A DNA stretch of 64,000 nucleotides. Source: Amycolatopsis sp. WQ 127309. Lineage in GTDB: Bacteria > Actinomycetota > Actinomycetes > Mycobacteriales > Pseudonocardiaceae. Shown here piece by piece: positions 1-64,000 of the stretch; the stretch's first letter is position 1; each line of letters starts with the position of its first letter. A model generated the notes under the pieces. The model made no database searches, was not told the origin of the DNA, and saw nothing but the letters and a program-made list of their open reading frames with translations. Both the position numbers and the translations under genes were made by a program. The stretch is from assembly GCF_023023025.1 (NCBI RefSeq), contig NZ_CP095481.1, positions 11,049,001 through 11,113,000 of the forward strand, in the 5' to 3' direction.

Positions 1-1
1 C

Positions 2-586
2 GAGACGACGGCCAGCACCGTCGGCTGGACGCTGGACCTGGTGAGCAGGCACCCGGAGGTCCGGGAGCGGCTGCACGAGGAGGCGGTGGCGGTCTACGGC
101 GACCGTCGCCCGGCCTACGAGGACCTGACCCGGCTGCGCTACACGCACATGGTGCTGCAGGAGGCCATGCGGCTGTTCCCGCCGGTGTGGATCCTGCCGC
201 GCCGGGCGCTGGCCGACGACGAGGTCGGCGGGTACCACGTGCCCGCGGGCTCGGAAGTGCTGATCTGCCCGTACATCCTGCACCGGCACCCGCGCTACTG
301 GCCGGAGCCGGACCGGTTCCTCCCGGAGCGGTTCGACCCGGACGTGACGTCGGATCGCCCGCGCTACGCGCACATCCCGTTCGGCGCCGGTCCCCGGTTC
401 TGCGTCGGCAACCACCTGGGGATGATGGAGGCCACCTTCATCATCTCCACGCTGATGCGCGACCTGCGGTTCGACACCGTGCCCGGGTTCGCGGTCAAGC
501 CGGAGCCGATGATGTCGCTGCGCCTCGGCGGCGGGCTGCCCCTGACCGTCCACTCGTTCCCGGACCTCGGCCGTGCCGCGGCCTGA
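2..586 (+). CDS. Cytochrome P450, C-terminal part (5' end outside window)
   Basis: The reading frame is already open at base 2, so the true start lies outside the window. The first visible residues (ETTAST) fit the end of the I-helix oxygen-activation motif. A K-helix ExxR (EAMR) follows, then the heme loop FGAGPRFCVGNH with the cysteine thiolate ligand. About 195 residues are visible, roughly the last 45% of a P450. P450s are heme monooxygenases that need a redox partner, and none is visible here. Its place beside the enediyne core set makes it the likely counterpart of the P450 (E7) found in nine-membered enediyne clusters, hydroxylating or epoxidising the core; that role is inferred. The next gene starts 28 bases downstream on the same strand, suggesting one operon. 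Confidence 0.9.
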   Translation, partial: ETTASTVGWTLDLVSRHPEVRERLHEEAVAVYGDRRPAYEDLTRLRYTHMVLQEAMRLFPPVWILPRRALADDEVGGYHVPAGSEVLICPYILHRHPRYWPEPDRFLPERFDPDVTSDRPRYAHIPFGAGPRFCVGNHLGMMEATFIISTLMRDLRFDTVPGFAVKPEPMMSLRLGGGLPLTVHSFPDLGRAAA

Positions 587-614
587 CCGCCGGACATCGC
601 GAAAGTGAGTGAAC

Positions 615-1817
615 ATGACTGAGCAGGCGGAGAACGGCTACGGCCGGCCCGAAGACCACCCGAAGGCGGCGGAGTTCGCGAAGCTGCGAGCCGCCATCGC
701 CGACGAGGGCGTCCGGGAGCACTTCCCGTTCCGCTTCCTGGCGGCCAACGAGACGTTCGCCCGCCTCGTCGACGCCACCGCCCACCGGATCCTCTCCGCG
801 ATCGGCGCCCTGCCGACCGCCTCCGGAACCTCGGTCCCGCAGGCCAAGCAGGAGCTGTCGATCCCGTGGCGCCGGACGATCCCGTTGCACTTCCTGTACG
901 AGAAGCTGTCGGACTCGGGGATCTTCGCCCGGGAAGGCGGCCGGTACGTGCCCGGCACGGTGGCCGTCCCGTCGTTCGACGACGTCGCCGCCGAACTCGC
1001 CGCGCGCGAGCCGGGTGCCGCTGTCGCCGTCGAGATCCTGCGGACGCTCGTCGACGAGGCGAAGACGTTCTTCGCCGGCGAAGCGACCGGCGACGAGATC
1101 CTCTTCGCGCCCGCGCAGCTTCCGTTGTGGCTGAAGTACTTCTCCAACGACAACCTGCTGTACTCCATCAACAACAAGGTCGGCGCGGAGGCGCTGAGCC
1201 GCCTCGTGCCGGCGGCGGGCGGCCCGTTCGAGATCCTCGAGATCGGCGGCGGCTGCGGCAGCGGCGCCGAGCAGGTGCTCCGCACGCTCGGTTCCGACGT
1301 CACGCGCTACCGGTTCACCGAAGTCGCCGAGACGTTCGCCCGGCACGGCGAGAAGGCGGCCGCGGCCGCCGCGTCGCCGTCGACGACGGTCGAGTCGGCC
1401 CGCATCGACATGACGCTGCCCTGGGAGGCGCAGGGGGTCGAGCCCGGCACGTTCGACGCCGTGTACGCGGTCAACTGCTTCCACGTGGCGCCCGACCTCG
1501 ACTTCGTCGTCGCCGAGGCGGCGAAGGCACTGAAGCCGGGCGGCGCGGTCGTGGTGTCCGAATGCGTGCGGCCGACGAAGCTCGCCCGGCCCATCCACGC
1601 CGAGATCATCTTCGACTTCCTCGACAGCTTCACCGACGTCATCACCGACCCGGTGAAGCGGCCGACGCACGGCTTCCTCACCCCGGCCGCCTGGCGGGCC
1701 ACGTTCGAGGCGGCCGGGCTCGGCGACGTGACGGTCCTGCCCGACGTGGACGCCATCGCCGAGCAGTACCCGGACTTCGTGGTCGGCGCCGTGATCGCCC
1801 GCGCGAGCACCCGGTGA
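615..1817 (+). CDS. SAM-dependent methyltransferase
   Basis: A protein of about 400 residues. The C-terminal half is a class I methyltransferase: motif I EIGGGCGSG near residue 215, an acidic second strand, then a motif-IV-like stretch (FDAVYAVNCFHVAPD) and KALKPGG. The N-terminal 200 residues are mostly helical and could be a substrate or dimerisation domain. ATG at 615 is chosen; an in-frame GTG at 609 is equally possible because the purine-rich GAAAGTGAG precedes both. The stop codon overlaps the start of the next gene (GTGA), so the two are probably translationally coupled. The methyl acceptor cannot be told from sequence; the domain resembles methyltransferases used on polyketides and aryl acids. 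Confidence 0.85.
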   Translation: MTEQAENGYGRPEDHPKAAEFAKLRAAIADEGVREHFPFRFLAANETFARLVDATAHRILSAIGALPTASGTSVPQAKQELSIPWRRTIPLHFLYEKLSDSGIFAREGGRYVPGTVAVPSFDDVAAELAAREPGAAVAVEILRTLVDEAKTFFAGEATGDEILFAPAQLPLWLKYFSNDNLLYSINNKVGAEALSRLVPAAGGPFEILEIGGGCGSGAEQVLRTLGSDVTRYRFTEVAETFARHGEKAAAAAASPSTTVESARIDMTLPWEAQGVEPGTFDAVYAVNCFHVAPDLDFVVAEAAKALKPGGAVVVSECVRPTKLARPIHAEIIFDFLDSFTDVITDPVKRPTHGFLTPAAWRATFEAAGLGDVTVLPDVDAIAEQYPDFVVGAVIARASTR

Positions 1818-2851
1818 TCGCCGGGCTGGTCCGCTTCGCCGTCCGCAAGTCCCTGCGCGACACCCGGCACGTCGGCGTGGTGCCCCGGCGCCGGGCCCGC
1901 GGCCTGGTGGCCGCGGTCTACCGGCAGGTGGAGCAGGACTTCGGGATGCTCGCGCCGCCGACGGCGCTGCACTCCGCGGCGCCGGAGTCGATGGCCGCGG
2001 CGTGGCTGATCCTGCGGGAGACGCTGCTGGTGCCCGGCCCGGCCGGCCGCGCGGCCAAGGAGGCGGTGGCCACCGGGGTGTCGGCGGCCAACAGCTGCCC
2101 GTACTGCGTGGACGTGCACGGCATGACGCTCGCCGCGATCCCGGACGGCCCCGGCGAGTCCGGCGGCGCCGAACGGGCGGCACTCGAAGCGTGGGCGCGC
2201 GCGTCCGCGACGACGGCGCCCGCGCCGCCGTTCCCGGCCGCGCACGCGCCCGAGCTGATCGGCGTCGCCGTGGCGTTCCAGTACTACAACCGCATGGTGA
2301 ACGTGTACCTCCGGGATTCGCCGTTCCCCGCGCACGTCCCCGAGTCCGCCAAGCCGCAGGCGCGGCGGGTGCTCGGCGGCGTGCTGCGGCCCCCGGCGAC
2401 GTCGGGACCGCGGCCGGGAGCGTCACTGGAGCTGCTCCCGGCCGCTCCGGCGCCGGCGGACCTGGGCTGGGCGCGCGGGAACCCGGTGATCGCCGACGCG
2501 TTCGCCCGCGCCTACGCCGTGGCCGAAGCGGCGGGTGCCCGTTCGGTGCCCGCCGGCGTCCGCGCGCTGGTGCGGGAGCGGCTGGCCGCCTGGGACGGGC
2601 AGGCGCCGGGGCTCAGCCGGTCCTGGCTCGACGAGGCGGTCGCCGGGCTCGCCGAGGCCGACCGGCCGGCCGGCCGGCTGGCGCTGGCCACGGCGCTGGC
2701 GTCCTACCAGGTCGACGAGGGGCTCGTCGAGGCGTTCCGCACCACCGCGCCCGGCGACGACACCCTGATCGAGCTGACCGCGTGGGCCGGGATGGCCGCG
2801 GCCCGCCGGGTCAGCAGCCTGCTCGCCGGGGCCGTCGCCGACCACGCGTGA
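1814..2851 (+). CDS. AhpD/carboxymuconolactone decarboxylase-like protein
   Basis: About 345 residues from a GTG start that overlaps the stop of the upstream methyltransferase. The recognisable part is the AhpD-type motif SCPYCVDVHG (a CxxC followed by a His), typical of the alkylhydroperoxidase/CMD fold. The rest is helical, and a second half (residues about 200-340) looks like a diverged repeat without the cysteines. AhpD proteins do thiol-based peroxide chemistry; some family members in biosynthetic clusters have other or unknown roles. Being coupled to a methyltransferase and P450 suggests a function in tailoring or in handling oxidative stress from the product. It is the last gene of its transcript, followed by a strong hairpin. 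Confidence 0.75.
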   Translation: MIAGLVRFAVRKSLRDTRHVGVVPRRRARGLVAAVYRQVEQDFGMLAPPTALHSAAPESMAAAWLILRETLLVPGPAGRAAKEAVATGVSAANSCPYCVDVHGMTLAAIPDGPGESGGAERAALEAWARASATTAPAPPFPAAHAPELIGVAVAFQYYNRMVNVYLRDSPFPAHVPESAKPQARRVLGGVLRPPATSGPRPGASLELLPAAPAPADLGWARGNPVIADAFARAYAVAEAAGARSVPAGVRALVRERLAAWDGQAPGLSRSWLDEAVAGLAEADRPAGRLALATALASYQVDEGLVEAFRTTAPGDDTLIELTAWAGMAAARRVSSLLAGAVADHA

Positions 2852-2866
2852 CCCCGCGGTAGCCCG

Positions 2867-2900
2867 AAGGCCTCCCCACCCGAAAGGGCGGGGAGGCCTT
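2867..2900 (+). terminator. Rho-independent-type terminator after the P450 operon
   Basis: A hairpin with arms AAGGCCTCCCC and GGGGAGGCCTT around a short GAAA-containing loop begins 16 bases after the last stop codon. The right arm ends in CTT rather than a long U-tract, as is common for actinomycete terminators. Confidence 0.85.
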
Positions 2901-2965
2901 CTTGGTTGCGTGGAAACCCTTGCGCCCGCGGCATTTCCGCTTGGTCGCGATGGGAGCAGCGCGGA

Positions 2966-3217
2966 CGAGAACGGCCGACACACCGGCAGGCAGGTTCGCT
3001 GTCGACGCCGCGTGCCGTGGTGGCCACGCCGGGCGGTGTGCCGGCCGTTCTCGTTGCCGTGTCGGCCGTTGCGGGCGGTGTGCCGGGATGTCGTACCACC
3101 GACTCGGCGAGGCCGGCACGATTCGTGCCGGCCTCGCCGGATGTCCTACGGCGGTCCGCGGGACCACACGCCGGAAACCCGAACGGCTACGGCGGAAGGA
3201 TCCGCCGTAGCCGTTCG
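2966..3217. repeat. Three consecutive inverted repeats between convergent operons
   Basis: No convincing gene lies between 2901 and 3359. Instead there are inverted repeats. CGAGAACGGCCGACACACCG (2966-2985) pairs with 3034-3053 with one mismatch across a 48-base gap. CGGCGAGGCCGGCACGA (3105-3121) pairs perfectly with 3123-3139. CGAACGGCTACGGCGGA (3180-3196) pairs perfectly with 3201-3217. Together with the hairpin at 3271-3334 they make four strong structures in about 370 bases. Transcripts arrive from both sides, so transcription termination is the simplest role. Confidence 0.75.
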
Positions 3218-3270
3218 AGCTATCACCGGTGCGCCGTCGGTCACCGCGAGACCCGGCGCCCGTCAAGGGG

Positions 3271-3334
3271 ACGAAGCCGGGGCCGGCGCGGACACCGTCG
3301 CTGAGGGTCGGTGTCCCGCCGGGCCCGGCTTCGT
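3271..3334 (-). terminator. Terminator of the enediyne PKS operon
   Basis: ACGAAGCCGGGGCCGGCGCGGACACCG is largely complementary to the arm ending GGCCCGGCTTCGT at 3309-3334. The hairpin lies 26 bases beyond the stop codon of the last minus-strand gene (3360), the position expected for the operon terminator. Confidence 0.7.
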
Positions 3335-3359
3335 GGCGCGAGGCCGTCCGGGGAACCGC

Positions 3360-3545
3360 TTACGCGGCCTCGCCCAGCCGCTCCTCGAGGTCACGCTCCA
3401 TCTCGGCGACGACGTCCGACCAGACGATGCCCCGGCCGAGCCGCGGCATCGGCCGCACGGTCAGGTCGACCGGCGCTTCCACCGGCTCGACGTACCGCGA
3501 GGTGGCCGCGGCGGCGTCCGTGCGACCCGTGTTGTTGGCAGTCAT
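3360..3545 (-). CDS. Small hypothetical protein (61 aa), last gene of the PKS operon
   Basis: Not recognised. The start ATG at 3545 is preceded by a good ribosome site (AAGGAGAGGG), which together with its place 52 bases after the flavin reductase gene supports a real gene. The first 40 residues are polar and Pro/Thr/Ala-rich and probably disordered. The last 20 (IVWSDVVAEMERDLEERLG) would form a strongly acidic amphipathic helix. It has no cysteine and no Gly-Gly motif, which argues against a thioether or azole RiPP precursor. It could be a small partner of a cluster enzyme; nothing in the sequence says which. Confidence 0.65.
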   Translation of the reverse strand: MTANNTGRTDAAAATSRYVEPVEAPVDLTVRPMPRLGRGIVWSDVVAEMERDLEERLGEAA

Positions 3546-3597
3546 GACTTTCCCTCTCCTTCGTGCGGCCCCGGTAGTGCTCGGGGCCGGCGTCGGT

Positions 3598-4167
3598 TCA
3601 CGCGACCCGGCCGTCCACGTCGTGGTAGCCGCCGCTGTAGAAAATGAGGGCGTCCTCGCCGGCCCCCCGGCCGGTGGCGACCACGCGGCCGAGGAAGACC
3701 GAATGGTCACCGCCCTCGATGACCTGCGCCAGCTCGCACTCCAGCCAGGCCAGGGCGCCCGTGAACAGCGGTGCCCCGGTCTTGCCGCCCGGCGTCCAGC
3801 TGACCGCGTCGAACTGGGCCAGCCCGTCGGGCCGCTTCCAGTCGGCGAAGTACTTCGACACGGCCTGCTGGTCCGAGGCCAGGATGTTCACCGCGAACGA
3901 GCCCGCGGCGACGATGGAACTGTGCATGCGTGCCGCCTTGGCGACGCAGCACAGCACGAGCGGCGGATCCAGCGACACCGACGAGAAAGCGTTCGCGGTC
4001 ATCCCGTGCGGGTCCGCGCCGCCGGCCGTGAGCACCGTGACGCCCGTCGCGAACTGCGCCATCACCTGGCGCAGTGCCGGTTGCGGGCTGAGCCCGCGGC
4101 GCGCCGCCGACGTCGGCACCCGCTGCAGCGGTGTCCGCTCGGCGGGGCCTGCTCCTGGGTGGCCCAT
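3598..4167 (-). CDS. NAD(P)H:flavin oxidoreductase (enediyne E6 type)
   Basis: 189 residues with the flavin reductase domain from about residue 28 (ATGVTVLTA, then GMTANAFSSVSLDPP and VNILASDQQ). It reduces free FAD or FMN with NAD(P)H and passes it by diffusion to two-component monooxygenases. In C-1027 the homologous SgcE6 feeds the HpaB-like hydroxylase SgcC; likely clients here are the HpaB homologue at 39945-41495 and the class D monooxygenase at 41527-42771, about 36 kb away. The ATG follows the TAA stop of the thioesterase gene with no spacer, so the two are coupled. The first 25 residues are extra and poorly conserved in character, so a later start cannot be excluded. Confidence 0.85.
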   Translation of the reverse strand: MGHPGAGPAERTPLQRVPTSAARRGLSPQPALRQVMAQFATGVTVLTAGGADPHGMTANAFSSVSLDPPLVLCCVAKAARMHSSIVAAGSFAVNILASDQQAVSKYFADWKRPDGLAQFDAVSWTPGGKTGAPLFTGALAWLECELAQVIEGGDHSVFLGRVVATGRGAGEDALIFYSGGYHDVDGRVA

Positions 4168-4620
4168 TTAGACTCCCTTGCCGTTGCGCGCCGTAGCCGT
4201 CGTGTAGGGCGCCAACGCCTCCAGCAGCGCCTCGGGCACCCGGACCGGCACGGTCGCCGAGTTCGGTCCCCGCATGCAGGCGATCCGCTGACGTCCGCGC
4301 GCCACCAACCGCTCGCCGTCCGGGTGCAGGTGGACGTAGTCGAAGGTGAACTGCAGCTGCGTCTGGGTCAGCTCCTCGAGGCGCATCCGGATGGACAGCT
4401 CGTCGAAGCCGGTGATCTCCGCGAAGAACTCGCACTCCACCTTGAGGGTGTAGAGCTTCAGGTCGCCGCGGATGTCCGCCAGTACCGCCGGAGCCCGCTC
4501 GACGAGGAACATCTCGCGGCACCGGCCCTGCCACCGGACGTAGTTGACGTAGTAGACGTTGCCCACCATGTTGGTCTCTTCGAAGCCGACCGTGTGGCGG
4601 AGCTCGTAGTAGCCGGTCAT
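4168..4620 (-). CDS. Enediyne thioesterase (TebC/E10 family)
   Basis: 150 residues, a hotdog-fold acyl thioesterase. The N-terminal signature FEETNMVGNVYYVNY followed by RWQGRCREMFL is characteristic of the thioesterase paired with enediyne PKSs. It releases the polyene chain from the ACP of the neighbouring PKS by hydrolysis; this is the founding step of enediyne core formation. The ATG overlaps the PKS stop codon (ATGA), so synthesis of the two is coupled, as in other enediyne clusters. The C-terminal 15 residues are polar and look like an extension. Confidence 0.93.
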   Translation of the reverse strand: MTGYYELRHTVGFEETNMVGNVYYVNYVRWQGRCREMFLVERAPAVLADIRGDLKLYTLKVECEFFAEITGFDELSIRMRLEELTQTQLQFTFDYVHLHPDGERLVARGRQRIACMRGPNSATVPVRVPEALLEALAPYTTATARNGKGV

Positions 4621-7600
4621 TCTCGGTTCCCCTCTGCGTGGAGGACGGCGAAGACCACGGGGGCCGGCCGGTCGTCGACCGTGGTCGACCAGGTCGCGAT
4701 CAGGGCGTCGCCGCAGGCGAGCAGCGCCCACCCGTCGGCCTCGACCCGGCGGACCGTGAGGGCCTGGGTCATCCCGCCGGTCTTGCGCACGCACTCCAGC
4801 GCGCTCCAGACCCGGGTGTTGGCCACCGCGACCGGTTCGCCGGTGTCCGCGGCCAGCAGCCGGCCGACGGCGACGAGCTCTTCGCCCAGCAGTCCGGTCC
4901 AGTCTTCGTCGGTCCGCTCGATCGCACTCTCGATGTCACACGTGAGCTGCCCGGAGCCGGTGACCGCCAGCGTCAGCTGCGCGGTGTGCGACGCAGTCAC
5001 CTCGGCCCCGTCGATCTCCGGCTTGCCGTCGGGCCGGTAGCGCACCTCGACCGGCCGGTCGAGGCTGCGGCTCGCCGCCAGCGCCGTCTGGACGCGCCGC
5101 TCCGCGATGCCTTCGCACACGCGGTCCGCCGGGTCCGGCTCCAGCACCACCGATCGCCGGCCGCCGAGCAGCCGCTCGCACGCCCGCTCGAGGTAGGCCC
5201 CGAGCATCGACGGCACCCACGGTCCCGCCCCGTCGCGCTTGCGCACCGCGCGGAGCATCAGCCCTTCCCAGCGTTCGACGAGCGTGCCGTCCGGGTTGCG
5301 GACGTCCAGGTCGTAGACGTAGCTGTCGCCGTCCTGGGACCGTTCGCGCGCGTCGAGCAGGACGTACTCGTCGTGCTGCTCGCCCGGTGCGGCCAGGTAG
5401 AGCTTCTCGATGCTCTGCGGCAGCAGCGTCGCGTCCGGGATGCAGCACTGGATCGCGTGCATCATCGCGTCCCGGGTGCCCGGGTCGGCCAGCAGCTTGT
5501 CCTGCGGCAGGAACGGCGCGAACCACGCCACGTTCGCCGACGTCGAGATCTCGGCGACCGCGTGCCGCGCGCTGGCCCGGCGGTACCCGAGCACGCGCTG
5601 GAAGCGCTTGCCCTGGAACAGGACCGAGCCGTACAGCTCGCGGATCGGGTCGACCGGGACCGACGGCAGCGCGACGTCCCGCAGGGTGGTCTCGCCGAGC
5701 GACTCCGGCCGGGCGAAGTTGAGCCGGGCCCGGAAGTGATCGGCGCTGAAGCCCGTCTCGTCGCTGCGGATCACGACGTCCACGGTGTCGGCGTCCCGGG
5801 CGAGCGCGGCCAGCCGGATGGTGGTCGACTTGCCCGGCGAGACGATGATCGGGCGCAGGAACTCGACGCCCTCCAGCACCGGGGTACCGCCGCGACCGAC
5901 GGTGGCCGACGCGACCTGGGTCATCGCCTCCATGCCGAGCACGGCCGGGAAGAGCAGCTGACCGTCGAGCAGGTGGTCGGTCAGGTACGGGTCGCTGCCC
6001 GCGGACAGCTCGGCCTCGGTGATCAGCTCGACCCCGGGGTAGTGCACGACCGTCCGGTCGATGAACCGGGTCAGCGGCAGCTCGCGCCGCTGGATCGGCA
6101 GGGTCGGCAGCCCGTTCATGCGGCCGCAGATGACGAGCACCGGCGGCGTGGCCGGGTCCGAAAGCAGCTGGCGCAGGATGGTGATGCCCTCGTCGAGCGG
6201 GATCGGCGTGATGCCGTCGCGCATCAGGGCGCTGACCACGCCGAGCTTCTCGCCCATGCCGGTGCCGGACCAGACCGACCACTCCAGCGCGATCGCCCGC
6301 GCCCGGGGGTGTTCCCGGCCGAAGCGCAGGGTCGCCTCGGTCATCCAGTCGTTGGCCGTGGAGTAGTGCGCCTCACCGCGGAGGCCGGCGCGGCCGATGA
6401 TGCTGCCGAAGGTCACCAGCAGCTTGATGCGGTCCTGGTCGACCGCGTCGAGCACGGCGTTGAGACCGTCGATCTTCGGCGCGATGGTCTTGCGGAAGGC
6501 GTCCTCGGTCAGGCTGAACAACGCGGCCGGCTCGTTGCGGCCCGCGCCGTGCATGACCGCGGTGACCGGGCCCAGCTCGGCCTCCACGCGGGCGACCACG
6601 CCGGCGATCTGCGCGGCGTCGGTGACGTCGGCCCGCTCGTAGACGTAGCGGATGCCCGCCGCCTCCATGCGGTCGAGGTTCTCCAGCAGCTCGGGGTCCG
6701 TTTCCGGGTCGCTGCGCCCGAGGAGCGCGAGCTTCGCGCCGGAGTCCTTCGCCAGTGCCAGCGCGCTCTCCGCCGTGATGCCCTTGCCGCCGCCGGTGAC
6801 CAGCATGACGTCGGTGCTGTCGAGGGTCTCCGGGATGGGACCGGAGGCCGCCGCCGGCAAGCCGACCAGCCGCGGGACCGTGCGGCCGCCGTCGGAGCCG
6901 TAGCGGGCTTCGACGAAGTCCGTCGTCGCCGCCACTTCGGCGACCACCGTCGTCACCGCCCGGTCGATCGCCGCCGGCTCCGCCGGGGTCGGGTCGGCCA
7001 GGTCGACGATCGTGGTCTTCGCCGACGGGTCCTCCAGGCGCAGCGTCTTCGCCAGGCCGGAGGCGCCGTAGCCGTGGTGCACCACGACGAACCGCGTGCC
7101 GTTGGGCGCGGCCATCAGGGCCCGGCCGGCTTCGAGGAACAGCCCGACGTGCCCGGCGTCGCAGTCGGTGGGCAGGCAGAGCAGCACGCCCTCACCCGCA
7201 CCGCTGCGGGCGAGCGCCGTCCGCAGCGGCTCGGCGAGCGGGTTGCCCGGGGTCGAGAAGACCTGCCACTGCGCGGACACGGTGCCCGAGGGCAGGTCCG
7301 CGGCCGGGAGGGCCGCGGGCAGGTACTCGACCGCGAACGGCCGGACCCACGGCCCGATGCCCGGTGCTTCGCCCTTGCCCGCCGCGTCCGCCGGCTTCGC
7401 CGTCTGCGCCAGCTCGTCGATCATCTCGGCGAGATCGCCGAGACAGACGGTGGCGAAGTTCGGCATGCCCTCGAGCGCGGGCCGGCCGAGGGCCCGGGTG
7501 ACGTCGTTGACCAGCTGGCCCACGGTGATCGACGAAAGGTGCAGGTCGTCGAGCGGGTGGGTGTCGGCCGTGACCGTCTCCAGCGGCAGCTCGACGCGCT

Positions 7601-10442
7601 CGGCGGCGAGCCTGCGCAGCAGGTCGAGCGTGGTGCTCTCGGTGTCGGCGGCTTCCGCCTCGGCGGGCCGGGCACCGGCGGCAGCCTGCTCCGCGGCGAG
7701 CTCGGCGTCGATCGCCGGAGCCGCCTCGCAGGGGCTGGCCAGGAACCGGTAGACCCCGTCGGCGGGCAGTTCCCGGACCACGCGGCCGGCGAACAGCCGC
7801 TCCGGGGTGACCGGGGCGCCCAGCGCGAACGCCGCGCCCAGCACCCGCAGGACGGCGCCGAGGGAGGTGCTGTCGGTGTCGAACGCCAGTACCGGCGTCC
7901 GCGGTGCGATGTCCTCGAAGAGCCCGGTGAGCACCCGGCCGGGACCGACCTCGATCACCAGGTCGCTGCGTTCGGCGACCTTCGCGGCGGCCTCCCGGAA
8001 CCGGACCGGCTGCACGATCTGCTCGCACAGCAGCTCCGGCAGGTTCTCGGCGGCGTGCAGGACGTCGCCGGTCACCGTGGAGATCACCGGCCGCTGGAGC
8101 CGCTCGAAGCTGAACTCGCCGAGCCGCTCGATCATCGCGGTGGCGGCGGGTTCGACGGCCGGGGAGTGGAACGCGTGCGACACCTTGATCCGGGTCGCGC
8201 CGACGCCCTGGGCCTTGGCCAGTGCGACCACCCGGTCGACGGCCGCGATCGGTCCCGAGATCACCGTCTGCTGCGGCGCGTTGTAGCCCGCGATGACGAC
8301 GTCGGTGCCGAGCCCGAGCTCCTCGGTCCGGGACGGCGACGCGGCGATACCGGCCATCGCGCCCGTGCCGGGGCCGACCTCGGTCGCCATCACCCGGCCG
8401 CGGATCCTGGCCAGCTCGGCCACCTCGCGCTCGCCGACCGCGCCGGCCCAGTGCAGGGCGGTCAGTTCGCCGAGGCTGTGCCCGGTGGCGGAGCTCGCTT
8501 CGACGCCGAAGGCGCGAAGCACCCGCAGCCCGGCGAGGGAGCCGGTGACGATCCGCGGCTGGGCCACCTCGGTGGAGGCCTGGTCGCCGTCGGTCGGCAA
8601 CGCGGCCGCGTCGTAGAGCTCGCGGGCGACGTCGAACCGGCGGCGGACCGCGCTGTCCCCGCCGCGCCCGGATCCCTGGCCGGGGAAGAGGAACCCGATC
8701 CGCGGCGCGGTGGGCCGCGAGCTCGCGAAGATGCCGTCGGTGCTCTCGAACACCGAGTCGCCCTCTTCGAGCAGTTCGAGCAGCCGGGTGAGCTTGCGCT
8801 CGGCCTGCTCGGGGTTCGCGGCGACGACCGCGGCCCGGACCGGCTTGCCCGACAGCTCGGCGGCGAGGCTGCCGGCGAGGTCGGTCAGCTCGGCGAACGA
8901 CAGCTTCGGCACCGATTCGAGGAGCGCCGCGAGGCGTCCGCGCAGGGTGGCGACGTCGTCGGCGTCGAGCAGCAGCAGCTCGGCGTCCTGCCGGCCGGCG
9001 ACCAGGGCGCGGGAGCGCTCGTCGAGCTCGTCGCGGCGGGGCGCGTGCGGCCCCTCGGCCACGGTGACGTGCGAGTTGATCCCGCCGAAGCCCATCGCGG
9101 ACACGCCGGCGCGCACCGGGTGCTCCGCGGGCCACAGCTCGGCCTCGCTCGGCACGTACATCCGGGCCGCGTCGCCGGTCAGCGACTCGTGCGGGTCGAA
9201 GTGCCCGGTGCCGGGCGGGATGACCTGGTGGTAGACGGCCAGGGTGGCCTTGATCAGCCCGGCCACACCGGCCGCGGCCTTGGTGTGCCCGATGTTGCCC
9301 TTGATCGTGGACAGCGCCGCCGGCTTGGCCAGCGGGTCGGCGTCCCGGCGGGCGGTCGAGAGCGCCTCGATCTCGGTGGCGTCGCCGAGCGCGGTGCCGG
9401 TGCCGTGGCCTTCGAAGTAGGACACGGTCTCGACGCCGTAGCCGGCGCGGGTGTACGCGCGCTTCAGCGCCAGCCGGTGCCCGGCGGCCTCGGGCCGCGT
9501 GATGCCGCCCTTGCCGTCGGAGGACACGCCCCACCCGGTGACCGAGGCGTAGATCCGCTTGCCCTGCTCGATCGCGTCGCTTTCACGCATCAGCACGAGC
9601 ATGCCCGAGCCCTCGCCGGGCCAGAAGCCGTTGGAGTCGGCGTCGTAGACCTTCATGTCGCGCTTGGCCAGCGCGCCGGTCTTCGCGAACCCGATCACCT
9701 CGAACGGGTCGATGGAGAGGTCGACGCCGCCGGCGACGGCGACGTCCAGGTCGCCCTGCGTCAGGGCGTTGGCCGCGCTCACCACCGAAAGCAGCGAGGA
9801 GGAACAGGCGCCGTCGACGGTGTACCCGCCGCCGCCGAAGTCGAAGTGGTTGCAGACCCGCCCGGCGATGGTGTTCGCCAGGCCGCCGGCCAGGGTGTCC
9901 TCGTTGATCTCCGGGAACGGCGCCTTGTACTGGATTTCCAGCTCGCGCAGGAAGTCGCCGGTCTCGTCGTCGCCCCAGCCGCGCCCGGCCAGCGCCGCGG
10001 CGACGGTGCGCCGGACGTAGGGCCAGCGCAGGCGCATCACGTTGGCGCGGGAGAACTCACCCGTGAGGCTGTTGCCGATGACCACGCCGGTGGCGGGCTT
10101 CGACGTGCCTTCGCCTTCGGGGAACCCGGCGTCGGCCAGCGCTTGCGCGGCGACGTCGAGGGCGAGCCAGTGGGTCGTGTCGGTGGCCCGGAACGTGCTC
10201 CCGGCGACCTTGTGGGCGACCCGGTCGAACTCGTAGTCCCGCAGCACCGCGGCCTTCTGTGCGTAAAACCGGTCCGGTGCCTTGGGGTCCGGCGAATAGT
10301 AGTCTGCCCGATTCATCCGTTCGTCGGGCAGCCTGCGGAACGCCCGGCGACCGGCCAGTACGTTCTCCCAGAGCTCCTCCGGTGAACCCGCGTCCGGGTA
10401 CCGGAGACCGATACCCACGATCGAAATCCGCTCACCGCTCAT
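4617..10442 (-). CDS. Enediyne iterative type I polyketide synthase (PksE)
   Basis: 1941 residues with the enediyne PKS order KS-AT-ACP-KR-DH-PPTase. The KS has Cys213 (DGACSSS), His346 (EGHGTGT) and His386 (GNIGHT). The AT has Ser656 in GHSLGE. The ACP carries the DDLHLSSITVGQ phosphopantetheine motif (Ser970/971). The KR has an NADPH loop TGGGKGIT. The DH has DHLLDGQLLFPAVLG. The C-terminal 200 residues contain CDIE and WSALECVRK, the Mg-binding and catalytic motifs of a built-in phosphopantetheinyl transferase. It makes a linear polyene from acetate units, released by the thioesterase next door. Length and domain order match the family exactly, with no missing catalytic residue. This gene defines the locus as an enediyne cluster. 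Confidence 0.97.
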   Translation of the reverse strand: MSGERISIVGIGLRYPDAGSPEELWENVLAGRRAFRRLPDERMNRADYYSPDPKAPDRFYAQKAAVLRDYEFDRVAHKVAGSTFRATDTTHWLALDVAAQALADAGFPEGEGTSKPATGVVIGNSLTGEFSRANVMRLRWPYVRRTVAAALAGRGWGDDETGDFLRELEIQYKAPFPEINEDTLAGGLANTIAGRVCNHFDFGGGGYTVDGACSSSLLSVVSAANALTQGDLDVAVAGGVDLSIDPFEVIGFAKTGALAKRDMKVYDADSNGFWPGEGSGMLVLMRESDAIEQGKRIYASVTGWGVSSDGKGGITRPEAAGHRLALKRAYTRAGYGVETVSYFEGHGTGTALGDATEIEALSTARRDADPLAKPAALSTIKGNIGHTKAAAGVAGLIKATLAVYHQVIPPGTGHFDPHESLTGDAARMYVPSEAELWPAEHPVRAGVSAMGFGGINSHVTVAEGPHAPRRDELDERSRALVAGRQDAELLLLDADDVATLRGRLAALLESVPKLSFAELTDLAGSLAAELSGKPVRAAVVAANPEQAERKLTRLLELLEEGDSVFESTDGIFASSRPTAPRIGFLFPGQGSGRGGDSAVRRRFDVARELYDAAALPTDGDQASTEVAQPRIVTGSLAGLRVLRAFGVEASSATGHSLGELTALHWAGAVGEREVAELARIRGRVMATEVGPGTGAMAGIAASPSRTEELGLGTDVVIAGYNAPQQTVISGPIAAVDRVVALAKAQGVGATRIKVSHAFHSPAVEPAATAMIERLGEFSFERLQRPVISTVTGDVLHAAENLPELLCEQIVQPVRFREAAAKVAERSDLVIEVGPGRVLTGLFEDIAPRTPVLAFDTDSTSLGAVLRVLGAAFALGAPVTPERLFAGRVVRELPADGVYRFLASPCEAAPAIDAELAAEQAAAGARPAEAEAADTESTTLDLLRRLAAERVELPLETVTADTHPLDDLHLSSITVGQLVNDVTRALGRPALEGMPNFATVCLGDLAEMIDELAQTAKPADAAGKGEAPGIGPWVRPFAVEYLPAALPAADLPSGTVSAQWQVFSTPGNPLAEPLRTALARSGAGEGVLLCLPTDCDAGHVGLFLEAGRALMAAPNGTRFVVVHHGYGASGLAKTLRLEDPSAKTTIVDLADPTPAEPAAIDRAVTTVVAEVAATTDFVEARYGSDGGRTVPRLVGLPAAASGPIPETLDSTDVMLVTGGGKGITAESALALAKDSGAKLALLGRSDPETDPELLENLDRMEAAGIRYVYERADVTDAAQIAGVVARVEAELGPVTAVMHGAGRNEPAALFSLTEDAFRKTIAPKIDGLNAVLDAVDQDRIKLLVTFGSIIGRAGLRGEAHYSTANDWMTEATLRFGREHPRARAIALEWSVWSGTGMGEKLGVVSALMRDGITPIPLDEGITILRQLLSDPATPPVLVICGRMNGLPTLPIQRRELPLTRFIDRTVVHYPGVELITEAELSAGSDPYLTDHLLDGQLLFPAVLGMEAMTQVASATVGRGGTPVLEGVEFLRPIIVSPGKSTTIRLAALARDADTVDVVIRSDETGFSADHFRARLNFARPESLGETTLRDVALPSVPVDPIRELYGSVLFQGKRFQRVLGYRRASARHAVAEISTSANVAWFAPFLPQDKLLADPGTRDAMMHAIQCCIPDATLLPQSIEKLYLAAPGEQHDEYVLLDARERSQDGDSYVYDLDVRNPDGTLVERWEGLMLRAVRKRDGAGPWVPSMLGAYLERACERLLGGRRSVVLEPDPADRVCEGIAERRVQTALAASRSLDRPVEVRYRPDGKPEIDGAEVTASHTAQLTLAVTGSGQLTCDIESAIERTDEDWTGLLGEELVAVGRLLAADTGEPVAVANTRVWSALECVRKTGGMTQALTVRRVEADGWALLACGDALIATWSTTVDDRPAPVVFAVLHAEGNRE

Positions 10443-10595
10443 GCCACCGCACTCCCACTGGCTACTCGTGCCCCGATTACCGGCCCCGGTTCAGCATGAC
10501 CCGGTGTTCCGGTCGTGTCTTCTTTCTGCATGCCCGCGGTCACCGGGACAGCACCCGGCGACACGCATCCTCGAATTCGCCCGATCCGGTACCGC

Positions 10596-11390
10596 TCAGC
10601 GGCCGAACTGGCCTGGCGTCCGGCCTTCGCCGGCCGGCCCGCGGTACGCCTGCGCGATGTCGAGCCAGCCGTCGGCCAGCGCTCCCTCGGCGCGCACGTC
10701 GAGGTCGTCGCGGTGCCGCCGGCGGGTGACCAGCAAGCAGAAGTCCTCGGCCGAACCGGTGATCCGCTCCGGCGAGTCTTCCGGCCCGAACGTCCACAGC
10801 GCGCCCGAGGGCCCGGTGATCTCGAACCGGAACTCGGTCTCCGGCGGTGTCAGGTTCCGGGCCTGGTAACCGAAGTCCCAGACGCGGACGGCGAACCCGA
10901 CCAGGTGCCGCAGCCGGTCGGTGCGCACCGGCGTCACGCCGAGCGCGTCGGCGATGTCCTGCCCGTGCCCGAACAGCTCCATCATCCCGGCGCACGCGAG
11001 GACGTACGGCGGCAGCGGGTTCACCAGCCACGGCACGAGCTGGTCGCCCGGCACCGCGGCGAGTGCCTTGATCGCGGTGTCCCGCTCGCCGCGCCACTTG
11101 GCCAGCAGCACTTCGCCCGGGTCGGTTTCGAACTCCTTCAGCGCGGCCTCGACCGCCGCGTCGAGGCCGCCGGTGAGCGACTTCGTCATCGCGACGAACG
11201 CTTCCGGCTGCGCCGAGGCGAAGCCGGCGATGCGCAGGATGAAGGTGAGGTGGGCGATCTGCTCCCGGACCCGCCAGCCCGGCGCGGGCGACGGGGTCTC
11301 CCACCCGGTCTCGGTGAGGCCGGCCACGAGCGCGTCGACCTCGGCGGCCTCGGCGGTCAGGTCGGCGAGCACAGCCGTCGTGTCAGTCAC
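10596..11390 (-). CDS. TIGR03083/03084-type DinB-like protein (enediyne E11-like)
   Basis: 264 residues from a GTG start. It belongs to the mycothiol-dependent maleylpyruvate isomerase/DinB superfamily: GWRVREQIAHLT supplies the first metal-binding His, and ELFGHGQDIADALG supplies the Glu-x3-His pair. All three expected metal ligands are therefore present. Members are thiol-dependent isomerases or transferases, or of unknown function. Size and position fit E11, one of the conserved unknowns of nine-membered enediyne clusters. It is in line with the GMC oxidoreductase gene (25 bases apart), with 153 bases before the PKS start. Two related proteins are encoded at 23520 and 49854. Confidence 0.8.
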   Translation of the reverse strand: MTDTTAVLADLTAEAAEVDALVAGLTETGWETPSPAPGWRVREQIAHLTFILRIAGFASAQPEAFVAMTKSLTGGLDAAVEAALKEFETDPGEVLLAKWRGERDTAIKALAAVPGDQLVPWLVNPLPPYVLACAGMMELFGHGQDIADALGVTPVRTDRLRHLVGFAVRVWDFGYQARNLTPPETEFRFEITGPSGALWTFGPEDSPERITGSAEDFCLLVTRRRHRDDLDVRAEGALADGWLDIAQAYRGPAGEGRTPGQFGR

Positions 11391-11415
11391 GTTGTTCCGT
11401 CCTCTCGTTCGGGGT

Positions 11416-13068
11416 TCAGCTGCCGGCCACGAGGTCCAGTTTGGACACCGCGCGCCGGCCGGTGATGGAGCCGTCGGGAGCGGGCGCGCCGTAGGTGACG
11501 GCGACACCGCGCTCGTTCAGGGCGCGGACGATGCCGGGCACGGACCGCTCGGCGAGCGCGGCGATCGTCATGGCGGGGTTCACCGTCAGCGCGCCGGGAA
11601 CCGAAGCGCTGTCGGTGACGAAGATGCCCGCGTGATCGCGCAGCTCGTGGTTCGGGTGCAGCGCGGACGTCGCCGCGTCGTCACCGATGCGGCACGACGA
11701 CAGCGGGTGCACGGTGTAGGCGCCCACGACGTCGTTGGTCCACGGCGCGACCTTCGCCAGGCCGTCCTTCTCGATGATGGCCTTGCAGTCGGCGTCGGCC
11801 AGGGCCCAGCCGCGCAGGGTGTTCGGCGTCGGGTCGTAGCGCAACGGCCCGCGGCCGAGCATCTGCTGCGAGATCCGGTACGCGTTCCCGGTCGGCGGCG
11901 GGGTGCCGAAGACGCCTTCGTTGTCGTCCTCGGTCATCAGGAAGATCGTCAGCCAGTTCGACCACTGCTTGAGGATTTCCTTCTTCTCCGCGCCGAACCA
12001 GCGCGGCTCCTCGCCACCGGGCGCCTGCGCGAGGATCGTGCCGAGCCCGGGCGGGAAGTACAGCTGCTCCAGCGAGTACCGCTCGTACTCGGGCAGCGAG
12101 CCGTCGAGCTTGTCCCAGTTCGCCACGGTCGGGCCCTTGCCGATGTGGTTCGCGGCGTAGACGGCACCGTCCTCACGGGACAGTCCGAGCACCTCGCGCA
12201 CGCGGTCCTCGTCGATGATGGCCGTGTTGAGCCGCTCCCCGTTGCCGGAGAAGTACCGGCCGACCCCGTGCGGCATCCGGCCCAGCGACGCCTCTGACCG
12301 CTGCAGGATCACCGGCGTCGCCCCGGCGCCGGCGGCGATGATGACGACCTTCGCCTCGATCACGCCGGAACCGTTGTGGATGCGGTAGTCCTCTTCGTCG
12401 ATCAGGTCGTAGTGGACGCGGTAGCCGCCGTCTTCGGTCCGCTCCAGCCGCTCCACCTCGTGCAGCGGCCGGATCTGCGCGCCGTGCGCCAGCGCGGCGG
12501 GCAGGTAGTTCGTCAGCATCGAGCGCTTCGCGTCGAACCGGCAGCCGGCCATCTGGAAGTTGCAGTTGGTGCAGCGGGCGTTGTCCACCGCCACCGGGGC
12601 CGGGTTCGCCGTGCGGCCCGAGTGGTTGCAGGCCGCGGCCCACAGCCCACCGGCGTAGCTGACGTCGTTCCAGTCCTGGCGCGACACCGGGATCGACTCG
12701 TCGACCCGGTCGTACCACGGCTCGAGCGAGTCGCGGCTGATCTCCGCCGGCCACATGCGGCGGCCGATGCTGCCCTGGCGGTCGAAGACGAACTTCGGCG
12801 CCCGCGGCATCGCGGCGAAGTACACCACGCTCCCGCCGCCGACGCAGTTGCCGCCGAGCACGCTCATCCCGTCGCCGGCGACGAAGTCGAACACCCGGGT
12901 GTAGCTCGACCCGAGCATGTAGTCGTGCTCGAACTCGTCCGCGGCCAGCCACGGCCCGCGCTCGAGCACCACGACCTTGGCTCCGCCCGCGGCGAGGTGG
13001 TAGGCCGGGATCGACCCGCCGAAGCCGCTGCCGACGATGACGACGTCGGTCTTCTCGATCGCGCTCAT
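11416..13068 (-). CDS. GMC-family FAD oxidoreductase (enediyne E9-like)
   Basis: 550 residues. An N-terminal Rossmann motif GSGFGGSIPA binds FAD, followed by VVLERGPW. A middle cysteine cluster CTNCNFQMAGC resembles that of long-chain alcohol and cholesterol oxidase-type GMC enzymes. The C-terminal VNPAMTIAALAERS is the conserved GMC substrate-site region. It should oxidise an alcohol to a carbonyl. Size and neighbourhood match E9 of nine-membered enediyne clusters. It starts within the stop of the 185-aa gene upstream (ATGA overlap), which suggests the two proteins form a complex, as GMC dehydrogenases often have a small partner subunit. Confidence 0.85.
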   Translation of the reverse strand: MSAIEKTDVVIVGSGFGGSIPAYHLAAGGAKVVVLERGPWLAADEFEHDYMLGSSYTRVFDFVAGDGMSVLGGNCVGGGSVVYFAAMPRAPKFVFDRQGSIGRRMWPAEISRDSLEPWYDRVDESIPVSRQDWNDVSYAGGLWAAACNHSGRTANPAPVAVDNARCTNCNFQMAGCRFDAKRSMLTNYLPAALAHGAQIRPLHEVERLERTEDGGYRVHYDLIDEEDYRIHNGSGVIEAKVVIIAAGAGATPVILQRSEASLGRMPHGVGRYFSGNGERLNTAIIDEDRVREVLGLSREDGAVYAANHIGKGPTVANWDKLDGSLPEYERYSLEQLYFPPGLGTILAQAPGGEEPRWFGAEKKEILKQWSNWLTIFLMTEDDNEGVFGTPPPTGNAYRISQQMLGRGPLRYDPTPNTLRGWALADADCKAIIEKDGLAKVAPWTNDVVGAYTVHPLSSCRIGDDAATSALHPNHELRDHAGIFVTDSASVPGALTVNPAMTIAALAERSVPGIVRALNERGVAVTYGAPAPDGSITGRRAVSKLDLVAGS

Positions 13069-13622
13069 GCGGGACTCCCCGAAGGTGTGGTGTCGGGATG
13101 CGGCTCGGCCAGCTTGCGGCCGTAGGAGAACTTCGGGAACCGCCACAGGCCGTCGGCGTCCGGCAGCCGGTAGCCCAGCGCGAGCAGGCCGGGGTGCCCG
13201 GCCGCCAGCGCTTCGGCGGTGTGCCGGTGCGGGGCGGTGTCGTAGGCCATGTTGCAGAACAGGGCCAGGCTGACCCAGCCCTCCTTCTCCGGGTGACCCG
13301 GCTTCGTCAGCCGGGTCACCAGGGCACGCCGGTGCTCGTACGGCAGCGCGACGAACGGCGGCAGGTCGGAGTCGAGCTCCAGCTCGACCTCACCCGCGTA
13401 GGTCTTCGCGTGGTCGTTGAGCGACTGCGCGAGGTACGGCAGGCCGGCGGTGATGCCGGTGGCGTCGTAGTTCAGCAGCTCCAGCGCGCCCGCCTCGACC
13501 GCGCCGGCCCCCGGGGAAACCCCGGCCACCGCGTGGTCGTCCGGGGAGCGTTTCTCCCCCGGCACGATCGTGTCGGCGTACGCCTCCAGGGTCAGCACCT
13601 GGACTTCTTCTTCGCTGGCCAC
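13065..13622 (-). CDS. Small partner of the GMC oxidoreductase (enediyne E8-like)
   Basis: 185 residues, soluble and mostly helical. It resembles small subunits of GMC-type dehydrogenases (gluconate 2-dehydrogenase subunit 3-like/DUF5987) in size, in the opening LTLEAYADTIVPG and in being coupled to a GMC enzyme. No catalytic motif is evident. The stop codon overlaps the ATG of the oxidoreductase. Unlike the classic small subunits it has no twin-arginine signal, so the pair should work in the cytoplasm. Assignment as E8 of the enediyne core rests on position and size. Confidence 0.65.
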   Translation of the reverse strand: MASEEEVQVLTLEAYADTIVPGEKRSPDDHAVAGVSPGAGAVEAGALELLNYDATGITAGLPYLAQSLNDHAKTYAGEVELELDSDLPPFVALPYEHRRALVTRLTKPGHPEKEGWVSLALFCNMAYDTAPHRHTAEALAAGHPGLLALGYRLPDADGLWRFPKFSYGRKLAEPHPDTTPSGSPA

Positions 13623-13675
13623 CGGCCTGCCTCCTCACTGTCCGAAGCGGAGAGTTGCGTTCCGCGTTTCCGGGA

Positions 13676-14674
13676 TCACGCCGCGAGCGGCTTCTCGTCA
13701 CCGGCCGGGACGGGCGGTGCCGCGGTGAGCTTCGCTTTCTGCTCGGCCTGCTCGGCCTCGAACTTGATCCGCGACTTGTTCGAGAAGTGCAGGCCCCACA
13801 GGAAGAGCCCGCGGATCAGGCACACCGACGCGGTGGCGAAGAACAACCCGTAGGCGATGTGCGCGGCGGTGAAGAAGCCGTACATCATCGCGACACCGGC
13901 GCCGAAGGCGAACTGCGAAGCCGGCTTCGACGGCGTGGTGCCCGGGTCGGTCACCATGTAGTTCGTGTAGAGCACGAACGCGATCCCGGTGCCCATCGCC
14001 AGCGCGCCCGGGATGGCCGTGCCGAAGAGCACCCCACGCAGGACGGCCTGGATGACGAAGAACGACAGCCAGCCCCCGATCAGCCACATCCGGCCGGTCA
14101 GCAGCGAGTTGAGCACCGTGCCCGAGATCAGGATGATCGCCACGATCAGCCAGCCGATCCAGGTGTCGACCTTCTCCGAGAAGTGGTACGGCGGCGTCAT
14201 GTTGACCCACGGGAACACCAGCAGCATCACGGTGATGCCGAAGTTCGACGGGTTCATGTAGTGCCGCATCCGGCCGAACACCGGCGCCTGCAGGACCCAC
14301 TTGGTGCCGACCGCGACGATGACACCGAAGATCATCGCCCAGATGTGGTCGTTGACGTAGGTCAGCATGTTCAGGGCCAGCGCGGTGATGTGCGCCGGGA
14401 ACAGGAACTCCACCAGGCCCTTGAACCCGCCGCCGCGGTAGCGGACGGGCCGGTTCGTCACGCGGGCGTTGATGGTCTCCAGCACGATTTCCGTGGTGTA
14501 GGAGACCGCCAGCGCGACGAGCGGGTAGAGCCACGGCTGCTCGAACCCGAGCACGGTGTAGCCGAGGATGTTGAAGATCGAGATCGAGATGGCGAAGCGG
14601 CGCAGGGCCGTGATGACCTTGTTGGTCCGCTTCGGCGGTGCAGTGTCCACTTTGGTCGTTATGGGCGTCACCAT
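13676..14674 (-). CDS. Enediyne membrane protein UnbU (E5 type, RnfD-like)
   Basis: 332 residues, with about eight to ten hydrophobic segments between residues 25 and 300 and a charged C-terminal tail. The conserved stretch HYMNPSNFGITVMLLVFPWV is typical of UnbU, a member of the RnfB/RnfD-like membrane family that accompanies nearly all enediyne PKSs. RnfD relatives carry flavin and move electrons across the membrane, so a redox role in core maturation is plausible but unproven. It lies 4 bases after UnbV in the core operon. Confidence 0.9.
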   Translation of the reverse strand: MVTPITTKVDTAPPKRTNKVITALRRFAISISIFNILGYTVLGFEQPWLYPLVALAVSYTTEIVLETINARVTNRPVRYRGGGFKGLVEFLFPAHITALALNMLTYVNDHIWAMIFGVIVAVGTKWVLQAPVFGRMRHYMNPSNFGITVMLLVFPWVNMTPPYHFSEKVDTWIGWLIVAIILISGTVLNSLLTGRMWLIGGWLSFFVIQAVLRGVLFGTAIPGALAMGTGIAFVLYTNYMVTDPGTTPSKPASQFAFGAGVAMMYGFFTAAHIAYGLFFATASVCLIRGLFLWGLHFSNKSRIKFEAEQAEQKAKLTAAPPVPAGDEKPLAA

Positions 14675-14678
14675 GACG

Positions 14679-16652
14679 TCACATCTCTTCCTTCGCCTGG
14701 GTACCGAGCTGGTACATGTGGCAGCCCGGTGCGAGCTTCAGGTCCTGCGTGCGCAGCTGCCCGGTGCGGTCCCGCCACTGCAGGTGCACCGCCAGCGGAC
14801 CGGTGACGTCGGCGCCGAGGCCGATCTGGACGTCGAAGCTGCGGCGGCCGGAGTGCCCGCTGCTGCCGTCGACGCGGCCGACGTACTTCTTGCCGTCCGC
14901 CGTGGTCACGGTGGCCTCGGCGCCGATCGCCGGCGAACCGGCCGACGGCAGGGGCCCGGGCGCCACGGGGGCGTCGGTGGTCAGCTTCAGCTGCAGGAAC
15001 TTGCCGGTCTTCGGGCTGTCGTTGTGGTAGTAGATCGGCTGCTCCCACTGCCGCGCGACGGCGAAGTCCGGCAGGCCGTCACCGTCCGCGTCGCCGACGC
15101 CGATGCCGCGGGTGGGCACCGGGACCGCCAGGCCCAGGTTCGGCGCGAGGTCGACGTAGGTGCCGTCCGCGCGCTTGACGAAGAAGTGCAGCGTCTGGTC
15201 GCCGGCGAGGTCGTCGCCGGGACGGGCGTTCGGCCACCAGAACGGGTTCGACGTCACGCCGTCGTTGGCCACGGCCAGCTCCTGCAGCTGCGGCCAGCGG
15301 TTGACCTGGCCCTTGATGAAGCCGGTGGCCTGGGCGATCTGGACGTCACCGCTGTTGTTGAAGTCCTCGATCTTCGGGTCCCAGCCCCAGCCGGACCACG
15401 CCGTGCGCGTCTCGCCGCTCTCGTCGTGGAACGGGGCCACGCCCTGCTGCAGCTGGCTGCGCAGGTCCGTGAGGTCCTTGGCGGTGTTCACGAACTGGTA
15501 GTTCGACTCTTCGACACCCCACGAGGTGGTGATGTTGCTGACGAAGATGTCGTACAGCCCGTCGTGGTTGAAGTCGCCGAAGTCGACACCCATGCCCTTG
15601 AACGAGTCGTTCCCGAGCACCTTCGACTTCGGGTCGGTGAACCCGCGGACCCCGGTGACCTCGCCGAACTCGATGCTGCCCGGCTTGGACTTGTTGTAGA
15701 GCAGGTGGTCGTGCCCGAAGTCGTTGGCGATGTAGAGCTCCGGCAGGCCGTCGGCGTCGATGTCGGTGGCGCTCGCGCCCAGCGACCAGCCGGAGCGGGC
15801 GTTCGCCGGGATGGCCGTCGAAGAGTCCACGAAGGACACCGACGGGTTCGTCCCCGCGGTGGCCCCGGTCCAGCGGTAGATGAACTTGCCGCCGCCGTTG
15901 TTCGCGTGCGACATCGACTGGTTCATCGTGATGCCGCCGTCGGCGTTCGGGTCCAGGACCTTGCTGTCCGGGAAGTAGTTGCCGATGAAGACGTCCACGT
16001 GGCCGTCACCGTCGAAGTCGCCGATGGTGGCCGCGTTGGTGTTCCACAGCGGGCCGTTGTACTTCCCGTCGGGGCCGCGCAGGTTGCCCGGCACCAGCTC
16101 GGTCGGCTGGAACGCCGCGGGGGACAGCTTGGTGGCGCCGGCCTTCTGCAGGAACACGACCGGCGTGCGCCCCCAGTAGTAGGCCATGACGTCCATCCGG
16201 CCGTCTTCGTTGAAGTCGCCGGGAACGCAGCCCATCGGGGCCATGTAGTCCCACGTCGGCAACGGCGCCGGGTCGAGCGCGAACGGCGCGTAGCGGTCCT
16301 GGCCCTGGCCCGGCACCGGCGTGACCACGACCTGGTCACTGCGCGGGTCGACCAGGCAGATGTCGTTGGCCAGGCCGTCACCGTCGAGGTCGTTCATCGC
16401 GATGCCGGCGCCGGTCGAGGACATCCAGGCCGAAATGTGCTCGTACTGCTTGTTCAGCGTCCGGACGTTCTGCGACTTCGCCGCGGCGGGCAGCGCGATC
16501 GTCATGGGCGTGAAGTGGAATTGGGCTGCCAGCTGGTCCTGCTCGGCGGCCGAGACGCTCGGCAGGCGCGCGACGAAGAACATCGTCAGCACCAGCGCGA
16601 TCGCCACGATGCCCGCCAGCTGCCGGCGCAGCCAGCGCGAGGTCGCGGTCAT
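14679..16652 (-). CDS. Enediyne protein UnbV (E4 type, FG-GAP repeats and ASPIC domain)
   Basis: 657 residues. One N-terminal hydrophobic segment (about residues 13-31) would export or anchor it outside the membrane. At least six calcium-binding FG-GAP-like repeats follow (DLDGDGLAND, DFNEDGRMD, DFDGDGHVD, DIDADGLPE, DFNHDGLYD, DADGDGLPD), forming a beta-propeller. The last 110 residues (GAEATVTTADGKKYVGRVDG and following) are the UnbV/ASPIC domain. The family is conserved with enediyne PKSs; its function is unknown. The start overlaps the stop of the DUF1702 gene upstream by four bases, so it is translationally coupled. Confidence 0.92.
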   Translation of the reverse strand: MTATSRWLRRQLAGIVAIALVLTMFFVARLPSVSAAEQDQLAAQFHFTPMTIALPAAAKSQNVRTLNKQYEHISAWMSSTGAGIAMNDLDGDGLANDICLVDPRSDQVVVTPVPGQGQDRYAPFALDPAPLPTWDYMAPMGCVPGDFNEDGRMDVMAYYWGRTPVVFLQKAGATKLSPAAFQPTELVPGNLRGPDGKYNGPLWNTNAATIGDFDGDGHVDVFIGNYFPDSKVLDPNADGGITMNQSMSHANNGGGKFIYRWTGATAGTNPSVSFVDSSTAIPANARSGWSLGASATDIDADGLPELYIANDFGHDHLLYNKSKPGSIEFGEVTGVRGFTDPKSKVLGNDSFKGMGVDFGDFNHDGLYDIFVSNITTSWGVEESNYQFVNTAKDLTDLRSQLQQGVAPFHDESGETRTAWSGWGWDPKIEDFNNSGDVQIAQATGFIKGQVNRWPQLQELAVANDGVTSNPFWWPNARPGDDLAGDQTLHFFVKRADGTYVDLAPNLGLAVPVPTRGIGVGDADGDGLPDFAVARQWEQPIYYHNDSPKTGKFLQLKLTTDAPVAPGPLPSAGSPAIGAEATVTTADGKKYVGRVDGSSGHSGRRSFDVQIGLGADVTGPLAVHLQWRDRTGQLRTQDLKLAPGCHMYQLGTQAKEEM

Positions 16653-17659
16653 TTGTTCACTCCTCCGTGAGTCAGCACTTCATCGGCGATCCGCTGCCGC
16701 CAGGTCTCGAACGCCGGGAGCTCGCCGTCGACGACAGTCGCCGGCCACACCTCCCGGGTGATCGCCGCGGCGCGCTCGGCGGGCAGGCCGCAGATCGCCC
16801 GGGTGGCGACCTCGGTCTCCGGCAGCAGCAGGCCCGCGGTCACCCGCGCGTCGGCCGCGAACGCACTCCCCTGGGCGAGCTGCCCGCGGTGCTTACCCGC
16901 GCGGCGGGCCAGCTCGGTCAGCTCGTCTTCCTTGACGCCGCAGGCGTAGGTCGACGCGAGGCCGACCCCGGCGTAGAGGTCACCGTGGCGAGCCGGGTCG
17001 AACCCGGCGATGGTCTTCGTCACCAGGTCGACGTCCGTGCCGCAGATGAACCACAGGGCCCGGCCGATGCCCTGGTCGATGGCCCGCAGCGCGTAACCGC
17101 TGTACTCCTTGGCCGGCCAGGGAAAGCCCGGCTCCTGGTACTGCTGCCGGACGTACTTCTCGGTCTTGAAGTACGCCTGGTGGAAGCCGTAGCCGTCGAG
17201 CACCAGCCACCGCAGCAGCGGGTCGAACCGGTCGGCCTTCGGCCAGGCGAAGCGCGGCAGCCGCGCCATCGCCCAGCCGGCGCCGACCAGGATGATGTAG
17301 TGCTGCCGCGCGCCACCCGGACCGGCGATGAAGTCGTCGACGTGCCGCCGGCTGCCGAAAGGCAGCCCGTCGAGCATCGCGTAACCCATTCCCGCGCCCT
17401 CGTAGGCGAATCCGCGGAACTGCACCGGAATGCGTTCCAGCCATTCCTCGCACTGCGCGGGATTGCGGGACTCGACGGCGTGCGCGTAACCGAGCAGGAA
17501 TTTCTTCCCCACCGTTTCCAGCAGCTCCTGAGCCTGCGGGCTCTTCTTGTGGAAACCACGCTTGTCCAGCGACGTCTCCGAGTCGTCCGGTGTCAGGATC
17601 CGGCGCCTCAATGCGCGCCAACCGTCGCCCAACGCATTCCCCTTTCGGGCTACGAACAT
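16649..17659 (-). CDS. DUF1702 enediyne protein (UnbL, E2/E3 type)
   Basis: 336 residues, DUF1702 family. Shared family landmarks include RGFAYEGAGMGYAMLDGL, the hydrophobic IILVGAGWAMARLPRF, LVLDGYGFHQAYF and RAIDQGIGRALWFICG. The function is unknown but it is a fixed companion of enediyne PKSs. The start is uncertain: ATG at 17659 has no clear ribosome site, whereas a TTG at about 17635 follows AAAGGGG at normal spacing. The stop overlaps the UnbV start. The gene upstream (17742-18737) is a paralogue, a pairing also seen as E2/E3 in nine-membered clusters. Confidence 0.88.
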   Translation of the reverse strand: MFVARKGNALGDGWRALRRRILTPDDSETSLDKRGFHKKSPQAQELLETVGKKFLLGYAHAVESRNPAQCEEWLERIPVQFRGFAYEGAGMGYAMLDGLPFGSRRHVDDFIAGPGGARQHYIILVGAGWAMARLPRFAWPKADRFDPLLRWLVLDGYGFHQAYFKTEKYVRQQYQEPGFPWPAKEYSGYALRAIDQGIGRALWFICGTDVDLVTKTIAGFDPARHGDLYAGVGLASTYACGVKEDELTELARRAGKHRGQLAQGSAFAADARVTAGLLLPETEVATRAICGLPAERAAAITREVWPATVVDGELPAFETWRQRIADEVLTHGGVNK

Positions 17660-17741
17660 CTTCCGATACTCGATTCAACTGTCACAGATTCCACTCCGGA
17701 CGGTCTACTCCACCGTTGCCGCCGGATTGCCCGGCCCGGAT

Positions 17742-18737
17742 TCAGCTCGCCGCGCGTTGTGCGTGCGGCCGGAATTCCGCCCGGATCGCGGCCCGCCACA
17801 GCTCGTACCGCGGGAGCGGGCCGCCGTCGTCGCCGACCGCCTCCGTCCGGTCGGAGATGGCCTGCAGCTGCCCGACCGCGAGGTCGGTGAGCACGCCGGC
17901 GGCGAGGTGGGTGTGCGCGGGCACGTACCCGGCGTACGTGCGGGCCTTCACCGCGAACACGACGCCGAGCGCGAGCTGGTCGTAGTGCTCCCCCGCGGCG
18001 TGGCGCAGCCGGGCCAGGCCGGACTGGTCACTGCCGCCGGCGAACGTCGCGGCCAGCCCGACCCCGCTCCACAGGTCCGCCCGGCGGGCCTCGGGGAACC
18101 GCCCGACCGCTTCGGCCACGGCGTCGGAGTTCCCGCCGTTGATGAACCACAGCGCGCGGCCGACCCCCTGGTCGAACGCCCGGCCGAAGTACTCCGGGCG
18201 GCCCGCCCACGGGTAGGGCACCGGGTCCGCCTGCTCGCCCACCCACTTGTCCGTGTCGAAGTAGGCGCGGTCGAAGCCGTAGCCGTCGACGGCGAGCCAG
18301 CTCATCACCGGGTGGTAGGTCACCCCGGTCAGCTCGGGCAGGATGTTCTTCCACAGTGGCCGCGGCAGCCGCGCCATCGCGAAGCCGATCCCGATGTAGG
18401 TCAGGAAGATGTGCGGGCGCCCCGGCCCTTCCAGCAGCGCGCGGGTGCGGTCGCGGCCGCCGCCCGGCATCGCGTCGAGGATCGTGTAGCCCATCGTCGC
18501 GCCTTCGTAGGCGAAGCCGCGCTGCTCGGGCTCGACCAGCGCCAGCCGGCGCTCGATCTCCCACAGCGGCGCACCTTCGATGGCCCATTCGAACCCGCAC
18601 ACGACCGCCTGCGGCACCGCCTCCAGCCGGGCCGTCGCGTCGGTGTGGGTGACCGGGAAGCCGCGCTCGGCGAACCCGACCGAAGCCAGTGATGGAGCCA
18701 GGAACCGCTTCCGAAGGACTCCGATTACCGTGGACAT
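17742..18737 (-). CDS. Second DUF1702 enediyne protein (E2/E3 type)
   Basis: 331 residues and clearly homologous to the next gene in the operon: RGFAYEGATMGYTILDAM, IFLTYIGIGFAMARLP, LAVDGYGFDRAYFDTDKW and RAFDQGVGRALWFING align throughout. The conserved aromatic and Gly-rich positions suggest a binding fold rather than a known active site. It is the first core gene after the AraC-type regulator gene (29 bases apart), so the regulator and core genes may be co-transcribed. Function unknown; the paired paralogues may form a heteromer. Confidence 0.88.
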   Translation of the reverse strand: MSTVIGVLRKRFLAPSLASVGFAERGFPVTHTDATARLEAVPQAVVCGFEWAIEGAPLWEIERRLALVEPEQRGFAYEGATMGYTILDAMPGGGRDRTRALLEGPGRPHIFLTYIGIGFAMARLPRPLWKNILPELTGVTYHPVMSWLAVDGYGFDRAYFDTDKWVGEQADPVPYPWAGRPEYFGRAFDQGVGRALWFINGGNSDAVAEAVGRFPEARRADLWSGVGLAATFAGGSDQSGLARLRHAAGEHYDQLALGVVFAVKARTYAGYVPAHTHLAAGVLTDLAVGQLQAISDRTEAVGDDGGPLPRYELWRAAIRAEFRPHAQRAAS

Positions 18738-18766
18738 GACGTGGTCGTCCTCTTCTCTTCGGCGGA

Positions 18767-19672
18767 TCAGGCGACGGCGCGCAGGTGCGGGTGCTGAGCG
18801 GCCCGCATGCGCTGGGTGAACGGCGACTGCTTCGAGGCCAGGGTGATCGCGATCGGCGCGTCGGTCGCGGCCGGCGCGCGCAGGCCCACCCGGCCGGTGG
18901 ACAGGCCCTCCGCCGTCACGGTCACGCTCGAGTAGCCGATCGAGAAGCGCGGCCCGCCCAGGCCCGGCTGGTGCTGCGCGACGGCGATCGCCGTCCACCG
19001 CCCCGCGGGCACGCCGTGGATCGACAGCTCTCCCGAGCTCATGCCGGCCGAGCCGCCGAAGGCGACCGGACCGCACTGGGGCACCGGGTCGGCGAAGAGC
19101 CCGACGAGGGTGTCCGCGGGCGCGGCGTCACCCGGCATGTCCAGCCGCATCGACAGCACACCCGTGCCCGACTGCAGCGAAGCGCAGCTGCGACCGGCCG
19201 CGCGCAACGTGCGCAGCGGCGGAAGCCGTTGCAGCGTCGGCGAAATCGCCACGAGCAGCTCGGCCACCTGCGGTTCGCGGTACTGCGTCGGCGTCAGCCC
19301 GACCGCCCGCGAGAACCGGCTGGTGAACGTGCCGACACTGCTGTAGCCGACACTGCACACGATGTCGGAGACGTTCAGCGACGTCGTCAGCAGCAGCCGC
19401 TTCGCCTCGAACAGGCGCACGGCGGTCAGGAACCGGCCCGGCGTCACGCCGGTGGCGTGGGCGAACATCCGGGAGAAGTGGAACCGGCTGACGAACACCT
19501 CGGAGGCCAGGTCCCCGAGCGTGATGGGCTCGTAGTAGCGCTCCTGGATCATGGAAATCGCCTGCAGCACCGCGGGCCGGACCGACTTCTCCACGCGCTC
19601 GATGGCCGGTGCCCGGGGCTCATCGTCGAATTCGCTCTCGTATCCGACAGCAGCTATAGACCGCAACATCAT
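18767..19672 (-). CDS. AraC-type regulator with N-terminal DNA-binding domain
   Basis: About 301 residues. The AraC/XylS double helix-turn-helix is near the N-terminus (residues about 35-133): ISMIQERYYEPITLGDLA, then SRFHFSRMFAHATGVTPGRFL and VGYSSVGTFTSRFSRAVGLTP. The C-terminal 160 residues form a separate beta-rich sensing domain. This order is reversed from classic AraC. A close relative with the same layout is encoded at 29792-30541. It heads the enediyne core operon, and its upstream region holds copies of the 13-bp element. Two adjacent ATG codons (19672 and 19669) are possible starts. It probably activates the core genes, as AraC-type SgcR2 does in C-1027. Confidence 0.87.
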   Translation of the reverse strand: MMLRSIAAVGYESEFDDEPRAPAIERVEKSVRPAVLQAISMIQERYYEPITLGDLASEVFVSRFHFSRMFAHATGVTPGRFLTAVRLFEAKRLLLTTSLNVSDIVCSVGYSSVGTFTSRFSRAVGLTPTQYREPQVAELLVAISPTLQRLPPLRTLRAAGRSCASLQSGTGVLSMRLDMPGDAAPADTLVGLFADPVPQCGPVAFGGSAGMSSGELSIHGVPAGRWTAIAVAQHQPGLGGPRFSIGYSSVTVTAEGLSTGRVGLRAPAATDAPIAITLASKQSPFTQRMRAAQHPHLRAVA

Positions 19673-19767
19673 GCGTCCAACCTCGAATTCCCCTGATGGC
19701 AGTTCTCCTGGTGCCCAGGGAAGACGCCGCTGCTTGCAGTTCGATTGACGAGCGGTCGAGGCCTACC

Positions 19768-20018
19768 AGGCGAAACGCACTCGGCCGGACGGCGTCCGAG
19801 CGGCCACGGGGAATCCACATCGACCGGACCGTGTGGAACGCACGGCGCGCGGGTGCGGGACGCCCGCACGTGTGGAGTGGGCGGTCCCGGCGCGCCCGTG
19901 CCTGGTCCGTTCCAGCGAACACCCGCGAAGACGGACGACCAGGGTAGGCCGAATGGCGGACCGTGCAAAACGCACACCGCGAACCTGCGTGACGCACGTG
20001 AGCACCCGACAAACGCAC
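19768..20018 (+). promoter_or_regulatory. Regulatory array 1: six copies of a GTGCGAAACGCAC-like element
   Basis: The 486-base divergent region between the AraC and SARP genes has no gene but holds repeated elements, all in the same orientation: AGGCGAAACGCAC (19768-19780), GTGTGGAACGCAC (19831-19843), GTGCGGGACGCCC (19853-19865), GTGCAAAACGCAC (19963-19975), CTGCGTGACGCAC (19985-19997) and CCGACAAACGCAC (20006-20018). The last three start 22 and 21 bases apart, an exact spacing found again at 29622 and 36751. Spacing near two helical turns fits direct-repeat binding by SARP/AfsR-type activators, but the binding protein is inferred. Confidence 0.6.
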
Positions 20019-20158
20019 CTCGACTCTGGTGGGTGCCTCACTGGCCGCCGGTCCGGCTCTCTGTCACATTCAGGGAGAAGCTCGGTGTCGGCCGTCCCGC
20101 GACACGAGCGGCACCACTGGGGAGTGCGGGGGCGCACTGAATACGCTGGAGGCCAGTC

Positions 20159-20959
20159 ATGTACTCCGAATCGCCGCCACCGCCGGACGACACCGGGGTG
20201 ACGTTCACCGTCCTGGGGCCGCTGGAAGTGCTGCGTGGCGGGGTCGACTACGCGCCGACCACGCCCAAGGTGCTGCAGCTGCTCGCCGTGCTCGTGCTGC
20301 GCCCGGGCAAGATGGTACACATCGACACGCTCATCCGGGAGCTCTGGTCGGACAACCCGCCGCGGACGGTGCGCACGACGCTGCACACCTACGTCTACCA
20401 CCTCCGCCGGTGCATCGACCAGAACGGGCTGGCCGCCGACGGCGAGAAGATGCTGGCCACCAAGCAGTCCGGCTACACCTTCTACATCGACCCGACGCGA
20501 GTGGACACCCACCGGTTCATCCGGCTGCAGCAGCTCGGCCACGAACACCAGGACGCCGGACGCCACGCCGCGGCGGCCGACGCCTACCGGGCGGCGCTCG
20601 ACCTCTGGTCCGGGCCGCCGCTGGCGAACGTCCACTGTGGACCGGTGTTGTCGGCCTACCGCACGGAACTGCTGGAGCAGCGGCGCAGTGTGCTGCACCT
20701 GCGGATCGAAGCGGAGATCATCAGCGGCAAGCACCGCGAGCTGATCGGCGAGCTGCGGTCGCTGGCCACCGGCAGCCCGCTGGACGAAGCACTGCACGGG
20801 CAGCTGATGCGCGTGCTCGGCCGCAGCGGGCGCCGGTCCGACGCGATGGCCGTCTACCGCCGGCTGCGGTCGCGGCTGGCCGGCGAACTGGGAGTCGAGC
20901 CGTGTGACGACCTCCAGGTGCTGCACCGCGAGCTGATCTCCGAAGGGGATCACCGCTGA
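20159..20959 (+). CDS. SARP-family pathway activator
   Basis: 266 residues: an OmpR-type winged helix (residues about 14-105; FTVLGPLEVL at the start, then a DNA-recognition helix in TVRTTLHTYVYHLRR) followed by a bacterial transcriptional activator domain (residues about 110-260, TPR-like, ending ELGVEPCDDLQVLHREL). This is a stand-alone SARP without the AfsR ATPase. SARPs turn on antibiotic clusters by binding direct repeats next to the -35 region. ATG is set by GGAGG nine bases upstream. The upstream region carries the triplet of 13-bp elements ending 140 bases before the start, so autoregulation is possible. Confidence 0.92.
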   Translation: MYSESPPPPDDTGVTFTVLGPLEVLRGGVDYAPTTPKVLQLLAVLVLRPGKMVHIDTLIRELWSDNPPRTVRTTLHTYVYHLRRCIDQNGLAADGEKMLATKQSGYTFYIDPTRVDTHRFIRLQQLGHEHQDAGRHAAAADAYRAALDLWSGPPLANVHCGPVLSAYRTELLEQRRSVLHLRIEAEIISGKHRELIGELRSLATGSPLDEALHGQLMRVLGRSGRRSDAMAVYRRLRSRLAGELGVEPCDDLQVLHRELISEGDHR

Positions 20960-21023
20960 CCCACCGCTTTGCCCGGCTCCGGCCGTTTCCGTCGCACGCC
21001 CGAGAACGAAGTGAGGAAGTCCG

Positions 21024-21722
21024 ATGTCTGCTCCGCACACGCGTACCTATGGACAGTTCTGCGGCATCGCCCGCGCACTCGAGCTCATCGGCGAGCGCTG
21101 GTCGCTGCTGATCATCCGTGACCTGGTGCTCGGCGCGAAGCGCTACGACGAGCTGCAGGCCGGTCTGCCGAAGATCCCGCCGTCGATCCTGTCGGCCCGG
21201 CTCAACGACCTGGAGGCCGCCGGCGTGCTCCGCCGCCGCGTCCGCGCCGAGCTCGACGCCGGTCTGGTCTACGAGCTGACCCAGTACGGCAGCGAGCTCG
21301 ACCACATCGTGCTCGACCTCGGGCTCTGGGGCGCCCGCTCGCTGAACGCCCCGAAGGCCGACGAGGTGTTCACCCTGGACGCGGCGATCCTGTCGCTCTA
21401 CACCACGTTCCGCTCCGACGCCGCGGAGAACGTGCAGATCAACTTCGAGATCCGCTACGACGACCGGATGATCGTGCACGCGCTGGTCGAGAACGGCGCG
21501 GTCAAGGTCGGCGAGGGCCGCTTCCCCGGGGCCGAGCTGGTGATCGAGGCGGCGGCCGGCACCGCGCTGCTGGACCTGATGAGCGGCCGGCTGACCGCCG
21601 CCGACGCGACCCGCACCGGCAAGCTCGGCATCGAAGGGGCCGTCGCGGACCTCGAGATGTTCGCGCAGCTGTTCCACATCCCCGCGGCACCGGAGCCGGC
21701 GACCGGCATCGTCGTCCGCTGA
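21024..21722 (+). CDS. HxlR-type regulator fused to an SCP2-like domain (copy 1)
   Basis: 232 residues. Residues 1-100 are an HxlR winged helix (YGQFCGIARALELIGERWSLLIIRDL, then LPKIPPSILSARLNDLEAAGVL). Residues about 115-225 look like a sterol-carrier-protein-2 pocket that could bind a hydrophobic ligand. Cys14 (QFCG) sits where HxlR proteins often have a redox cysteine. The ribosome site GAGGAAG fixes the ATG. A close paralogue is encoded at 36971-37666. The gene follows the SARP by 64 bases in the same direction. Sensing of a cluster intermediate is a reasonable inference. Confidence 0.88.
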   Translation: MSAPHTRTYGQFCGIARALELIGERWSLLIIRDLVLGAKRYDELQAGLPKIPPSILSARLNDLEAAGVLRRRVRAELDAGLVYELTQYGSELDHIVLDLGLWGARSLNAPKADEVFTLDAAILSLYTTFRSDAAENVQINFEIRYDDRMIVHALVENGAVKVGEGRFPGAELVIEAAAGTALLDLMSGRLTAADATRTGKLGIEGAVADLEMFAQLFHIPAAPEPATGIVVR

Positions 21723-21735
21723 CCCGGCGACCGGG

Positions 21736-22974
21736 TCAGGGCCGGGGTTCCGCCCGGCCGGCCCGGTCCGCACGGGCCCGCAGGTACCGGCGTTCCGGTC
21801 CGCTGTCGGTCCGGTCCGCGGCCCGGAGGTAGTGCTCGCGCGCGGCGGCCGGGTCACCGGCGCGTTCGAGCAGGTGGGCCCGCACGGCGTCGGCCCGGGC
21901 ACCGACGCCGGGCGGGCCGTCGAGCTCGTCGAGCACGGCCAGGCCGGCGGCGGGCCCCAGCACCTGGGCGAGGGCGACGGCGAGGTTCACGGTCACCACC
22001 GGGCCCGGCACCAGCTCGCCCAGCACGCCGTAGAGCTCGACGATCTGCGGCCAGTCGGTCGCCTCGGTGCTGGGCGCCTCGTCGTGCAGCGCCGCGATCG
22101 CCGCCTGCACCTGGTACGGCCCGACCGGTCCGCGGCCGAGCGCGGACCGGATCAGCCCGGCGCCCTCGGCGATCATCGCCGCGTCCCACCGGCCGCGGTC
22201 CTGCTCGGGCAGCGGCACGAGCTCGCCGTCCGGGCCGGTGCGCACCGCCCGCCGCGCGTGGGTCAGCAGCATCAGCGCCAGCAGGCCCGTCACCTCGCCC
22301 TCGTCCGGGCGCAGGGCGTGCACGGCGCGGGTCAGCCGGATCGCCTCCGCGGTCAGCTCGACGCGCAGCAGGTCCTCCCCCGACGTCGCCGTGTAACCCT
22401 CGTTGAAGATCAGGTAGAGCACCTGGAGGACGACGCGCAGCCGCTCCGGGAAGTCGTCCGGCGACGGCGCGCCGAACGTCGAGCCCGCGGCGGCGATGGC
22501 CTCCTTCGCGCGGGTGATGCGCCGCGTCATGGTCGCCTCCGGCACCAGGAACGCCTTCGCGATCTGCGCCGTGGTGAGCCCGCCGACCGCCCGCAGCGTG
22601 AGCGCGACCTGCGAAGGCTGCGACACCGCGGCGTGGCAGCACAGGAACAGCAGGGTCAGGGTGTCGTCGGCGTTCGCGGGCCGCTCCTCGCCGGGCCCGG
22701 GTACCGCGGCCGCCGGTTCGCGCGCGGCGGCCGACTCCTCGCGCCGGCGTCGCGCGCTCTCGCTGCGCCACTGGTCGGTGAGCCGCCGGGACGCGACGGT
22801 GACCAGCCAGCCGCGCGGGTTGTCCGGGACGCCTTCGCCCGGCCACTGCTCGCTCGCCGCGAGGAGGGCCTCCTGGACGGCGTCCTCGCACGCGTCGAAC
22901 CGGCCGTACCGGCGCACCAGCGCGCCCAGCACCGAGGGCACCAGCGGGCGCAGGACCTCGGCGACGGCGGTCAC
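21736..22974 (-). CDS. ECF sigma factor, ECF42-type with C-terminal TPR-like extension
   Basis: 412 residues from a GTG that overlaps the stop of the YCII gene. Region 2 (LGALVRRYGRFDACEDAVQEALLAA, then PRGWLVTVASRRLTDQWR) and region 4 (LTTAQIAKAFLVPEATMTRRITRAKEAI) form the sigma core in residues 1-185. The remaining 220 residues are helical repeats. This extension plus an adjacent YCII/DGPF gene is the hallmark of ECF42, a group that lacks a classical anti-sigma factor. It probably has nothing to do with the enediyne pathway; it may be a resident gene pair caught within the locus. Confidence 0.9.
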   Translation of the reverse strand: MTAVAEVLRPLVPSVLGALVRRYGRFDACEDAVQEALLAASEQWPGEGVPDNPRGWLVTVASRRLTDQWRSESARRRREESAAAREPAAAVPGPGEERPANADDTLTLLFLCCHAAVSQPSQVALTLRAVGGLTTAQIAKAFLVPEATMTRRITRAKEAIAAAGSTFGAPSPDDFPERLRVVLQVLYLIFNEGYTATSGEDLLRVELTAEAIRLTRAVHALRPDEGEVTGLLALMLLTHARRAVRTGPDGELVPLPEQDRGRWDAAMIAEGAGLIRSALGRGPVGPYQVQAAIAALHDEAPSTEATDWPQIVELYGVLGELVPGPVVTVNLAVALAQVLGPAAGLAVLDELDGPPGVGARADAVRAHLLERAGDPAAAREHYLRAADRTDSGPERRYLRARADRAGRAEPRP

Positions 22975-23354
22975 GCCATGGGGACTTCGGCTTCGGCGCC
23001 GGCGAAGAAGACGACCTCGCGCACCTCGACGCCGAGGCCGTCGAAGGCGGTGTCCGGGATCATCGCCGCGAGCTCGACCGCGCGTTCCCTGCTCACGCAC
23101 TCCACGAGGTAGTACCCGGCCAGGAACTCCTTCGTCTCCAGGAACGGGCCGTCGGTGACCGCGGGCGGGCCCGAGCGCCCGCGCACGACGGTGGTCTCGC
23201 CGGCCGGGGCGAGCGCCTGCGTGCTGATCATCTCGCCGGATTCCCGGATCGTGCGGATGAACTCCCCGTGCCCGGTCTTGATCGCGTCCATGTCCCGCTC
23301 GGACAGCTTCGCCATCACGTCGGGGTTCAGGTACATCGCCAGCAGGTACTTCAC
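22971..23354 (-). CDS. YCII/DGPF-domain protein, partner of the ECF sigma factor
   Basis: 127 residues with the DGPF motif (VTDGPFLETKEFLAGYYLVE) of the YCII fold, a dimeric alpha/beta-barrel family of mostly unknown function. GTG at 23354 is preferred because GAAGGGAG precedes it at good spacing; another in-frame GTG lies 21 bases upstream. The stop overlaps the sigma-factor start, so they are coupled. Such proteins are fixed neighbours of ECF42 sigma factors, and a regulatory role is suspected. Confidence 0.87.
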   Translation of the reverse strand: MKYLLAMYLNPDVMAKLSERDMDAIKTGHGEFIRTIRESGEMISTQALAPAGETTVVRGRSGPPAVTDGPFLETKEFLAGYYLVECVSRERAVELAAMIPDTAFDGLGVEVREVVFFAGAEAEVPMA

Positions 23355-23519
23355 GTCCCGGCTCCCTTCGGCCACCGCGCCTGGTCCGCGGCCCGACCCT
23401 AGCCGAGGCGCGCGGAGCCCGTGATGCCACGCCGCAAGCGGGAAGTGGAGTCATCGCGGTCGCGCCTGCCAGCCTGAACCGGGGCAGTCGCGGTTTCCCG
23501 GCACCAGGAGGTGGCACCG

Positions 23520-24191
23520 ATGGCCGACGTGTTCACGGAACTGCAGGCCGAGACCGAGGCGCTGGCCGAGCTGGCCGAGCGCCACGGGCGCGGCCCCGGT
23601 CCGGGACCCGACATCACCGGGTACTTCGCCCGGCTGACGTCGACCGCGCGGCTGGTCCGGCTCAGCGTCGAGAACCCGGGCGTGTTCGGCGTGACCCCGC
23701 AGATCTCCTACGACTCGCTCGACGAGGCGATCCTGACGTGGCTGCTCGAGCAGCGGAAGGCCACCGCCCTGCTCGCCGCTGCCCCGAAGGACCAGCAGCT
23801 GCCGTGGAGCGACGGCCCGCTGCGCCCGTCCGTGCTCGCCGCGGCCGTGCTGACCGAGGTGTTCGCCGCCGGCCAGGACATCGCCGACGCGTTCGGCGTC
23901 CGGCCCCGCCGGGACGACTCCATCGGCCACGTCGCCTACTACGGCGTCCGCACCAGGGACCGCGCCTACCTGCGCCGGCAGGCGACGCCGCCCGCCGAGC
24001 AGTTCCGGTTCGAGCTGCGGGCCCCGTCCGGCGCGCGGTGGGACTTCGGGCCGGAGGACGCCACCGACCGCGTCGCCGGGCCGGCCGAGGACTTCTGCCT
24101 CCTGGTGACCGGCCGCCGCTACGCCGAAGACCTCGCGCTGACCTTCACCGGCGGGCGCACGGCCGAGTGGCTGGAACTGCTGGAAGGCTGA
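23520..24191 (+). CDS. DinB-like protein lacking metal ligands
   Basis: 223 residues, ATG preceded by CCAGGAG. It is homologous along most of its length to the 10596-11390 protein: EVFAAGQDIADAFGV aligns with ELFGHGQDIADALGV, and FRFELRAPSGARWDFGPED aligns with FRFEITGPSGALWTFGPED. However, the first metal-binding His (IAHL) is replaced (FARL), and the His of the Glu-x3-His pair is Ala. It should therefore not bind the usual divalent metal and is probably a non-enzymatic paralogue or one with changed chemistry. Its 3' end is 15 bases from the convergent YciO-like gene. Confidence 0.75.
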   Translation: MADVFTELQAETEALAELAERHGRGPGPGPDITGYFARLTSTARLVRLSVENPGVFGVTPQISYDSLDEAILTWLLEQRKATALLAAAPKDQQLPWSDGPLRPSVLAAAVLTEVFAAGQDIADAFGVRPRRDDSIGHVAYYGVRTRDRAYLRRQATPPAEQFRFELRAPSGARWDFGPEDATDRVAGPAEDFCLLVTGRRYAEDLALTFTGGRTAEWLELLEG

Positions 24192-24206
24192 ACCTCACCC
24201 TGAGCG

Positions 24207-24827
24207 TCACTCGAACAGCGCCGGGTCGCCCGCGCCGACGCGCAGGATTTCCGGCTCCCCGGAGGAGAAGTCGACCACCGTGGTCGGCTCGACCCCGCAG
24301 TCGCCGGAGTCGAGCACCGCTTCCAGCTGGTGGTCCAGCTCTTCCTTGATCTCCCAGCCCTGCGTCATCGGCTCGCCCGAGCCGGGCAGCAGCAGCGTGC
24401 TCGAGAGCAGCGGCTCGCCGAGCTCGGCCAGCAGCGCCTGGGTGACGCGGTGGTCCGGGATGCGCACGCCGACCGTCTTCTTCTTCTCGTGCATCAGCCG
24501 CCGCGGCACCTCCTTGGTGGCGGGCAGGATGAACGTGTAGCTGCCCGGGGTGGCCGCCTTGATCGCGCGGAACACCGCGTTGTCCACGTGGACGTACTGG
24601 CCCAGCTGCGCGAAGTCCTGGCACACCAGGGTGAAGTGGTGCCGGTGGTCCAGCTTGCGGATGGTGCGGATGCGGTCGAGCCCGGCGCGGTTGCCCGGCC
24701 GGCACCCGAGCGCGAAGCAGGAGTCGGTCGGGTAGGCGATCAGCCCGTCGTGCCGGAGGATCTCGACGACCTGGCCGAGCGCCCGGCGCTGCGGGTTCTC
24801 CGGGTGCAGGTCGAAATAGCGTGCCAT
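24207..24827 (-). CDS. YciO/Sua5/YrdC-family protein
   Basis: 206 residues covering the YrdC fold: LIAYPTDSCFALGCRP near residue 30, IRTIRKLDHRHHFTLVCQD, then PGSYTFILPATKEVP and VGVRIPDH. YrdC/Sua5 proteins make threonylcarbamoyl-adenylate for tRNA t6A; the short YciO branch has the fold without the extra Sua5 domain and its role is less clear. It is more likely a housekeeping gene than part of the pathway, although carbamoyl-adenylate enzymes also occur in natural product carbamoylation. It is divergent from the DUF899 gene across 286 bases with no evident feature. Confidence 0.85.
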   Translation of the reverse strand: MARYFDLHPENPQRRALGQVVEILRHDGLIAYPTDSCFALGCRPGNRAGLDRIRTIRKLDHRHHFTLVCQDFAQLGQYVHVDNAVFRAIKAATPGSYTFILPATKEVPRRLMHEKKKTVGVRIPDHRVTQALLAELGEPLLSSTLLLPGSGEPMTQGWEIKEELDHQLEAVLDSGDCGVEPTTVVDFSSGEPEILRVGAGDPALFE

Positions 24828-25113
24828 GACCGCAGAGCCTAGGGGCCACCCGGAACCCCGGCACGACGGCCGGGCCCCGGCGAAGTCCCCCGTCACCCGA
24901 CCGGGCCCGGCGAGGACGGCAACGGCCAACTCACCGCCCGCAGCGGCGTGTCGGCCGCTGCGGGCAGCGCGTGACAAGCACTGGAACGACTGCCGGAACC
25001 TGGGGCGAAGGCGGAGCTCGTCTCCCAGCTTGCGGTTCCGGTGGCGAACGCTGGGCCCGCCCGTGCAGCGCGGTCACAATCCGAAGAGGGACCGCAGCCA
25101 GGGAGGACGAGTC

Positions 25114-25623
25114 ATGACGAAGCCGACCGTGCTGGAGCTGGACCGCCCCCGGGTCGTGGCCGGGGCGCACCACCTGTTCGAGGGCCCGCGGGGGCTCGTC
25201 TCCCTGGCCGGGCTGTTCGGCCGGCACGACCGCCTGGCCGTGCACCACCCGATGGCCGACCACAGCGGCCCGGCGGACGTCGTGCCGCTCGCCGACATCG
25301 CCACCGCCCTGCACGGACCCGGCCTGCAGCTGGCGCTCGTCTCCCACGCGCCCTACGCGAAGGTCGAGCAGTACCGGCGCTACCTCGGCTGGGGCGTGCC
25401 CGCGTACTCGGCCGCCGGCACGGCGTTCACCGACGACTTCCCGGCGACCCGGCACGTGCCCGGCGCGGGCGGCGACTCGTGGGACGACGAGTCCGGGCTG
25501 AGCTTCTTCCGGCTGGCCGGCGGGCAGGTGCTGCACATGGGGTCGGTCACCGTGCCGCGGCTGGGGTTCCTGGGTCTGCTCGCGGAGCAGGGCGGCTATC
25601 CGCCGGCGCCGGCCGGCCGCTGA
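25114..25623 (+). CDS. DUF899 family protein (thioredoxin-like fold)
   Basis: 169 residues. Sections such as VVPLADIATALHGPGLQLALVSHAP, YRRYLGWGVPAYSAAGTAF and GLSFFRLAGGQVLHMGSV fit the DUF899 family, which has a thioredoxin-like fold but no CxxC. The opening is shorter than usual and there is no cysteine. The start is fixed by GGGAGGA. There is no clear link to the neighbours. Function unknown. Confidence 0.65.
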   Translation: MTKPTVLELDRPRVVAGAHHLFEGPRGLVSLAGLFGRHDRLAVHHPMADHSGPADVVPLADIATALHGPGLQLALVSHAPYAKVEQYRRYLGWGVPAYSAAGTAFTDDFPATRHVPGAGGDSWDDESGLSFFRLAGGQVLHMGSVTVPRLGFLGLLAEQGGYPPAPAGR

Positions 25624-25696
25624 CCGCTCTTCTCCGCTCCGTGACGGCCATTCGGCCGAATCCGTCGTCGGAACGGTGTTCCGCGCTTCTCTTCGT

Positions 25697-25754
25697 TTGC
25701 GGTGTGCTCTGGTACGTTAAGATCAGCCGTAAAAGAGCCACCCGTAAGAGAGCG
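25697..25754 (+). promoter_or_regulatory. Possible promoter and direct repeat before the tandem kinase gene
   Basis: TTGCGG (25697-25702) and TAAGAT (25718-25723) are spaced 15 bases apart, a loose sigma70-like pair. A direct repeat CCGTAAAAGAGCCAC/CCGTAAGAGAGC follows at about 25728-25754. The stretch is A-rich compared with its surroundings. Confidence 0.35.
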
Positions 25755-25820
25755 ACACCGCGCCCGGACCGGGCGTCCCGGCAGGCACGTCGCCGCGCCG
25801 ATCCCGGAGGGGGCACCTGA

Positions 25821-28220
25821 TTGTCTCCGGTCACCGCACTCGAGTCTGCCGCCGAACGTTCGGTGACCGCCGAACCCCGCGGTACGACCGCGGCGGACCG
25901 GCGGCCCCGGCTGGCCGCCTACCTGGCCTCGGCCATCGTCGTCGCCGTCGTCGCCGGTTTCAGCGTGATCGGGCTGGTCAACCTGCTGCTGCTGCCGGGG
26001 CCGGTCGGCTTCCTGCGCGGCGCCTACGCGCTGCTGGGCATCGGCGGGCTGCTGGCCATCCAGCTGCTCTGGTTCAGCCGCCCGGCCGTCCGGCACGACT
26101 CCGCCACCAGCCTGATCCTGGTCGCCGTGATGGTCGTGCTGGCCTACGTCCCCCTCCTGACCTTCGGGCTGCTGTGGGCCGACATGCCCGTCTTCGTCGG
26201 CGGAGCGGTGCTGCTCGCCCTGCCGGCGCGATACGCCGGGCCGGCGCTGACCGCGGTGTTCTTCAGCGTCGCCTGGATCTACTGGTTCTTCGACGCCTCG
26301 CCGCTGAGCATCGTGTACAACGCGGCCGGCTCGGTGTTCTACAGCCTGGTCTTCTACTTGCTGACCCGGCTCGCGCGCATGGTGCACAACCTCCACGAGG
26401 CCCGCACCGAACTGGCCCAGCGCGCGGTCGCGGAGCAGCGGCTGGCCTTCGCCCGCGACCTGCACGACCTGCTCGGCATGAGCCTGTCGGCGATCGCGCT
26501 CAAGGGCGAGCTCGCGCACCGGCTGATGCGGAAGTCCGTGGACCGCGCCAAGGCCGAGCTCGCCGAGATCACCGCCACCGCCCAGCGCACCCTGTCCGAC
26601 GTCCGCGCGATCTCCCACGGCTATCGCGAGCTGTCGCTGGAAAAGGAGTCCCGGACGGCCGAATCGCTGCTGTCGGGCTCCGAGATCGCCGTGCAGATCC
26701 ACCTCGACCAGGGTGACCTGCCGGTGCAGACGCGCACGCTGCTGGCCAAGGTGCTCCGCGAAGGGGTCACGAACGTCCTGCGCTACAGCGACGTCGAGCA
26801 CTGCGAGATCGACGTCCGGCACCAGGACGGCAAGGTCACCCTGGAGATCGTCAACGACGGCATGACGGCGGACGCCCCGGCGCTCTCGCCGGACAGCAGG
26901 CTGACCAGCCTGCCCGGGGAGTTCGCCGCGCTCGGCGGCACCGCGAGCGCGAAGATCGACGCGGACGGCCGGTTCCGGCTGCGCGTCGAGCTGCCCGTGC
27001 CCGGCCGCCAGGGCACCCCCGCCCCGCACGAGGGCGAGCAGCGGACGCAGATCGAGTCGAAGCGGATCCGCAGGCTGCTGCCGCTCACCATGGCGATGAT
27101 GGCCTTCGGCGCGACCGTGCACGAGCTCCAGCTGACCGACCAGCCGTGGGACCTGGCCCTGGTCGTCGGCTCGATCGCGGCGCTGCTCGCCCTGCAGTTC
27201 TCGTACTTCAACCGCCCGACGACCCAGCTGCGCTCGGCGCAAAGCTACGGGATGCTGTTCGTCCAGGCCTGCCTGATCTACCTCCCGCTGCTGCCGCTGG
27301 GGCAGAACTGGGTCAGCCTGCCCGGGCTGCTGATCGGCAGCGCGCTGCTGGTCCTGCCCCCGGTGCTGGGCTGGGCGTTCTTCGCGCTGAACATCGCCGC
27401 CTACGCGGAGATCCAGCGGATCTCGGGCGCCGACATCACCTCCACCGTGTTCTACACCGCCGCGACCGTGATGACCGGGCTGGCCGTGTTCGGGCTGCTG
27501 TGGCTGGTCCGGCTGGTCACCGAGCTGGACAGCACCCGGCGGCGCCTGGCCGAGATGGCCCTCGCCGAGGAACGCCTGCGCTTCGCCCGCGACCTGCACG
27601 ACCTGCTCGGCATGAGCCTGTCCGCGATCGCGCTGAAGAGCGAGCTGACCGCCCGGGTGCTGCCGCTGGACCGCGGCCGGGCCGAAGAGGAGCTGACGGA
27701 GGTCCTCGGCCTGACCCGCCAGGCGCTCTCCGACGTCCGGTCGGTGGCCAGCGGCTACCGCGAACTGTCCCTCGACAGTGAATCCCGCACCGCGAGGTCC
27801 GTGCTGGTGGCCGCGGACGTCAAGGTGCGCATGGAGATGCTCGAAGACGAATTGCCCACGACGGTGCGCACGGTACTGGCCGTCGTCCTGCGCGAAGGCA
27901 TCACGAACGTGCTGCGCCACAGCAAGGTGGAGAGCTGCGAGATCGCGATGCGCCGCACCGGCAACGGGATCTGCCTCGACATCGTCAACGACGGTGTCCA
28001 GCGGGACGCCGCCCGCGTGCCCGCCACCCGCTCGGAAGAGCAGGCGGCGGCCGGGGTGCCCGCACCGCGGCTCGCGGGCACGGTCGCCGTGCCCGCCGAC
28101 GCGTCCCCGGGCAGCGGGATCGGCAACCTCTCCCACCGGGTCACCGACCTCGGCGGCAAGCTCACCGCCGGGATCGAGCCGGACGGCCGGTTCCGGCTGC
28201 GGGCCGTCGTCCCGGTCTGA
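25821..28220 (+). CDS. Tandem (double) DesK/NarL-type sensor histidine kinase
   Basis: 799 residues made of two complete homologous kinase units. Unit 1 (1-400): about five membrane segments (33-185), HisKA_3 motif [18 protein letters not shown] with His215, and N-box REGVTNVL (Asn318). Unit 2 (410-799): membrane segments (417-565), the same motif with His593, N-box Asn695, and a glycine-rich GSGIGNL (765-770). Unit 1 lacks that last ATP-lid motif: its equivalent region (about 355-372) has no GxGxxN, so unit 1 may not bind ATP normally. The start is TTG after GGAGGGG. It converges with the response regulator gene at 28275, its likely partner. Confidence 0.9.
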   Translation: MSPVTALESAAERSVTAEPRGTTAADRRPRLAAYLASAIVVAVVAGFSVIGLVNLLLLPGPVGFLRGAYALLGIGGLLAIQLLWFSRPAVRHDSATSLILVAVMVVLAYVPLLTFGLLWADMPVFVGGAVLLALPARYAGPALTAVFFSVAWIYWFFDASPLSIVYNAAGSVFYSLVFYLLTRLARMVHNLHEARTELAQRAVAEQRLAFARDLHDLLGMSLSAIALKGELAHRLMRKSVDRAKAELAEITATAQRTLSDVRAISHGYRELSLEKESRTAESLLSGSEIAVQIHLDQGDLPVQTRTLLAKVLREGVTNVLRYSDVEHCEIDVRHQDGKVTLEIVNDGMTADAPALSPDSRLTSLPGEFAALGGTASAKIDADGRFRLRVELPVPGRQGTPAPHEGEQRTQIESKRIRRLLPLTMAMMAFGATVHELQLTDQPWDLALVVGSIAALLALQFSYFNRPTTQLRSAQSYGMLFVQACLIYLPLLPLGQNWVSLPGLLIGSALLVLPPVLGWAFFALNIAAYAEIQRISGADITSTVFYTAATVMTGLAVFGLLWLVRLVTELDSTRRRLAEMALAEERLRFARDLHDLLGMSLSAIALKSELTARVLPLDRGRAEEELTEVLGLTRQALSDVRSVASGYRELSLDSESRTARSVLVAADVKVRMEMLEDELPTTVRTVLAVVLREGITNVLRHSKVESCEIAMRRTGNGICLDIVNDGVQRDAARVPATRSEEQAAAGVPAPRLAGTVAVPADASPGSGIGNLSHRVTDLGGKLTAGIEPDGRFRLRAVVPV

Positions 28221-28265
28221 ACCACCCGGTCTGGACCACGCGGTCTGAACCACCCGGTCCAGACC
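28214..28265. repeat. 14-bp tandem repeat between convergent kinase and regulator genes
   Basis: Units GGTCTGAACCACCC (28214), GGTCTGGACCACGC (28228) and GGTCTGAACCACCC (28242) are followed by GGTCCAGACC (28256). The kinase stop codon lies inside the first unit. GGTCTGGACC and GGTCCAGACC can pair, so the array may fold into a two-way terminator. Confidence 0.85.
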
Positions 28266-28274
28266 TTTCCGCGG

Positions 28275-28880
28275 TCACAGCCAGCCGGACTCTTCGGCGA
28301 TGCGGATCGCGTCCACCCGGTTGCGGGCGTTGAGCTTCGCGACGACCGTCGTGAGGTAGTTGCGGACGGTCCCGGCGGACAAGTAGAGCCGGGCGGCCAC
28401 CTCGACCGTCCCGAAGCCCTGCGCGGTCATCCGCAGGACGTCCAGCTCCCGGGCGGTGAGCGGGCAGTCCACCGAGTCCCAGGCCGCCAGCGCCAGGTCG
28501 CCGTCGACCATGCGCCGGCCGGCGAGGACCCCCCGCACGGCGTTGGCCAGCTTGTCCGGGGGCGCGTCCTTGAGCAGGAAGCCCCCCACCTTGGCGTCCA
28601 GCGCCCGGCGCAGCGTCCCGGGTCTGCCGAGGCTGGTGAGGATGACCGTCCGGCAGTCCGGGACCTGTTCGTGCAGCTCACCGGCGGCGGTGAGCCCGTC
28701 CATGCCCGGCAGGTCGATGTCGATGACCGCCACCTGCGCCTCTTTCGCGCGGGCCATCGGCACGATGTCGAGGCCCGACGCCACCTCCGCGACCACGTCG
28801 ATGTCGGGCTCCAGCCGGAGCAGGGCGACCAGCGCCCCACGCACGATGTGCATGTCCTCTGCGACGAGCACTCTGATCAC
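28275..28880 (-). CDS. LuxR/NarL-type response regulator (copy 1)
   Basis: 201 residues: receiver domain (1-120) with the acidic pocket AED, phospho-acceptor Asp54 (VIDIDLPGMDG) and Lys in LLKDAP, then a LuxR helix-turn-helix (LTARELDVLRMTAQGFGTVEVAARLYLSAGTVRNYL). GTG at 28880 is chosen because GGAGG lies six bases upstream and this gives the same 201-residue length as its paralogue at 30747. A GTG 18 bases earlier is the alternative. Partner kinases of this class are DesK-like; the convergent tandem kinase is the nearest candidate. Transcripts from the small peptide gene upstream could run into it past a hairpin. Confidence 0.92.
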   Translation of the reverse strand: MIRVLVAEDMHIVRGALVALLRLEPDIDVVAEVASGLDIVPMARAKEAQVAVIDIDLPGMDGLTAAGELHEQVPDCRTVILTSLGRPGTLRRALDAKVGGFLLKDAPPDKLANAVRGVLAGRRMVDGDLALAAWDSVDCPLTARELDVLRMTAQGFGTVEVAARLYLSAGTVRNYLTTVVAKLNARNRVDAIRIAEESGWL

Positions 28881-29098
28881 GGATGCCTCCGCACTCACGA
28901 TTCCCCAGAACCCCAGTTAAACATTCTGCCCGAGGAATCGGTTGCACCATTCGGGCACCACTGGCGCCGGCATCGCGAAATGTCCGGGCACCCACCGGGA
29001 CGGCTCGAGGAAAAGATCTATCCGCAACCGGACAGCTACCTGTGGTGACCGGTGACGGAGGCTCGGACGAGCGTGGTGGGAAATTTTCCGGCTTGCCC

Positions 29099-29129
29099 CG
29101 CTTGTGGACTGTGCGACGGTCCACAAGCG
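29099..29129 (-). terminator. Hairpin after the small peptide gene
   Basis: CGCTTGTGGAC (29099-29109) pairs perfectly with GTCCACAAGCG (29119-29129). It lies 33 bases beyond the stop of the 57-residue peptide gene and is followed on the minus strand by an A/T-rich stretch near 29083. This is a terminator or attenuator that would let the peptide be expressed more than the regulator gene behind it, as is common for RiPP precursor genes. Confidence 0.65.
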
Positions 29130-29161
29130 ACGGGCCGGGTGCGGAACTGCGGAAACGACGC

Positions 29162-29335
29162 TCAGGCGGCTTCCAGGACGTCCGCCCGGCAGAAACAGGT
29201 ACGAGCCGGGCCGCCCGAAGTGGCCTCTTGCCACTGTCCGAACTGTTCGATCACCAGGTCGGTGGCCGTCTTGTCGAACTCGATGCCCATATCCGAGAAA
29301 AGCGCGCGAACGTCAGCGGAAACATGTGCAGTCAT
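29162..29335 (-). CDS. Candidate RiPP precursor peptide (57 aa)
   Basis: ATG at 29335 follows a strong ribosome site (GGGGAGAA). Residues 1-37 are acidic and helix-forming (SADVRALFSDMGIEFDKTA, then DLVIEQFGQWQEA) like a leader. The end is ATSGGPARTCFCRADVLEAA: Thr39, Ser40, Thr46, Cys47 and Cys49 are possible azoline sites, and Gly41-Gly42 a possible cleavage point. The gene sits about 5-7 kb from a ThiF/YcaO cyclodehydratase and a SagB-type dehydrogenase, within a region of paired regulators, and has its own hairpin. I know no family member by sequence, so RiPP precursor is an inference; a small metal- or redox-binding CxC protein is the alternative. Confidence 0.6.
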   Translation of the reverse strand: MTAHVSADVRALFSDMGIEFDKTATDLVIEQFGQWQEATSGGPARTCFCRADVLEAA

Positions 29336-29560
29336 TGTTGTTCTCCCCAGTGACGAAGATGAATTCTCCACGTGCCACAAATCGTCGCTCAGGGATGCGT
29401 TGACAACCAGTGCCGGTGTCACCGGGCCGTTGTGGCTTACACATGCTCCGCGCGGCTCGGGAGAGACTCCGAATGGGCTAACAAACCATCGACGCGGGAG
29501 CGATCCGGGGGCTTTCGTCACCGTCCGCGTCCGGTCGGTCACGGCCCGCCGCTACGCAGC

Positions 29561-29677
29561 GTGCAGAACGCACATCTCGTCATGGTCGGACTACCCGGTC
29601 CGGCGGCCGCCGGACCCGGATGTGCGAAACGCATGTCGACCATCGGCGAAACCCATGCGCACCGGTGCACAGAGCAC
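29561..29677 (+). promoter_or_regulatory. Regulatory array 2: four copies of the 13-bp element
   Basis: The 456-base divergent region between the small peptide gene and the second AraC gene has no gene. It holds GTGCAGAACGCAC (29561-29573), GTGCGAAACGCAT (29622-29634), CGGCGAAACCCAT (29644-29656) and GTGCACAGAGCAC (29665-29677), all in plus orientation. The last three start 22 and 21 bases apart, as in array 1. They end 114 bases before the AraC start. Confidence 0.6.
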
Positions 29678-29791
29678 TTAAGAAGTAGACGTCCGCAGAT
29701 CTACAGTTTTGGTCGAAATCAAGTGCCCGCAGCGGATGCCTTCGTCGGGAAGGCCCGGAGGGCGGCTCCCACGTCGGAAGGACGGCCCGCG

Positions 29792-30541
29792 ATGGATGAG
29801 ATCGTCCGGCAAGCTGTGGCTCGCGCCATCGTGACCATGCGCAACCACTTGGACGAACGGCTCACGATCGACGACCTCGCCCGTGCGGCCGTGTTCAGCA
29901 AGTTCCACTTCACCCGGGTGTTCCTCCGGGTCACCGGGCTCTCGCCCGGCCGCTTCCTGTCCGCCTTGCGGCTGGCCGAGGCGAAACGCCTGCTCGCGAC
30001 CACCGAGACCTCGGTGGCCGACATCAGTCACCAGGTCGGCTACAACAGCGTCGGCACCTTCAGCGCGCGGTTCAGCGGCAGCGTGGGCGTCTCGCCGTCC
30101 GGCTACCGCCAGCTGGGCGGCACCGCGCCGCGGCTGTCCGACCGGCAGGCCTGCCCCGGCTCGGAGGCGACCATCCGGGGCCAGCTGCGGGTGCCCCTGC
30201 CGGCCGAGGTGGGGCCGGTGTTCATCGGGCTCTTCGCTGCCCGGATCACCGAAGGCGCGCCGGCCCGGCACGTGATCCTGCCGCGGCCCGGGCCCTACGC
30301 GTTGACGAACGTCCCGCTCGGCTCGTGGTTCGTGCTGTCGCACGCCTACGGCACCACGGCGCCCGACGACACGGCGCTGCGGCCCTTCACCGGCCTGACC
30401 GGACCGCTGACCATCCACCGCGGCGTCACCGCGAGCCTGGCGGACGTCCGGATGCGACCGCGGGACGGTTTCGACCCGCCCGTGCTGCTGGCGCTGCCGG
30501 ACCTGCGCCAGCCCGCGATATCCCGGCCGATGGCGAGCTGA
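29792..30541 (+). CDS. AraC-type regulator with N-terminal DNA-binding domain (copy 2)
   Basis: 249 residues. The double helix-turn-helix is at residues about 5-108 (LDERLTIDDLARAAVFSKFHFTR, GLSPGRFLSALRLAEAKRLL, VGYNSVGTFSARFSGSVGVSP). A 130-residue C-terminal domain follows, with the same layout as the protein at 18767-19672, to which it is clearly related. ATG at 29792 follows GGAAGGA. Its upstream region holds the second triplet of 13-bp elements. It may control the divergent peptide gene. Confidence 0.88.
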   Translation: MDEIVRQAVARAIVTMRNHLDERLTIDDLARAAVFSKFHFTRVFLRVTGLSPGRFLSALRLAEAKRLLATTETSVADISHQVGYNSVGTFSARFSGSVGVSPSGYRQLGGTAPRLSDRQACPGSEATIRGQLRVPLPAEVGPVFIGLFAARITEGAPARHVILPRPGPYALTNVPLGSWFVLSHAYGTTAPDDTALRPFTGLTGPLTIHRGVTASLADVRMRPRDGFDPPVLLALPDLRQPAISRPMAS

Positions 30542-30700
30542 ACGCGCGCTTTTCCGGCCGTGGACCCGCCGTCCGCACCGCGCGGACGGCGGGTCTCGCG
30601 CGTCACGGGTCCGCTCCGGCGGGAACCGCGGAATTCCGGACGTTCTCACCCGGACGATCGAGCGGCGTCCGCGAAACACCGGCACCGGGGACGAATGACG

Positions 30701-30706
30701 TACAAT
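30701..30706 (+). promoter_or_regulatory. Possible -10 box (TACAAT) before response regulator gene 2
   Basis: TACAAT lies 41 bases before the GTG start in an otherwise GC-rich region. No matching -35 is visible at normal spacing, so this is weak. Confidence 0.3.
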
Positions 30707-30746
30707 CACCACACGGAGTCGCTGAACTGGGGGGCGAGGTACCGGC

Positions 30747-31352
30747 GTGATCAAGGTGTTGCTGGCCGAGGACATGCACATGGTTCGCGGCGCCCTGGTC
30801 GCCCTCCTGAACCTGGAGTCCGACATCGAAGTGGTGGCCGAGGTGTCCTCGGGCGACCAGATCCTGCCCGCCGCGAAAGCGGCGATGCCCGACGTCGCGG
30901 TGATCGACATCGACCTGCCGGGCAAGGACGGGCTGTCCGCGGCGATCGAAATCCACGAGAGCCTGCCCGACTGCCACACGCTGATCCTCACCAGCCTCGG
31001 CCGGCCGGGCACGGTGCGCCGGGCGCTGGACGCGAAGGTGAACGGCTTCCTGCTGAAGGACGCCCCGTCGGACAAACTGGCCAACGCCGTGCGTTCGGTC
31101 GCGATAGGACGCCGGTTCATCGACAGCGAACTCGCACTGGCGGCCTGGGAAACCGACGACTGCCCGCTCACCCCGCGCGAGCTCGAGATCCTGTCCCTGG
31201 CCGCGAAGGGCCGCACGGTCGCCGACATCGCCGCGGAGCTGTACCTCTCGGCGGGCACGGTGCGCAACTACCTGGCCGCCGTGGTGACCAAGCTGAACGC
31301 CCGCAACCGGGTACACGCCATCCGCATCGCCACCGAAGCCGAATGGCTCTGA
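30747..31352 (+). CDS. LuxR/NarL-type response regulator (copy 2)
   Basis: 201 residues from GTG (GGCGAGG upstream). Receiver domain with Asp54 (VIDIDLPGKDG) and LLKDAP, then a LuxR domain (LTPRELEILSLAAKGRTVADIAAELYLSAGTVRNYL). It is highly similar to the regulator at 28275 along its whole length, differing mainly in the helix after the first HTH strand and in the linker, so the pair comes from a duplication. It converges with the histidine kinase at 31596, the likely partner. Confidence 0.92.
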   Translation: MIKVLLAEDMHMVRGALVALLNLESDIEVVAEVSSGDQILPAAKAAMPDVAVIDIDLPGKDGLSAAIEIHESLPDCHTLILTSLGRPGTVRRALDAKVNGFLLKDAPSDKLANAVRSVAIGRRFIDSELALAAWETDDCPLTPRELEILSLAAKGRTVADIAAELYLSAGTVRNYLAAVVTKLNARNRVHAIRIATEAEWL

Positions 31353-31382
31353 CCGGTCCGATGTGACCGGACCTCGGGAGCC

Positions 31383-31610
31383 GGTTGGACGCTCGGCATG
31401 GGCACTCAGCATGGGCACTCAGCCCGACCACACAACGCGTCCACTTAGCTCAGGCGCTCGGCTCGCCCACTCAACCCGGGCACTCAGTTCGGGTGCTCGG
31501 CTCGCCCACTCAGCTCAGGCACTCAGCTCGGCTCGGCTGCTCAGCCCGCCCGCGCAGCCCGGCACACAGCCCGCCCACCCACTCACCTCGGGCGCTCAGC
31601 TCGCCCGGCG
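31383..31610. repeat. Degenerate 12-13 bp tandem repeat between convergent genes
   Basis: About 17 imperfect copies of a unit close to GGCACTCAGCTCG (variants GGTGCTCGGCTCG, CCCACTCAGCTCA, GGCGCTCAGCTCG). The array fills the whole space between the response regulator and the kinase, and the kinase stop codon is in the last copy. Spacers are not unique, so it is not a CRISPR. Confidence 0.8.
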
Positions 31611-32789
31611 GCGGCGGGCGAGCTGCGGGCCTGAGCGCACCGGGATCGCGGCCAGCAGGCGGTGGGTGCCGTCCGGGCCCGTTTCCGTCGTCAGGGCGCC
31701 GTCCAGGGCCTGTACGCGGTCGCGGAGGTTGCGTAGCCCGGCGCCCGAGTCCGCGCCGTCGCAGGCCGCGCCCGCGGCTCCGTCGTTGACGATCTCCAGC
31801 CAGGCCGTTCCGTCTTCGGTGCTGACGGAGAACGCGCACCAGCTCGCGCTGCTGTGGCGCAGCACGTTCGTCACCCCTTCGCGCAGCACCATGGCCAGCA
31901 CGGTGGCGACCTGCGGCGGCAGGCCGCCGAGCCCGGAGCGGGCCACGGTCACGCGGGTGCCGGCCGCGCTCAGCACCGCCGCCGCCGCCCGGCACTCGTC
32001 CTCGATCGACAGGTCGCGGTAGCCGGCGGCGATCGTGCGCACGTCGGCCAGCGCGCGCCGCGACATCACCAGCAGTTCGCCGAGCTCCTCCTTGGCCTGG
32101 CCCGGCCTGTCGAGCACGAGGCGGTCGACCAGTTCACCCTTCAGGGTGATCGCCGAAAGGCTCATCCCCAGCAGGTCGTGCAGGTCGCTGGAGAACCGCT
32201 TGCGTTCCTCGGTGATGGCCTGGCGCTTCAGCTCGCGCACCTGCTCGCCGCGCTCGGCCACCAGCCGCGCGGCCGTGCCCAGCCCGAACAGCGCGAGCGT
32301 GGCGACCCCGGCGGACACCGCGCCCGCCAGGCCGGCGGCGACCGACCCACCCGGCAACGCCGGGACCACCGCCGCCCCGGCGCACGCCAGCAACGCGCCG
32401 GGCACCGCGATGACCGGCCGGAACGTCAGCAGCACGCCCCCGGCGAAGAACCCGCCGGCCACGCTCCACGACGCGCCGAACGGCAGCAAGCCGACCACCG
32501 CCTGCAGGAGCAGCACCAGGACCGGTCGCCGGGTTCGGCCGCGGCCGAACCCGGCCAGGTACGCCACCGCCAGCACCGCGGCGCAAACCGGCGCGGCCAG
32601 CCGGACGAGCCCGGGCTGGGGGCCGGTCAGCACGGGCAGGGACGCCAGCGACGCCACCCCGATCGCGGCCGCCACCTGTGCGGCGAACACGAGTGTCCGG
32701 GTCTCGGACCGCTCGTCCTCGAACGCGGGAGGCGGATCGGCGGCCGGCCCCTGGAGCCGCGTCCCGCGAATCGGTATCGGCTGAACCAC
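31596..32789 (-). CDS. DesK/NarL-type sensor histidine kinase
   Basis: 397 residues. GTG at 32789 is chosen because GGGAGGG precedes it. About six membrane segments (residues about 35-185) have no sizeable external domain. A HisKA_3 motif [21 protein letters not shown] carries the phospho-accepting His. The ATPase domain has N-box [11 protein letters not shown] and an intact lid GAGLRNL. It is related to each half of the tandem kinase at 25821. It reads toward the response regulator at 30747 and is the likely partner. The C-terminal tail ([11 protein letters not shown]) is probably added by the repeat array, which supplies the stop codon. Confidence 0.9.
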
Positions 32790-32858
32790 GAGCCCTCCCA
32801 GATACCCCCTGGATCCCGGAGACTCCAAGGTAACAGGGAAGTCCGGGAAAACGGGAGG

Positions 32859-34304
32859 TCACCGCGAGGGCGGGAAATCCAGGACGCACTCGCCGACGCT
32901 CACCTCGGCCGGCCACTCCAGCTTCAGCGAGCGGTCGACCCGGTCCCCGGCGTCGACCGGCACGGCGTGCGCGGCCAGCCCCATCGCCTTCGCGGTCAGG
33001 TAAAGGACCTGCTGCAGGGCACCGACGTGCAGCAACGTCGTCGCGTACGCGGCGTTCCCCAGCACCCACGCGATCCGCGACATCCGCGCGGTCATCGTCA
33101 GCAGCACCGGCGGCCGGCGGTGGCTGCCGGCCCCGACCATCGCCAGGTCGAGCAGGCCGTCGAGGCCACCGGCGTCGTCGTTGGTCAGCGTCAGGGTGTG
33201 CCACAGCGGGTCGTAGTGGTAGATCCCCCGCGCCAGGCCGACGCAGCGGTTGATCGCGACGTAGATCTCGAGCTCGTACAGGCAGGCGACGCTGAAGTAG
33301 GGCCGCTGGGAGGCCTCGTGGGCCGGGCCGCCGGGCAGGTACGCCGGGCCGACCGAGCGCACCCGCGCGGCGCGGAAGAGCAGCTCCCCGATCTGCTCGG
33401 CGGACAACGCGCGCTCGGTCATCTCGGGGCAGGTGTGGTCGTCTTCGAGCAGCTCGCTCAGCGTCGGGTCGTTGGCCTGGAGCATCGCCGGGCTGGGCCG
33501 GTGCAGCGGGAAGGTCGAGCCGGCCGCGGTCTGCTTGACCACCGGCGGCTCCGCGCCCTCGCGGTGCGCCCCCGGATCCGTCGGGCCGCCCTTCTGCCAG
33601 GTCCGGCTCCGGGCGTGGAACAGCAGGTCACCGGGCGACCAGACGGCCAGGTCACCGTCGGTGTCCTCGGTGAACCGCGCCCAGTCGTCGGCCAGCAGCG
33701 CCACCCCCGCGGCCACCAGGAACGCGATGATGTCGGCCACGACCGGCTCGGCCAGCCCGGTGGTCTCCGCGACCTGCGCGACGGTGACCGGACCGGCCAG
33801 CGACGAGACCACGAGCATCGCCGGCGGCCGCAGCAGCGCGACCCGGTACCGGGCGCGGGGGGACTCGAGCAGCAGCCCGCCGCCGTCCGGGCGCATCGCC
33901 GAGAACCGGGAGAGCTTGACCTGCCGGCCGGGTGGCACCGGTTCGGCCTGGAAGACCGGGGACTGGGTGACCGGGATCGCCGAGAGCAGCGGACCGCGGC
34001 CGTCGTTGAGCGCGAGCGAGTGCACGACCGAGCCGGCCAGCCGGTTGAGCACCCGGCGCAGCGTGCCGGCCCAGGCTTCGGCGCCACCGCGCGCCGACGA
34101 GACCAGGTTGGCCATCGACACCGGCCCGAGCAGCAGCCGGCTCAGCGACTCGCGGACCGCTTCGGGAATGCTCGCCAGCTCGTACTCGCCCCACCACGTG
34201 ATCGCGACGAGCGTGTCGTCCTCCCCCGCTTCCAGCAGGGTGTCTTCGCTCAGGGACCACAGCCGGACGGTCTCCGGACTGCCCTCCAGGCCGTCTGCAA
34301 GCAA
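32859..34304 (-). CDS. SagB-type FMN dehydrogenase (azoline oxidase)
   Basis: 481 residues from a TTG start with AGGAGA upstream. The C-terminal half is a nitroreductase-fold SagB/ThcOx domain (LLFRAARVRSVG, YELEIYVAINRCVGLARGIYHYDP, LLHVGALQQVLYLTAKAMGLAAHAVPV). The N-terminal half resembles the extra domain of such enzymes. In TOMM biosynthesis this FMN enzyme oxidises thiazolines and oxazolines to thiazoles and oxazoles on the precursor peptide. It starts 50 bases after the cyclodehydratase gene on the same strand and clearly belongs to the same operon. Confidence 0.88.
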   Translation of the reverse strand: MLADGLEGSPETVRLWSLSEDTLLEAGEDDTLVAITWWGEYELASIPEAVRESLSRLLLGPVSMANLVSSARGGAEAWAGTLRRVLNRLAGSVVHSLALNDGRGPLLSAIPVTQSPVFQAEPVPPGRQVKLSRFSAMRPDGGGLLLESPRARYRVALLRPPAMLVVSSLAGPVTVAQVAETTGLAEPVVADIIAFLVAAGVALLADDWARFTEDTDGDLAVWSPGDLLFHARSRTWQKGGPTDPGAHREGAEPPVVKQTAAGSTFPLHRPSPAMLQANDPTLSELLEDDHTCPEMTERALSAEQIGELLFRAARVRSVGPAYLPGGPAHEASQRPYFSVACLYELEIYVAINRCVGLARGIYHYDPLWHTLTLTNDDAGGLDGLLDLAMVGAGSHRRPPVLLTMTARMSRIAWVLGNAAYATTLLHVGALQQVLYLTAKAMGLAAHAVPVDAGDRVDRSLKLEWPAEVSVGECVLDFPPSR

Positions 34305-34353
34305 GGTATTCTCCTAGGGCGGAACAACGAGCACTGAGCCTCCCGCGGGACTC

Positions 34354-36675
34354 TTAAAGAAACATCGGGAACGGGTTGAGGCCCTCGTACGGCGTCGGCG
34401 CGTCGAGCCGGCCGAGCCGGACCGGGACGTCGAACAGCCGGCCGGGCGCGAACCGGGCCCAGAACGGCCGCAGGCCCGGGACGAGCACCTTGACCACCGG
34501 GATCCCGACGTCCGGCCGGGTCTGGTCGAGCACGAGCAGCTCGAGACCCGCTTGACCGAGCAGCCGGGCCAGCGCCTCGACGTCGTCGCGGACGTCGGAC
34601 CGGTTGACGTACGGGAAGTCGGCCGCGGCCCGCATCCGCTGCCCGGCCGCGGGCCGCAGGTAGGGCTGGTTGGCGACGGTGGCGTACGCGAGCCAGCGCC
34701 GCGCGTCCGGGTCGTCGACGTCGTGGCCCGCGGCCTGCACGACGGGCAGCATCTGGTTGAGCTCGGTCACCGCCCGGCGCACCGCGATTCGCGGGTCGAG
34801 GTGGGCGCCGAAGCCCATCATGATGTCCTCGTGCGGGCCGTCGGTCCGCCGCGAAAGCGCGACGGCCACCGGGATCCCGAGATCGGACGTCACGTCGAGG
34901 ACCCACAGCTCCCGGCCGAGCGTCGCGTAGCCGGCCGACATCTCCTCCAGCCACGGGTCGCCGAAGGACGCGAGGTCGACGCCCGGCACCGGCGTGCGGT
35001 TGTACCACCACAGCGCCACCGCGTCGCGTTCGACGAGCTCCAGCGCGCCCTGCAGGATCGCGTCCTCCAGGCTGCTGCCCGCCGCGGCGCCGTTCGAGTC
35101 CGCGCGCACCCCGGGCGTCGCGTGCTCCCGCGGGATGCCGTAGTACAGGTAGGACGTCGGCAGCAGGCGGCGCTGCCCGGTGAGCGACCACACCGGCGTC
35201 CAGTCGACCTCGGCCGCCGGGTCGAACGGCGCGGGGATCCCCTGGAACTCCGCGTGGGCGCGGTTCCAGGCCGCGCGGTCGCGGTACTGCCGGTCGTCGA
35301 AGAGCATGCATTCGTTGGGGTGGACGGCTTCCTCGCCCAGCTGCTCGTAGGAGCCGCGGATGCGGAGCTCGTCGCCCTGGAAGTTGCCGGAGAACCGCTC
35401 CGCCGCCTCGCAGAGGGCGCTGACCTCGGCGTCGAGCGGGCTGACGCCCTTGCCGCCGTTCTCGCAGCGCAACCCGGCGCGCAACGCGGCCATCCCGGTG
35501 ACGCCGCGGGCGACGTTGGGCCCGGAGCGGTAGGCGTTGGCGAACGACGGCGCGTCCGGGTCCGGCCGGATCTCCTTGATGATCCCGGTGACCGGGCTGA
35601 CCAGGTGCCGGTGCCGGCTCAGCATCTCCGCCGGGGTGGTCGTCCGGTGCCCGCCACCGCCGGTGGTCGCCTTCTTCGCCGGCTGCAGCACCACCGGGCG
35701 GTCCGTGCGCCCGGCCACCAGCGACGGGTCGCCGCAGTCCGGGCACTGCGGGCGGCGGCGCAGCTCGTGCAGCCGGCCCTGCAGGTCGAGCGTGTCCAGC
35801 GTCCACACGCACTGCTGGCCAGGATGGCGGTAGCCGGCCAGCCACTTGGACGCCTCCAGCGCGACCAGGTGCGCCGCGGCCGCGGTCAGCGACGGCAGCG
35901 CCGACACCGGGCGGTGCGCCGGGCCGGCGTGGCCGAGTTCTTCCTGCACGCAGGCCTCGGCGTGCCGGTGGCCCCACAGCCGGTGCGTCAGGCAGTGCCA
36001 GCAGGCCTCCCCCGGCTGGAGCACCGGGCCGATCCACACCTGGGCCCCGGACGGGCGCGCGAGCAGCCAGGGCCGCCCGGTCCGGCGGTGCTCGGCGTCG
36101 ATCACGGCCAGGCGCGGGTCGAGGTAGTCGGCGCACAGCACGATCGAGAGGTCGGCGACGCCGGCGTCCGCGGGCACCACCGCGATACCGGCGTCGGCCA
36201 GCGCCCGCTCGACGGCTCCGGGGTCGGTGCCGGCGGCGCTGTCGCCCACCGCGATCAGCGCCGCGGTGCCCGGCCGCGCGGCGACGACGTCGGCGTCGAT
36301 GCCGCAGGCGTCCCAGTAGGCCAGCGCGCGCTCGTCACCCGGCCGGGTGCCCCCGGCCGGCTTGCGCAACGTCACCAGGCCGGCGTCGACCAGCTGGGTC
36401 AGCAGCGCGGCGACCTCCTCCGGGGCCATTCCCCCCGGCCGCCCGCGCAGCAGCCGGTCGAGGTCGTGCGTGCCGTCGAGCAGGGCCGCCAGCGATTCGA
36501 TCTTGGCCCCGCGCATCGCGATGACGCCCTGCTCGGAGAACAGGTAGGCGCCCTTGCCCGCGTGGACCTCCGCCCGCAGGTGCCGCCGGAACGCCGGGGT
36601 CGGGGCGGGAGCGGGCGTGGCCGCGGCGGGCCCGCCGTCGTCCGGTACCCGCACGTCCACCGCTGTTGTGCGCAT
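34354..36675 (-). CDS. Fused ThiF-like/YcaO azoline cyclodehydratase (TOMM C-D fusion)
   Basis: 773 residues. Residues 30-105 look like a winged-helix leader-binding domain (RRE). Residues 130-320 form an E1/ThiF-like domain with a zinc tetracysteine (Cys225, Cys228, Cys311, Cys314). Residues 355-773 form the YcaO domain with ATP/Mg motifs: SALCEAAERFSG (419-430), SNGAAAGSS...LELVERDA (527-552) and RRAVTELNQ (633-641). The C-terminus ...NPFPMFL resembles the PxPxP tail of azoline-forming YcaOs. It uses ATP to cyclise Cys, Ser or Thr side chains on a peptide. AGGAG fixes the ATG. The SagB gene is next in the operon; no protease or exporter gene of the RiPP type is adjacent. Confidence 0.93.
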   Translation of the reverse strand: MRTTAVDVRVPDDGGPAAATPAPAPTPAFRRHLRAEVHAGKGAYLFSEQGVIAMRGAKIESLAALLDGTHDLDRLLRGRPGGMAPEEVAALLTQLVDAGLVTLRKPAGGTRPGDERALAYWDACGIDADVVAARPGTAALIAVGDSAAGTDPGAVERALADAGIAVVPADAGVADLSIVLCADYLDPRLAVIDAEHRRTGRPWLLARPSGAQVWIGPVLQPGEACWHCLTHRLWGHRHAEACVQEELGHAGPAHRPVSALPSLTAAAAHLVALEASKWLAGYRHPGQQCVWTLDTLDLQGRLHELRRRPQCPDCGDPSLVAGRTDRPVVLQPAKKATTGGGGHRTTTPAEMLSRHRHLVSPVTGIIKEIRPDPDAPSFANAYRSGPNVARGVTGMAALRAGLRCENGGKGVSPLDAEVSALCEAAERFSGNFQGDELRIRGSYEQLGEEAVHPNECMLFDDRQYRDRAAWNRAHAEFQGIPAPFDPAAEVDWTPVWSLTGQRRLLPTSYLYYGIPREHATPGVRADSNGAAAGSSLEDAILQGALELVERDAVALWWYNRTPVPGVDLASFGDPWLEEMSAGYATLGRELWVLDVTSDLGIPVAVALSRRTDGPHEDIMMGFGAHLDPRIAVRRAVTELNQMLPVVQAAGHDVDDPDARRWLAYATVANQPYLRPAAGQRMRAAADFPYVNRSDVRDDVEALARLLGQAGLELLVLDQTRPDVGIPVVKVLVPGLRPFWARFAPGRLFDVPVRLGRLDAPTPYEGLNPFPMFL

Positions 36676-36750
36676 GGGGCTCTCCTGCCGGCAGTCGGGA
36701 GGATTGAACGAGGACCCGAATCCTGCTCCTGCAGGCCGGGGCCCGGCCAG

Positions 36751-36806
36751 TGTGGAAATGCACGGAGAAGTCGTGCGAAACGCATGTTTCGACCTGGGAA
36801 ACACAG
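36751..36806 (+). promoter_or_regulatory. Regulatory array 3: triplet of the 13-bp element
   Basis: The 295-base region between the cyclodehydratase and the second HxlR gene holds TGTGGAAATGCAC (36751-36763), GTGCGAAACGCAT (36773-36785) and CTGGGAAACACAG (36794-36806). The starts are 22 and 21 bases apart, the same geometry as at 19963 and 29622. The first and third copies are weaker matches. Confidence 0.55.
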
Positions 36807-36970
36807 GGGTCGCCGGTGCGCGGCTCACTGGCAGCGCGCGGCCCGGGACGTCACCGTGGACAGCGACGCCCGTGGCGGCACGGCACGTCGCCGGAACCGT
36901 AACCGAGCCCGCGGCACCGCGCGACTCGGGCGGCAGCCGGCCAGGCACCCGAAAAAGTGAGGAACCGAGT

Positions 36971-37666
36971 ATGCCCACCTCTGCTCGCACCTACGGACAG
37001 TTCTGCGGCCTGGCCCGGGCGCTCGAGATCATCGGCGAACGATGGTCGCTGCTCGTCGTGCGGGACCTCGTGCTCGGTCCGAAGCGCTTCACCGACCTGC
37101 AGCAGACCCTGCCGCGCATCCCGGTGAGCATCCTGACCTCCCGGCTCAACGAGCTCGAGGAGGCGGGCGTGATCCGCCGCCGGGTCCTGTCGCAGCTGGA
37201 CGCCGGGGTCGTCTACGAGCTCACCGAGTACGGCTGCGAGCTCGACCACATCGTGCTCGACCTCGGCCTGTGGGGTGCCCGCTCGCTCGGCTACCCGAAG
37301 CCGGGTGACGCCTTCAGCATGGACACCGCGATCCTGTCGCTCTACACGACCTTCCGCGAGGAAGAGGCCGCGGGCGTGCACGTCAACTACGAGCTGCGCC
37401 ACCTCGGCGGCGAGATGATCGTGCACGCGCTGGTCGACGACGGCACCCTCAAGGTCTCCGCCGGCTCGCTGCCCAGCCCCGACCTGGTGATCGAGCCGCA
37501 GGGCCCGGCGATCCTGGACCTGCTCAACGGCAGCCTGACCGCGCAGGACGCGCTGTCCGGCGGTCAGGTCCACGTCGAGGGCGACCCGGCACACCTGGAG
37601 CTGTTCACCCGGCTGTTCCACATCCCGCCGGCCCCGGAGCGCCCGACCGGGCTGGCCGTGCACTGA
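36971..37666 (+). CDS. HxlR-type regulator fused to an SCP2-like domain (copy 2)
   Basis: 231 residues and close to the 21024-21722 protein from end to end: YGQFCGLARALEIIGERWSLLVVRDLVLG, LPRIPVSILTSRLNELEEAGVI, LDHIVLDLGLWGARSL, then the SCP2-like domain ending FTRLFHIPPAPERPTGL. The redox-type cysteine after the QF motif is kept. GAGGAA sets the ATG. It is divergent from the cyclodehydratase operon, with the third 13-bp triplet between them, so it is a candidate regulator of the RiPP genes or a target of the shared activator. Confidence 0.88.
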   Translation: MPTSARTYGQFCGLARALEIIGERWSLLVVRDLVLGPKRFTDLQQTLPRIPVSILTSRLNELEEAGVIRRRVLSQLDAGVVYELTEYGCELDHIVLDLGLWGARSLGYPKPGDAFSMDTAILSLYTTFREEEAAGVHVNYELRHLGGEMIVHALVDDGTLKVSAGSLPSPDLVIEPQGPAILDLLNGSLTAQDALSGGQVHVEGDPAHLELFTRLFHIPPAPERPTGLAVH

Positions 37667-37714
37667 CCCGGGTCCGCGCAATCCGCCACACCGCCGCAAA
37701 TTTCGCCACGAGAT

Positions 37715-37740
37715 GGGCAATCCGGAGGAACGGATTGCCC
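37715..37740 (+). terminator. Hairpin after the second HxlR gene
   Basis: GGGCAATCCG (37715-37724) and CGGATTGCCC (37731-37740) pair perfectly around a six-base loop, 48 bases after the stop codon. There is no U-tract. Confidence 0.6.
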
Positions 37741-37752
37741 TCCGGCGAAGGC

Positions 37753-37773
37753 TAAGATCCGTGCGAAACGTCA
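37753..37773 (+). promoter_or_regulatory. TAAGAT box and single 13-bp element before the membrane protein gene
   Basis: TAAGAT (37753-37758) is followed directly by GTGCGAAACGTCA (37761-37773), a match to the element of the three arrays but without its neighbours. It lies 22 bases before the ATG at 37796. Confidence 0.4.
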
Positions 37774-37795
37774 TTTTCGGGATACTGGGGTCTGC

Positions 37796-38371
37796 ATGTC
37801 GACGTCCGAAATCACCCGCCCCGCCGGGTTCCTCGCCGCGCTCAACAGCCGGTACCACCACCGCGCGCTCGCCGTGTTCATGGTGATCGTCATCGGGCAC
37901 TGGGCCGAGCACATCGTGCAGGCCGTGCAGATCTACGGCTTCGGCTGGCCGACCTCGCGCGCCCGCGGCGTGCTGGGCATGCCGTTCCCGTGGCTGATCT
38001 CGCAGGAGTGGCTGCACTACGGCTACGCGCTCGTGATGCTGGTGTTCCTGTGGGTCCTGCGCCACGGCTTCGCCGGCCGCTCGCGGCAGTGGTGGAACCT
38101 GGCCCTGGGCATCCAGTTCTGGCACCACATCGAGCACCTGCTGCTGTTCATCCAGGCGCAGTCGGGCTGGCGGCTGGCCGGGCAGAAGGTGCCCACCAGC
38201 ATCATCCAGCTGCTGATCCCGCGGGTGGAGCTGCACCTGTTCTACAACACGATCGTCACCATCCCGATGATCGTCGCGATCGTGCTGCACCGGCGGGCCT
38301 CGGCCGCGGAGCACGAGCTGACCGGCTGCACCTGCGGGCTGCCCCGGCACTCCGCGCTCGCCGCGTCGTGA
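37796..38371 (+). CDS. His-rich polytopic membrane protein linked to CopC-CopD
   Basis: 191 residues with four or five membrane helices. Many histidines lie in or next to them (GHWAEH, LHYGYA, FWHHIEHLL, ELHLFYN), and the tail has a CTCG. This suggests intramembrane metal binding, copper being likely given the neighbour. The family is not one I can name. The stop overlaps the GTG start of the CopC-CopD gene (GTGA), so they are coupled. Confidence 0.7.
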   Translation: MSTSEITRPAGFLAALNSRYHHRALAVFMVIVIGHWAEHIVQAVQIYGFGWPTSRARGVLGMPFPWLISQEWLHYGYALVMLVFLWVLRHGFAGRSRQWWNLALGIQFWHHIEHLLLFIQAQSGWRLAGQKVPTSIIQLLIPRVELHLFYNTIVTIPMIVAIVLHRRASAAEHELTGCTCGLPRHSALAAS

Positions 38372-39687
38372 AACGCGCGCTGGCCCTGCTGGCCCTGGTC
38401 CTCGGCCTGCTGGTGGTCGGCGCCGTTCCCGCTTCGGCTCACGTCGAGATCATCTCGTCCACCCCCGGGGACGGTGCCCGCCTGACGGCGGCGCCGTCCC
38501 TGGTGTCGGTGACGCTGTCGGAGAACATCGGCATCCAGCCCGGCTCGATCAAGGTCGTGGACCTGTCCGGGAAGCAGGCCGACACCGGCCCGGTGTTCCA
38601 GCCCGGCGACGTCGCCGAGCAGGTGGCGGTGCGCCTCGAGCCGGGCCTGCCCGACGGCAGCTACCTGGTCGAGTACGCGTTCGTCTCGGCCGACTCGCAC
38701 CCGGTGCGCGGCACGTTCGCGTTCGTCGTCGGCACCGGCCCGCTGGTGACGTCGGCGGGCGCGGTCTCGGCGGCCACCGGCACGGACCCGGCGGTCGACG
38801 CCGTGTCGACGGCGGTCCGCTGGCTGGCCTACCTCGGCGTCGTCCTGCTCGGCGGGCTGGCGTTCGTGCTGCTCTGCCGCCCGGGCGCTCGCACCGACGG
38901 CCGCGCGCGGCGGCTGCTGCGCTGGGGCGCGGTACTGGTCGGCGCGATGGCGGCCGCGGCGTTCGTGCTGCAGGGCCCGTACGCGGCCGGGCGCGATCTG
39001 GCCGCGGTGACCGACCCGGCCCTGCTGGCCGACACGCTCCGCGTCGCGTACGGGAAGCTGCTGCTGCTGCGCCTGGTCGCGGTGGGCGCGCTGGCGGTGT
39101 GCACGGCCCGGCTGCTGCGGCCGTCGGATCACCTGCGGCCGCGCTTCGAGAACCTGGCGATGGTGGCCGGCTTCCTCGTCCTGCTGACGTTCTCGGCGAC
39201 CGGGCACCCGGTGACCGACCCGATCATGTACTTCTCGGTGACCGCGGACCTGGTGCACTTCGGCGCGATCGCGATCTGGGCCGGCGGCCTGGTCCAGCTG
39301 GCGCTGTGCCTGTACCGCCCGGCCGACGGCGAGGACGTCGCCGGCGTGGCGGCCCGGTTCTCCAGGCTGGCGGCGGGCGCGGTGACGGCGATCGCGCTCA
39401 GCGGCGCGGTGCTGGCGCTGCGGATCATGCCGTCGCTGACGTCGTTGTGGACCACCCGGTTCGGGCTGCTGGTGCTGCTGAAGATCGCGGGCTTCGCGGC
39501 GCTGCTGGCCGTGGCGAGCCGGTCCCGCCGCGCGGTCCGCCGGATGGCGACCCCCGCGCCCGGCGGCACGGCGACGCTCACCACGGACCTGCGCCGCCTC
39601 CGTCTGGCGGTGTCGACGGAGGTCCTGCTCAGCGTGGTCGTCCTCGCCTTGGCGGCGTTCCTGACGGTCACCCCGCCCGGCGGCTGA
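38368..39687 (+). CDS. CopC-CopD fusion, copper uptake/resistance protein
   Basis: 439 residues. A signal peptide (residues 1-25, cleaved near ASA|H) leaves the mature N-terminal His of CopC, a copper ligand. The CopC beta-domain spans 26-130 (STPGDGARLTAAPSLVSVTLSENI, and VSADSHPVRGTFAFVV with an Asp-x-His ligand). A CopD membrane domain of about eight helices covers 155-439. It moves or buffers copper at the membrane. Copper enzymes or copper-driven stress could connect it with the pathway, but it could equally be a neighbouring cell gene. Confidence 0.92.
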   Translation: MKRALALLALVLGLLVVGAVPASAHVEIISSTPGDGARLTAAPSLVSVTLSENIGIQPGSIKVVDLSGKQADTGPVFQPGDVAEQVAVRLEPGLPDGSYLVEYAFVSADSHPVRGTFAFVVGTGPLVTSAGAVSAATGTDPAVDAVSTAVRWLAYLGVVLLGGLAFVLLCRPGARTDGRARRLLRWGAVLVGAMAAAAFVLQGPYAAGRDLAAVTDPALLADTLRVAYGKLLLLRLVAVGALAVCTARLLRPSDHLRPRFENLAMVAGFLVLLTFSATGHPVTDPIMYFSVTADLVHFGAIAIWAGGLVQLALCLYRPADGEDVAGVAARFSRLAAGAVTAIALSGAVLALRIMPSLTSLWTTRFGLLVLLKIAGFAALLAVASRSRRAVRRMATPAPGGTATLTTDLRRLRLAVSTEVLLSVVVLALAAFLTVTPPGG

Positions 39688-39894
39688 CCCGCCTTCTCCG
39701 TCTGCGACCCGATGTCGAGCCACACCGATACTCGTCGCGTCCGGCCCAGTCCACTCCGCAGCCGTGCGTGATGGTGTCGCCCGGATCCTCGAACGTCCTC
39801 ACCGGACTGCCCTGGTTTCACCGCGGGCTCACTCGCTCCGGCGGCAGCACCTCGGGCGTCCGGCGTCGTCCGGCCGGTCGCGGGCACGCACATG

Positions 39895-39928
39895 ACCCGG
39901 GGCGGGCCGCGAACGGCCCGCCCCGGGT
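39895..39928. terminator. Bidirectional terminator, mainly for the HpaB operon
   Basis: ACCCGGGGCGGGCCG (39895-39909) and CGGCCCGCCCCGGGT (39914-39928) form a perfect 15-bp stem with a four-base loop, 16 bases beyond the minus-strand stop codon at 39945. The 207 bases before it (39688-39894) show nothing else. Confidence 0.85.
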
Positions 39929-39944
39929 CTGTCCCAGCAGCGGC

Positions 39945-41495
39945 TCAGCCGCCGAAGAGGTCGCGGCCCGCCTTGCCCAGCTCGTCGAACGAGGCGAGGT
40001 CGGGCACCTGCCACCCGTCCAGGTCGTACTCGGACAGGCACTGGTCGACGAGGGCCTTGTAGCCGTCCAGCTGACCGTCGGCCATCTGCCCGTACAGCAG
40101 CTCCAGCCGGGTGTTCTCGTGGCTGCCGGCGTAGTTGCGCTCGTAGAGCTCGTGCCGGCCGCCGAACTCGGTGCCGACCGCGTCCCACAGCAGCTTCATG
40201 ACCTTCACCCGCTCGACCGCGTCGATGCCGTGCGAGCCACGCAGGTACTTGTCCAGGTACGGCCGGATGTCCTCGTTCCGGAAGTCCTGCGCGCTGGAGT
40301 TGAGGTAGATCATGCCGCTCGCGACGTCCTGCAGCACGATCTCGCGCAGCCGCGCGTAACCGAGCTGGGAGAACCACCGGTAGGCCATGCCGTACCGCGG
40401 GTTGGGCAGCACCGCGCCGTTGCGCCACGGCACCGGGTTGCGCGCCGCGGCGTCGGACAGGCCCCAGAACAGGTTGCGCCAGGCGAGCACCTCGCCGAGA
40501 CGCGTCTGCACGCCCCGGAAGTCGCTGACCCCGGTGATCTCCAGCGCCTTGGCGAGCAGGCCGGCCAGGAACTCGAACTTCACCGCGAGCCGGGTGCAGC
40601 CCTGGAAGGTGAACCGCTCGATGAACCCGGACTGCCCGGTGAACATGCTCACCTTGGCGACGTCGCCGTAGATGAACACGTTCTCCCACGGGACGAGGAC
40701 CTTGTCCAGCACGAGGACGGTGTCGTTCTCGTCCAGCCGCGAGGAAAGCGGGTAGTCGAAGGGACTCCCGGTCACCGCGGACGCCGCGCTGTAGGACTGG
40801 CGGCAGATCAGCTTCATGCCCGGCGCGTCCATCGGCACGGTCGCCACGAGCGCGAACTTCTTGTCCTTGATGGGCAACCCGTAGTGGGCGATGAAGTTGT
40901 AGTGCGTGAGCGCGGACCCGGTCGCCACGACCTTCGCCCCGCTGACGATCAGCCCGGAGTCGGTCTCGCGCTCCACGTGGACGAAGACGTCGGCGACCTC
41001 TTCCGGCGGCCGGTGCCGGTCCACCGGCGGGTGCACGATCGCGTGGTTCCAGTAGAGGACCTTCTCCTGCGACTCCCGGTACCAGCGGCGCGCGTTGTCG
41101 GCGAACGGGTTGTAGAAGTCGGCGTTCGCGCCGAGCGTGCCGAGGAACGACGCCTTGTAGTCGGGGCTGCGCCCCATCCAGCCGTAGCTCATCCGCGCCC
41201 ACGACGCGATCGCCTGCTGGTCGGCGACGAGGTCTTCGGCGCTGTGCGGCGTCGTGAAGAACCGGTGGGTGTAGCCCCCGGGGCCGCCGGCGTCGGTCGC
41301 GGTGGTGAGCACGTCGCGGTGCTCGGGATCGTGCAGCGCGTCGTAGAGCCGGGCGACCATCCGCACCGGGTTGCGGAACGCGGGGTGTTCGGTCACATCC
41401 TTGACCCGCTCGCCGTACAGGTAGACCTCGCGGTCGTCGCGCAGGCTCTCGATGTACTCGTCGCCGGTGAGCGGCCGGGTCGTCTGCTCGGTCAT
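39945..41495 (-). CDS. HpaB/SgcC-type FADH2-dependent phenol hydroxylase
   Basis: 516 residues of the 4-hydroxyphenylacetate 3-monooxygenase large-component family ([22 protein letters not shown] at the start; [63 protein letters not shown]). It ortho-hydroxylates a phenol using reduced FAD from a separate reductase, here probably the E6-like gene at 3598. In C-1027 the homologue SgcC hydroxylates the carrier-bound beta-tyrosine unit. A similar aryl substrate is likely, although no aminomutase is seen in the window. ATG at 41495 follows GAGGGTG; another ATG 27 bases upstream has no ribosome site. Confidence 0.9.
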
Positions 41496-41526
41496 CTGAT
41501 CATCACCCTCGTGTGCCGGCATGGGG

Positions 41527-42771
41527 TCAGTTCGTCACGTCGAAGACCAGGCGGGCGAGCTCGCGGTTCGCGGCGCTGGCCAGGAAGATGCTGACTCCGG
41601 CGTGGCTGTGCAGGGTGGACATGTCCCGCCAGACCCGTTCGAGCCGGGCGCCCGCGCGGACCGAGCTCGAGCCCGCGGTCGGGAACAGCTGCTCGGACAC
41701 CGCGCTCCAGCACAGCCGGACCGCTTCGCGGCTGATCAGGGACAGCCGCAGGTCCACCTCGCGGGTGAACGCGCCCGGCCCGCGCTCGGCGGTGGCCGTC
41801 CACTGCCGCACCGCGCCCGAGAGCGCCGCTTCGGCGGCCGCGATCTTGCCCGCGGCCTCGCCGTAGCGGAACTGGTAGTCCGGGTCCTCCGTGCGGGAGG
41901 TGATCGGCGGGAAGAGCGTCGTGCGCTCCCGCATGAGCCCGCCGTAGGCGTCCAGCGCGCCGGTGGCCATGCCGATCGCGATCGCGGCGAGCGGGAACTG
42001 CACCGAGCTCAGCACCCCGCCGCCGTACATGGCGTTGCCGTGCAGCTCCTGCCCGGGCGTGCCGTCGACGACCGACGTCATCCCCATGTGCGTGCCGACC
42101 AGGCCGAAGTGCGCCGGGATGTGCGCCTTCTCGATCGCGACGCTGTGCGAGCCGCTGCCCTTCAGGCCCAGCTGCGCACCCCAGTCGTCCAGCCGCCGCC
42201 ACTGCGCGCGGGGCACCACGAACAGCATCGGGATCGGCGGCGCGCCCTCCGGGCCGGCCACCAGGGTGTGGCCGATGAAGTGCGTGGCGTACGGCGAACC
42301 CGAGCTGTAGGGGTGGACGCCCTCGATGATCCAGCCGCCGTCGTCGGCCGGCTGCGCGAACCCGGAGATCCCGACCGTGGCCGGGCAGATGAAGTCGCCG
42401 TTCGCGAACAGCTCGTCCTGCGCGGCCTGGGAGAACAGCGTCGCCGCCAGGAGCGCGTGCGACGCGCCGAAGGTGTACATCCACGCCGTCGACGGGCAGC
42501 CCCGGGCGAGCGCGGACACCACCTGGGCGTGGGTCTCGAGGTCGAACTCGTAACCGCCGTAACGCCGCGGCACCAGCAACCGGTACAGGCCCGCGCGGAG
42601 GAACTCGTCGTGGGTGTCGAGCGCGTAGTACCCGCGCTCCTCGGTCTCCGCCTGGCGGTCGACGAGGGTCGCCGCGATCCGCTCGGCCCGGGCGATCGCC
42701 TCCCCCGGCGTCAACCCCGGCTCCGGCGCCGACGGGTAGTCCTCTTCGGACACACTCCTGACCGCAGTCAT
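41527..42771 (-). CDS. Class D flavin monooxygenase (acyl-CoA dehydrogenase fold)
   Basis: 414 residues with the acyl-CoA dehydrogenase fold but of the HsaA/DszC monooxygenase type: [63 protein letters not shown]. These enzymes hydroxylate aromatic or polyketide substrates with reduced flavin from a partner reductase. There is no catalytic Glu context for acyl-CoA oxidation that I can identify. It lies 31 bases upstream of the HpaB gene in the same operon, so both could use the same reductase. Confidence 0.82.
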
Positions 42772-42831
42772 AACCCAGCCTTCTCTCGAGAAACGTGGCT
42801 CGTGCCCGGAATCGGGCCCTTCGTGACGGGA

Positions 42832-42860
42832 CCGCCGCCGGACGGGACGTCCGGCGGCGG
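42832..42860 (-). terminator. Intra-operon hairpin
   Basis: CCGCCGCCGGACG (42832-42844) and CGTCCGGCGGCGG (42848-42860) form a perfect 13-bp stem with a three-base loop, just after the stop of the FAD monooxygenase gene. It could terminate or attenuate reading into the class D monooxygenase gene. Confidence 0.7.
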
Positions 42861-42875
42861 CTCACCTTCGGCCGG

Positions 42876-44306
42876 TCAGGCCGCCTTGCGCACGTCGGCG
42901 GCGGCCGTGAACACCGGCTCCACGTCCGCGGGGGCCTGCCAGACGTGCGGGCGCAGGCTCTCCTTCGACGGGCCGAACATCGACTTCACCAGCACGCGCA
43001 GCAGGATGCCGGGGCGCATCAGCGAATCCGGCGTCGCCATCAACGCGGCGACCTTGAAGTACGCGGCGGCCACCTTGCCGTCCCGGGTCGCGGCGATCTG
43101 CGTCTTCTTCAGGAACTTCTGCGCCATGCGGACCTGCCGGGTCCGGTCGCCCTTCACCCCGGGGAAGGTCAGGTCGATCGTGTTGGTCATCTCCCACGCC
43201 TGGTCGATCGCGTCCTTCGCCAGGTCCTGGAAGTAGTCGAGCGGGATCGGGCCGGCGCCGCTGTGCAGGTGCTGGCGCATGGTGAGCGCGCACAGCGCGG
43301 CGACGGTCATGCCCTGCGCGTAGACCGGGTTGAAGCAGGTGACCGCGTCGCCGGTGACGAGCAGGCCCTCCGGGAACCGGTCCAGCTTCTGGTAGTGCCG
43401 GCGCAGCGTCGTCGGGAAGCGGAACGCGATCGGCGCGTCGACCGGGTCGGCGTAGCGCAGGACGTCGTAGACGTCCTTGGCCCCCAGCGACCGGATCCAC
43501 TCGTAGAGCTCGTTCTGGTCGGTCGTCGGGTGGTCGCCGAGCAGGCCGTAGGTCGTCAGCTCGAGCAGGCCGCCGTCGACCTTGAAGAAGACGTTGCCCC
43601 GCGGCAGGCCCGGGTGCGCGATCTGGTTGATGGCCGTGTCCTTGCCGAACGGGTCGCAGCCGGGGCGCAGCTTGTAGTGCTGCGTCACGTAGACCAGGTC
43701 GATCTTCTTGCGCTCCTCTTCGGGCTTCGCGTAACCGAGCTGCTCCAGCCAGACCGGGGTCCGCGAGCCGCGGCCGGTCGCGTCGACCACCAGGTCGGCT
43801 TCGAGGACCTCTTCGGTCTTCTTCCCGTGCGCCTGCACGCGGGCGCCGGTGATCCGGCTCTTGTCCGCCGTCGTCTCGAGCCCGAGGATGTCGTGCTGCT
43901 CGACGAAGGAGACGTTGGGGATGGCCTGGACGCGCTCGCGGATGTGCCACTCCAGCACCGGCCGGAGCACACCTAGGGCCGGCAGACCGGCGTGGTGCTG
44001 CTTGAGCCGGTAGCCCTGGGTGTACCAGCGGCAGGTGCCGGCCAGGTCACCCTTGGGCGCGCCGTTGTCGACCAGTTCCTGCGTGATGCCGGGGAACAGC
44101 TCCTCCATGGCGTGCACGCCCCTGGCCTGCAGGCCGTTGGCCTGCTGGCTCTGCGGGCAGAACCGGCGGATGCCCTTCGTCCCGACCAGTACGTCGCGGT
44201 CCACGATGAGCACCTCGTCGTAGGCATCCGCGAGCACTCGTGCCGCGAACAACCCGGCGATGCTTCCACCGAGCACCACCGCGCGCGATCCAGCGTTGTG
44301 GCTCAT
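42876..44306 (-). CDS. FAD-dependent monooxygenase/oxidoreductase (PHBH-like)
   Basis: 476 residues. FAD Rossmann motif VVLGGSIAGLFAARVL near the start, DATGRGSRTPVWL in the middle, and the second FAD motif GDAVTCFNPVYAQGMT at about residue 305. It resembles group A hydroxylases and halogenase relatives but lacks the halogenase WxWxIP motif, so halogenation is unlikely. The substrate is unknown. ATG is set by AAGGAGG; a GTG three bases before is possible. It is the first gene of the three-gene oxygenase operon. Confidence 0.85.
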   Translation of the reverse strand: MSHNAGSRAVVLGGSIAGLFAARVLADAYDEVLIVDRDVLVGTKGIRRFCPQSQQANGLQARGVHAMEELFPGITQELVDNGAPKGDLAGTCRWYTQGYRLKQHHAGLPALGVLRPVLEWHIRERVQAIPNVSFVEQHDILGLETTADKSRITGARVQAHGKKTEEVLEADLVVDATGRGSRTPVWLEQLGYAKPEEERKKIDLVYVTQHYKLRPGCDPFGKDTAINQIAHPGLPRGNVFFKVDGGLLELTTYGLLGDHPTTDQNELYEWIRSLGAKDVYDVLRYADPVDAPIAFRFPTTLRRHYQKLDRFPEGLLVTGDAVTCFNPVYAQGMTVAALCALTMRQHLHSGAGPIPLDYFQDLAKDAIDQAWEMTNTIDLTFPGVKGDRTRQVRMAQKFLKKTQIAATRDGKVAAAYFKVAALMATPDSLMRPGILLRVLVKSMFGPSKESLRPHVWQAPADVEPVFTAAADVRKAA

Positions 44307-44707
44307 CACGGATTCCTCCTTGATACCTAAGAATTTGGTGATCTCGTCAGTCCTGATCCGGTACATCCAGTGGAAGGGAAACTCGCCAAACCCGCCGTCC
44401 ACGCGAAGGTCAGCGTCACATTCGCGGCCGCGCGGGGTCATCTCCCGCATTGCGGACGCCCGGCCGGTTCCGGTAGTCCATTGTGGACGCTCGAACCGGG
44501 CCGCGAACCCACGACGGTCAGGTGCGCACTCGAAGAGATGTTGCGGCGGAGGGCCCCTGGCAGGCTGCTGAGTGTCCAGCGGACGCGTGTTTCTCGCCCG
44601 GGCTCGCTCGCGCCGCGCTGAAGCACGCCCGTCCTGGCTCGACACCGCGGGGCCGGACGGCGCCCCGCCGTCCGACCGCCCACCGAGATCGACCGAAGGA
44701 CGAAGCC
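44307..44707. promoter_or_regulatory. Divergent intergenic region, oxygenase operon and glycosyltransferase
   Basis: 401 bases without a convincing gene. The end next to the oxygenase operon is relatively A/T-rich (44310-44380), as expected for a promoter. GTCCA-TTG-TGGAC (44476-44488) is a small perfect palindrome near the centre. No copy of the 13-bp element was seen. Confidence 0.45.
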
Positions 44708-46060
44708 ATGCGCGTGATGATCGCGACGGTGCCCCATCCGAGCCACTTCTACACGCTCGTTCCCTACGCCCAGGCGTTGCAGAACGCCGGCCACGAGGTC
44801 GTCGTCGCGGCGCCGCCGGGAGCCGAACCCGCGCTGGTCGCGGCCGGTCTGACCGCCGTCAGCAACGGCGTGCCGACGCCGCTGACCCCGGCGAACCTGC
44901 GCAAGGTCGGCGTGCCCGACCTCGAAAAGATGGACCGGTTCGCCGACGCGTTCGAGCTCGACGACGCCACCCGCGACCGCTGGGACGCCTTCTACCAGTT
45001 CTTCGCGTTCAACAACCGGATGTCCATCCCGACCGAGCCGCAGGCGACGCTCGACGGGCTCGTCGACTTCGCCAAGGCGTGGAAGCCCGACCTGGTGCTG
45101 TGGGAGAACTGGTTCCAGTTCGGCGCGATCATCGCCCGCGCGTCCGGCGCCGCGCACGCGCGGATCCTGATCAGCCCGGACTACGGCGCCTGGTCGCTGG
45201 AGCTGTACGCGCAGAAGGGCAACGACGCGGTCGCCGCGATCGGCGGCAACCCGATCGTCGAGGACCTCGAGCCGGTGGCGAAGCGCTACGGCGTCGAGAT
45301 CGACGACGACCTGCTGCTCGGCCAGCTGACGATCGACCCGCTGCCCCGTGAGCTGCGGATGTCCGAGAACATCACCGCGGCGCCGGTGCGGGCGATCCCG
45401 TACAACGGCGGGGCGCAGAAGCCGGAGTGGCTCTACGGGCGGCCGGCGAAGCGGCGGATCGCGCTGACCCTCGGGCTGTCCAACCGGCTGTGGCAGGTCG
45501 ACGGCGACCCCCGGCTGCCGAAGCTGCTCGCGGCCGTGGGCGAGCTGGACGTCGAGGTGATCGCCACGGTCACCGAGCAGCAGCTCAAGCAGGTCGAGAC
45601 GATCCCGGACAACGTGCAGGTCGTCGACTACGTCCCGCTGATCCAGCTGCTGCCGACCTGCGACGCGATCATCTCGCACGGCGCCACCGGCACCTTCTGG
45701 GCGGCGCACTCGGCCGGCATCCCGCAGATCATCCTGGACACCGACGAGAAGCACCGGATGATCTGGAGCGGCGACGGCGACAACATCAGCGTCAGCAACG
45801 CCGACCGGCACGGCGACTCGTGGGTCTGCGCGAAGTACATGACCGACCACAACGCCGGGATCCGGGTGAACCACCAGACCGAGTCGGTCGAGGAGATCCG
45901 CGCGAAGATCGACGCGCTGCTGACCGACCCGGCGTACCGGGAAGGCGCCAAGGCGCTGCACAAGGCGTGGGCCGACCGGCCGAGCCCGGCCGAGCTGATC
46001 CCCGAGCTGGTCCGGCTCGTCGAGCGGCACCAGGCGCAGGTGCCGGCCGACCTTCAGTGA
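44708..46060 (+). CDS. GT1-family glycosyltransferase
   Basis: 450 residues, GT-B fold. The N-terminal acceptor domain begins MRVMIATVPHPSHFYTLVPYAQALQNAGHEV. The C-terminal donor-binding segment SHGATGTFWAAHSAGIPQIIL is the nucleotide-sugar signature of antibiotic glycosyltransferases (usual form HGGxGT). It should attach a deoxysugar to the enediyne aglycone. No deoxysugar synthesis gene is in the window, so the sugar genes must lie outside. It is a single-gene unit followed by a terminator. Confidence 0.92.
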   Translation: MRVMIATVPHPSHFYTLVPYAQALQNAGHEVVVAAPPGAEPALVAAGLTAVSNGVPTPLTPANLRKVGVPDLEKMDRFADAFELDDATRDRWDAFYQFFAFNNRMSIPTEPQATLDGLVDFAKAWKPDLVLWENWFQFGAIIARASGAAHARILISPDYGAWSLELYAQKGNDAVAAIGGNPIVEDLEPVAKRYGVEIDDDLLLGQLTIDPLPRELRMSENITAAPVRAIPYNGGAQKPEWLYGRPAKRRIALTLGLSNRLWQVDGDPRLPKLLAAVGELDVEVIATVTEQQLKQVETIPDNVQVVDYVPLIQLLPTCDAIISHGATGTFWAAHSAGIPQIILDTDEKHRMIWSGDGDNISVSNADRHGDSWVCAKYMTDHNAGIRVNHQTESVEEIRAKIDALLTDPAYREGAKALHKAWADRPSPAELIPELVRLVERHQAQVPADLQ

Positions 46061-46080
46061 CCTGAAACGCCGCTGTACGC

Positions 46081-46112
46081 AAACCCCCGGCCGGTTCGCC
46101 GACCGGGGGTTT
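46081..46112 (+). terminator. Terminator after the glycosyltransferase gene
   Basis: AAACCCCCGGCCGG and CCGACCGGGGGTTT pair with one mismatch around TTCG, ending in TTTCG. It begins 20 bases after the stop codon. Confidence 0.88.
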
Positions 46113-46139
46113 CGTGCGTGCCGGAACGTTTCCCGTACA

Positions 46140-46188
46140 CACGAAACGGCCCGGTCACCTCGGATCGAGGTGACCGGGCCGTTTCGTG
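46140..46188 (-). terminator. Terminator of the sulfur-carrier operon
   Basis: CACGAAACGGCCCGGTCACC... (46140-46162) pairs perfectly over 23 bases with 46166-46188, with a three-base loop. It lies 13 bases beyond the minus-strand stop at 46202, back to back with the plus-strand terminator. Confidence 0.9.
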
Positions 46189-46201
46189 GCGGACGACCGG
46201 C

Positions 46202-46471
46202 TCAGCCGCCGGCCATCGGGGAGATGATGGTGACCGTGCTGCCGGCCGCGACCTCGGTGCTGTCGCGGTGGTTGCGCATGATGAGCTCGTCGTCGACGAA
46301 CATGTTCACGTACTTCACCGGCGAGCCGTCGGTGCCGATCAGGCGGCGGCGGAACACCGGGTTCTCGTCGACGAAACGTCGCATGACGTCGTACAGCAAA
46401 CCGGATCCGTCCACTTTGTAGCCGGTCCGCCGTTCCGGGGACCACACCGCCGGCACAATGATCGTGATCAT
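46202..46471 (-). CDS. MoaD/ThiS-like sulfur carrier protein
   Basis: 89 residues with a ubiquitin-like beta-grasp fold and the C-terminal Gly-Gly (TIISPMAGG) that is adenylated and thiocarboxylated in sulfur carriers. Opening MITIIVPAVW and the stretch PVKYVNMFVDDELI fit the family. GGAGGAG fixes the ATG. It is coupled 18 bases behind a SUMF1-like gene and next to a molybdopterin oxidoreductase. It could supply sulfur for molybdopterin or for a sulfur-containing part of the natural product. No activating E1 enzyme, MoaE or ThiG gene is nearby. Confidence 0.85.
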   Translation of the reverse strand: MITIIVPAVWSPERRTGYKVDGSGLLYDVMRRFVDENPVFRRRLIGTDGSPVKYVNMFVDDELIMRNHRDSTEVAAGSTVTIISPMAGG

Positions 46472-46489
46472 GGTGACTCCTCCGTGTGT

Positions 46490-47359
46490 TTATGCGTCCT
46501 TCGCGCAGCGGAACCCATGCGCGAAGCTGGACCAGCCCAACGGATCGCCGTGCATCCGTTCGGTGCAGCGGACCTGGTAGCGGAAATTCATCCAGGACCC
46601 ACCGCGGATCACCCGGTAGCGCCCCACCGTGGCGTGCATCGTGGGATCGCACCGGGTCGACTCGTCGTACAGGTGGGAAAGCGTGGAGGTCCACTCGTAG
46701 ACGTTGCCCGCCATGTCGGCGCACCCGTGGGCGCTGTCGCCGCCACGGCCGGAGAACGCGCCGACGGGCGTGCTCAACGGCACCGGGCCCCGCTTGGCGT
46801 ACAGCGTCAGCCACCACTCCCGCCACGAGTCCAAAGTGGTCAGTTTGCCGGCGTGGTACTCGGCGGTGTTGGCGTTGTCGCCCTGCCAATCGTCGCCCCA
46901 CGGCCAGATCCGGACCTCGACGCCGCGCGCCGCGAACTCCCACTCGGCCTCGGTCGGCAACCGCAGGCCCGCCCAGTCCGCGTACGCGTTGGCGTCGTCC
47001 CAGGACACGTTGACGACGGGGTGGTCGTCGTAGTCGTCCGGCACGATCCCGGGTCCGCCCGGCTCGCGCCACCACACCCCCTCGTGCTCGGTCCAGCCGA
47101 AGTCGTCGTAGATCAGGCCGAACCCACGCCGTTCGGCGTCGGTCACGAAGCCGGTCTGCCGCACGAACTCGGCGAACTCGGCCACGGTGACCGGGTGCCG
47201 CGCCATCCAGAACGGCGCGACGGCCCGCTTGATCTGCGGCGTCTCGTCACCGAACCAGTCCCGCGGCAGCGGCTGGTCCGCCTCCAACATCCAGTCCACC
47301 AGCCACGGCGGCGACCCCTGCAGGAACTCACCACCCGGCACGAGAACCATCTGCTCCAT
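46490..47359 (-). CDS. SUMF1/FGE-fold protein without the FGE cysteines
   Basis: About 289 residues of formylglycine-generating-enzyme fold: MVLVPGGEFLQGS at the start, PVVNVSWDDANAYADWAG, LPTEAEWEFAARG, DMAGNVYEWT and RVIRGGSWMNFRYQVRCTE, ending HGFRCAKDA. In true FGE two copper-binding cysteines lie 2 and 7 positions after the GGSW Trp; here these are Asn and Val, so it is not an ordinary FGE. The fold is also used in EgtB-type sulfoxide synthases and other oxidative enzymes. The start is uncertain (ATG 47359 without ribosome site, or the next ATG nine bases on). Confidence 0.85.
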   Translation of the reverse strand: MEQMVLVPGGEFLQGSPPWLVDWMLEADQPLPRDWFGDETPQIKRAVAPFWMARHPVTVAEFAEFVRQTGFVTDAERRGFGLIYDDFGWTEHEGVWWREPGGPGIVPDDYDDHPVVNVSWDDANAYADWAGLRLPTEAEWEFAARGVEVRIWPWGDDWQGDNANTAEYHAGKLTTLDSWREWWLTLYAKRGPVPLSTPVGAFSGRGGDSAHGCADMAGNVYEWTSTLSHLYDESTRCDPTMHATVGRYRVIRGGSWMNFRYQVRCTERMHGDPLGWSSFAHGFRCAKDA

Positions 47360-47527
47360 AGGAGAATGGTCGCCGTTCCGGCAATCCGTGGCTTCTCTAG
47401 TGTTGCCGAGCCGTCCGGTCGCGCACTCGGCGCCCAGAGGGCATGTGCGGATAAGACAACGCGCCGCGGCGCGGTCATCCTGGGAGGGAACCCAGCAAGC
47501 CGACCGCGATCCCAAGGTGGCCCGAGG

Positions 47528-49702
47528 ATGACGACCGCGCACCGCACCTGCCCCATCTGCGACTCCGTCTGCGGGCTCAAGATCGACCTCGACGTCACCG
47601 GCCACGTCACGGCGGTGCGCGGTGACGACCTCGACCCGTTCACCGGCGGCTACCTCTGCCCCAAGGGCGCGAGCATCGGCCGCCTCGACGAGGACCCCGA
47701 TCGCCTGCGCCACCCCATGATCCGGGAGGGCGACGAGTGGCGCGAGGCCTCGTGGGACGAGGCGTTCGCGGCGGTCGAGCGCGGCATCAACGGCGTCATC
47801 GAGAAGTACGGCCGGGACGCGGTCGCGGTCTTCTTCGGCAACCCGACCTACCACACGATGGCCGGGTTCCTGTACCGCATGCCGCTGATCCAGTCGCTGG
47901 CGTCCAAGAACGTCTACTCGTCCGGCACCATCGACCACATGCCCAAGCACGTCGTGTGCGGGCACCTGTACGGCGACCCCTTCGCGATCGCGGTCCCCGA
48001 CGTCGACCGGACCGACTACCTGCTGGTCATCGGCGCGAACCCGATGGAGTCGCACGGTTCGCTGTTCTGCGCGCCCGACATGCCCAAGCGCCTGCGGGCG
48101 CTGCGCAAGCGGGGCGGCAAGCTGGTCGTGGTCGACCCGCGGCGCACCCGCACCGCGGCGATGGCCGACGAGCACTTCTTCGTCCGGCCGGGCACGGATC
48201 CCTTCCTGCTGCTGGGCGTCGTCCACACGTTGCTCGAGGAGAACCTCGCGACGGTCACCCTCGACGTCAACGGCCTCGACGAACTCCGTGAGCTGGTCAA
48301 GGAGTTCCCGCCGCACGCCGTCGCGGACGCCTGCGGCGTGCCGGCCGACGGCATCACCCGGATCGCCCGCGGCCTGGCGGCGGCGCCGACGGCCGCGGTG
48401 TACTCGCGCATGGGCGGGTCGGTGGTGGAGTTCGGCACCCTGACCCAGTGGCTGGTCGACGTGATCAACATCCTGACCGGCAACCTGGACAACCCCGGCG
48501 GCACGATGTTCGCCAAGACCGCCGCGCTCGAGGTGTTCCGCACCGGGCAGCCGTACGAGTGGGCCCGCTGGCACAGCCGCGTCAAGGGGTACCCCGAGGT
48601 GCTCGGCGAGCTGCCGACGGCCACGCTGGCCGACGAGATCGAGACCCCCGGCGAGGGCCAGGTCCGGGCGCTCATCAACATCGGGGCCAACCAGGTCGTC
48701 GCCGCGCCCAACGGGCCGCGGATCGGGAAGGCGTTCGACCAGCTGGACTTCATGGTCGCCGTTGACCCGTACCTCAACGACACCACCAAGCACGCCACCG
48801 TGATCCTGCCGCCGCCGCGGATGCTGCAGGCGCCGCACTACGACTTCCTGATGCAGATGGTCATGGTGCGCAACTACACCCGCTACTCGCCCGCGGCCCT
48901 GCCGCTGGACGAGGACCAGCGGTCCGAGGCGGAGATCCTGGCGCGGCTGACACTGATCGCCGCGGGCGCGCCCCTGGCGGCGCCGACGTCCGCCATCGAC
49001 GAGGGGTTCATCGGCCAGCTGCTGACGGGCGCGACGCAGATGCCCGGCTCCCCGGTCGAGGGCATGGACGTCGCGGACCTGCGGGCCACCATCGAGGGCG
49101 ACGACGGCGTCGAGCAGATCCTCGACACCCTGCTGAAGTTCGGCTCGTACGGGCTGTCCCTCGCGAAGCTCAAGGAGCAGCCGCACGGCATCGACCTCGG
49201 CCCGCTGGAGCCGCGGCTCAAGGAGCTGCTGACCACCCCGTCCGGCCGGGTCGAGCTCACGCCGGAGGCGATCGTCTCCGACCTGGCCCGGCTGCGGGCC
49301 AAGGCCGCGGAACCGGTGCCGGAGATGCTGCTGATCGGACGGCGCCAGCTGCGGTCCAACAACAGCTGGCTGCACAACGTGAAGTCCCTGGTCGGCGGCA
49401 GCAACACGTGCACCCTGCACGTCAACCCGGCCGACATGGCCAAGTACGGGCTGGGCGAGCGGGCGGTCGTGCGGTCGGCGGTGTCCGAGCTGATCGTCGA
49501 CGTCGAGCCGACCGACGTGGTCATGCCCGGCGTCGTGAGCCTCCCCCACGGCTGGGGCCACAAGGGCGGCCGCCAGCGGGTGGCCGAGGAGAACGCCGGC
49601 GTCAACGCGAACGCACTGACCAGCGACCTCGTCGTGGACGTCCCCTCGGGCAACGCGGTGTTCAACGGCATCCCGGTCACCGTCAGCCCCTACGAGGGCT
49701 GA
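47528..49702 (+). CDS. Molybdopterin (bis-MGD) oxidoreductase
   Basis: 724 residues of the DMSO reductase/formate dehydrogenase superfamily. A 4Fe-4S site is formed by Cys8, Cys11, Cys15 and Cys44. Cofactor-binding segments include DYLLVIGANPMESHGS, VVDPRRTRTAAMADEHFFVRPGTD and, at the C-terminus, LHVNPADMAKYGLGERAVV with VSLPHGWGHKGG. The Mo ligand is not certain; a Cys in KHVVCGHLYG is a candidate. There is no Tat signal, so it is cytoplasmic. It is divergent from the SUMF1/sulfur-carrier pair across 168 bases. The substrate is unknown. Confidence 0.9.
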   Translation: MTTAHRTCPICDSVCGLKIDLDVTGHVTAVRGDDLDPFTGGYLCPKGASIGRLDEDPDRLRHPMIREGDEWREASWDEAFAAVERGINGVIEKYGRDAVAVFFGNPTYHTMAGFLYRMPLIQSLASKNVYSSGTIDHMPKHVVCGHLYGDPFAIAVPDVDRTDYLLVIGANPMESHGSLFCAPDMPKRLRALRKRGGKLVVVDPRRTRTAAMADEHFFVRPGTDPFLLLGVVHTLLEENLATVTLDVNGLDELRELVKEFPPHAVADACGVPADGITRIARGLAAAPTAAVYSRMGGSVVEFGTLTQWLVDVINILTGNLDNPGGTMFAKTAALEVFRTGQPYEWARWHSRVKGYPEVLGELPTATLADEIETPGEGQVRALINIGANQVVAAPNGPRIGKAFDQLDFMVAVDPYLNDTTKHATVILPPPRMLQAPHYDFLMQMVMVRNYTRYSPAALPLDEDQRSEAEILARLTLIAAGAPLAAPTSAIDEGFIGQLLTGATQMPGSPVEGMDVADLRATIEGDDGVEQILDTLLKFGSYGLSLAKLKEQPHGIDLGPLEPRLKELLTTPSGRVELTPEAIVSDLARLRAKAAEPVPEMLLIGRRQLRSNNSWLHNVKSLVGGSNTCTLHVNPADMAKYGLGERAVVRSAVSELIVDVEPTDVVMPGVVSLPHGWGHKGGRQRVAEENAGVNANALTSDLVVDVPSGNAVFNGIPVTVSPYEG

Positions 49703-49853
49703 GCGCCACCGCACTTCCGGATACCGCCCCAGCGTGCTGTTACACGCTCGGGCGGTATTCGCGCGTTCGCCGCCGTTCCGGGTTGACAGCCACGCACCGT
49801 GCTGGTCCGATACGGAGTGCTACTGGCGTCTAGCGAACATCGAGGCGAAGACC

Positions 49854-50630
49854 GTGGACACCTCCGCGCACCTGGAATCCGTCGTCGCGCAGACGACGAC
49901 CTTCGCCGAGTGGGTGCAGGGCCAGGACCCGGCGACCCGGGTGCCCACCTGCCCGAAGTGGAGTCTCGCCGAGCTCGTCGGCCACGTCGGCGGTACGCAG
50001 CGGATGGTGGCGACGCTGGTGGGGCAGCGGCTGACCGACCCCAGCGCCGCGCTGGCCGCCATGGACACCGGGCCCGCCGATCCGGCCGGCTGGCGTGCGT
50101 GGCTGACCGGCACCGCGGCCGCGGCCGCCGACGCGTTCGGCTCGGTCGACGACAGCACGCCGGTGTGGGACCCCTCCGGCGGGGACTCGGGTGTGCCGTT
50201 CTGGGCGCGGCGGCTGTTCGGTGAGATCACCGTGCACCGCGCCGACGCCGCCGGCGCGCTCGGCGAGCACTACGACGTGTCGCCGGACCACGCCGCCGCG
50301 ACCATCGACGACTGGCTGGAGACGATGACGTCGCCGGGCTACGCGCAGGCGCGGCCGGAGTTCGTCGACGCGATCCGCGACACCGGCCGGGTCCTGCACT
50401 TCCACGCCACCGACAGCGCACACGAATGGCTCGTGCGCCGGACGCCGGACCTGGTCGTCCTGGAGCGCGCGCACGCCGAAGCCGACGCCACCGTCCGCGG
50501 CCCGGCCGCCGAGCTGCTGCTCGTGCTCACCCGGCGCCGTCCCCTGGACGCCGCGCGGAACCTGGACCTCCACGGCGACCGCGCGTCGCTCGACCACTGG
50601 ATCGAGCACATGGACTGGGTCGCCGGCTAG
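49854..50630 (+). CDS. Maleylpyruvate isomerase/DinB-like family protein (TIGR03083)
   Basis: 258 residues from GTG after GAGGCGAAG. CPKWSLAELVGHVGGTQRM supplies the first metal-binding His, and FGEITVHRADAAGA supplies the Glu-x3-His pair, so all three ligands of the mycothiol-dependent isomerase family are present. Members use mycothiol or bind metals, and a role in detoxification or thiol chemistry is plausible. It is the third member of this superfamily in the window but only distantly related to the other two. A strong hairpin follows. Confidence 0.85.
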   Translation: MDTSAHLESVVAQTTTFAEWVQGQDPATRVPTCPKWSLAELVGHVGGTQRMVATLVGQRLTDPSAALAAMDTGPADPAGWRAWLTGTAAAAADAFGSVDDSTPVWDPSGGDSGVPFWARRLFGEITVHRADAAGALGEHYDVSPDHAAATIDDWLETMTSPGYAQARPEFVDAIRDTGRVLHFHATDSAHEWLVRRTPDLVVLERAHAEADATVRGPAAELLLVLTRRRPLDAARNLDLHGDRASLDHWIEHMDWVAG

Positions 50631-50634
50631 ACAT

Positions 50635-50671
50635 GAGAAACGGGCCTGACCAGCCGGTCAGGCCCGTTCTC
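50635..50671. terminator. Bidirectional terminator between convergent genes
   Basis: AACGGGCCTGACC (50639-50651) and GGTCAGGCCCGTT (50656-50668) pair perfectly around four bases; the stem is extended by GAGA/TCTC with one bulge. It lies between stop codons at 50630 and 50709. Confidence 0.88.
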
Positions 50672-50708
50672 GTGTGGGATGTCGCGCCCCGGTCGGTTCC
50701 GTGCCGCG

Positions 50709-52142
50709 TCAGTCCTTGTTGACGATGCGTTCGAGGTCGCGGCCGCCGTAGTCCTTCCCGGCCACCACGCCGGCGTAGTGCTCCACCTTCAAGCTGCTGT
50801 GCGGGGCCGCGTCCGGGTCGCGCGGCGCCGGACCCGTCGCCCAGGCGTTGTAGTCGTCCAGCAGGCCCTGCGCTTCGCGCGTCGCCGCGGCGAGCCGCTC
50901 GGCCGGGTCGATCTCGGCCTCCAGCACGTCCTGCACGGCCCGGTTCATCACGTCCTGGGTGCCCGCGAAGTTGCCGAACACCGCACCCCGCACCGGCGGC
51001 ACCCCGCTCGCGACCGGGGTCGCCTTCGCCGGGGCGGCGTGGAGGTGGTCGCTCGCCACCCGGTGGTACGGGTGCTCGGCGAACCAGCCTTCGCTCTCGA
51101 GCAGGTCGAACGCGCCGTAGGTCATCGGGACGAAGCTGTTGTCCTTGTGCCGGTCCGCGGCGTTGCGCGGGTTGTGCAGGAACTGCGTGAACGCGAGCGC
51201 GCCGTCCTCGGTGGCCTTGTCGAGACCGTTCGTCAGCCATAGCGACGTGCCGGCGACGTGGTTGCCGGCGTAGGGAACGTGGTCGTTGAACGGGAAGATG
51301 CCCACGGCGAGGTCGAAGCCGGCACCTTCCGCCGCGCGCAGCGTGTAGTTGATGTCGTTCGACGACGAGAGCCGGATGGCGGCCTGCTGCTCGGCGAACG
51401 GGGCGAAGCTCTCCATCCAGCCGGGAATCGCGCCGGTGTGCAGGTAGTGACCGTCGCGGTGCAGCTCACGCCACCACTCGACCCAGGTCAGCATCTCCTT
51501 CGACGCCAGCTCGATCTTCGTGGCCCGGCCGGAGCGCCCGTTGTCGTTGTTCACCAGCTGCCCGCCCTGCGTGGCCACCGCCTGCTGGAACAGCATGGCG
51601 TGGTTCGCCCAGGTGATCGGGTGCTTCGGGGGGTTCTTCGAGCCCGCGAGCTTTTCGCACGCGGCGGTGACCTCGTCCCACGTCTCCGGCAGCCGGGTGA
51701 TACCGGCGGCCTCGAGCAGGCGGGTGTTCGCGAACAGCAGGCTCGTCGTGCCGACCGACGGCATCGAGAACAGGTCGCCCTGGTGGCTGAAGTAGTCGCG
51801 GAACGGTGCGATGACGTCGCCCGCCACGACGGGTTCGCCGCCGATCTCGGTGCGGCCGTCGATCGCCTTCTCCAGCGAGGTGAACAGCGGACGGCCGTCC
51901 TGGCGGGTCATGTCGCGGGCCGACTGGCCCAGGTAGGAGTACAGCTCGGACACGGCCGGCGGGTTACCCTGCGCGGCGGCCTGCGCGACTTCGAGCGGCG
52001 CGTTCCAGAAACTCGTGGCCGTTACCTTGATGGCGTATTCGGGGTGCAGTTTCTCGAATTCGGCGCCGATCTGGTACCAGCGCTCCATCCAGCCCGGAAA
52101 CGTATTGTCCGGCACCCATACGTCGATCACGACCTTGCCCAT
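50709..52142 (-). CDS. Solute-binding-fold protein without signal peptide
   Basis: 477 residues of the family 1 extracellular sugar-binding proteins: VIDVWVPDNTFPGWMERWYQIGAEFEKLHP, AVSELYSYLG, LPETWDEVTAACEKLAG, GIFPFNDHVPYAGN, AFTQFLHNPRNAADRHKDNSF. Unlike exported relatives it has no signal peptide or lipobox: the protein begins MGKVVIDVW, and an in-frame TGA lies four codons upstream of the ATG, so no longer form exists. GAGGAG marks the start. No ABC permease or ATPase gene is nearby. A cytoplasmic binding protein beside an exporter and an SRPBCC gene could sequester the product or a precursor. Confidence 0.85.
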   Translation of the reverse strand: MGKVVIDVWVPDNTFPGWMERWYQIGAEFEKLHPEYAIKVTATSFWNAPLEVAQAAAQGNPPAVSELYSYLGQSARDMTRQDGRPLFTSLEKAIDGRTEIGGEPVVAGDVIAPFRDYFSHQGDLFSMPSVGTTSLLFANTRLLEAAGITRLPETWDEVTAACEKLAGSKNPPKHPITWANHAMLFQQAVATQGGQLVNNDNGRSGRATKIELASKEMLTWVEWWRELHRDGHYLHTGAIPGWMESFAPFAEQQAAIRLSSSNDINYTLRAAEGAGFDLAVGIFPFNDHVPYAGNHVAGTSLWLTNGLDKATEDGALAFTQFLHNPRNAADRHKDNSFVPMTYGAFDLLESEGWFAEHPYHRVASDHLHAAPAKATPVASGVPPVRGAVFGNFAGTQDVMNRAVQDVLEAEIDPAERLAAATREAQGLLDDYNAWATGPAPRDPDAAPHSSLKVEHYAGVVAGKDYGGRDLERIVNKD

Positions 52143-52285
52143 TCGAGCTCCTCACCGCGTAACCCGGAAAGCGACACCCACATGGTCACACGGCCGGATC
52201 GGACCGGACATCTCCCCGATTGCCGGACGAGCCCGGCACTTTGATCGGGTGCGATGAGCGCACACCGACCAAAGCACCGGTCGGC

Positions 52286-52753
52286 TCAGGCCTGCGCGAG
52301 GTAGTCGGCCAGGGACTCCATGAAGCTCAGCCAGCCCTGCCGGCTCGGCTCGATCTGCTCGTCCGGCAGGTGCCCGATCTGCTTGAAGACGATTTCGGTC
52401 TTCTCACCCTGGTCGTTGAACGCGACCACGATCAGCTCGGCGTTGTCCGCGTCGACGTGGTTGTCGTCGATCAGCGTGAACGACAGCACCGACGGGGACT
52501 CCAGGTCCTTGTACACACCGTGGAACGGAACCTCGGTGCCGTCCTCGCCGTCGGACTTCATCGTGGCGGCCCACTCGCCACCGGGCCGGGCGTCGATCGA
52601 CACGGTGGACCGCGCGGTGCTGAACCCGGTCGGGCCCCACCACGCGGCGAGCTGGTCCGGGTCGGTCCACGCCTCGAAGACCCGCTCGCGCGGGGCGTCG
52701 ATGATCCGGGTGAACCCGAATTCCTTGGTGGTCGCTGATGACGCGTCAGCCAT
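52286..52753 (-). CDS. SRPBCC (START/AHSA1-type) protein
   Basis: 155 residues: TRIIDAPRERVFEAWTDPDQLAAWWGPTGF, then FHGVYKDLESPSVLSFTLIDD, and a long C-terminal helix (QGWLSFMESLADYLAQ). This helix-grip fold holds a large hydrophobic ligand. In calicheamicin producers the same fold is the self-sacrifice resistance protein CalC, which the activated enediyne cleaves. Position between the exporter and the solute-binding gene suits a resistance role, but this subfamily (with WWGP) is also common outside such clusters. GAAAGGA marks the start. Confidence 0.8.
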   Translation of the reverse strand: MADASSATTKEFGFTRIIDAPRERVFEAWTDPDQLAAWWGPTGFSTARSTVSIDARPGGEWAATMKSDGEDGTEVPFHGVYKDLESPSVLSFTLIDDNHVDADNAELIVVAFNDQGEKTEIVFKQIGHLPDEQIEPSRQGWLSFMESLADYLAQA

Positions 52754-52801
52754 CGCATGTCCTTTCTCGCCTGTGGTGATCTTCGGTTCTTCGGTTGCAC
52801 T

Positions 52802-52839
52802 GGCTCAAGGACCGCGACCGAGGTCGCGGTCCTTGAGCC
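52802..52839 (-). terminator. Terminator after the MFS gene
   Basis: GGCTCAAGGACCGCGACC (52802-52819) and GGTCGCGGTCCTTGAGCC (52822-52839) form a perfect 18-bp stem with a two-base loop, downstream of the MFS stop codon and before the SRPBCC gene. Confidence 0.88.
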
Positions 52840-52942
52840 GGCGGCTGCCGCCCTTCGCGAGCGACGGCCTCAGGGGTGGTGCGCGGGTGCCGGCGGACCA
52901 GGTGGCGACGTCGCCACCGGATTCCCCGCCCGCACGCGCTTT

Positions 52943-54556
52943 CTAGCTTCGCGCCGCCGGCTCGGCGGCCGTGTCCGCGGTGTCCGCGGCCTCGGCGTCC
53001 GGCTCGGCGGCCGCTTCCGGTGCGGGCGCCTGCTGCTGCCCGGTGGCCGGCAGGTGCCGCAGCCCGACCGCGGCGATGACCGCGGCCGCCGCGATGATGA
53101 TCGCGCTGCCGATCGCGGTGCCGTGCACACTGCTCGTGATGGCCTCGTAGGCGCTGTTCAGCAGGTTCCCGGACTCCGCCGGGGGCAGGCTGCCCGCGAC
53201 GGACTGGGCACCGGCGATGCTCTCCCCGGCCGCGTGGGCCTGTGCGGCGGGGATGGCCGGGTCGACCACGACGGTGTTCCGGTACAGCGTGGTGCCCACC
53301 GTGCCGAGCACCGCGACGCCCATCGCCACACCGAACTCGCCCGAGGTCGACGTCATGCCGGCCGCCGCACCGAACTTCTCCCACGGAGCCGACTGCATCG
53401 CCAGCGCGGCGCCGAGCCCGGCCAGCGGGCCCATGCCGATGTTCGCGATGATCAGACCGGTGAGCAGCAACGGGATGTTGTTGCCGGTGCTGTCCAGCTG
53501 GGTCAGCAACAGGTACCCGATGGCCGAGACCACCAGGCCCACCGCCATCAGCCGGCCCGGCGGGATCCGGCGGGCCAGCAGCGGCGCCACCTGGATCATG
53601 ACCAGCGTGCAGAGCGCCGGCGGCACCAGCCACAGCGCGGTCGCCACCGGCGACAGCCCGGAGACCGACTGCAGGTACATGTAGACGAAGAGCTGGTTGC
53701 CGGCGATGAACCCGGAGGCGACCGTCATGCTCAGCGCCGAACTGAACGTCCGGTTCTTGAACAGCGTCAGGTCGAGCAGCGGGCTGTCGATCCGCTTCTG
53801 CCGGCGCAGGAACGTGATCGTGCACGCCACGCCGACGACGACGGCGACGATCGACACCGCCGAGAGCCCGTCGTGCGAGATCTGCTTGAGGCCGTAGATG
53901 ACCGGCAGGATCGCCAGCAGCGACAACACGACGCTGGCCGGGTCGATCTTGCCCGCGGCCGGGTTCTTGAACTCCGGCAGCACCTTCGGTCCGACCACGA
54001 GGAGGATGACCATGACCGGCACGCCGATCAGGAACACCGAACCCCACCAGAAGAACTCGAGCAGCCCGCCGCCGATGATCGGCCCGAGCGCCGTGCCGCC
54101 CATGAAGCAGCCCATCCAGACGCCCATGGCCATGGACATCTGCTTGGGGTTCGGGAACATGGCGGCGATGAGCGCCATGGTGGAAGGCATGATCGTGGAT
54201 CCGGCGACCCCGAGCAGGGCCCGCATGACGATCAGCATCTCCGGGCTCGTGGAGTACGCCGCCAATATCGAAACGACGGCGAACGCGGCCGCGCCGATCA
54301 TCAGCAGCTTCTTGCGGCCGATCCGGTCGCCGATGTTCCCCATCGTGATGAGCAGGCCGGCGACCAGGAAGCCGTAGATGTCCGTGATCCACAGTTGCTG
54401 CACACTGCTGGCCCCGAGATCACCACTCAAATGCGGCAGCGCCAGATACAGCACACTCATATCGAGCGCCACCAGAATGGTGGGCAGGGCCAGCACCGCC
54501 AGCCCGATGAACTCTTTCCGACCGGCCAACCCGGTCGGTCCAGCGCTTGTGTCCAT
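52943..54556 (-). CDS. MFS exporter, DHA2 (14-helix) family
   Basis: 537 residues with about 14 membrane helices. The DHA2 signature lies in LDMSVLYLALPHLSGDLGAS, and motif A appears as GNIGDRIGRKKLLMIG. The C-terminal 45 residues are Ala/Glu/Pro-rich and disordered. It is a proton-driven drug exporter of the type used for self-resistance in enediyne producers (SgcB in C-1027 is of this kind). It is on its own transcript or follows the BBE operon after a 127-base gap. Confidence 0.92.
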   Translation of the reverse strand: MDTSAGPTGLAGRKEFIGLAVLALPTILVALDMSVLYLALPHLSGDLGASSVQQLWITDIYGFLVAGLLITMGNIGDRIGRKKLLMIGAAAFAVVSILAAYSTSPEMLIVMRALLGVAGSTIMPSTMALIAAMFPNPKQMSMAMGVWMGCFMGGTALGPIIGGGLLEFFWWGSVFLIGVPVMVILLVVGPKVLPEFKNPAAGKIDPASVVLSLLAILPVIYGLKQISHDGLSAVSIVAVVVGVACTITFLRRQKRIDSPLLDLTLFKNRTFSSALSMTVASGFIAGNQLFVYMYLQSVSGLSPVATALWLVPPALCTLVMIQVAPLLARRIPPGRLMAVGLVVSAIGYLLLTQLDSTGNNIPLLLTGLIIANIGMGPLAGLGAALAMQSAPWEKFGAAAGMTSTSGEFGVAMGVAVLGTVGTTLYRNTVVVDPAIPAAQAHAAGESIAGAQSVAGSLPPAESGNLLNSAYEAITSSVHGTAIGSAIIIAAAAVIAAVGLRHLPATGQQQAPAPEAAAEPDAEAADTADTAAEPAARS

Positions 54557-54683
54557 GATGATGCACTCTTTCGCGTCGTCGGGTCCCGCGAGCGGCCCCG
54601 TGGGATCACACCCTTCTGTGCGCCCTTCCTGTTGTACCGTCTGTGGCCAACTGATTCTTCTCCGAAATTGCGGTGTACTCCAC

Positions 54684-56054
54684 TTAGCCGAGTGCTGTGG
54701 CATTCGGGGCTATGTCGCCGCGGAACCGGCCGGCGGGATCGACCCGCTCGCGCACCGCGTCCACCTCGGCGATCTGCTCCGGGGAGAGGTGGCCTTGCGG
54801 CTGCTCCACGTGCTCGACGAACGACGGTACCGTCCGCCCGGTGTCCCACTTGCTCAGCGCCGCGCGCACCACGGCGGCGTGCTTCCGCAGCGCCTCGACG
54901 GTCACCGGCCCCATCGGCACCCCGGACCCGGCGTAGGAGAACCGGGCGTCCAGGTGGTTCAGCACGCCGCCGGCCGGGTCCGGCCGGGAGTACGCGCCGC
55001 CGAGCTGACGCAGCCCGGCCGCCACGAGCGGTGAGCCCGAGCCCTCGCCGAGCACCCGCAGGAACGCGGCCTCACCGCCGTCGTCGAGCTCGCCGAGCAG
55101 CATGTGCTCGCCGACGACGGGGACCGGATCCGTCGGATCCATGTGCGCCGCCAGCACGGCGGCCGGTTCGGCCCGGTGCCAGGTGTCCATGACCGGCTCG
55201 GCGATCGCGCGCAACGGGTCGAGCAGCTCGGCGGTGTGCCGGCGGGCGGTGGCCTCGTGGTCGTCGTCCGTGCTGAGCACCGCGCCGTCGAGGCAGAGGA
55301 CCGGCCCGCCGGCCAGGACCGGTGGCACGTCGGGGAGCGGGGGCAGGTTCAGCACCCGCAGCGACGTCGTCACCTCGTCCGGGGCGGTCAGCGTCCACGC
55401 GCGCCACGCGGCGAGCAGCTCGGCGGCGTGCTTCGCGGGCCAGAACGCGGCGCCGGTGTGCACCGACGACGCGGGGAACAGGGCGATCTCGATCGCGGTG
55501 ACGACGCCGAAGCCGCCACCGCCGCCCCGCAACGCGCGGAACAGCTCGGCGTCGGTGCCGGCGTCCACCCGGCGCAGCTCGCCGTCCGCCGTGACGAGCT
55601 CGATCGCCCGGACGCTGTTGGCGGCCAGGCCGAACCGCCTGCCGTAGGCGCTCATCCCGCCGCCGAGCGAGTACCCGACGACGCCGACGGTCGGCGAGGA
55701 GCCGTGCGGGGCGGTCAGCCCGTGCGGGGCGGCGGCCTCGACCACCGCGCCCCAGCGGGTGCCGGCCGGCACCCGGGCGACCCGGGCGGCGGCGTCGATC
55801 TCGACCTCGCCGCGCAGGGCGGTCTTGACGAGCACCGCGCCGGCCATCGGACGCTGCGCGCCCGCCGTGTGCCCGGTGGCCAGGATCCGCACCGGCGCGC
55901 CGTTCGCCTCGGCGTACCGCAGCGCCGCGCGGATGTCGTCGATCGTGTGCGCCGTCAGCGCCGCCGCCGGTTCCGGCACGGCGGCGAGGTTGAAGACCTG
56001 GGTGGCTTCTGCGAAACCCGGCTCGTGCGGGAGGGAAACGGTCTTCGGTGCCAT
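54684..56054 (-). CDS. FAD-linked oxidoreductase (BBE-like, GlcD/PCMH fold)
   Basis: 456 residues. The FAD domain has VRILATGHTAGA, where the His takes the position of the covalent FAD link in berberine-bridge-type enzymes, and PTVGVVGYSLGGGMSAYGRRFGL. The second covalent cysteine of bicovalent members is absent. It oxidises alcohols or C-C/C-N bonds using oxygen. It lies 20 bases after the ThDP enzyme gene, in the operon that holds the NRPS modules, so it probably finishes or builds a side moiety of the product. Confidence 0.85.
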   Translation of the reverse strand: MAPKTVSLPHEPGFAEATQVFNLAAVPEPAAALTAHTIDDIRAALRYAEANGAPVRILATGHTAGAQRPMAGAVLVKTALRGEVEIDAAARVARVPAGTRWGAVVEAAAPHGLTAPHGSSPTVGVVGYSLGGGMSAYGRRFGLAANSVRAIELVTADGELRRVDAGTDAELFRALRGGGGGFGVVTAIEIALFPASSVHTGAAFWPAKHAAELLAAWRAWTLTAPDEVTTSLRVLNLPPLPDVPPVLAGGPVLCLDGAVLSTDDDHEATARRHTAELLDPLRAIAEPVMDTWHRAEPAAVLAAHMDPTDPVPVVGEHMLLGELDDGGEAAFLRVLGEGSGSPLVAAGLRQLGGAYSRPDPAGGVLNHLDARFSYAGSGVPMGPVTVEALRKHAAVVRAALSKWDTGRTVPSFVEHVEQPQGHLSPEQIAEVDAVRERVDPAGRFRGDIAPNATALG

Positions 56055-56074
56055 CGCGGACTCCTTCCGTGTGG

Positions 56075-57730
56075 TCAGTGCCCGGCGATCAGGTCGGACA
56101 GGAATGGGGCGATGACGTCCGGCACGACCTTGCAGTCGAGCACCAGCACGCCGCGGGAGCCGCGGGCCTGCCAGTCGCGCACGGCGTCGAGGTCGGTCAC
56201 CGTGCGCACCACGGCCGCTTCGGCGCCCAGCGCCCGGGCCACGCCGGCGAAGTCGGTGTCGGCGAACGACGCGGTGCGCGGATCGGCGCCCCGCGGGGTG
56301 TACAGGTGCGCTTCGAAGCCGTAGGAGGCGTCGTCGTAGACGACCACGAGCGCGGGTGACCCGGCGCGGACGAGGGTGTCCAGCTCGGGCAGCCCCATCA
56401 GCGAGCCGCCGTCGCCGAGCGCCACCACGGTCAGCCGGTCGGCCCGCCCGGCGGCGGCCCCGACCGCGCCGCCGAACCCGAGCCCGATGGCCTGGAACGC
56501 GCCGCCCATGAACACCATCGCCGCCGGGTCGGGCACGGACCAGTACATCGACGGCCAGCTGATGAAGTGCCCGCCGTCGTAGACGACCGTCCGTTCGGCG
56601 GGCAGCAGCTCGCCGAGGGCCTTGGTCAGCGTGCGCGGGTCGATCCGGCCGGGCGTGCTCGCGTCCGGGTGGGCCTGATCGGCCCAGGTCCCGCACGGCA
56701 GCAGGTCCTCGGTCGCCTCCCGCCAGCCCGACGCGGGCAGGTTCGCCGCGTTCACCGCGTCGGTCAGCGCCGACGCCGTGACGGACGCGTCGGCGGTGAT
56801 CTCGAGCGACACCGGGGCGGTGCGGGTGCGCGCCGCGGTGTCGACCCGGACCACCGTCGCCCCGGGATCGAGCAGCCGCCCGCCGTGCAGGGTGAAGGGG
56901 TCGAGGTCGGCGCCGAACACCAGCACCAGGTCGGCCTGGCCGATCAGCTCGGCGGCCGGCGGCGCGGCGAAGCCGCCGCAGATCCCCAGCGCGTACCGGT
57001 TCCCGGCGAACAGGCCGTTCGCCATCACCGTCGTCGTCAGCAGCGCGCCGGTCCGCGCGGCCAGGTCCGCCAGGGGTTTCGCGGCGCCGGCCCGCCACGC
57101 CCCCAGCCCGGCAAGGATCAGCGGGCGGCGGGCGGTGGCCAGCAGATCCAGCACCGCGCCGACGTCACTCACCGACGGCGCGGCCGGCACCCGCTCGGCG
57201 CCGGCGTCCGAGACGGCTGTCACGGACACCGGGCCGCCCGGCACCTCGGCGTTCAGCAGGTCGTTCGGCAGGCACAGCAGCACGGGCCGGCTCAGCGTGC
57301 GGGCCAGGCGCAACGCCTCGGCCGCGTCGGCCCGCGCGGTATCCACGTCTCGCACCCGCACGACCTCGGCACCGAGCGCCCGCGCGAACACCGTCTGGTC
57401 GACGTCGCAGCGGCGCAGGCCGCCCACCGGGCTGTCGCCGCACAGCACCACGACGCCGCTCCCGTGCCGCACGGCCTCGGCCAGCGCCGTCGCCGTGTTG
57501 GCGATGCCCGCGCCGTGGGAGGTCGTGCAGACCGCGACCGCGCCGCTCACCCGGTGGTAGGCGTCGGCCATGGCCATGGCCCCGCCCTCGTGCCGGGCCG
57601 CGACGTAGTGCACGCCACGTTCGACGAGGCCGGCGGCGGCGAGGATGTTCCCGCCGCCGACGACGCCGAACGCGTGCCGGACGCCGCCGGCCGCGAGTTC
57701 GTGGGCCACTGCCGCCGCGAGTGTCGTCAC
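56075..57730 (-). CDS. ThDP-dependent enzyme of the acetolactate synthase family
   Basis: 551 residues: catalytic Glu in ARHEGGAMAMADAY (about residue 48), middle FAD/nucleotide-like domain, and the ThDP-Mg motif starting GDGGSLMG and ending VVYDDASYG. The usual terminal NN of that motif is DD, which still can bind Mg. Such enzymes decarboxylate 2-oxo acids and join or oxidise the product. GTG start at 57730. It may provide an unusual acyl or hydroxyketone unit to the A-PCP protein in the same operon; this is inference from context. Confidence 0.87.
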   Translation of the reverse strand: MTTLAAAVAHELAAGGVRHAFGVVGGGNILAAAGLVERGVHYVAARHEGGAMAMADAYHRVSGAVAVCTTSHGAGIANTATALAEAVRHGSGVVVLCGDSPVGGLRRCDVDQTVFARALGAEVVRVRDVDTARADAAEALRLARTLSRPVLLCLPNDLLNAEVPGGPVSVTAVSDAGAERVPAAPSVSDVGAVLDLLATARRPLILAGLGAWRAGAAKPLADLAARTGALLTTTVMANGLFAGNRYALGICGGFAAPPAAELIGQADLVLVFGADLDPFTLHGGRLLDPGATVVRVDTAARTRTAPVSLEITADASVTASALTDAVNAANLPASGWREATEDLLPCGTWADQAHPDASTPGRIDPRTLTKALGELLPAERTVVYDGGHFISWPSMYWSVPDPAAMVFMGGAFQAIGLGFGGAVGAAAGRADRLTVVALGDGGSLMGLPELDTLVRAGSPALVVVYDDASYGFEAHLYTPRGADPRTASFADTDFAGVARALGAEAAVVRTVTDLDAVRDWQARGSRGVLVLDCKVVPDVIAPFLSDLIAGH

Positions 57731-57746
57731 TGGGGTTTCCCGTCCC

Positions 57747-58844
57747 TCAGGCGAGTTCCGCGATCACTTCGCCGGCCGCGACCTCGATCCTGTTGACCCG
57801 CAACAGGTCCCAGCCCGACTCGGCGAAGACCGAGCACCAGTCGCGCAGGGTGGGCAGGAAGGTGCCCATCAGGTCGTGCCCGAGTTCGAAGCCGAGGGTG
57901 AACACGCCGAGATCGGTGTCCTGGACGTCGACCGACCGCGTCGCGTCACCGAACAGGAACCGCTTGACGTTCGGGAAGAGCTCCCGCAGCCGGCGCAGGG
58001 TCGCGACGCACTGCTCCCGCGGCCAGAAGTCGTGCGCCATCATGAAACAGGTCAGCACCTCGACCTCGCGGAACTCCGGCCGCTCCTGGAGGTTCAGCAC
58101 GTCGTCCTGGAAGAACCGGGCGCGGTCGCCGAAGCCCTCTTCCGTCGCCTCGGCCCGGGCCACCTGGAGCGACGGCTCGGCGATGTCGATGCCGAACCCC
58201 GTGGTGCCGGGATGCCGGCGGAGCATGTCCATCAGCCGGCCGCCGCTGCCGCAGCCGAGGTCGGCGACCACGGTGAACGGGAAGTCGATGCGGCTCAGCG
58301 CCGCGTAGAACGTCTGGTCGTAGGTGATGGCGCTGATGTCGCGGCAGGCGTACGCGATCGCCGCGGCGTCCCGCTCGTAGTAGTCACCGACGCGGTTCTT
58401 CTCGACCAGCGCCGAGGGCATCTGCCGGAACAACGCGGCGCTGCCGCGGTTCAGCCAGTGGAAGAACGACTTGGTCCGGTAGATCTCGTCGAACTTCTCG
58501 GTCGCGATGACGACGGTCTCGATCCGGCGCACGATCTCGACCGAGGCCAGCGCGCGGAACATGCTGAGCGTGGAGAGCGGGTCGAGGCCGTGCGCCTCGG
58601 CGAACTCCGCGGAGTCGAGCTTGCGGTTCTCGTTCAGCTCGTCCAGCGCGCCGACCTCCCAGGCCGCGCAGATCGCCCAAGCGGCCACGGCCGAGTTGTA
58701 GATGTGGGCGGCGTCGCGCGCACTCCGGAAATCCTCGGCGATCCCCCGCCTCATTTCGACGCCGTTCACGTACCAAACGTCGTTCACAGACTCCGCGCTC
58801 ACATTTCCTCCCGTTTCGGCCGGGTCGGCCCGTCGCTCACTCAT
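57747..58844 (-). CDS. SAM-dependent methyltransferase
   Basis: 365 residues. The N-terminal helical half (residues 45-170) is like the winged-helix/dimerisation part of polyketide and phenol O-methyltransferases. Motif I is ADLGCGSGGRLMDML (about residue 200), followed by FGIDIAEPSL and FMMAHDFWP. The start overlaps the stop of the NRPS gene by eight bases (ATGAGTGA), so translation is coupled. The acceptor is unknown. Confidence 0.85.
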   Translation of the reverse strand: MSERRADPAETGGNVSAESVNDVWYVNGVEMRRGIAEDFRSARDAAHIYNSAVAAWAICAAWEVGALDELNENRKLDSAEFAEAHGLDPLSTLSMFRALASVEIVRRIETVVIATEKFDEIYRTKSFFHWLNRGSAALFRQMPSALVEKNRVGDYYERDAAAIAYACRDISAITYDQTFYAALSRIDFPFTVVADLGCGSGGRLMDMLRRHPGTTGFGIDIAEPSLQVARAEATEEGFGDRARFFQDDVLNLQERPEFREVEVLTCFMMAHDFWPREQCVATLRRLRELFPNVKRFLFGDATRSVDVQDTDLGVFTLGFELGHDLMGTFLPTLRDWCSVFAESGWDLLRVNRIEVAAGEVIAELA

Positions 58845-60609
58845 CGTTGGTCACTCCCCGGTCGTCGAGGAGCTTGCAAAGGTCGGACACGGTCGGCGCG
58901 TTGAACAAGTCGGCGATGGTGAGCTCGACGTCGAACCGCGTGACGATCCGGCTGATCAGCCGCATGGCGAGCAGCGAGTTGCCCTCGAGATCGAAGAAGC
59001 TGTCGTCCATGCCGACCCGGCCGACGTCGAGGACCTCCTCGAACACCGCGCACAGCACCGCTTCGCGCTCGGTCACCGGCGGCCGGTAGTTCGCCGACGT
59101 CCCGGAGTCCGGTTCGGGCAGCGCGGCGCGGTCCAGCTTCCCGTTCGGCGTCAACGGCAGCCGGTCGAGCGGGACGACGACCGACGGCAGCATGTAGTCG
59201 GGCAGCCGGCGCGCCGCGTCGGCCAGCAGCTCCACGGTCGCCGGCACCGGGTCCGTCCCGGCGGGGAACACCACGTAGGCGATGAGGCGGTGCCCGCCGA
59301 GCTCGGTCTCGCGCGTGACGACCGTGGCGTGCACGACCGACGGGTGCGTGGCCAGCGTCGACTCGATCTCGCCGAGCTCGACGCGGTAGCCGCGGATCTT
59401 GACCTGGCTGTCCGCCCTGCTGACGAACTCGAGCACGCCGTCGGTCCGCGTCCGCACCAGGTCCCCGGTGCGGTAGACGCGGTTTCCCGGCCCCTCGAAC
59501 GGGTCCTCGCGGAACTTCTCGGCCGTCAGGTCGTCCCGGCCGGTGTAGCCGAGCGCCAGCCGGGGCCCGCCGATGTAGAGCTCGCCGACCTTGCCCGGGC
59601 CGACCGGCCGCAGCTCGTCGTCGAGCACGTGCGGGCGGACGTCGTCCATCGGGTAGCCGACGGGGATGGTCCGGGGCTCCGCGAACGGCGCGGTCATCGG
59701 GAAGTGCGCGGCGAACGAGGACAGTTCGGTGGCGCCGTACATCGCGCGGACCACGAGCTCGGGGCAGGCTTCGAGGGCGCGCCGCACGGCCGCGGGCGCG
59801 ATGACGTCGCCCCCGGTCAGCACCTCGCGGACCCCGGCGAACACCTCCGGCGCCTCGTCCGCGACGACCCGGAACAACCCGGCCGTCAGGTGCATCGCGG
59901 TGATCGACTCCTCGGCGACCAGCGTGCGCAGCCCGTCGACGTCGAGCGCGACACGCGGCAGCACGATGGTCCCGCCGCGCAGCAACGGCACCCAGATCTC
60001 GTAGGTGGACACGCCGAAGGCGTGCGGCGCCAGCATCGGCACCCGCGCGTGGCGGCCGGTGTCCCAGCACGAGTCCAGCGCCAGGCCGAGCACGCCGCGG
60101 TGCGTGACGGCGACACCCTTCGGCTCACCGGTCGACCCGGACGTGTGCATGACGTAGGCGACCTGGCCGCCGTCCGCCTCCGCGAGCACGGGGTCCACTG
60201 TGGACTGTCCGGCGAACTCCGCCGGGTCGTCGGCGAAGACGACCCGCTCCGCGCGCGGCAGGCCACGCATCCGGGCCGGCGCGTCGGCCAGCAGCAGCGG
60301 GCCGTTCGCCCGGTCGAGGATGTCCTGCGCGCGGTCGACCGGATAGGCCTCGTGCACCGGAAGGTAACTCGCGCCCGCCTTGAGCACGCCCAGTATCGCA
60401 ACCACGAGCTCGACCGACCGCGTCATCGCCAGCGCGACCGGCTCCCCGGCGGTCACGCCCGCGTCCAGCAGCCGGTGGGCGACCTGGTTCGCGCGTTCGT
60501 TCAGCGCGCGGTAGGTCAGCCGGGTGTCCCCTTCGGACAGTGCGACCGCGTCCGGCGTCCGGTGCACCTGCTCGACGAAGCAGTGCGGGATCGAGGTGTG
60601 CCGCATCAT
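58837..60609 (-). CDS. NRPS adenylation-carrier (A-PCP) didomain
   Basis: 590 residues. A domain motifs: YVMHTSGSTGEPKGV (A3), MYGATELSSF (A5), YRTGD (A7), RADSQVKIRGYRVELGEIE (A8), PLTPNGKLDR (A10). The carrier domain has DLEGNSLLAMRL with the phosphopantetheine Ser. By hand alignment the A4 core reads AFGVSTYE, giving Gly where amino-acid-activating domains have Asp235, so the substrate may lack an alpha-amino group (aryl, hydroxy or beta-amino acid). Free-standing A-PCP loading with a later condensation enzyme is how C-1027 and relatives attach side moieties. GAGGAG precedes ATG 60609. Confidence 0.92.
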   Translation of the reverse strand: MMRHTSIPHCFVEQVHRTPDAVALSEGDTRLTYRALNERANQVAHRLLDAGVTAGEPVALAMTRSVELVVAILGVLKAGASYLPVHEAYPVDRAQDILDRANGPLLLADAPARMRGLPRAERVVFADDPAEFAGQSTVDPVLAEADGGQVAYVMHTSGSTGEPKGVAVTHRGVLGLALDSCWDTGRHARVPMLAPHAFGVSTYEIWVPLLRGGTIVLPRVALDVDGLRTLVAEESITAMHLTAGLFRVVADEAPEVFAGVREVLTGGDVIAPAAVRRALEACPELVVRAMYGATELSSFAAHFPMTAPFAEPRTIPVGYPMDDVRPHVLDDELRPVGPGKVGELYIGGPRLALGYTGRDDLTAEKFREDPFEGPGNRVYRTGDLVRTRTDGVLEFVSRADSQVKIRGYRVELGEIESTLATHPSVVHATVVTRETELGGHRLIAYVVFPAGTDPVPATVELLADAARRLPDYMLPSVVVPLDRLPLTPNGKLDRAALPEPDSGTSANYRPPVTEREAVLCAVFEEVLDVGRVGMDDSFFDLEGNSLLAMRLISRIVTRFDVELTIADLFNAPTVSDLCKLLDDRGVTNDE

Positions 60610-60706
60610 CCGCTCCTCGCCTCGTGGACCAACTGGTGTTCAGTCTGCTTGCTCTCGAGATCGCGCGGCGTCTCCAGCCTTGCGCCGGCCCGCCGGGCGG
60701 GTGCCG

Positions 60707-61474
60707 TCACGCCGCGGCTGCCTCGTCGTGCTCGCCCGGACGCCGCCGCCGGCCGGCGGCTCGCTGCGCGAGGTCGATGACGACCGGGTCACCGGCGACC
60801 GGCACGCTCTTCGCCCGGGACGCGCTCTTGCCGCGGACCACGAACCAGTGGGCGACAGCGAGGTGCAGCACCCACGGCAGCCAGTCGATCGAGTCGACGA
60901 CGAGGGCCGGGCTGACCAGCGGGGCGAGCAGCGGCGCGGCGACGACGAGCCCGGCGCTCGTGGTGACCACCAGGGTCAGCGCGACGCTGTAGGACATCCA
61001 CTGCCGGTGCTTGTCGAACTGGCCCCGCCGGGCGGCCCGCCAGGCGATCGCGGTCGTGACCGCCCACACCGTGCCCCAGAAGAAGCTGGCCGTGTTCGCC
61101 GGGTTGCCGATGGCGAACAGCAACCCGGCGAGCATGACCGAACACGGCAGCACGCCCGCGAAGACGTAGGCGCGACCGCTCCACCGGTGCAGACGCGGCC
61201 ACCGCCGCCGCAGTCCCGGCCAGAGCTGCACGAACGCGGTGAGCACGGCCAGGATGCCGAACGAGCCGTGCAGCACCCGGACCGCGGGAACGGCCGGGTC
61301 GACGAACTCCGGCAGGAAGTGCGGCAGCATGAAACTCAGGTGGAGCACCACGCCCGCGGCGAGCAGCAGCAGCCCCGCCACCGGCCACGACCACACCCGA
61401 TGCTCGATCGGGCGCGGAAGTGTGGCCGGCGGCCGGGGTGTGCGCTGCTGCCCCCGCGGGACCGTGGATCTCAC
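60707..61474 (-). CDS. DUF2306-type membrane protein
   Basis: 255 residues with about seven membrane helices (SWPVAGLLLLAAGVVLHLSFM, SFGILAVLTAFVQLWPGL, LHRWSGRAYVFAGVLPCSVML, HRQWMSYSVALTLVVTTSAGL). HRWSGR and KHRQWM are the conserved histidine positions of the DUF2306 (cytochrome b561-like) family. GTG start overlaps the stop of the C-MT gene (GTGA). Function unknown; being inside an NRPS operon is unusual. Confidence 0.75.
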   Translation of the reverse strand: MRSTVPRGQQRTPRPPATLPRPIEHRVWSWPVAGLLLLAAGVVLHLSFMLPHFLPEFVDPAVPAVRVLHGSFGILAVLTAFVQLWPGLRRRWPRLHRWSGRAYVFAGVLPCSVMLAGLLFAIGNPANTASFFWGTVWAVTTAIAWRAARRGQFDKHRQWMSYSVALTLVVTTSAGLVVAAPLLAPLVSPALVVDSIDWLPWVLHLAVAHWFVVRGKSASRAKSVPVAGDPVVIDLAQRAAGRRRRPGEHDEAAAA

Positions 61475-64000
61475 GGACGCACGGCGTTGACGATCAGGAA
61501 CGTGCCGGGCGTCGTCTCTTCCTCGATCTCCAGGCCCGCGTCGGTCAGCCAGCCGACCAGCTCGTCCCGGTCGAACAGCGTCAGGCCGTCGTTGTGCGCC
61601 GGGAACCGGTGCCGGCGCGCGAAGTACCGGTAGACCGGGTCGTCGGAGTTGCGGAACGTCAGCACCGTGAACGTCCCGCCCGGGCGCAGGCAGCGGGCCA
61701 CCTCGGCGATGGCCGCGGGGGCCTGGGCCGGGAAGGCCTGCAACGCGTTCCAGCACAGCACGGCGCCGAGCGACGCGTCACCGAAGGGCAACGTGGCGGC
61801 GCTCGCCAGCACGGCGGGCACCTCGGGCAGCCGGCCGCGCAGAGTGACGAGCATCGGCAGCAGCAGGTCGAGCGCGATGACCCGCTCCGGGCCGACGGTC
61901 TTCGCCAGCACCTCGGTCCACCGGCCCGCACCGGCCGCCAGGTCGAGCACCGGGCCGTCGACGGGACGCACGTGCGTGGCGATGTAGTCGTCCTCGTCGG
62001 ACGGCAGGACCTGACCGGCCCAGTTGGATCCGCACAACCGCACGAAGTTCGGCCGGGCGTGCGCCTCGTAGTAGTGTCCCATGCTCGGCACCTGCGCCAG
62101 CTTGAGCAGGAAGTCGTCACCCGTCTCGCCGACGCGGGCGGTGAGGTCGAGGATGCCCTTCTCGACCGGGTAGGCGTTCGAGCACGCCTCGCACGTGGCG
62201 AGGTTGCCCTCGAGCCGCAGCGAACCGCCGCAGCCCGGGCAGCGGAACGCCGCCGCGTGCTGCGCCAGCAGCTCCGCTCCGGCGGCGGCCGGCTGGAGGT
62301 CGCGGTCCGGCACGGAGTCCGACGACGCGGGCAGCACCGGTCCGTTGCGGACCGCCCAGCGCGCCTTCACGCCGAGGTGGCCGAGCACGGTTTCGGTGTC
62401 CTCCTGCCAGAGTTCGGCGATCTTCTCCGCACCGAGGGCGCTGATCCGCGCCCGGTCGAACCGGCGCGCGGCCTCGTCGAGCTCCCACGCGGCCGGGTGC
62501 GGGAAGACCCGGCCGATGTCCGGGTCGTCCGGGTCCAGCTCGGCCAGCGCGCGACCCAGCCGGGACAGGTCCTCCGGGTCGAGCGGCAACGTCGTCGCCG
62601 TGTCGAGCACCCGGGACCGGTCCTGGGGGAAGTGCGCCACCAGGTACAGCAGCGCCAGCGACAGCGCCTCGTCCGTGGTCTCGCGCCAGATCGCCAGGTA
62701 GCCGTCGAGGTGGGCACGCACGGCAGCGGTCACGGGACCCGCCGGCTGTCCTTCTTCGGCTTCGACGGCGAGGCCGAGCAGGATCGCCAGCTCACCCTTG
62801 CGGGCGTCCTCGGCTTCGACCAGCGCGGCGGCGAGGGCCGCGGCGGCCGGATTGGCAGCGGGCGTTTCCGTTGTCTCCGCACCGGCCGGCGGCCACTCGG
62901 GCAACGCGGCGTCCGGATCGGTCACCGCCGCGCGCAGGATCCGCTCGAACGTGTGCCCCCAGCTCCGGATGGTCTCCGCGTCGAAGAGGTTGGTGTCGAA
63001 CTTCAGGCTGGCGACGGTCTCCCCGGTGGGCAGCACGTCCAGGGCCCACACGATCCCGTCCGGGATGCCGCTGCTGACGTCCTGGGACAGCAGCCGGCGG
63101 CGCAGCTCGGTGACGGCGAGCCCACCGATCGTTTCGCTGCTCTTGTCCGCCGGGAACTGGAGGAGCTCGAACGCGGGCAGGTCGCGCTCCGGCGCCATCG
63201 CCGGCCCCATCAGGTCGGGAGCGGCCCCGGCGATCAGCGGGAACGGCAGCTCGTGGCTGTAGGCACCGAGGCACGACGTCCGGGTGCGGTCGAGGACGTC
63301 GGCGAACGTGCGGCTGCCGGCGAGCTTCGTGCGCAGCGGCACGAAGTTGAGGAACGGGCCCACCGCGTGGTGGAAGTCGCCGAACCCGCGGCCCGCGCTG
63401 AACGACGCCGCCACGATGTCGTCGGAGCCGGTGAGCTCGCGCAGCAGGAGGTTGTAGGCGCTGAGGAACACCATGAACGGCGAGGCGCGCAGCGACTTCG
63501 CCAGCTTGGACGTCGCGGTGGTGAGCTCGGCGTCGAGCAGGAAGCGTTGGGCCGCGTAGACCGCGGTCTTCCCGGCGAACGGCCGGTCGGCGGGGATCAC
63601 CGAGATCTCGGCGCCCGCCAGCTGCTCGCCCCAGTACGCCACGGCCTTCGCGACCGACTTGTCCCCGAGGCCGGCGCGTTGCGCGGCGGCGAACTCGTGG
63701 TACTGCCGGGCCGGCGGCAGCGCGGGCACGTCGTGACCACTGCGTGCCGCGTAGAAGTGGGCGACGTCGTGCATGAGCACGCCCATCGACCAGCCGTCGG
63801 CGACGAGGTGGTGGACCAGCAGCACGAGCACGGCGTCGTCGGGGGCGAACACGGCCAGCGCGGCCCGCAGGTGCGGCAGCTCGGTCGCCGGGTAGCGCCC
63901 CGCCTCGACGGCGTTGAGCAGCTCTTCACCGCGCAGGTCGCGCTCGTCGAGCGGCGTCCCGCTCAGGTCGTGCACGGCGAGCTGCACCGGCGCCGGCGCC
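61471..64000 (-). CDS. Condensation domain fused to zinc-ribbon methyltransferase (5' end outside window)
   Basis: At least 842 residues; the frame is open through the right edge. An NRPS condensation domain comes first, with the catalytic HHLVADGWS at about residue 60 of the visible part, so about 70 residues are missing. It ends near 62900. About 200 helical residues of no known family follow. Then a four-cysteine zinc ribbon (CPGCGG and CEAC, about 62170-62255) leads into a class I methyltransferase (LDLAAGAGRW near 61940, RCLRPGGTFTVL). Stand-alone C enzymes such as SgcC5 join a carrier-bound acid to the enediyne core; here the acylating and methylating steps may be combined. Confidence 0.85.
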   Translation of the reverse strand, partial: APAPVQLAVHDLSGTPLDERDLRGEELLNAVEAGRYPATELPHLRAALAVFAPDDAVLVLLVHHLVADGWSMGVLMHDVAHFYAARSGHDVPALPPARQYHEFAAAQRAGLGDKSVAKAVAYWGEQLAGAEISVIPADRPFAGKTAVYAAQRFLLDAELTTATSKLAKSLRASPFMVFLSAYNLLLRELTGSDDIVAASFSAGRGFGDFHHAVGPFLNFVPLRTKLAGSRTFADVLDRTRTSCLGAYSHELPFPLIAGAAPDLMGPAMAPERDLPAFELLQFPADKSSETIGGLAVTELRRRLLSQDVSSGIPDGIVWALDVLPTGETVASLKFDTNLFDAETIRSWGHTFERILRAAVTDPDAALPEWPPAGAETTETPAANPAAAALAAALVEAEDARKGELAILLGLAVEAEEGQPAGPVTAAVRAHLDGYLAIWRETTDEALSLALLYLVAHFPQDRSRVLDTATTLPLDPEDLSRLGRALAELDPDDPDIGRVFPHPAAWELDEAARRFDRARISALGAEKIAELWQEDTETVLGHLGVKARWAVRNGPVLPASSDSVPDRDLQPAAAGAELLAQHAAAFRCPGCGGSLRLEGNLATCEACSNAYPVEKGILDLTARVGETGDDFLLKLAQVPSMGHYYEAHARPNFVRLCGSNWAGQVLPSDEDDYIATHVRPVDGPVLDLAAGAGRWTEVLAKTVGPERVIALDLLLPMLVTLRGRLPEVPAVLASAATLPFGDASLGAVLCWNALQAFPAQAPAAIAEVARCLRPGGTFTVLTFRNSDDPVYRYFARRHRFPAHNDGLTLFDRDELVGWLTDAGLEIEEETTPGTFLIVNAVRP

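Follow-up and report, generated by a model that had tools for sequence, protein, structure and literature searches.

Beside the genes for a DNA-cutting antibiotic of the enediyne type, the soil bacterium Amycolatopsis sp. WQ 127309, like many of its relatives, carries a small peptide gene together with ring-forming enzymes. This arrangement raises the question of what a TOMM-type RiPP module is for in an enediyne cluster, and a sequence-only reading of the locus had left three roles open, in which the peptide is a separate product, a signal, or a piece joined to the enediyne. Our literature search turned up no enediyne cluster described as containing a TOMM module, and the word Amycolatopsis is absent from the main text of an enediyne survey (PMC5181780). 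Here we analyse a window of 64,000 nucleotides (the whole stretch of DNA considered; Table 1) along with related loci. The evidence favours the second of the three roles: the peptide is probably a chemical signal controlling the antibiotic genes, because differences in its mature part go together with differences in the sensing region of the neighbouring candidate receptor.

Table 1. Features of the window, in order of position
Feature	Positions	Strand	Remarks
Enediyne cassette	3598..19076	-	flavin reductase, E10-like thioesterase, PKS, DUF5987, RnfD-like, UnbV, two DUF1702 genes
AraC1, enediyne-side AraC-family regulator	18767..19672	-	
Operator copy GTGCAAAACGCAC	19963..19975	+	AraC1-SARP gap
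SARP-type activator (BTAD + Trans_reg_C)	20159..20959	+	
HK2x, double histidine kinase	25821..28220	+	two sensor + HisKA_3 units in one 799-aa chain
RR1, response regulator	28275..28898	-	LuxR-type DNA-binding domain; between HK2x and precursor
Hairpin 3' of precursor gene	29102..29129	-	fold computation
TOMM precursor, 57 residues	29162..29335	-	leader ~1-35, core ~36-57 including T-C-F-C
Operator copy GTGCAGAACGCAC	29561..29573	+	precursor-AraC2 gap
Operator copy GTGCGAAACGCAT	29622..29634	+	precursor-AraC2 gap; position kept in 28/28 loci
AraC2, AraC-family regulator divergent from precursor	29792..30541	+	start read from sequence; scanned as 29372-30541
RR2, response regulator	30747..31352	+	LuxR-type DNA-binding domain
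HK3, single membrane histidine kinase	31596..32828	-	sensor does not track peptide core
SagB/ThcOx-type dehydrogenase	32859..34304	-	TIGR03605 SagB and PF22767 ThcOx, both above cut-off
Fused leader-binding / E1-like / YcaO cyclodehydratase	34354..36675	-	Pfam, NCBIfam TIGR models
Operator copy GTGCGAAACGCAT	36773..36785	+	98 bp 5' of YcaO

The probable precursor gene and its putative modifying enzymes

The genes for the peptide, the YcaO cyclodehydratase and the SagB dehydrogenase all lie on the minus strand where the sequence-only reading had placed them. The peptide gene comprises 57 codons, with GGGGAG ahead of the ATG in keeping with the strong ribosome site claimed for it. A single-sequence search of 390 family genomes found relatives in 41, and a scan for small open reading frames (ORFs) with a ribosome site recovered the gene, with coding bias, in 27 of 27 syntenic loci, so that we regard it as real. 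The hairpin described behind it was likewise upheld (-27.5 kcal/mol, z -3.66, equalled by 0 of 200 shuffles), though no U run is read downstream. A search against Rfam matched nothing. Other widely shared small-ORF clusters that were inspected read as fragments of larger genes or antisense frames, and one further cluster, a frame of 102 aa, looks like a YCII-type protein. The predicted model of the precursor peptide was poor (pLDDT 59) and was therefore left unused.

The azole-making pair had been described as a fused ThiF/YcaO protein with a SagB-type dehydrogenase, and the YcaO, leader-binding and SagB assignments stand. The cyclodehydratase exceeds the cut-offs of PF02624 (348 bits), TIGR03604 (277 bits) and the leader-binding TIGR03882 (147 bits), whereas the ThiF model stays below its own (21.8 bits against 28.1 needed). 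Its nearest solved sequences are LynD, TruD and MusD, and the solved relatives of the dehydrogenase are CyaGox and one SagB-type dehydrogenase. The locus thereby resembles the cyanobactin systems, and the cyclodehydratase shares the fused domain order of LynD and TruD, but the precursor is a different one; no PatA/PatG-type subtilisin protease was found among the scanned neighbours (most ORFs). The marks of a TOMM module occur together here: a YcaO cyclodehydratase with a leader-binding partner domain, an FMN-type SagB dehydrogenase for azoles (TIGR03605; CyaGox match), and a linked precursor with a conserved leader and a variable Cys/Ser/Thr core. Among the scanned neighbours, which are most though not all ORFs, there is no RiPP protease or exporter, as had been noted, nor an immunity gene. 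A paralogous YcaO in the same genome is without a SagB or kinase match to the window proteins.

The 57-residue peptide is very probably the precursor of the YcaO/SagB pair. The sequence-only reading had held that homologues without any YcaO gene, or a different precursor beside orthologous YcaO/SagB genes, would count against this assignment, and had called for a homologue search. In that search, a profile of the precursor family matched 58 of 60 genus genomes that carry this YcaO and none of 20 that lack it, and in 15 loci of other lineages the gene directly preceding the orthologous YcaO encodes a relative of the peptide rather than some unrelated precursor. Cores that contain Cys show an [S/T/C]-x-C motif in 41 of 46 cases (10.1 in shuffles); 5 of 51 cores are without Cys, and many hold just one or two cyclisable residues at a conserved position. 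In group B, a single-sequence search and the small-ORF scan found no precursor near YcaO, and the family profile then found one; the precursors of G204 and G353 and the G051 copy 5' of YcaO were detected by small-ORF search only. The profile had no match in G087 and G089, which have a YcaO of the family, and in 7 of the 16 genomes of a further search, and it did not recover the sole out-of-genus match (G062, E 7e-4). Extra precursors occur elsewhere in some genomes, and the family members at L027-L032 lie far from YcaO, which speaks in part against the assignment, but each such genome has the YcaO elsewhere.

Enediyne linkage, neighbouring regulators and a shared DNA site

The cassette resembles known enediyne clusters in its E3/E4/E5/E/E10-like gene set (PMC5181780), with the reservations that the RnfD-like gene in the E5 place matches below cut-off and that the PKS, of the large iterative type and with no NCBIfam model at cut-off, is a putative enediyne PKS. 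A UnbV/ASPIC match and two DUF1702 genes complete the picture. Of 59 orthologous YcaO genes, 57 have DUF1702 within 30 kb, and the remaining two are split between contigs; the tie between TOMM module and enediyne is therefore old, and the earlier claim of a TOMM locus inside an enediyne cluster is borne out. What is new is the likely role of the peptide, that of a signal. In one group the YcaO-SagB pair sits between the enediyne cassette and the SARP gene.

The precursor adjoins HK2x in all 27 group A loci and RR1/HK2x in all 12 of the other Amycolatopsis loci that were fetched and testable, with YcaO no more than 29 kb off. RR1 and RR2 are 71% identical. A fold search with the HK2x model placed DesK-type kinase domains at the top and was uninformative on the sensors. 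The sequence-only reading had included neither the double kinase, nor the way in which it co-varies with the peptide core, nor the shared DNA site.

This DNA site is common to the promoters of the precursor gene, of YcaO-SagB and of the SARP activator on the enediyne side. All 28 loci have it ahead of the precursor and 17 of them ahead of YcaO, and the case for an operator is built on this fixed place across species, not on counts: within the window, TGCGNNACGCA with one mismatch is not enriched (31 against 35.7 by chance) and GTGCGAAACGCAT with two mismatches is weakly so (4 against 1.5, with 8 of 100 shuffles reaching 4), while the wider pattern RTGCRRAACGCAY is as frequent in module-less genomes (e.g., 7 in G093 and 6 in G088). 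The exact operator is mostly absent from other lineages.

Co-variation of the peptide core with the HK2x sensors

Across 28 loci, distances in the core correlate with those in HK2x sensor1 and sensor2 at r 0.88 and 0.84, and at partial r 0.82 and 0.77 given YcaO. The correlation falls at the border of kinase2, for which the partial r is 0.06, and for RR1 it is 0.00. Between YcaO clades the two sensors reach 0.90 and 0.92, with twelve other segments at -0.18 to 0.21, and the co-variation persists after ten added loci. The leader, encoded by the same gene as the core, co-varies little with the sensors (0.19, 0.09). Kinase1 (0.31, p 0.001), SagB (0.27, p 0.02) and CopCD (0.11, p 0.04) do depart from zero; with CopCD as the control instead of YcaO, the other segments have partial r of 0.36-0.57 (p 0.002 or less) and the sensors are still at 0.88 and 0.84. 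HK3 was rejected as the receptor: no other enzyme or kinase segment measured varies as much as its sensor (mean distance 0.51), yet the partial r of that sensor with the core is 0.07.

The loci were divided into types I and II, names given after the data had been seen, and on the YcaO tree the exchange of type comes down to about three changes. On the sensor tree the 20 type I loci form one clade, and such a clade is rejected on the YcaO tree (p-AU 7e-6); a sensor tree that keeps YcaO clade 2 intact meets borderline rejection (p-AU 0.055). Within type I only, a fine core-sensor correlation is kept (0.74 and 0.63), whereas in the 7 loci of type II the partial r is close to zero.

A signal part and a receptor sensor that co-vary in groups recall the ComQXPA system of Bacillus, in which ComP and ComA are of the HisKA_3 membrane kinase and LuxR-type response regulator types, both present here. 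Shared with that system (PMC4008528) are also the small precursor with a variable C-terminal signal part, the dedicated modifying enzyme, the variable N-terminal membrane part of the kinase, the conserved response regulator and the communication groups (pherotypes). Unlike ComQXPA, the present locus has YcaO and SagB in place of the isoprenyl transferase, a double-chain kinase and a host in the phylum Actinobacteria; no ComX-family precursor was matched among Pfam families up to E 1, and no ComQ isoprenyl transferase was found among the scanned neighbours. The ComQXPA census reported no such system outside the Firmicutes (PMC4008528).

A signal weighed against other roles

Judged from sequence comparison, it is reasonably likely that the system is a peptide pheromone (autoinducer) with a TOMM-type RiPP as its signal, controlling the enediyne, and we propose HK2x as the receptor. 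The [S/T/C]-x-C residues of the core would be closed into rings, which SagB would oxidise to one or more azoles, the leader and perhaps also the conserved C-terminal end would be cut off, and the small peptide would leave the cell. Outside, the mature peptide may be sensed by the membrane-sensor regions of HK2x; it is the co-variation that suggests both secretion and kinase binding. HK2x would signal via the LuxR-type RR1 and/or RR2, and this signal, directly or through the AraC/SARP regulators, would act on the shared operator at the precursor, the YcaO-SagB operon and SARP, one of these regulators being the putative site-binding protein. Regulation would presumably run towards production, with enediyne made once kin of the same type are numerous enough.

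Core-sensor co-variation is likewise predicted if the module makes its own azole peptide toxin (bacteriocin), detected by HK2x to protect the producer or to induce its own synthesis, in the way that NisRK responds to nisin, with the enediyne merely co-regulated. TOMM products are often antibacterial, and goadsporin is itself a TOMM. This 19-aa actinobacterial peptide is a growth inhibitor that also makes relatives sporulate and alters their secondary metabolism (PMC6027282); unlike the system proposed here, it is postulated there to act via Ffh, with no dedicated kinase receptor named. A toxin is nevertheless unlikely here, given the lack of immunity or export genes among the scanned neighbours, the many cores with so few cyclisable residues at a conserved place, and the presence of the operator in the SARP gap as well.

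The azole peptide, whole or in part, could also be a building block joined to the enediyne, and the closeness of YcaO-SagB to DUF1702 in the genus, together with its place between cassette and SARP gene in one group, fits such a conjugate. We consider it improbable, and rejected it as first choice, because modules occur in genomes without a DUF1702 match (G146, G379, G221) and the core follows the kinase sensors, for which a building block gives no ground, nor does it for the extra precursors; in other genera the module is away from DUF1702 in 31 of 40 entered rows. Equally doubtful is an ordinary cluster regulator lying near the precursor by chance, with co-variation arising from linked DNA exchange. 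The genes are ~1 kb apart, the signal depends partly on few exchanges, and kinase1, within the block, also correlates; against this, kinase2 and RR1 show no such correlation although they lie between the sensors and the precursor, the leader shows little, and the fine correlation survives inside type I.

The pheromone reading extends to a broader claim, to which we give somewhat better than even chances: that Actinobacteria possess a so far unrecognised kind of quorum sensing, with a YcaO-made azole peptide pheromone, a receptor kinase with two heads and separate communication groups, which is housed in the enediyne locus in Amycolatopsis and its relatives and, as a portable module, also stands beside other gene clusters. 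In Actinobacteria, butyrolactones and comparable small molecules are credited with most signalling. If the pheromone reading is true, the precursor, maker, receptor and target genes of one azole peptide pheromone would be named, and a reason would be offered for the TOMM module inside enediyne clusters. It would thus bear on the purpose of TOMM products in antibiotic clusters, and on how Amycolatopsis times the expression of its enediynes.

The precursor family

The YcaO cyclodehydratase, the SagB-type dehydrogenase and the gene of a 57-residue peptide were all confirmed at the coordinates of the sequence-only reading, within a window that spans G000:C1:11049001-11113000 of an 11.13-Mb genome (G-numbers denote genomes of the 390-genome family set, G000 being the source; L-numbers denote fetched loci). 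The cyclodehydratase is a fused leader-binding/E1-like/YcaO protein, nearest among solved sequences to LynD/TruD, and the dehydrogenase is nearest to CyaGox; a search with the YcaO returned nine Amycolatopsis records as named relatives. The source genome carries a second fused YcaO (L082, G000:C1:10136333-10138495; 58% identical), near which neither SagB nor the kinases of the window have a match. The two HxlR-type regulators are 63% identical to each other, and the response regulators RR1 and RR2 are likewise a related pair (71%).

Features of the window and their positions
Feature	Position	Strand	Remark
Putative enediyne-type cassette	about 3.6-19 kb		judged from gene content
HxlR-type regulator	21024-21722		behind SARP gene
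HK2x	25821-28220	+	double histidine kinase, proposed receptor
RR1	28275-28898	-	response regulator
57-residue peptide gene	29162-29335	-	leader about 1-35, core about 36-57
RR2	30747-31352	+	response regulator
SagB	32859-34304	-	dehydrogenase
YcaO	34354-36675	-	cyclodehydratase
HxlR-type regulator	36554-37666		behind YcaO

As a single-sequence query, the peptide found relatives in 41 of the 390 genomes and seven proteins in a large protein set. A profile built from 20 members (threshold E <=0.01) matched 58 of the 80 genus genomes searched, several weakly (e.g., G146 at E 0.005); all 58 fall among the 60 genomes that have a YcaO match of at least 60% identity (G087 and G089 are missed), and none of the other 20 gave a match. 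In group A, the loci of the window's type, a small-ORF scan found a relative with coding bias in 27/27 loci, recovered again through place and sequence. Among other locus types, 15 (10 from other genera) have a precursor match directly upstream of or abutting YcaO on the same strand (G112, G142, G138, G111, G146, G018, G042, G021, G006, G379, G206, G314, G204, G051 and G353), at E-values from 2e-10 to 0.02, of which the weak ones rest better on place. The leader is conserved in the alignment (..VRxLF..LGI....LVIDRF.xW) and the core is more variable (mean distance 0.68 vs. 0.40). Cysteine is absent from five of 51 cores; [S/T/C]-x-C occurs in 41 of the 46 that bear it, compared with a mean of 10.1 and a maximum of 20 over 1000 rounds of shuffling, a contrast inflated by kinship of the sequences. 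Judged by its family and placement, the 57-residue peptide is very probably the precursor, as had been proposed from the window. Group B genomes, another Amycolatopsis type, hold additional precursor genes distant from YcaO (L027-L032, L121-L123, L142, L143); their cores all keep CFTGACC, and the pieces fetched around them match a window protein only at L142 (AraC2-like).

Enediyne linkage and a shared DNA site

The window's YcaO and DUF1702, an enediyne gene, were searched in the 390 family genomes and tallied over the listed rows. Among these, the genus has 59 YcaO matches at >=62% identity, one per genome; for 57 of them DUF1702 is on the same contig at a distance of at most 30 kb, and for two (G107, G108) it is on another contig. 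Near-DUF1702 placement was found for 9 of 40 entered YcaO rows from other genera. In one group, SagB-YcaO sits between the cassette plus AraC1 and the SARP gene, both regulators of the enediyne side. The earlier-noted tie of the TOMM module to an enediyne cluster is, on this comparison of genomes, real. Amycolamycins are described, in a passage of PMC8037709, as enediyne-derived compounds from Amycolatopsis. Three genomes have modules without a DUF1702 match: that of G146 adjoins a ketosynthase and SARP, that of G379 adjoins oxidoreductases, and that of G221 adjoins an NRPS piece and has a poor precursor match (E 0.54) and no SagB match. Locus L137, from another genus, carries a module of YcaO, double kinase and response regulator, likewise lacking a SagB match, with an NRPS piece in the vicinity and an operator site 108 bp before the YcaO match.

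All 28 loci have the site TGC[A/G][A/G]AACGCA at a fixed place between the precursor and AraC2, the divergently oriented regulator gene, 30 sites in total; 17 of the 28 also have it ahead of YcaO. The pattern GTGCRRAACGCAY has five matches genome-wide, four of them inside the window (AraC1-SARP, precursor-AraC2 twice, YcaO-HxlR), and none when read backwards; it was derived from window sites, so this genome count is not independent, as the cross-species comparison is. A wider-pattern site lies 2.2-2.4 kb from DUF1702, the location of the AraC1-SARP gap in the window, in 12 of the 19 group A genomes with places listed; four of the 12 (G113, G114, G124, G125) have a second site 132 bp off (6 times 22). 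In G152 the AraC1-SARP gap holds three sites, of which two are separated by 22 bp, and a further site precedes the precursor. The wider pattern is equally frequent, at other places, in genomes without the module, and the exact site is mostly absent from the other lineages examined. In L070:15011-15197, the intervals between operator copies of the AraC1-SARP gap are 22 bp and 154 bp, the latter being 7 times 22. We take the 22-bp spacing to suggest an AraC- or SARP-type binder, and the response regulators therefore need not bind the site themselves.

The double kinase and its co-variation with the core

HK2x is a single 799-residue chain of two sensor-plus-kinase units (HisKA_3 found twice) with halves 42% identical. 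As read from the sequence, the phospho-acceptor motif is present in both halves and the glycine-rich ATP-lid motif near the C-terminus is clear only in the second; hydropathy gives four membrane-like stretches per sensor, and the structure model (mean pLDDT 76) has DesK-like kinase parts. Similar chains of ~770-820 aa occur in other genera. In G115 (L061:12941-14119) the frame is broken, leaving 392 open codons, which may be sequence error or decay. RR1 and HK2x adjoin the precursor in the window. Across group A, the precursor lies beside HK2x in 27/27 loci, with RR1 in between in 26; in other Amycolatopsis types, where YcaO is 3 to 29 kb away, it lies beside RR1/HK2x in 12/12 fetched and testable loci (L070, L109, L111, L113, L114 with L080, L115, L117, L119, L120, L138, L139, L140), L141 being left out as it stops at a contig edge. 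By this recurrent placement, the precursor is tied to the two-component system.

Correlation of pairwise core distance with segment distance in 28 group A loci, raw and partial given YcaO
Segment	Raw	Partial
HK2x sensor1	0.88	0.82
HK2x sensor2	0.84	0.77
HK2x kinase1	0.45	0.31
HK2x kinase2	0.50	0.06
RR1	0.36	0.00
RR2	0.44	-0.26
HK3 (single membrane kinase) sensor	0.50	0.07
HK3 kinase	0.54	0.11
YcaO leader-binding domain	0.47	-0.10
SagB	0.57	0.27
g235	0.49	-0.10

Leader distance, set against the HK2x sensors in turn, correlates at 0.19 and 0.09. Under CopCD, a less strict control than YcaO, the sensors keep 0.88 and 0.84, and non-sensor segments also 0.36 to 0.57 (p 0.002 or less). When loci are compared across the two YcaO clades (17 by 11), the raw correlation reaches 0.90 and 0.92 with the sensors, is 0.37 with kinase1 and ranges from -0.18 to 0.21 over the twelve other segments. 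Partial values in 60-residue windows of HK2x are 0.64-0.77 in sensor1, 0.42-0.70 to about residue 600 and -0.17 to 0.16 in kinase2. With ten loci added, the sensors stand at 0.74 and 0.70 given kinase2, and the leader at 0.38 and 0.27.

Shuffling cores within clades gives p 0.0002 for each of the sensors; kinase2 (0.22) and RR1 (0.59) stay high, and low values are also seen for kinase1 (0.001), SagB (0.02) and CopCD (0.04). Within YcaO clade 2 alone, kinase2 correlates too (0.63). Plain linkage is a poor explanation, because overall the core is not followed by the segments that separate the sensors from the precursor. In the sensor tree the 20 loci of core/sensor type I form a single clade (support 96), whereas the YcaO tree needs three changes for type I and rejects such a clade (p-AU 7e-6); the kinase2 tree does not discriminate (p-AU 0.37), and the sensor tree with YcaO clade 2 held together is borderline (p-AU 0.055). 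Fine correlation persists within type I (0.74, 0.63) and is about zero after control within the seven type II loci. Matched selection of ligand and receptor is a good explanation of the co-variation.

A candidate pheromone circuit

Passages of PMC4008528 describe the regulator of ComQXPA, the Bacillus quorum-sensing system, as its most conserved protein and ComX as the most variable, place the greatest variation in the ComX signal end and the ComP N-terminal part, and report none found outside Firmicutes; a passage of PMC4748050 lists an IM-2-type autoregulator for Amycolatopsis. In the literature searched, with most subscription journals outside its scope, the matches listed reported no system joining enediynes with YcaO/TOMM, or YcaO with pheromones or kinases, and no report of RiPP peptide pheromones in Actinobacteria was found; the single listed paper with both enediyne and YcaO concerns a thiopeptide. 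The module is alike in organisation to ComQXPA, but is not filed there because its precursor and modifying enzyme differ. Taken together, the precursor, its tie to the two-component system, the co-variation and the shared site point to a pheromone circuit, which would be laid out as in ComQXPA with ring-forming enzymes in place of prenylating ones.
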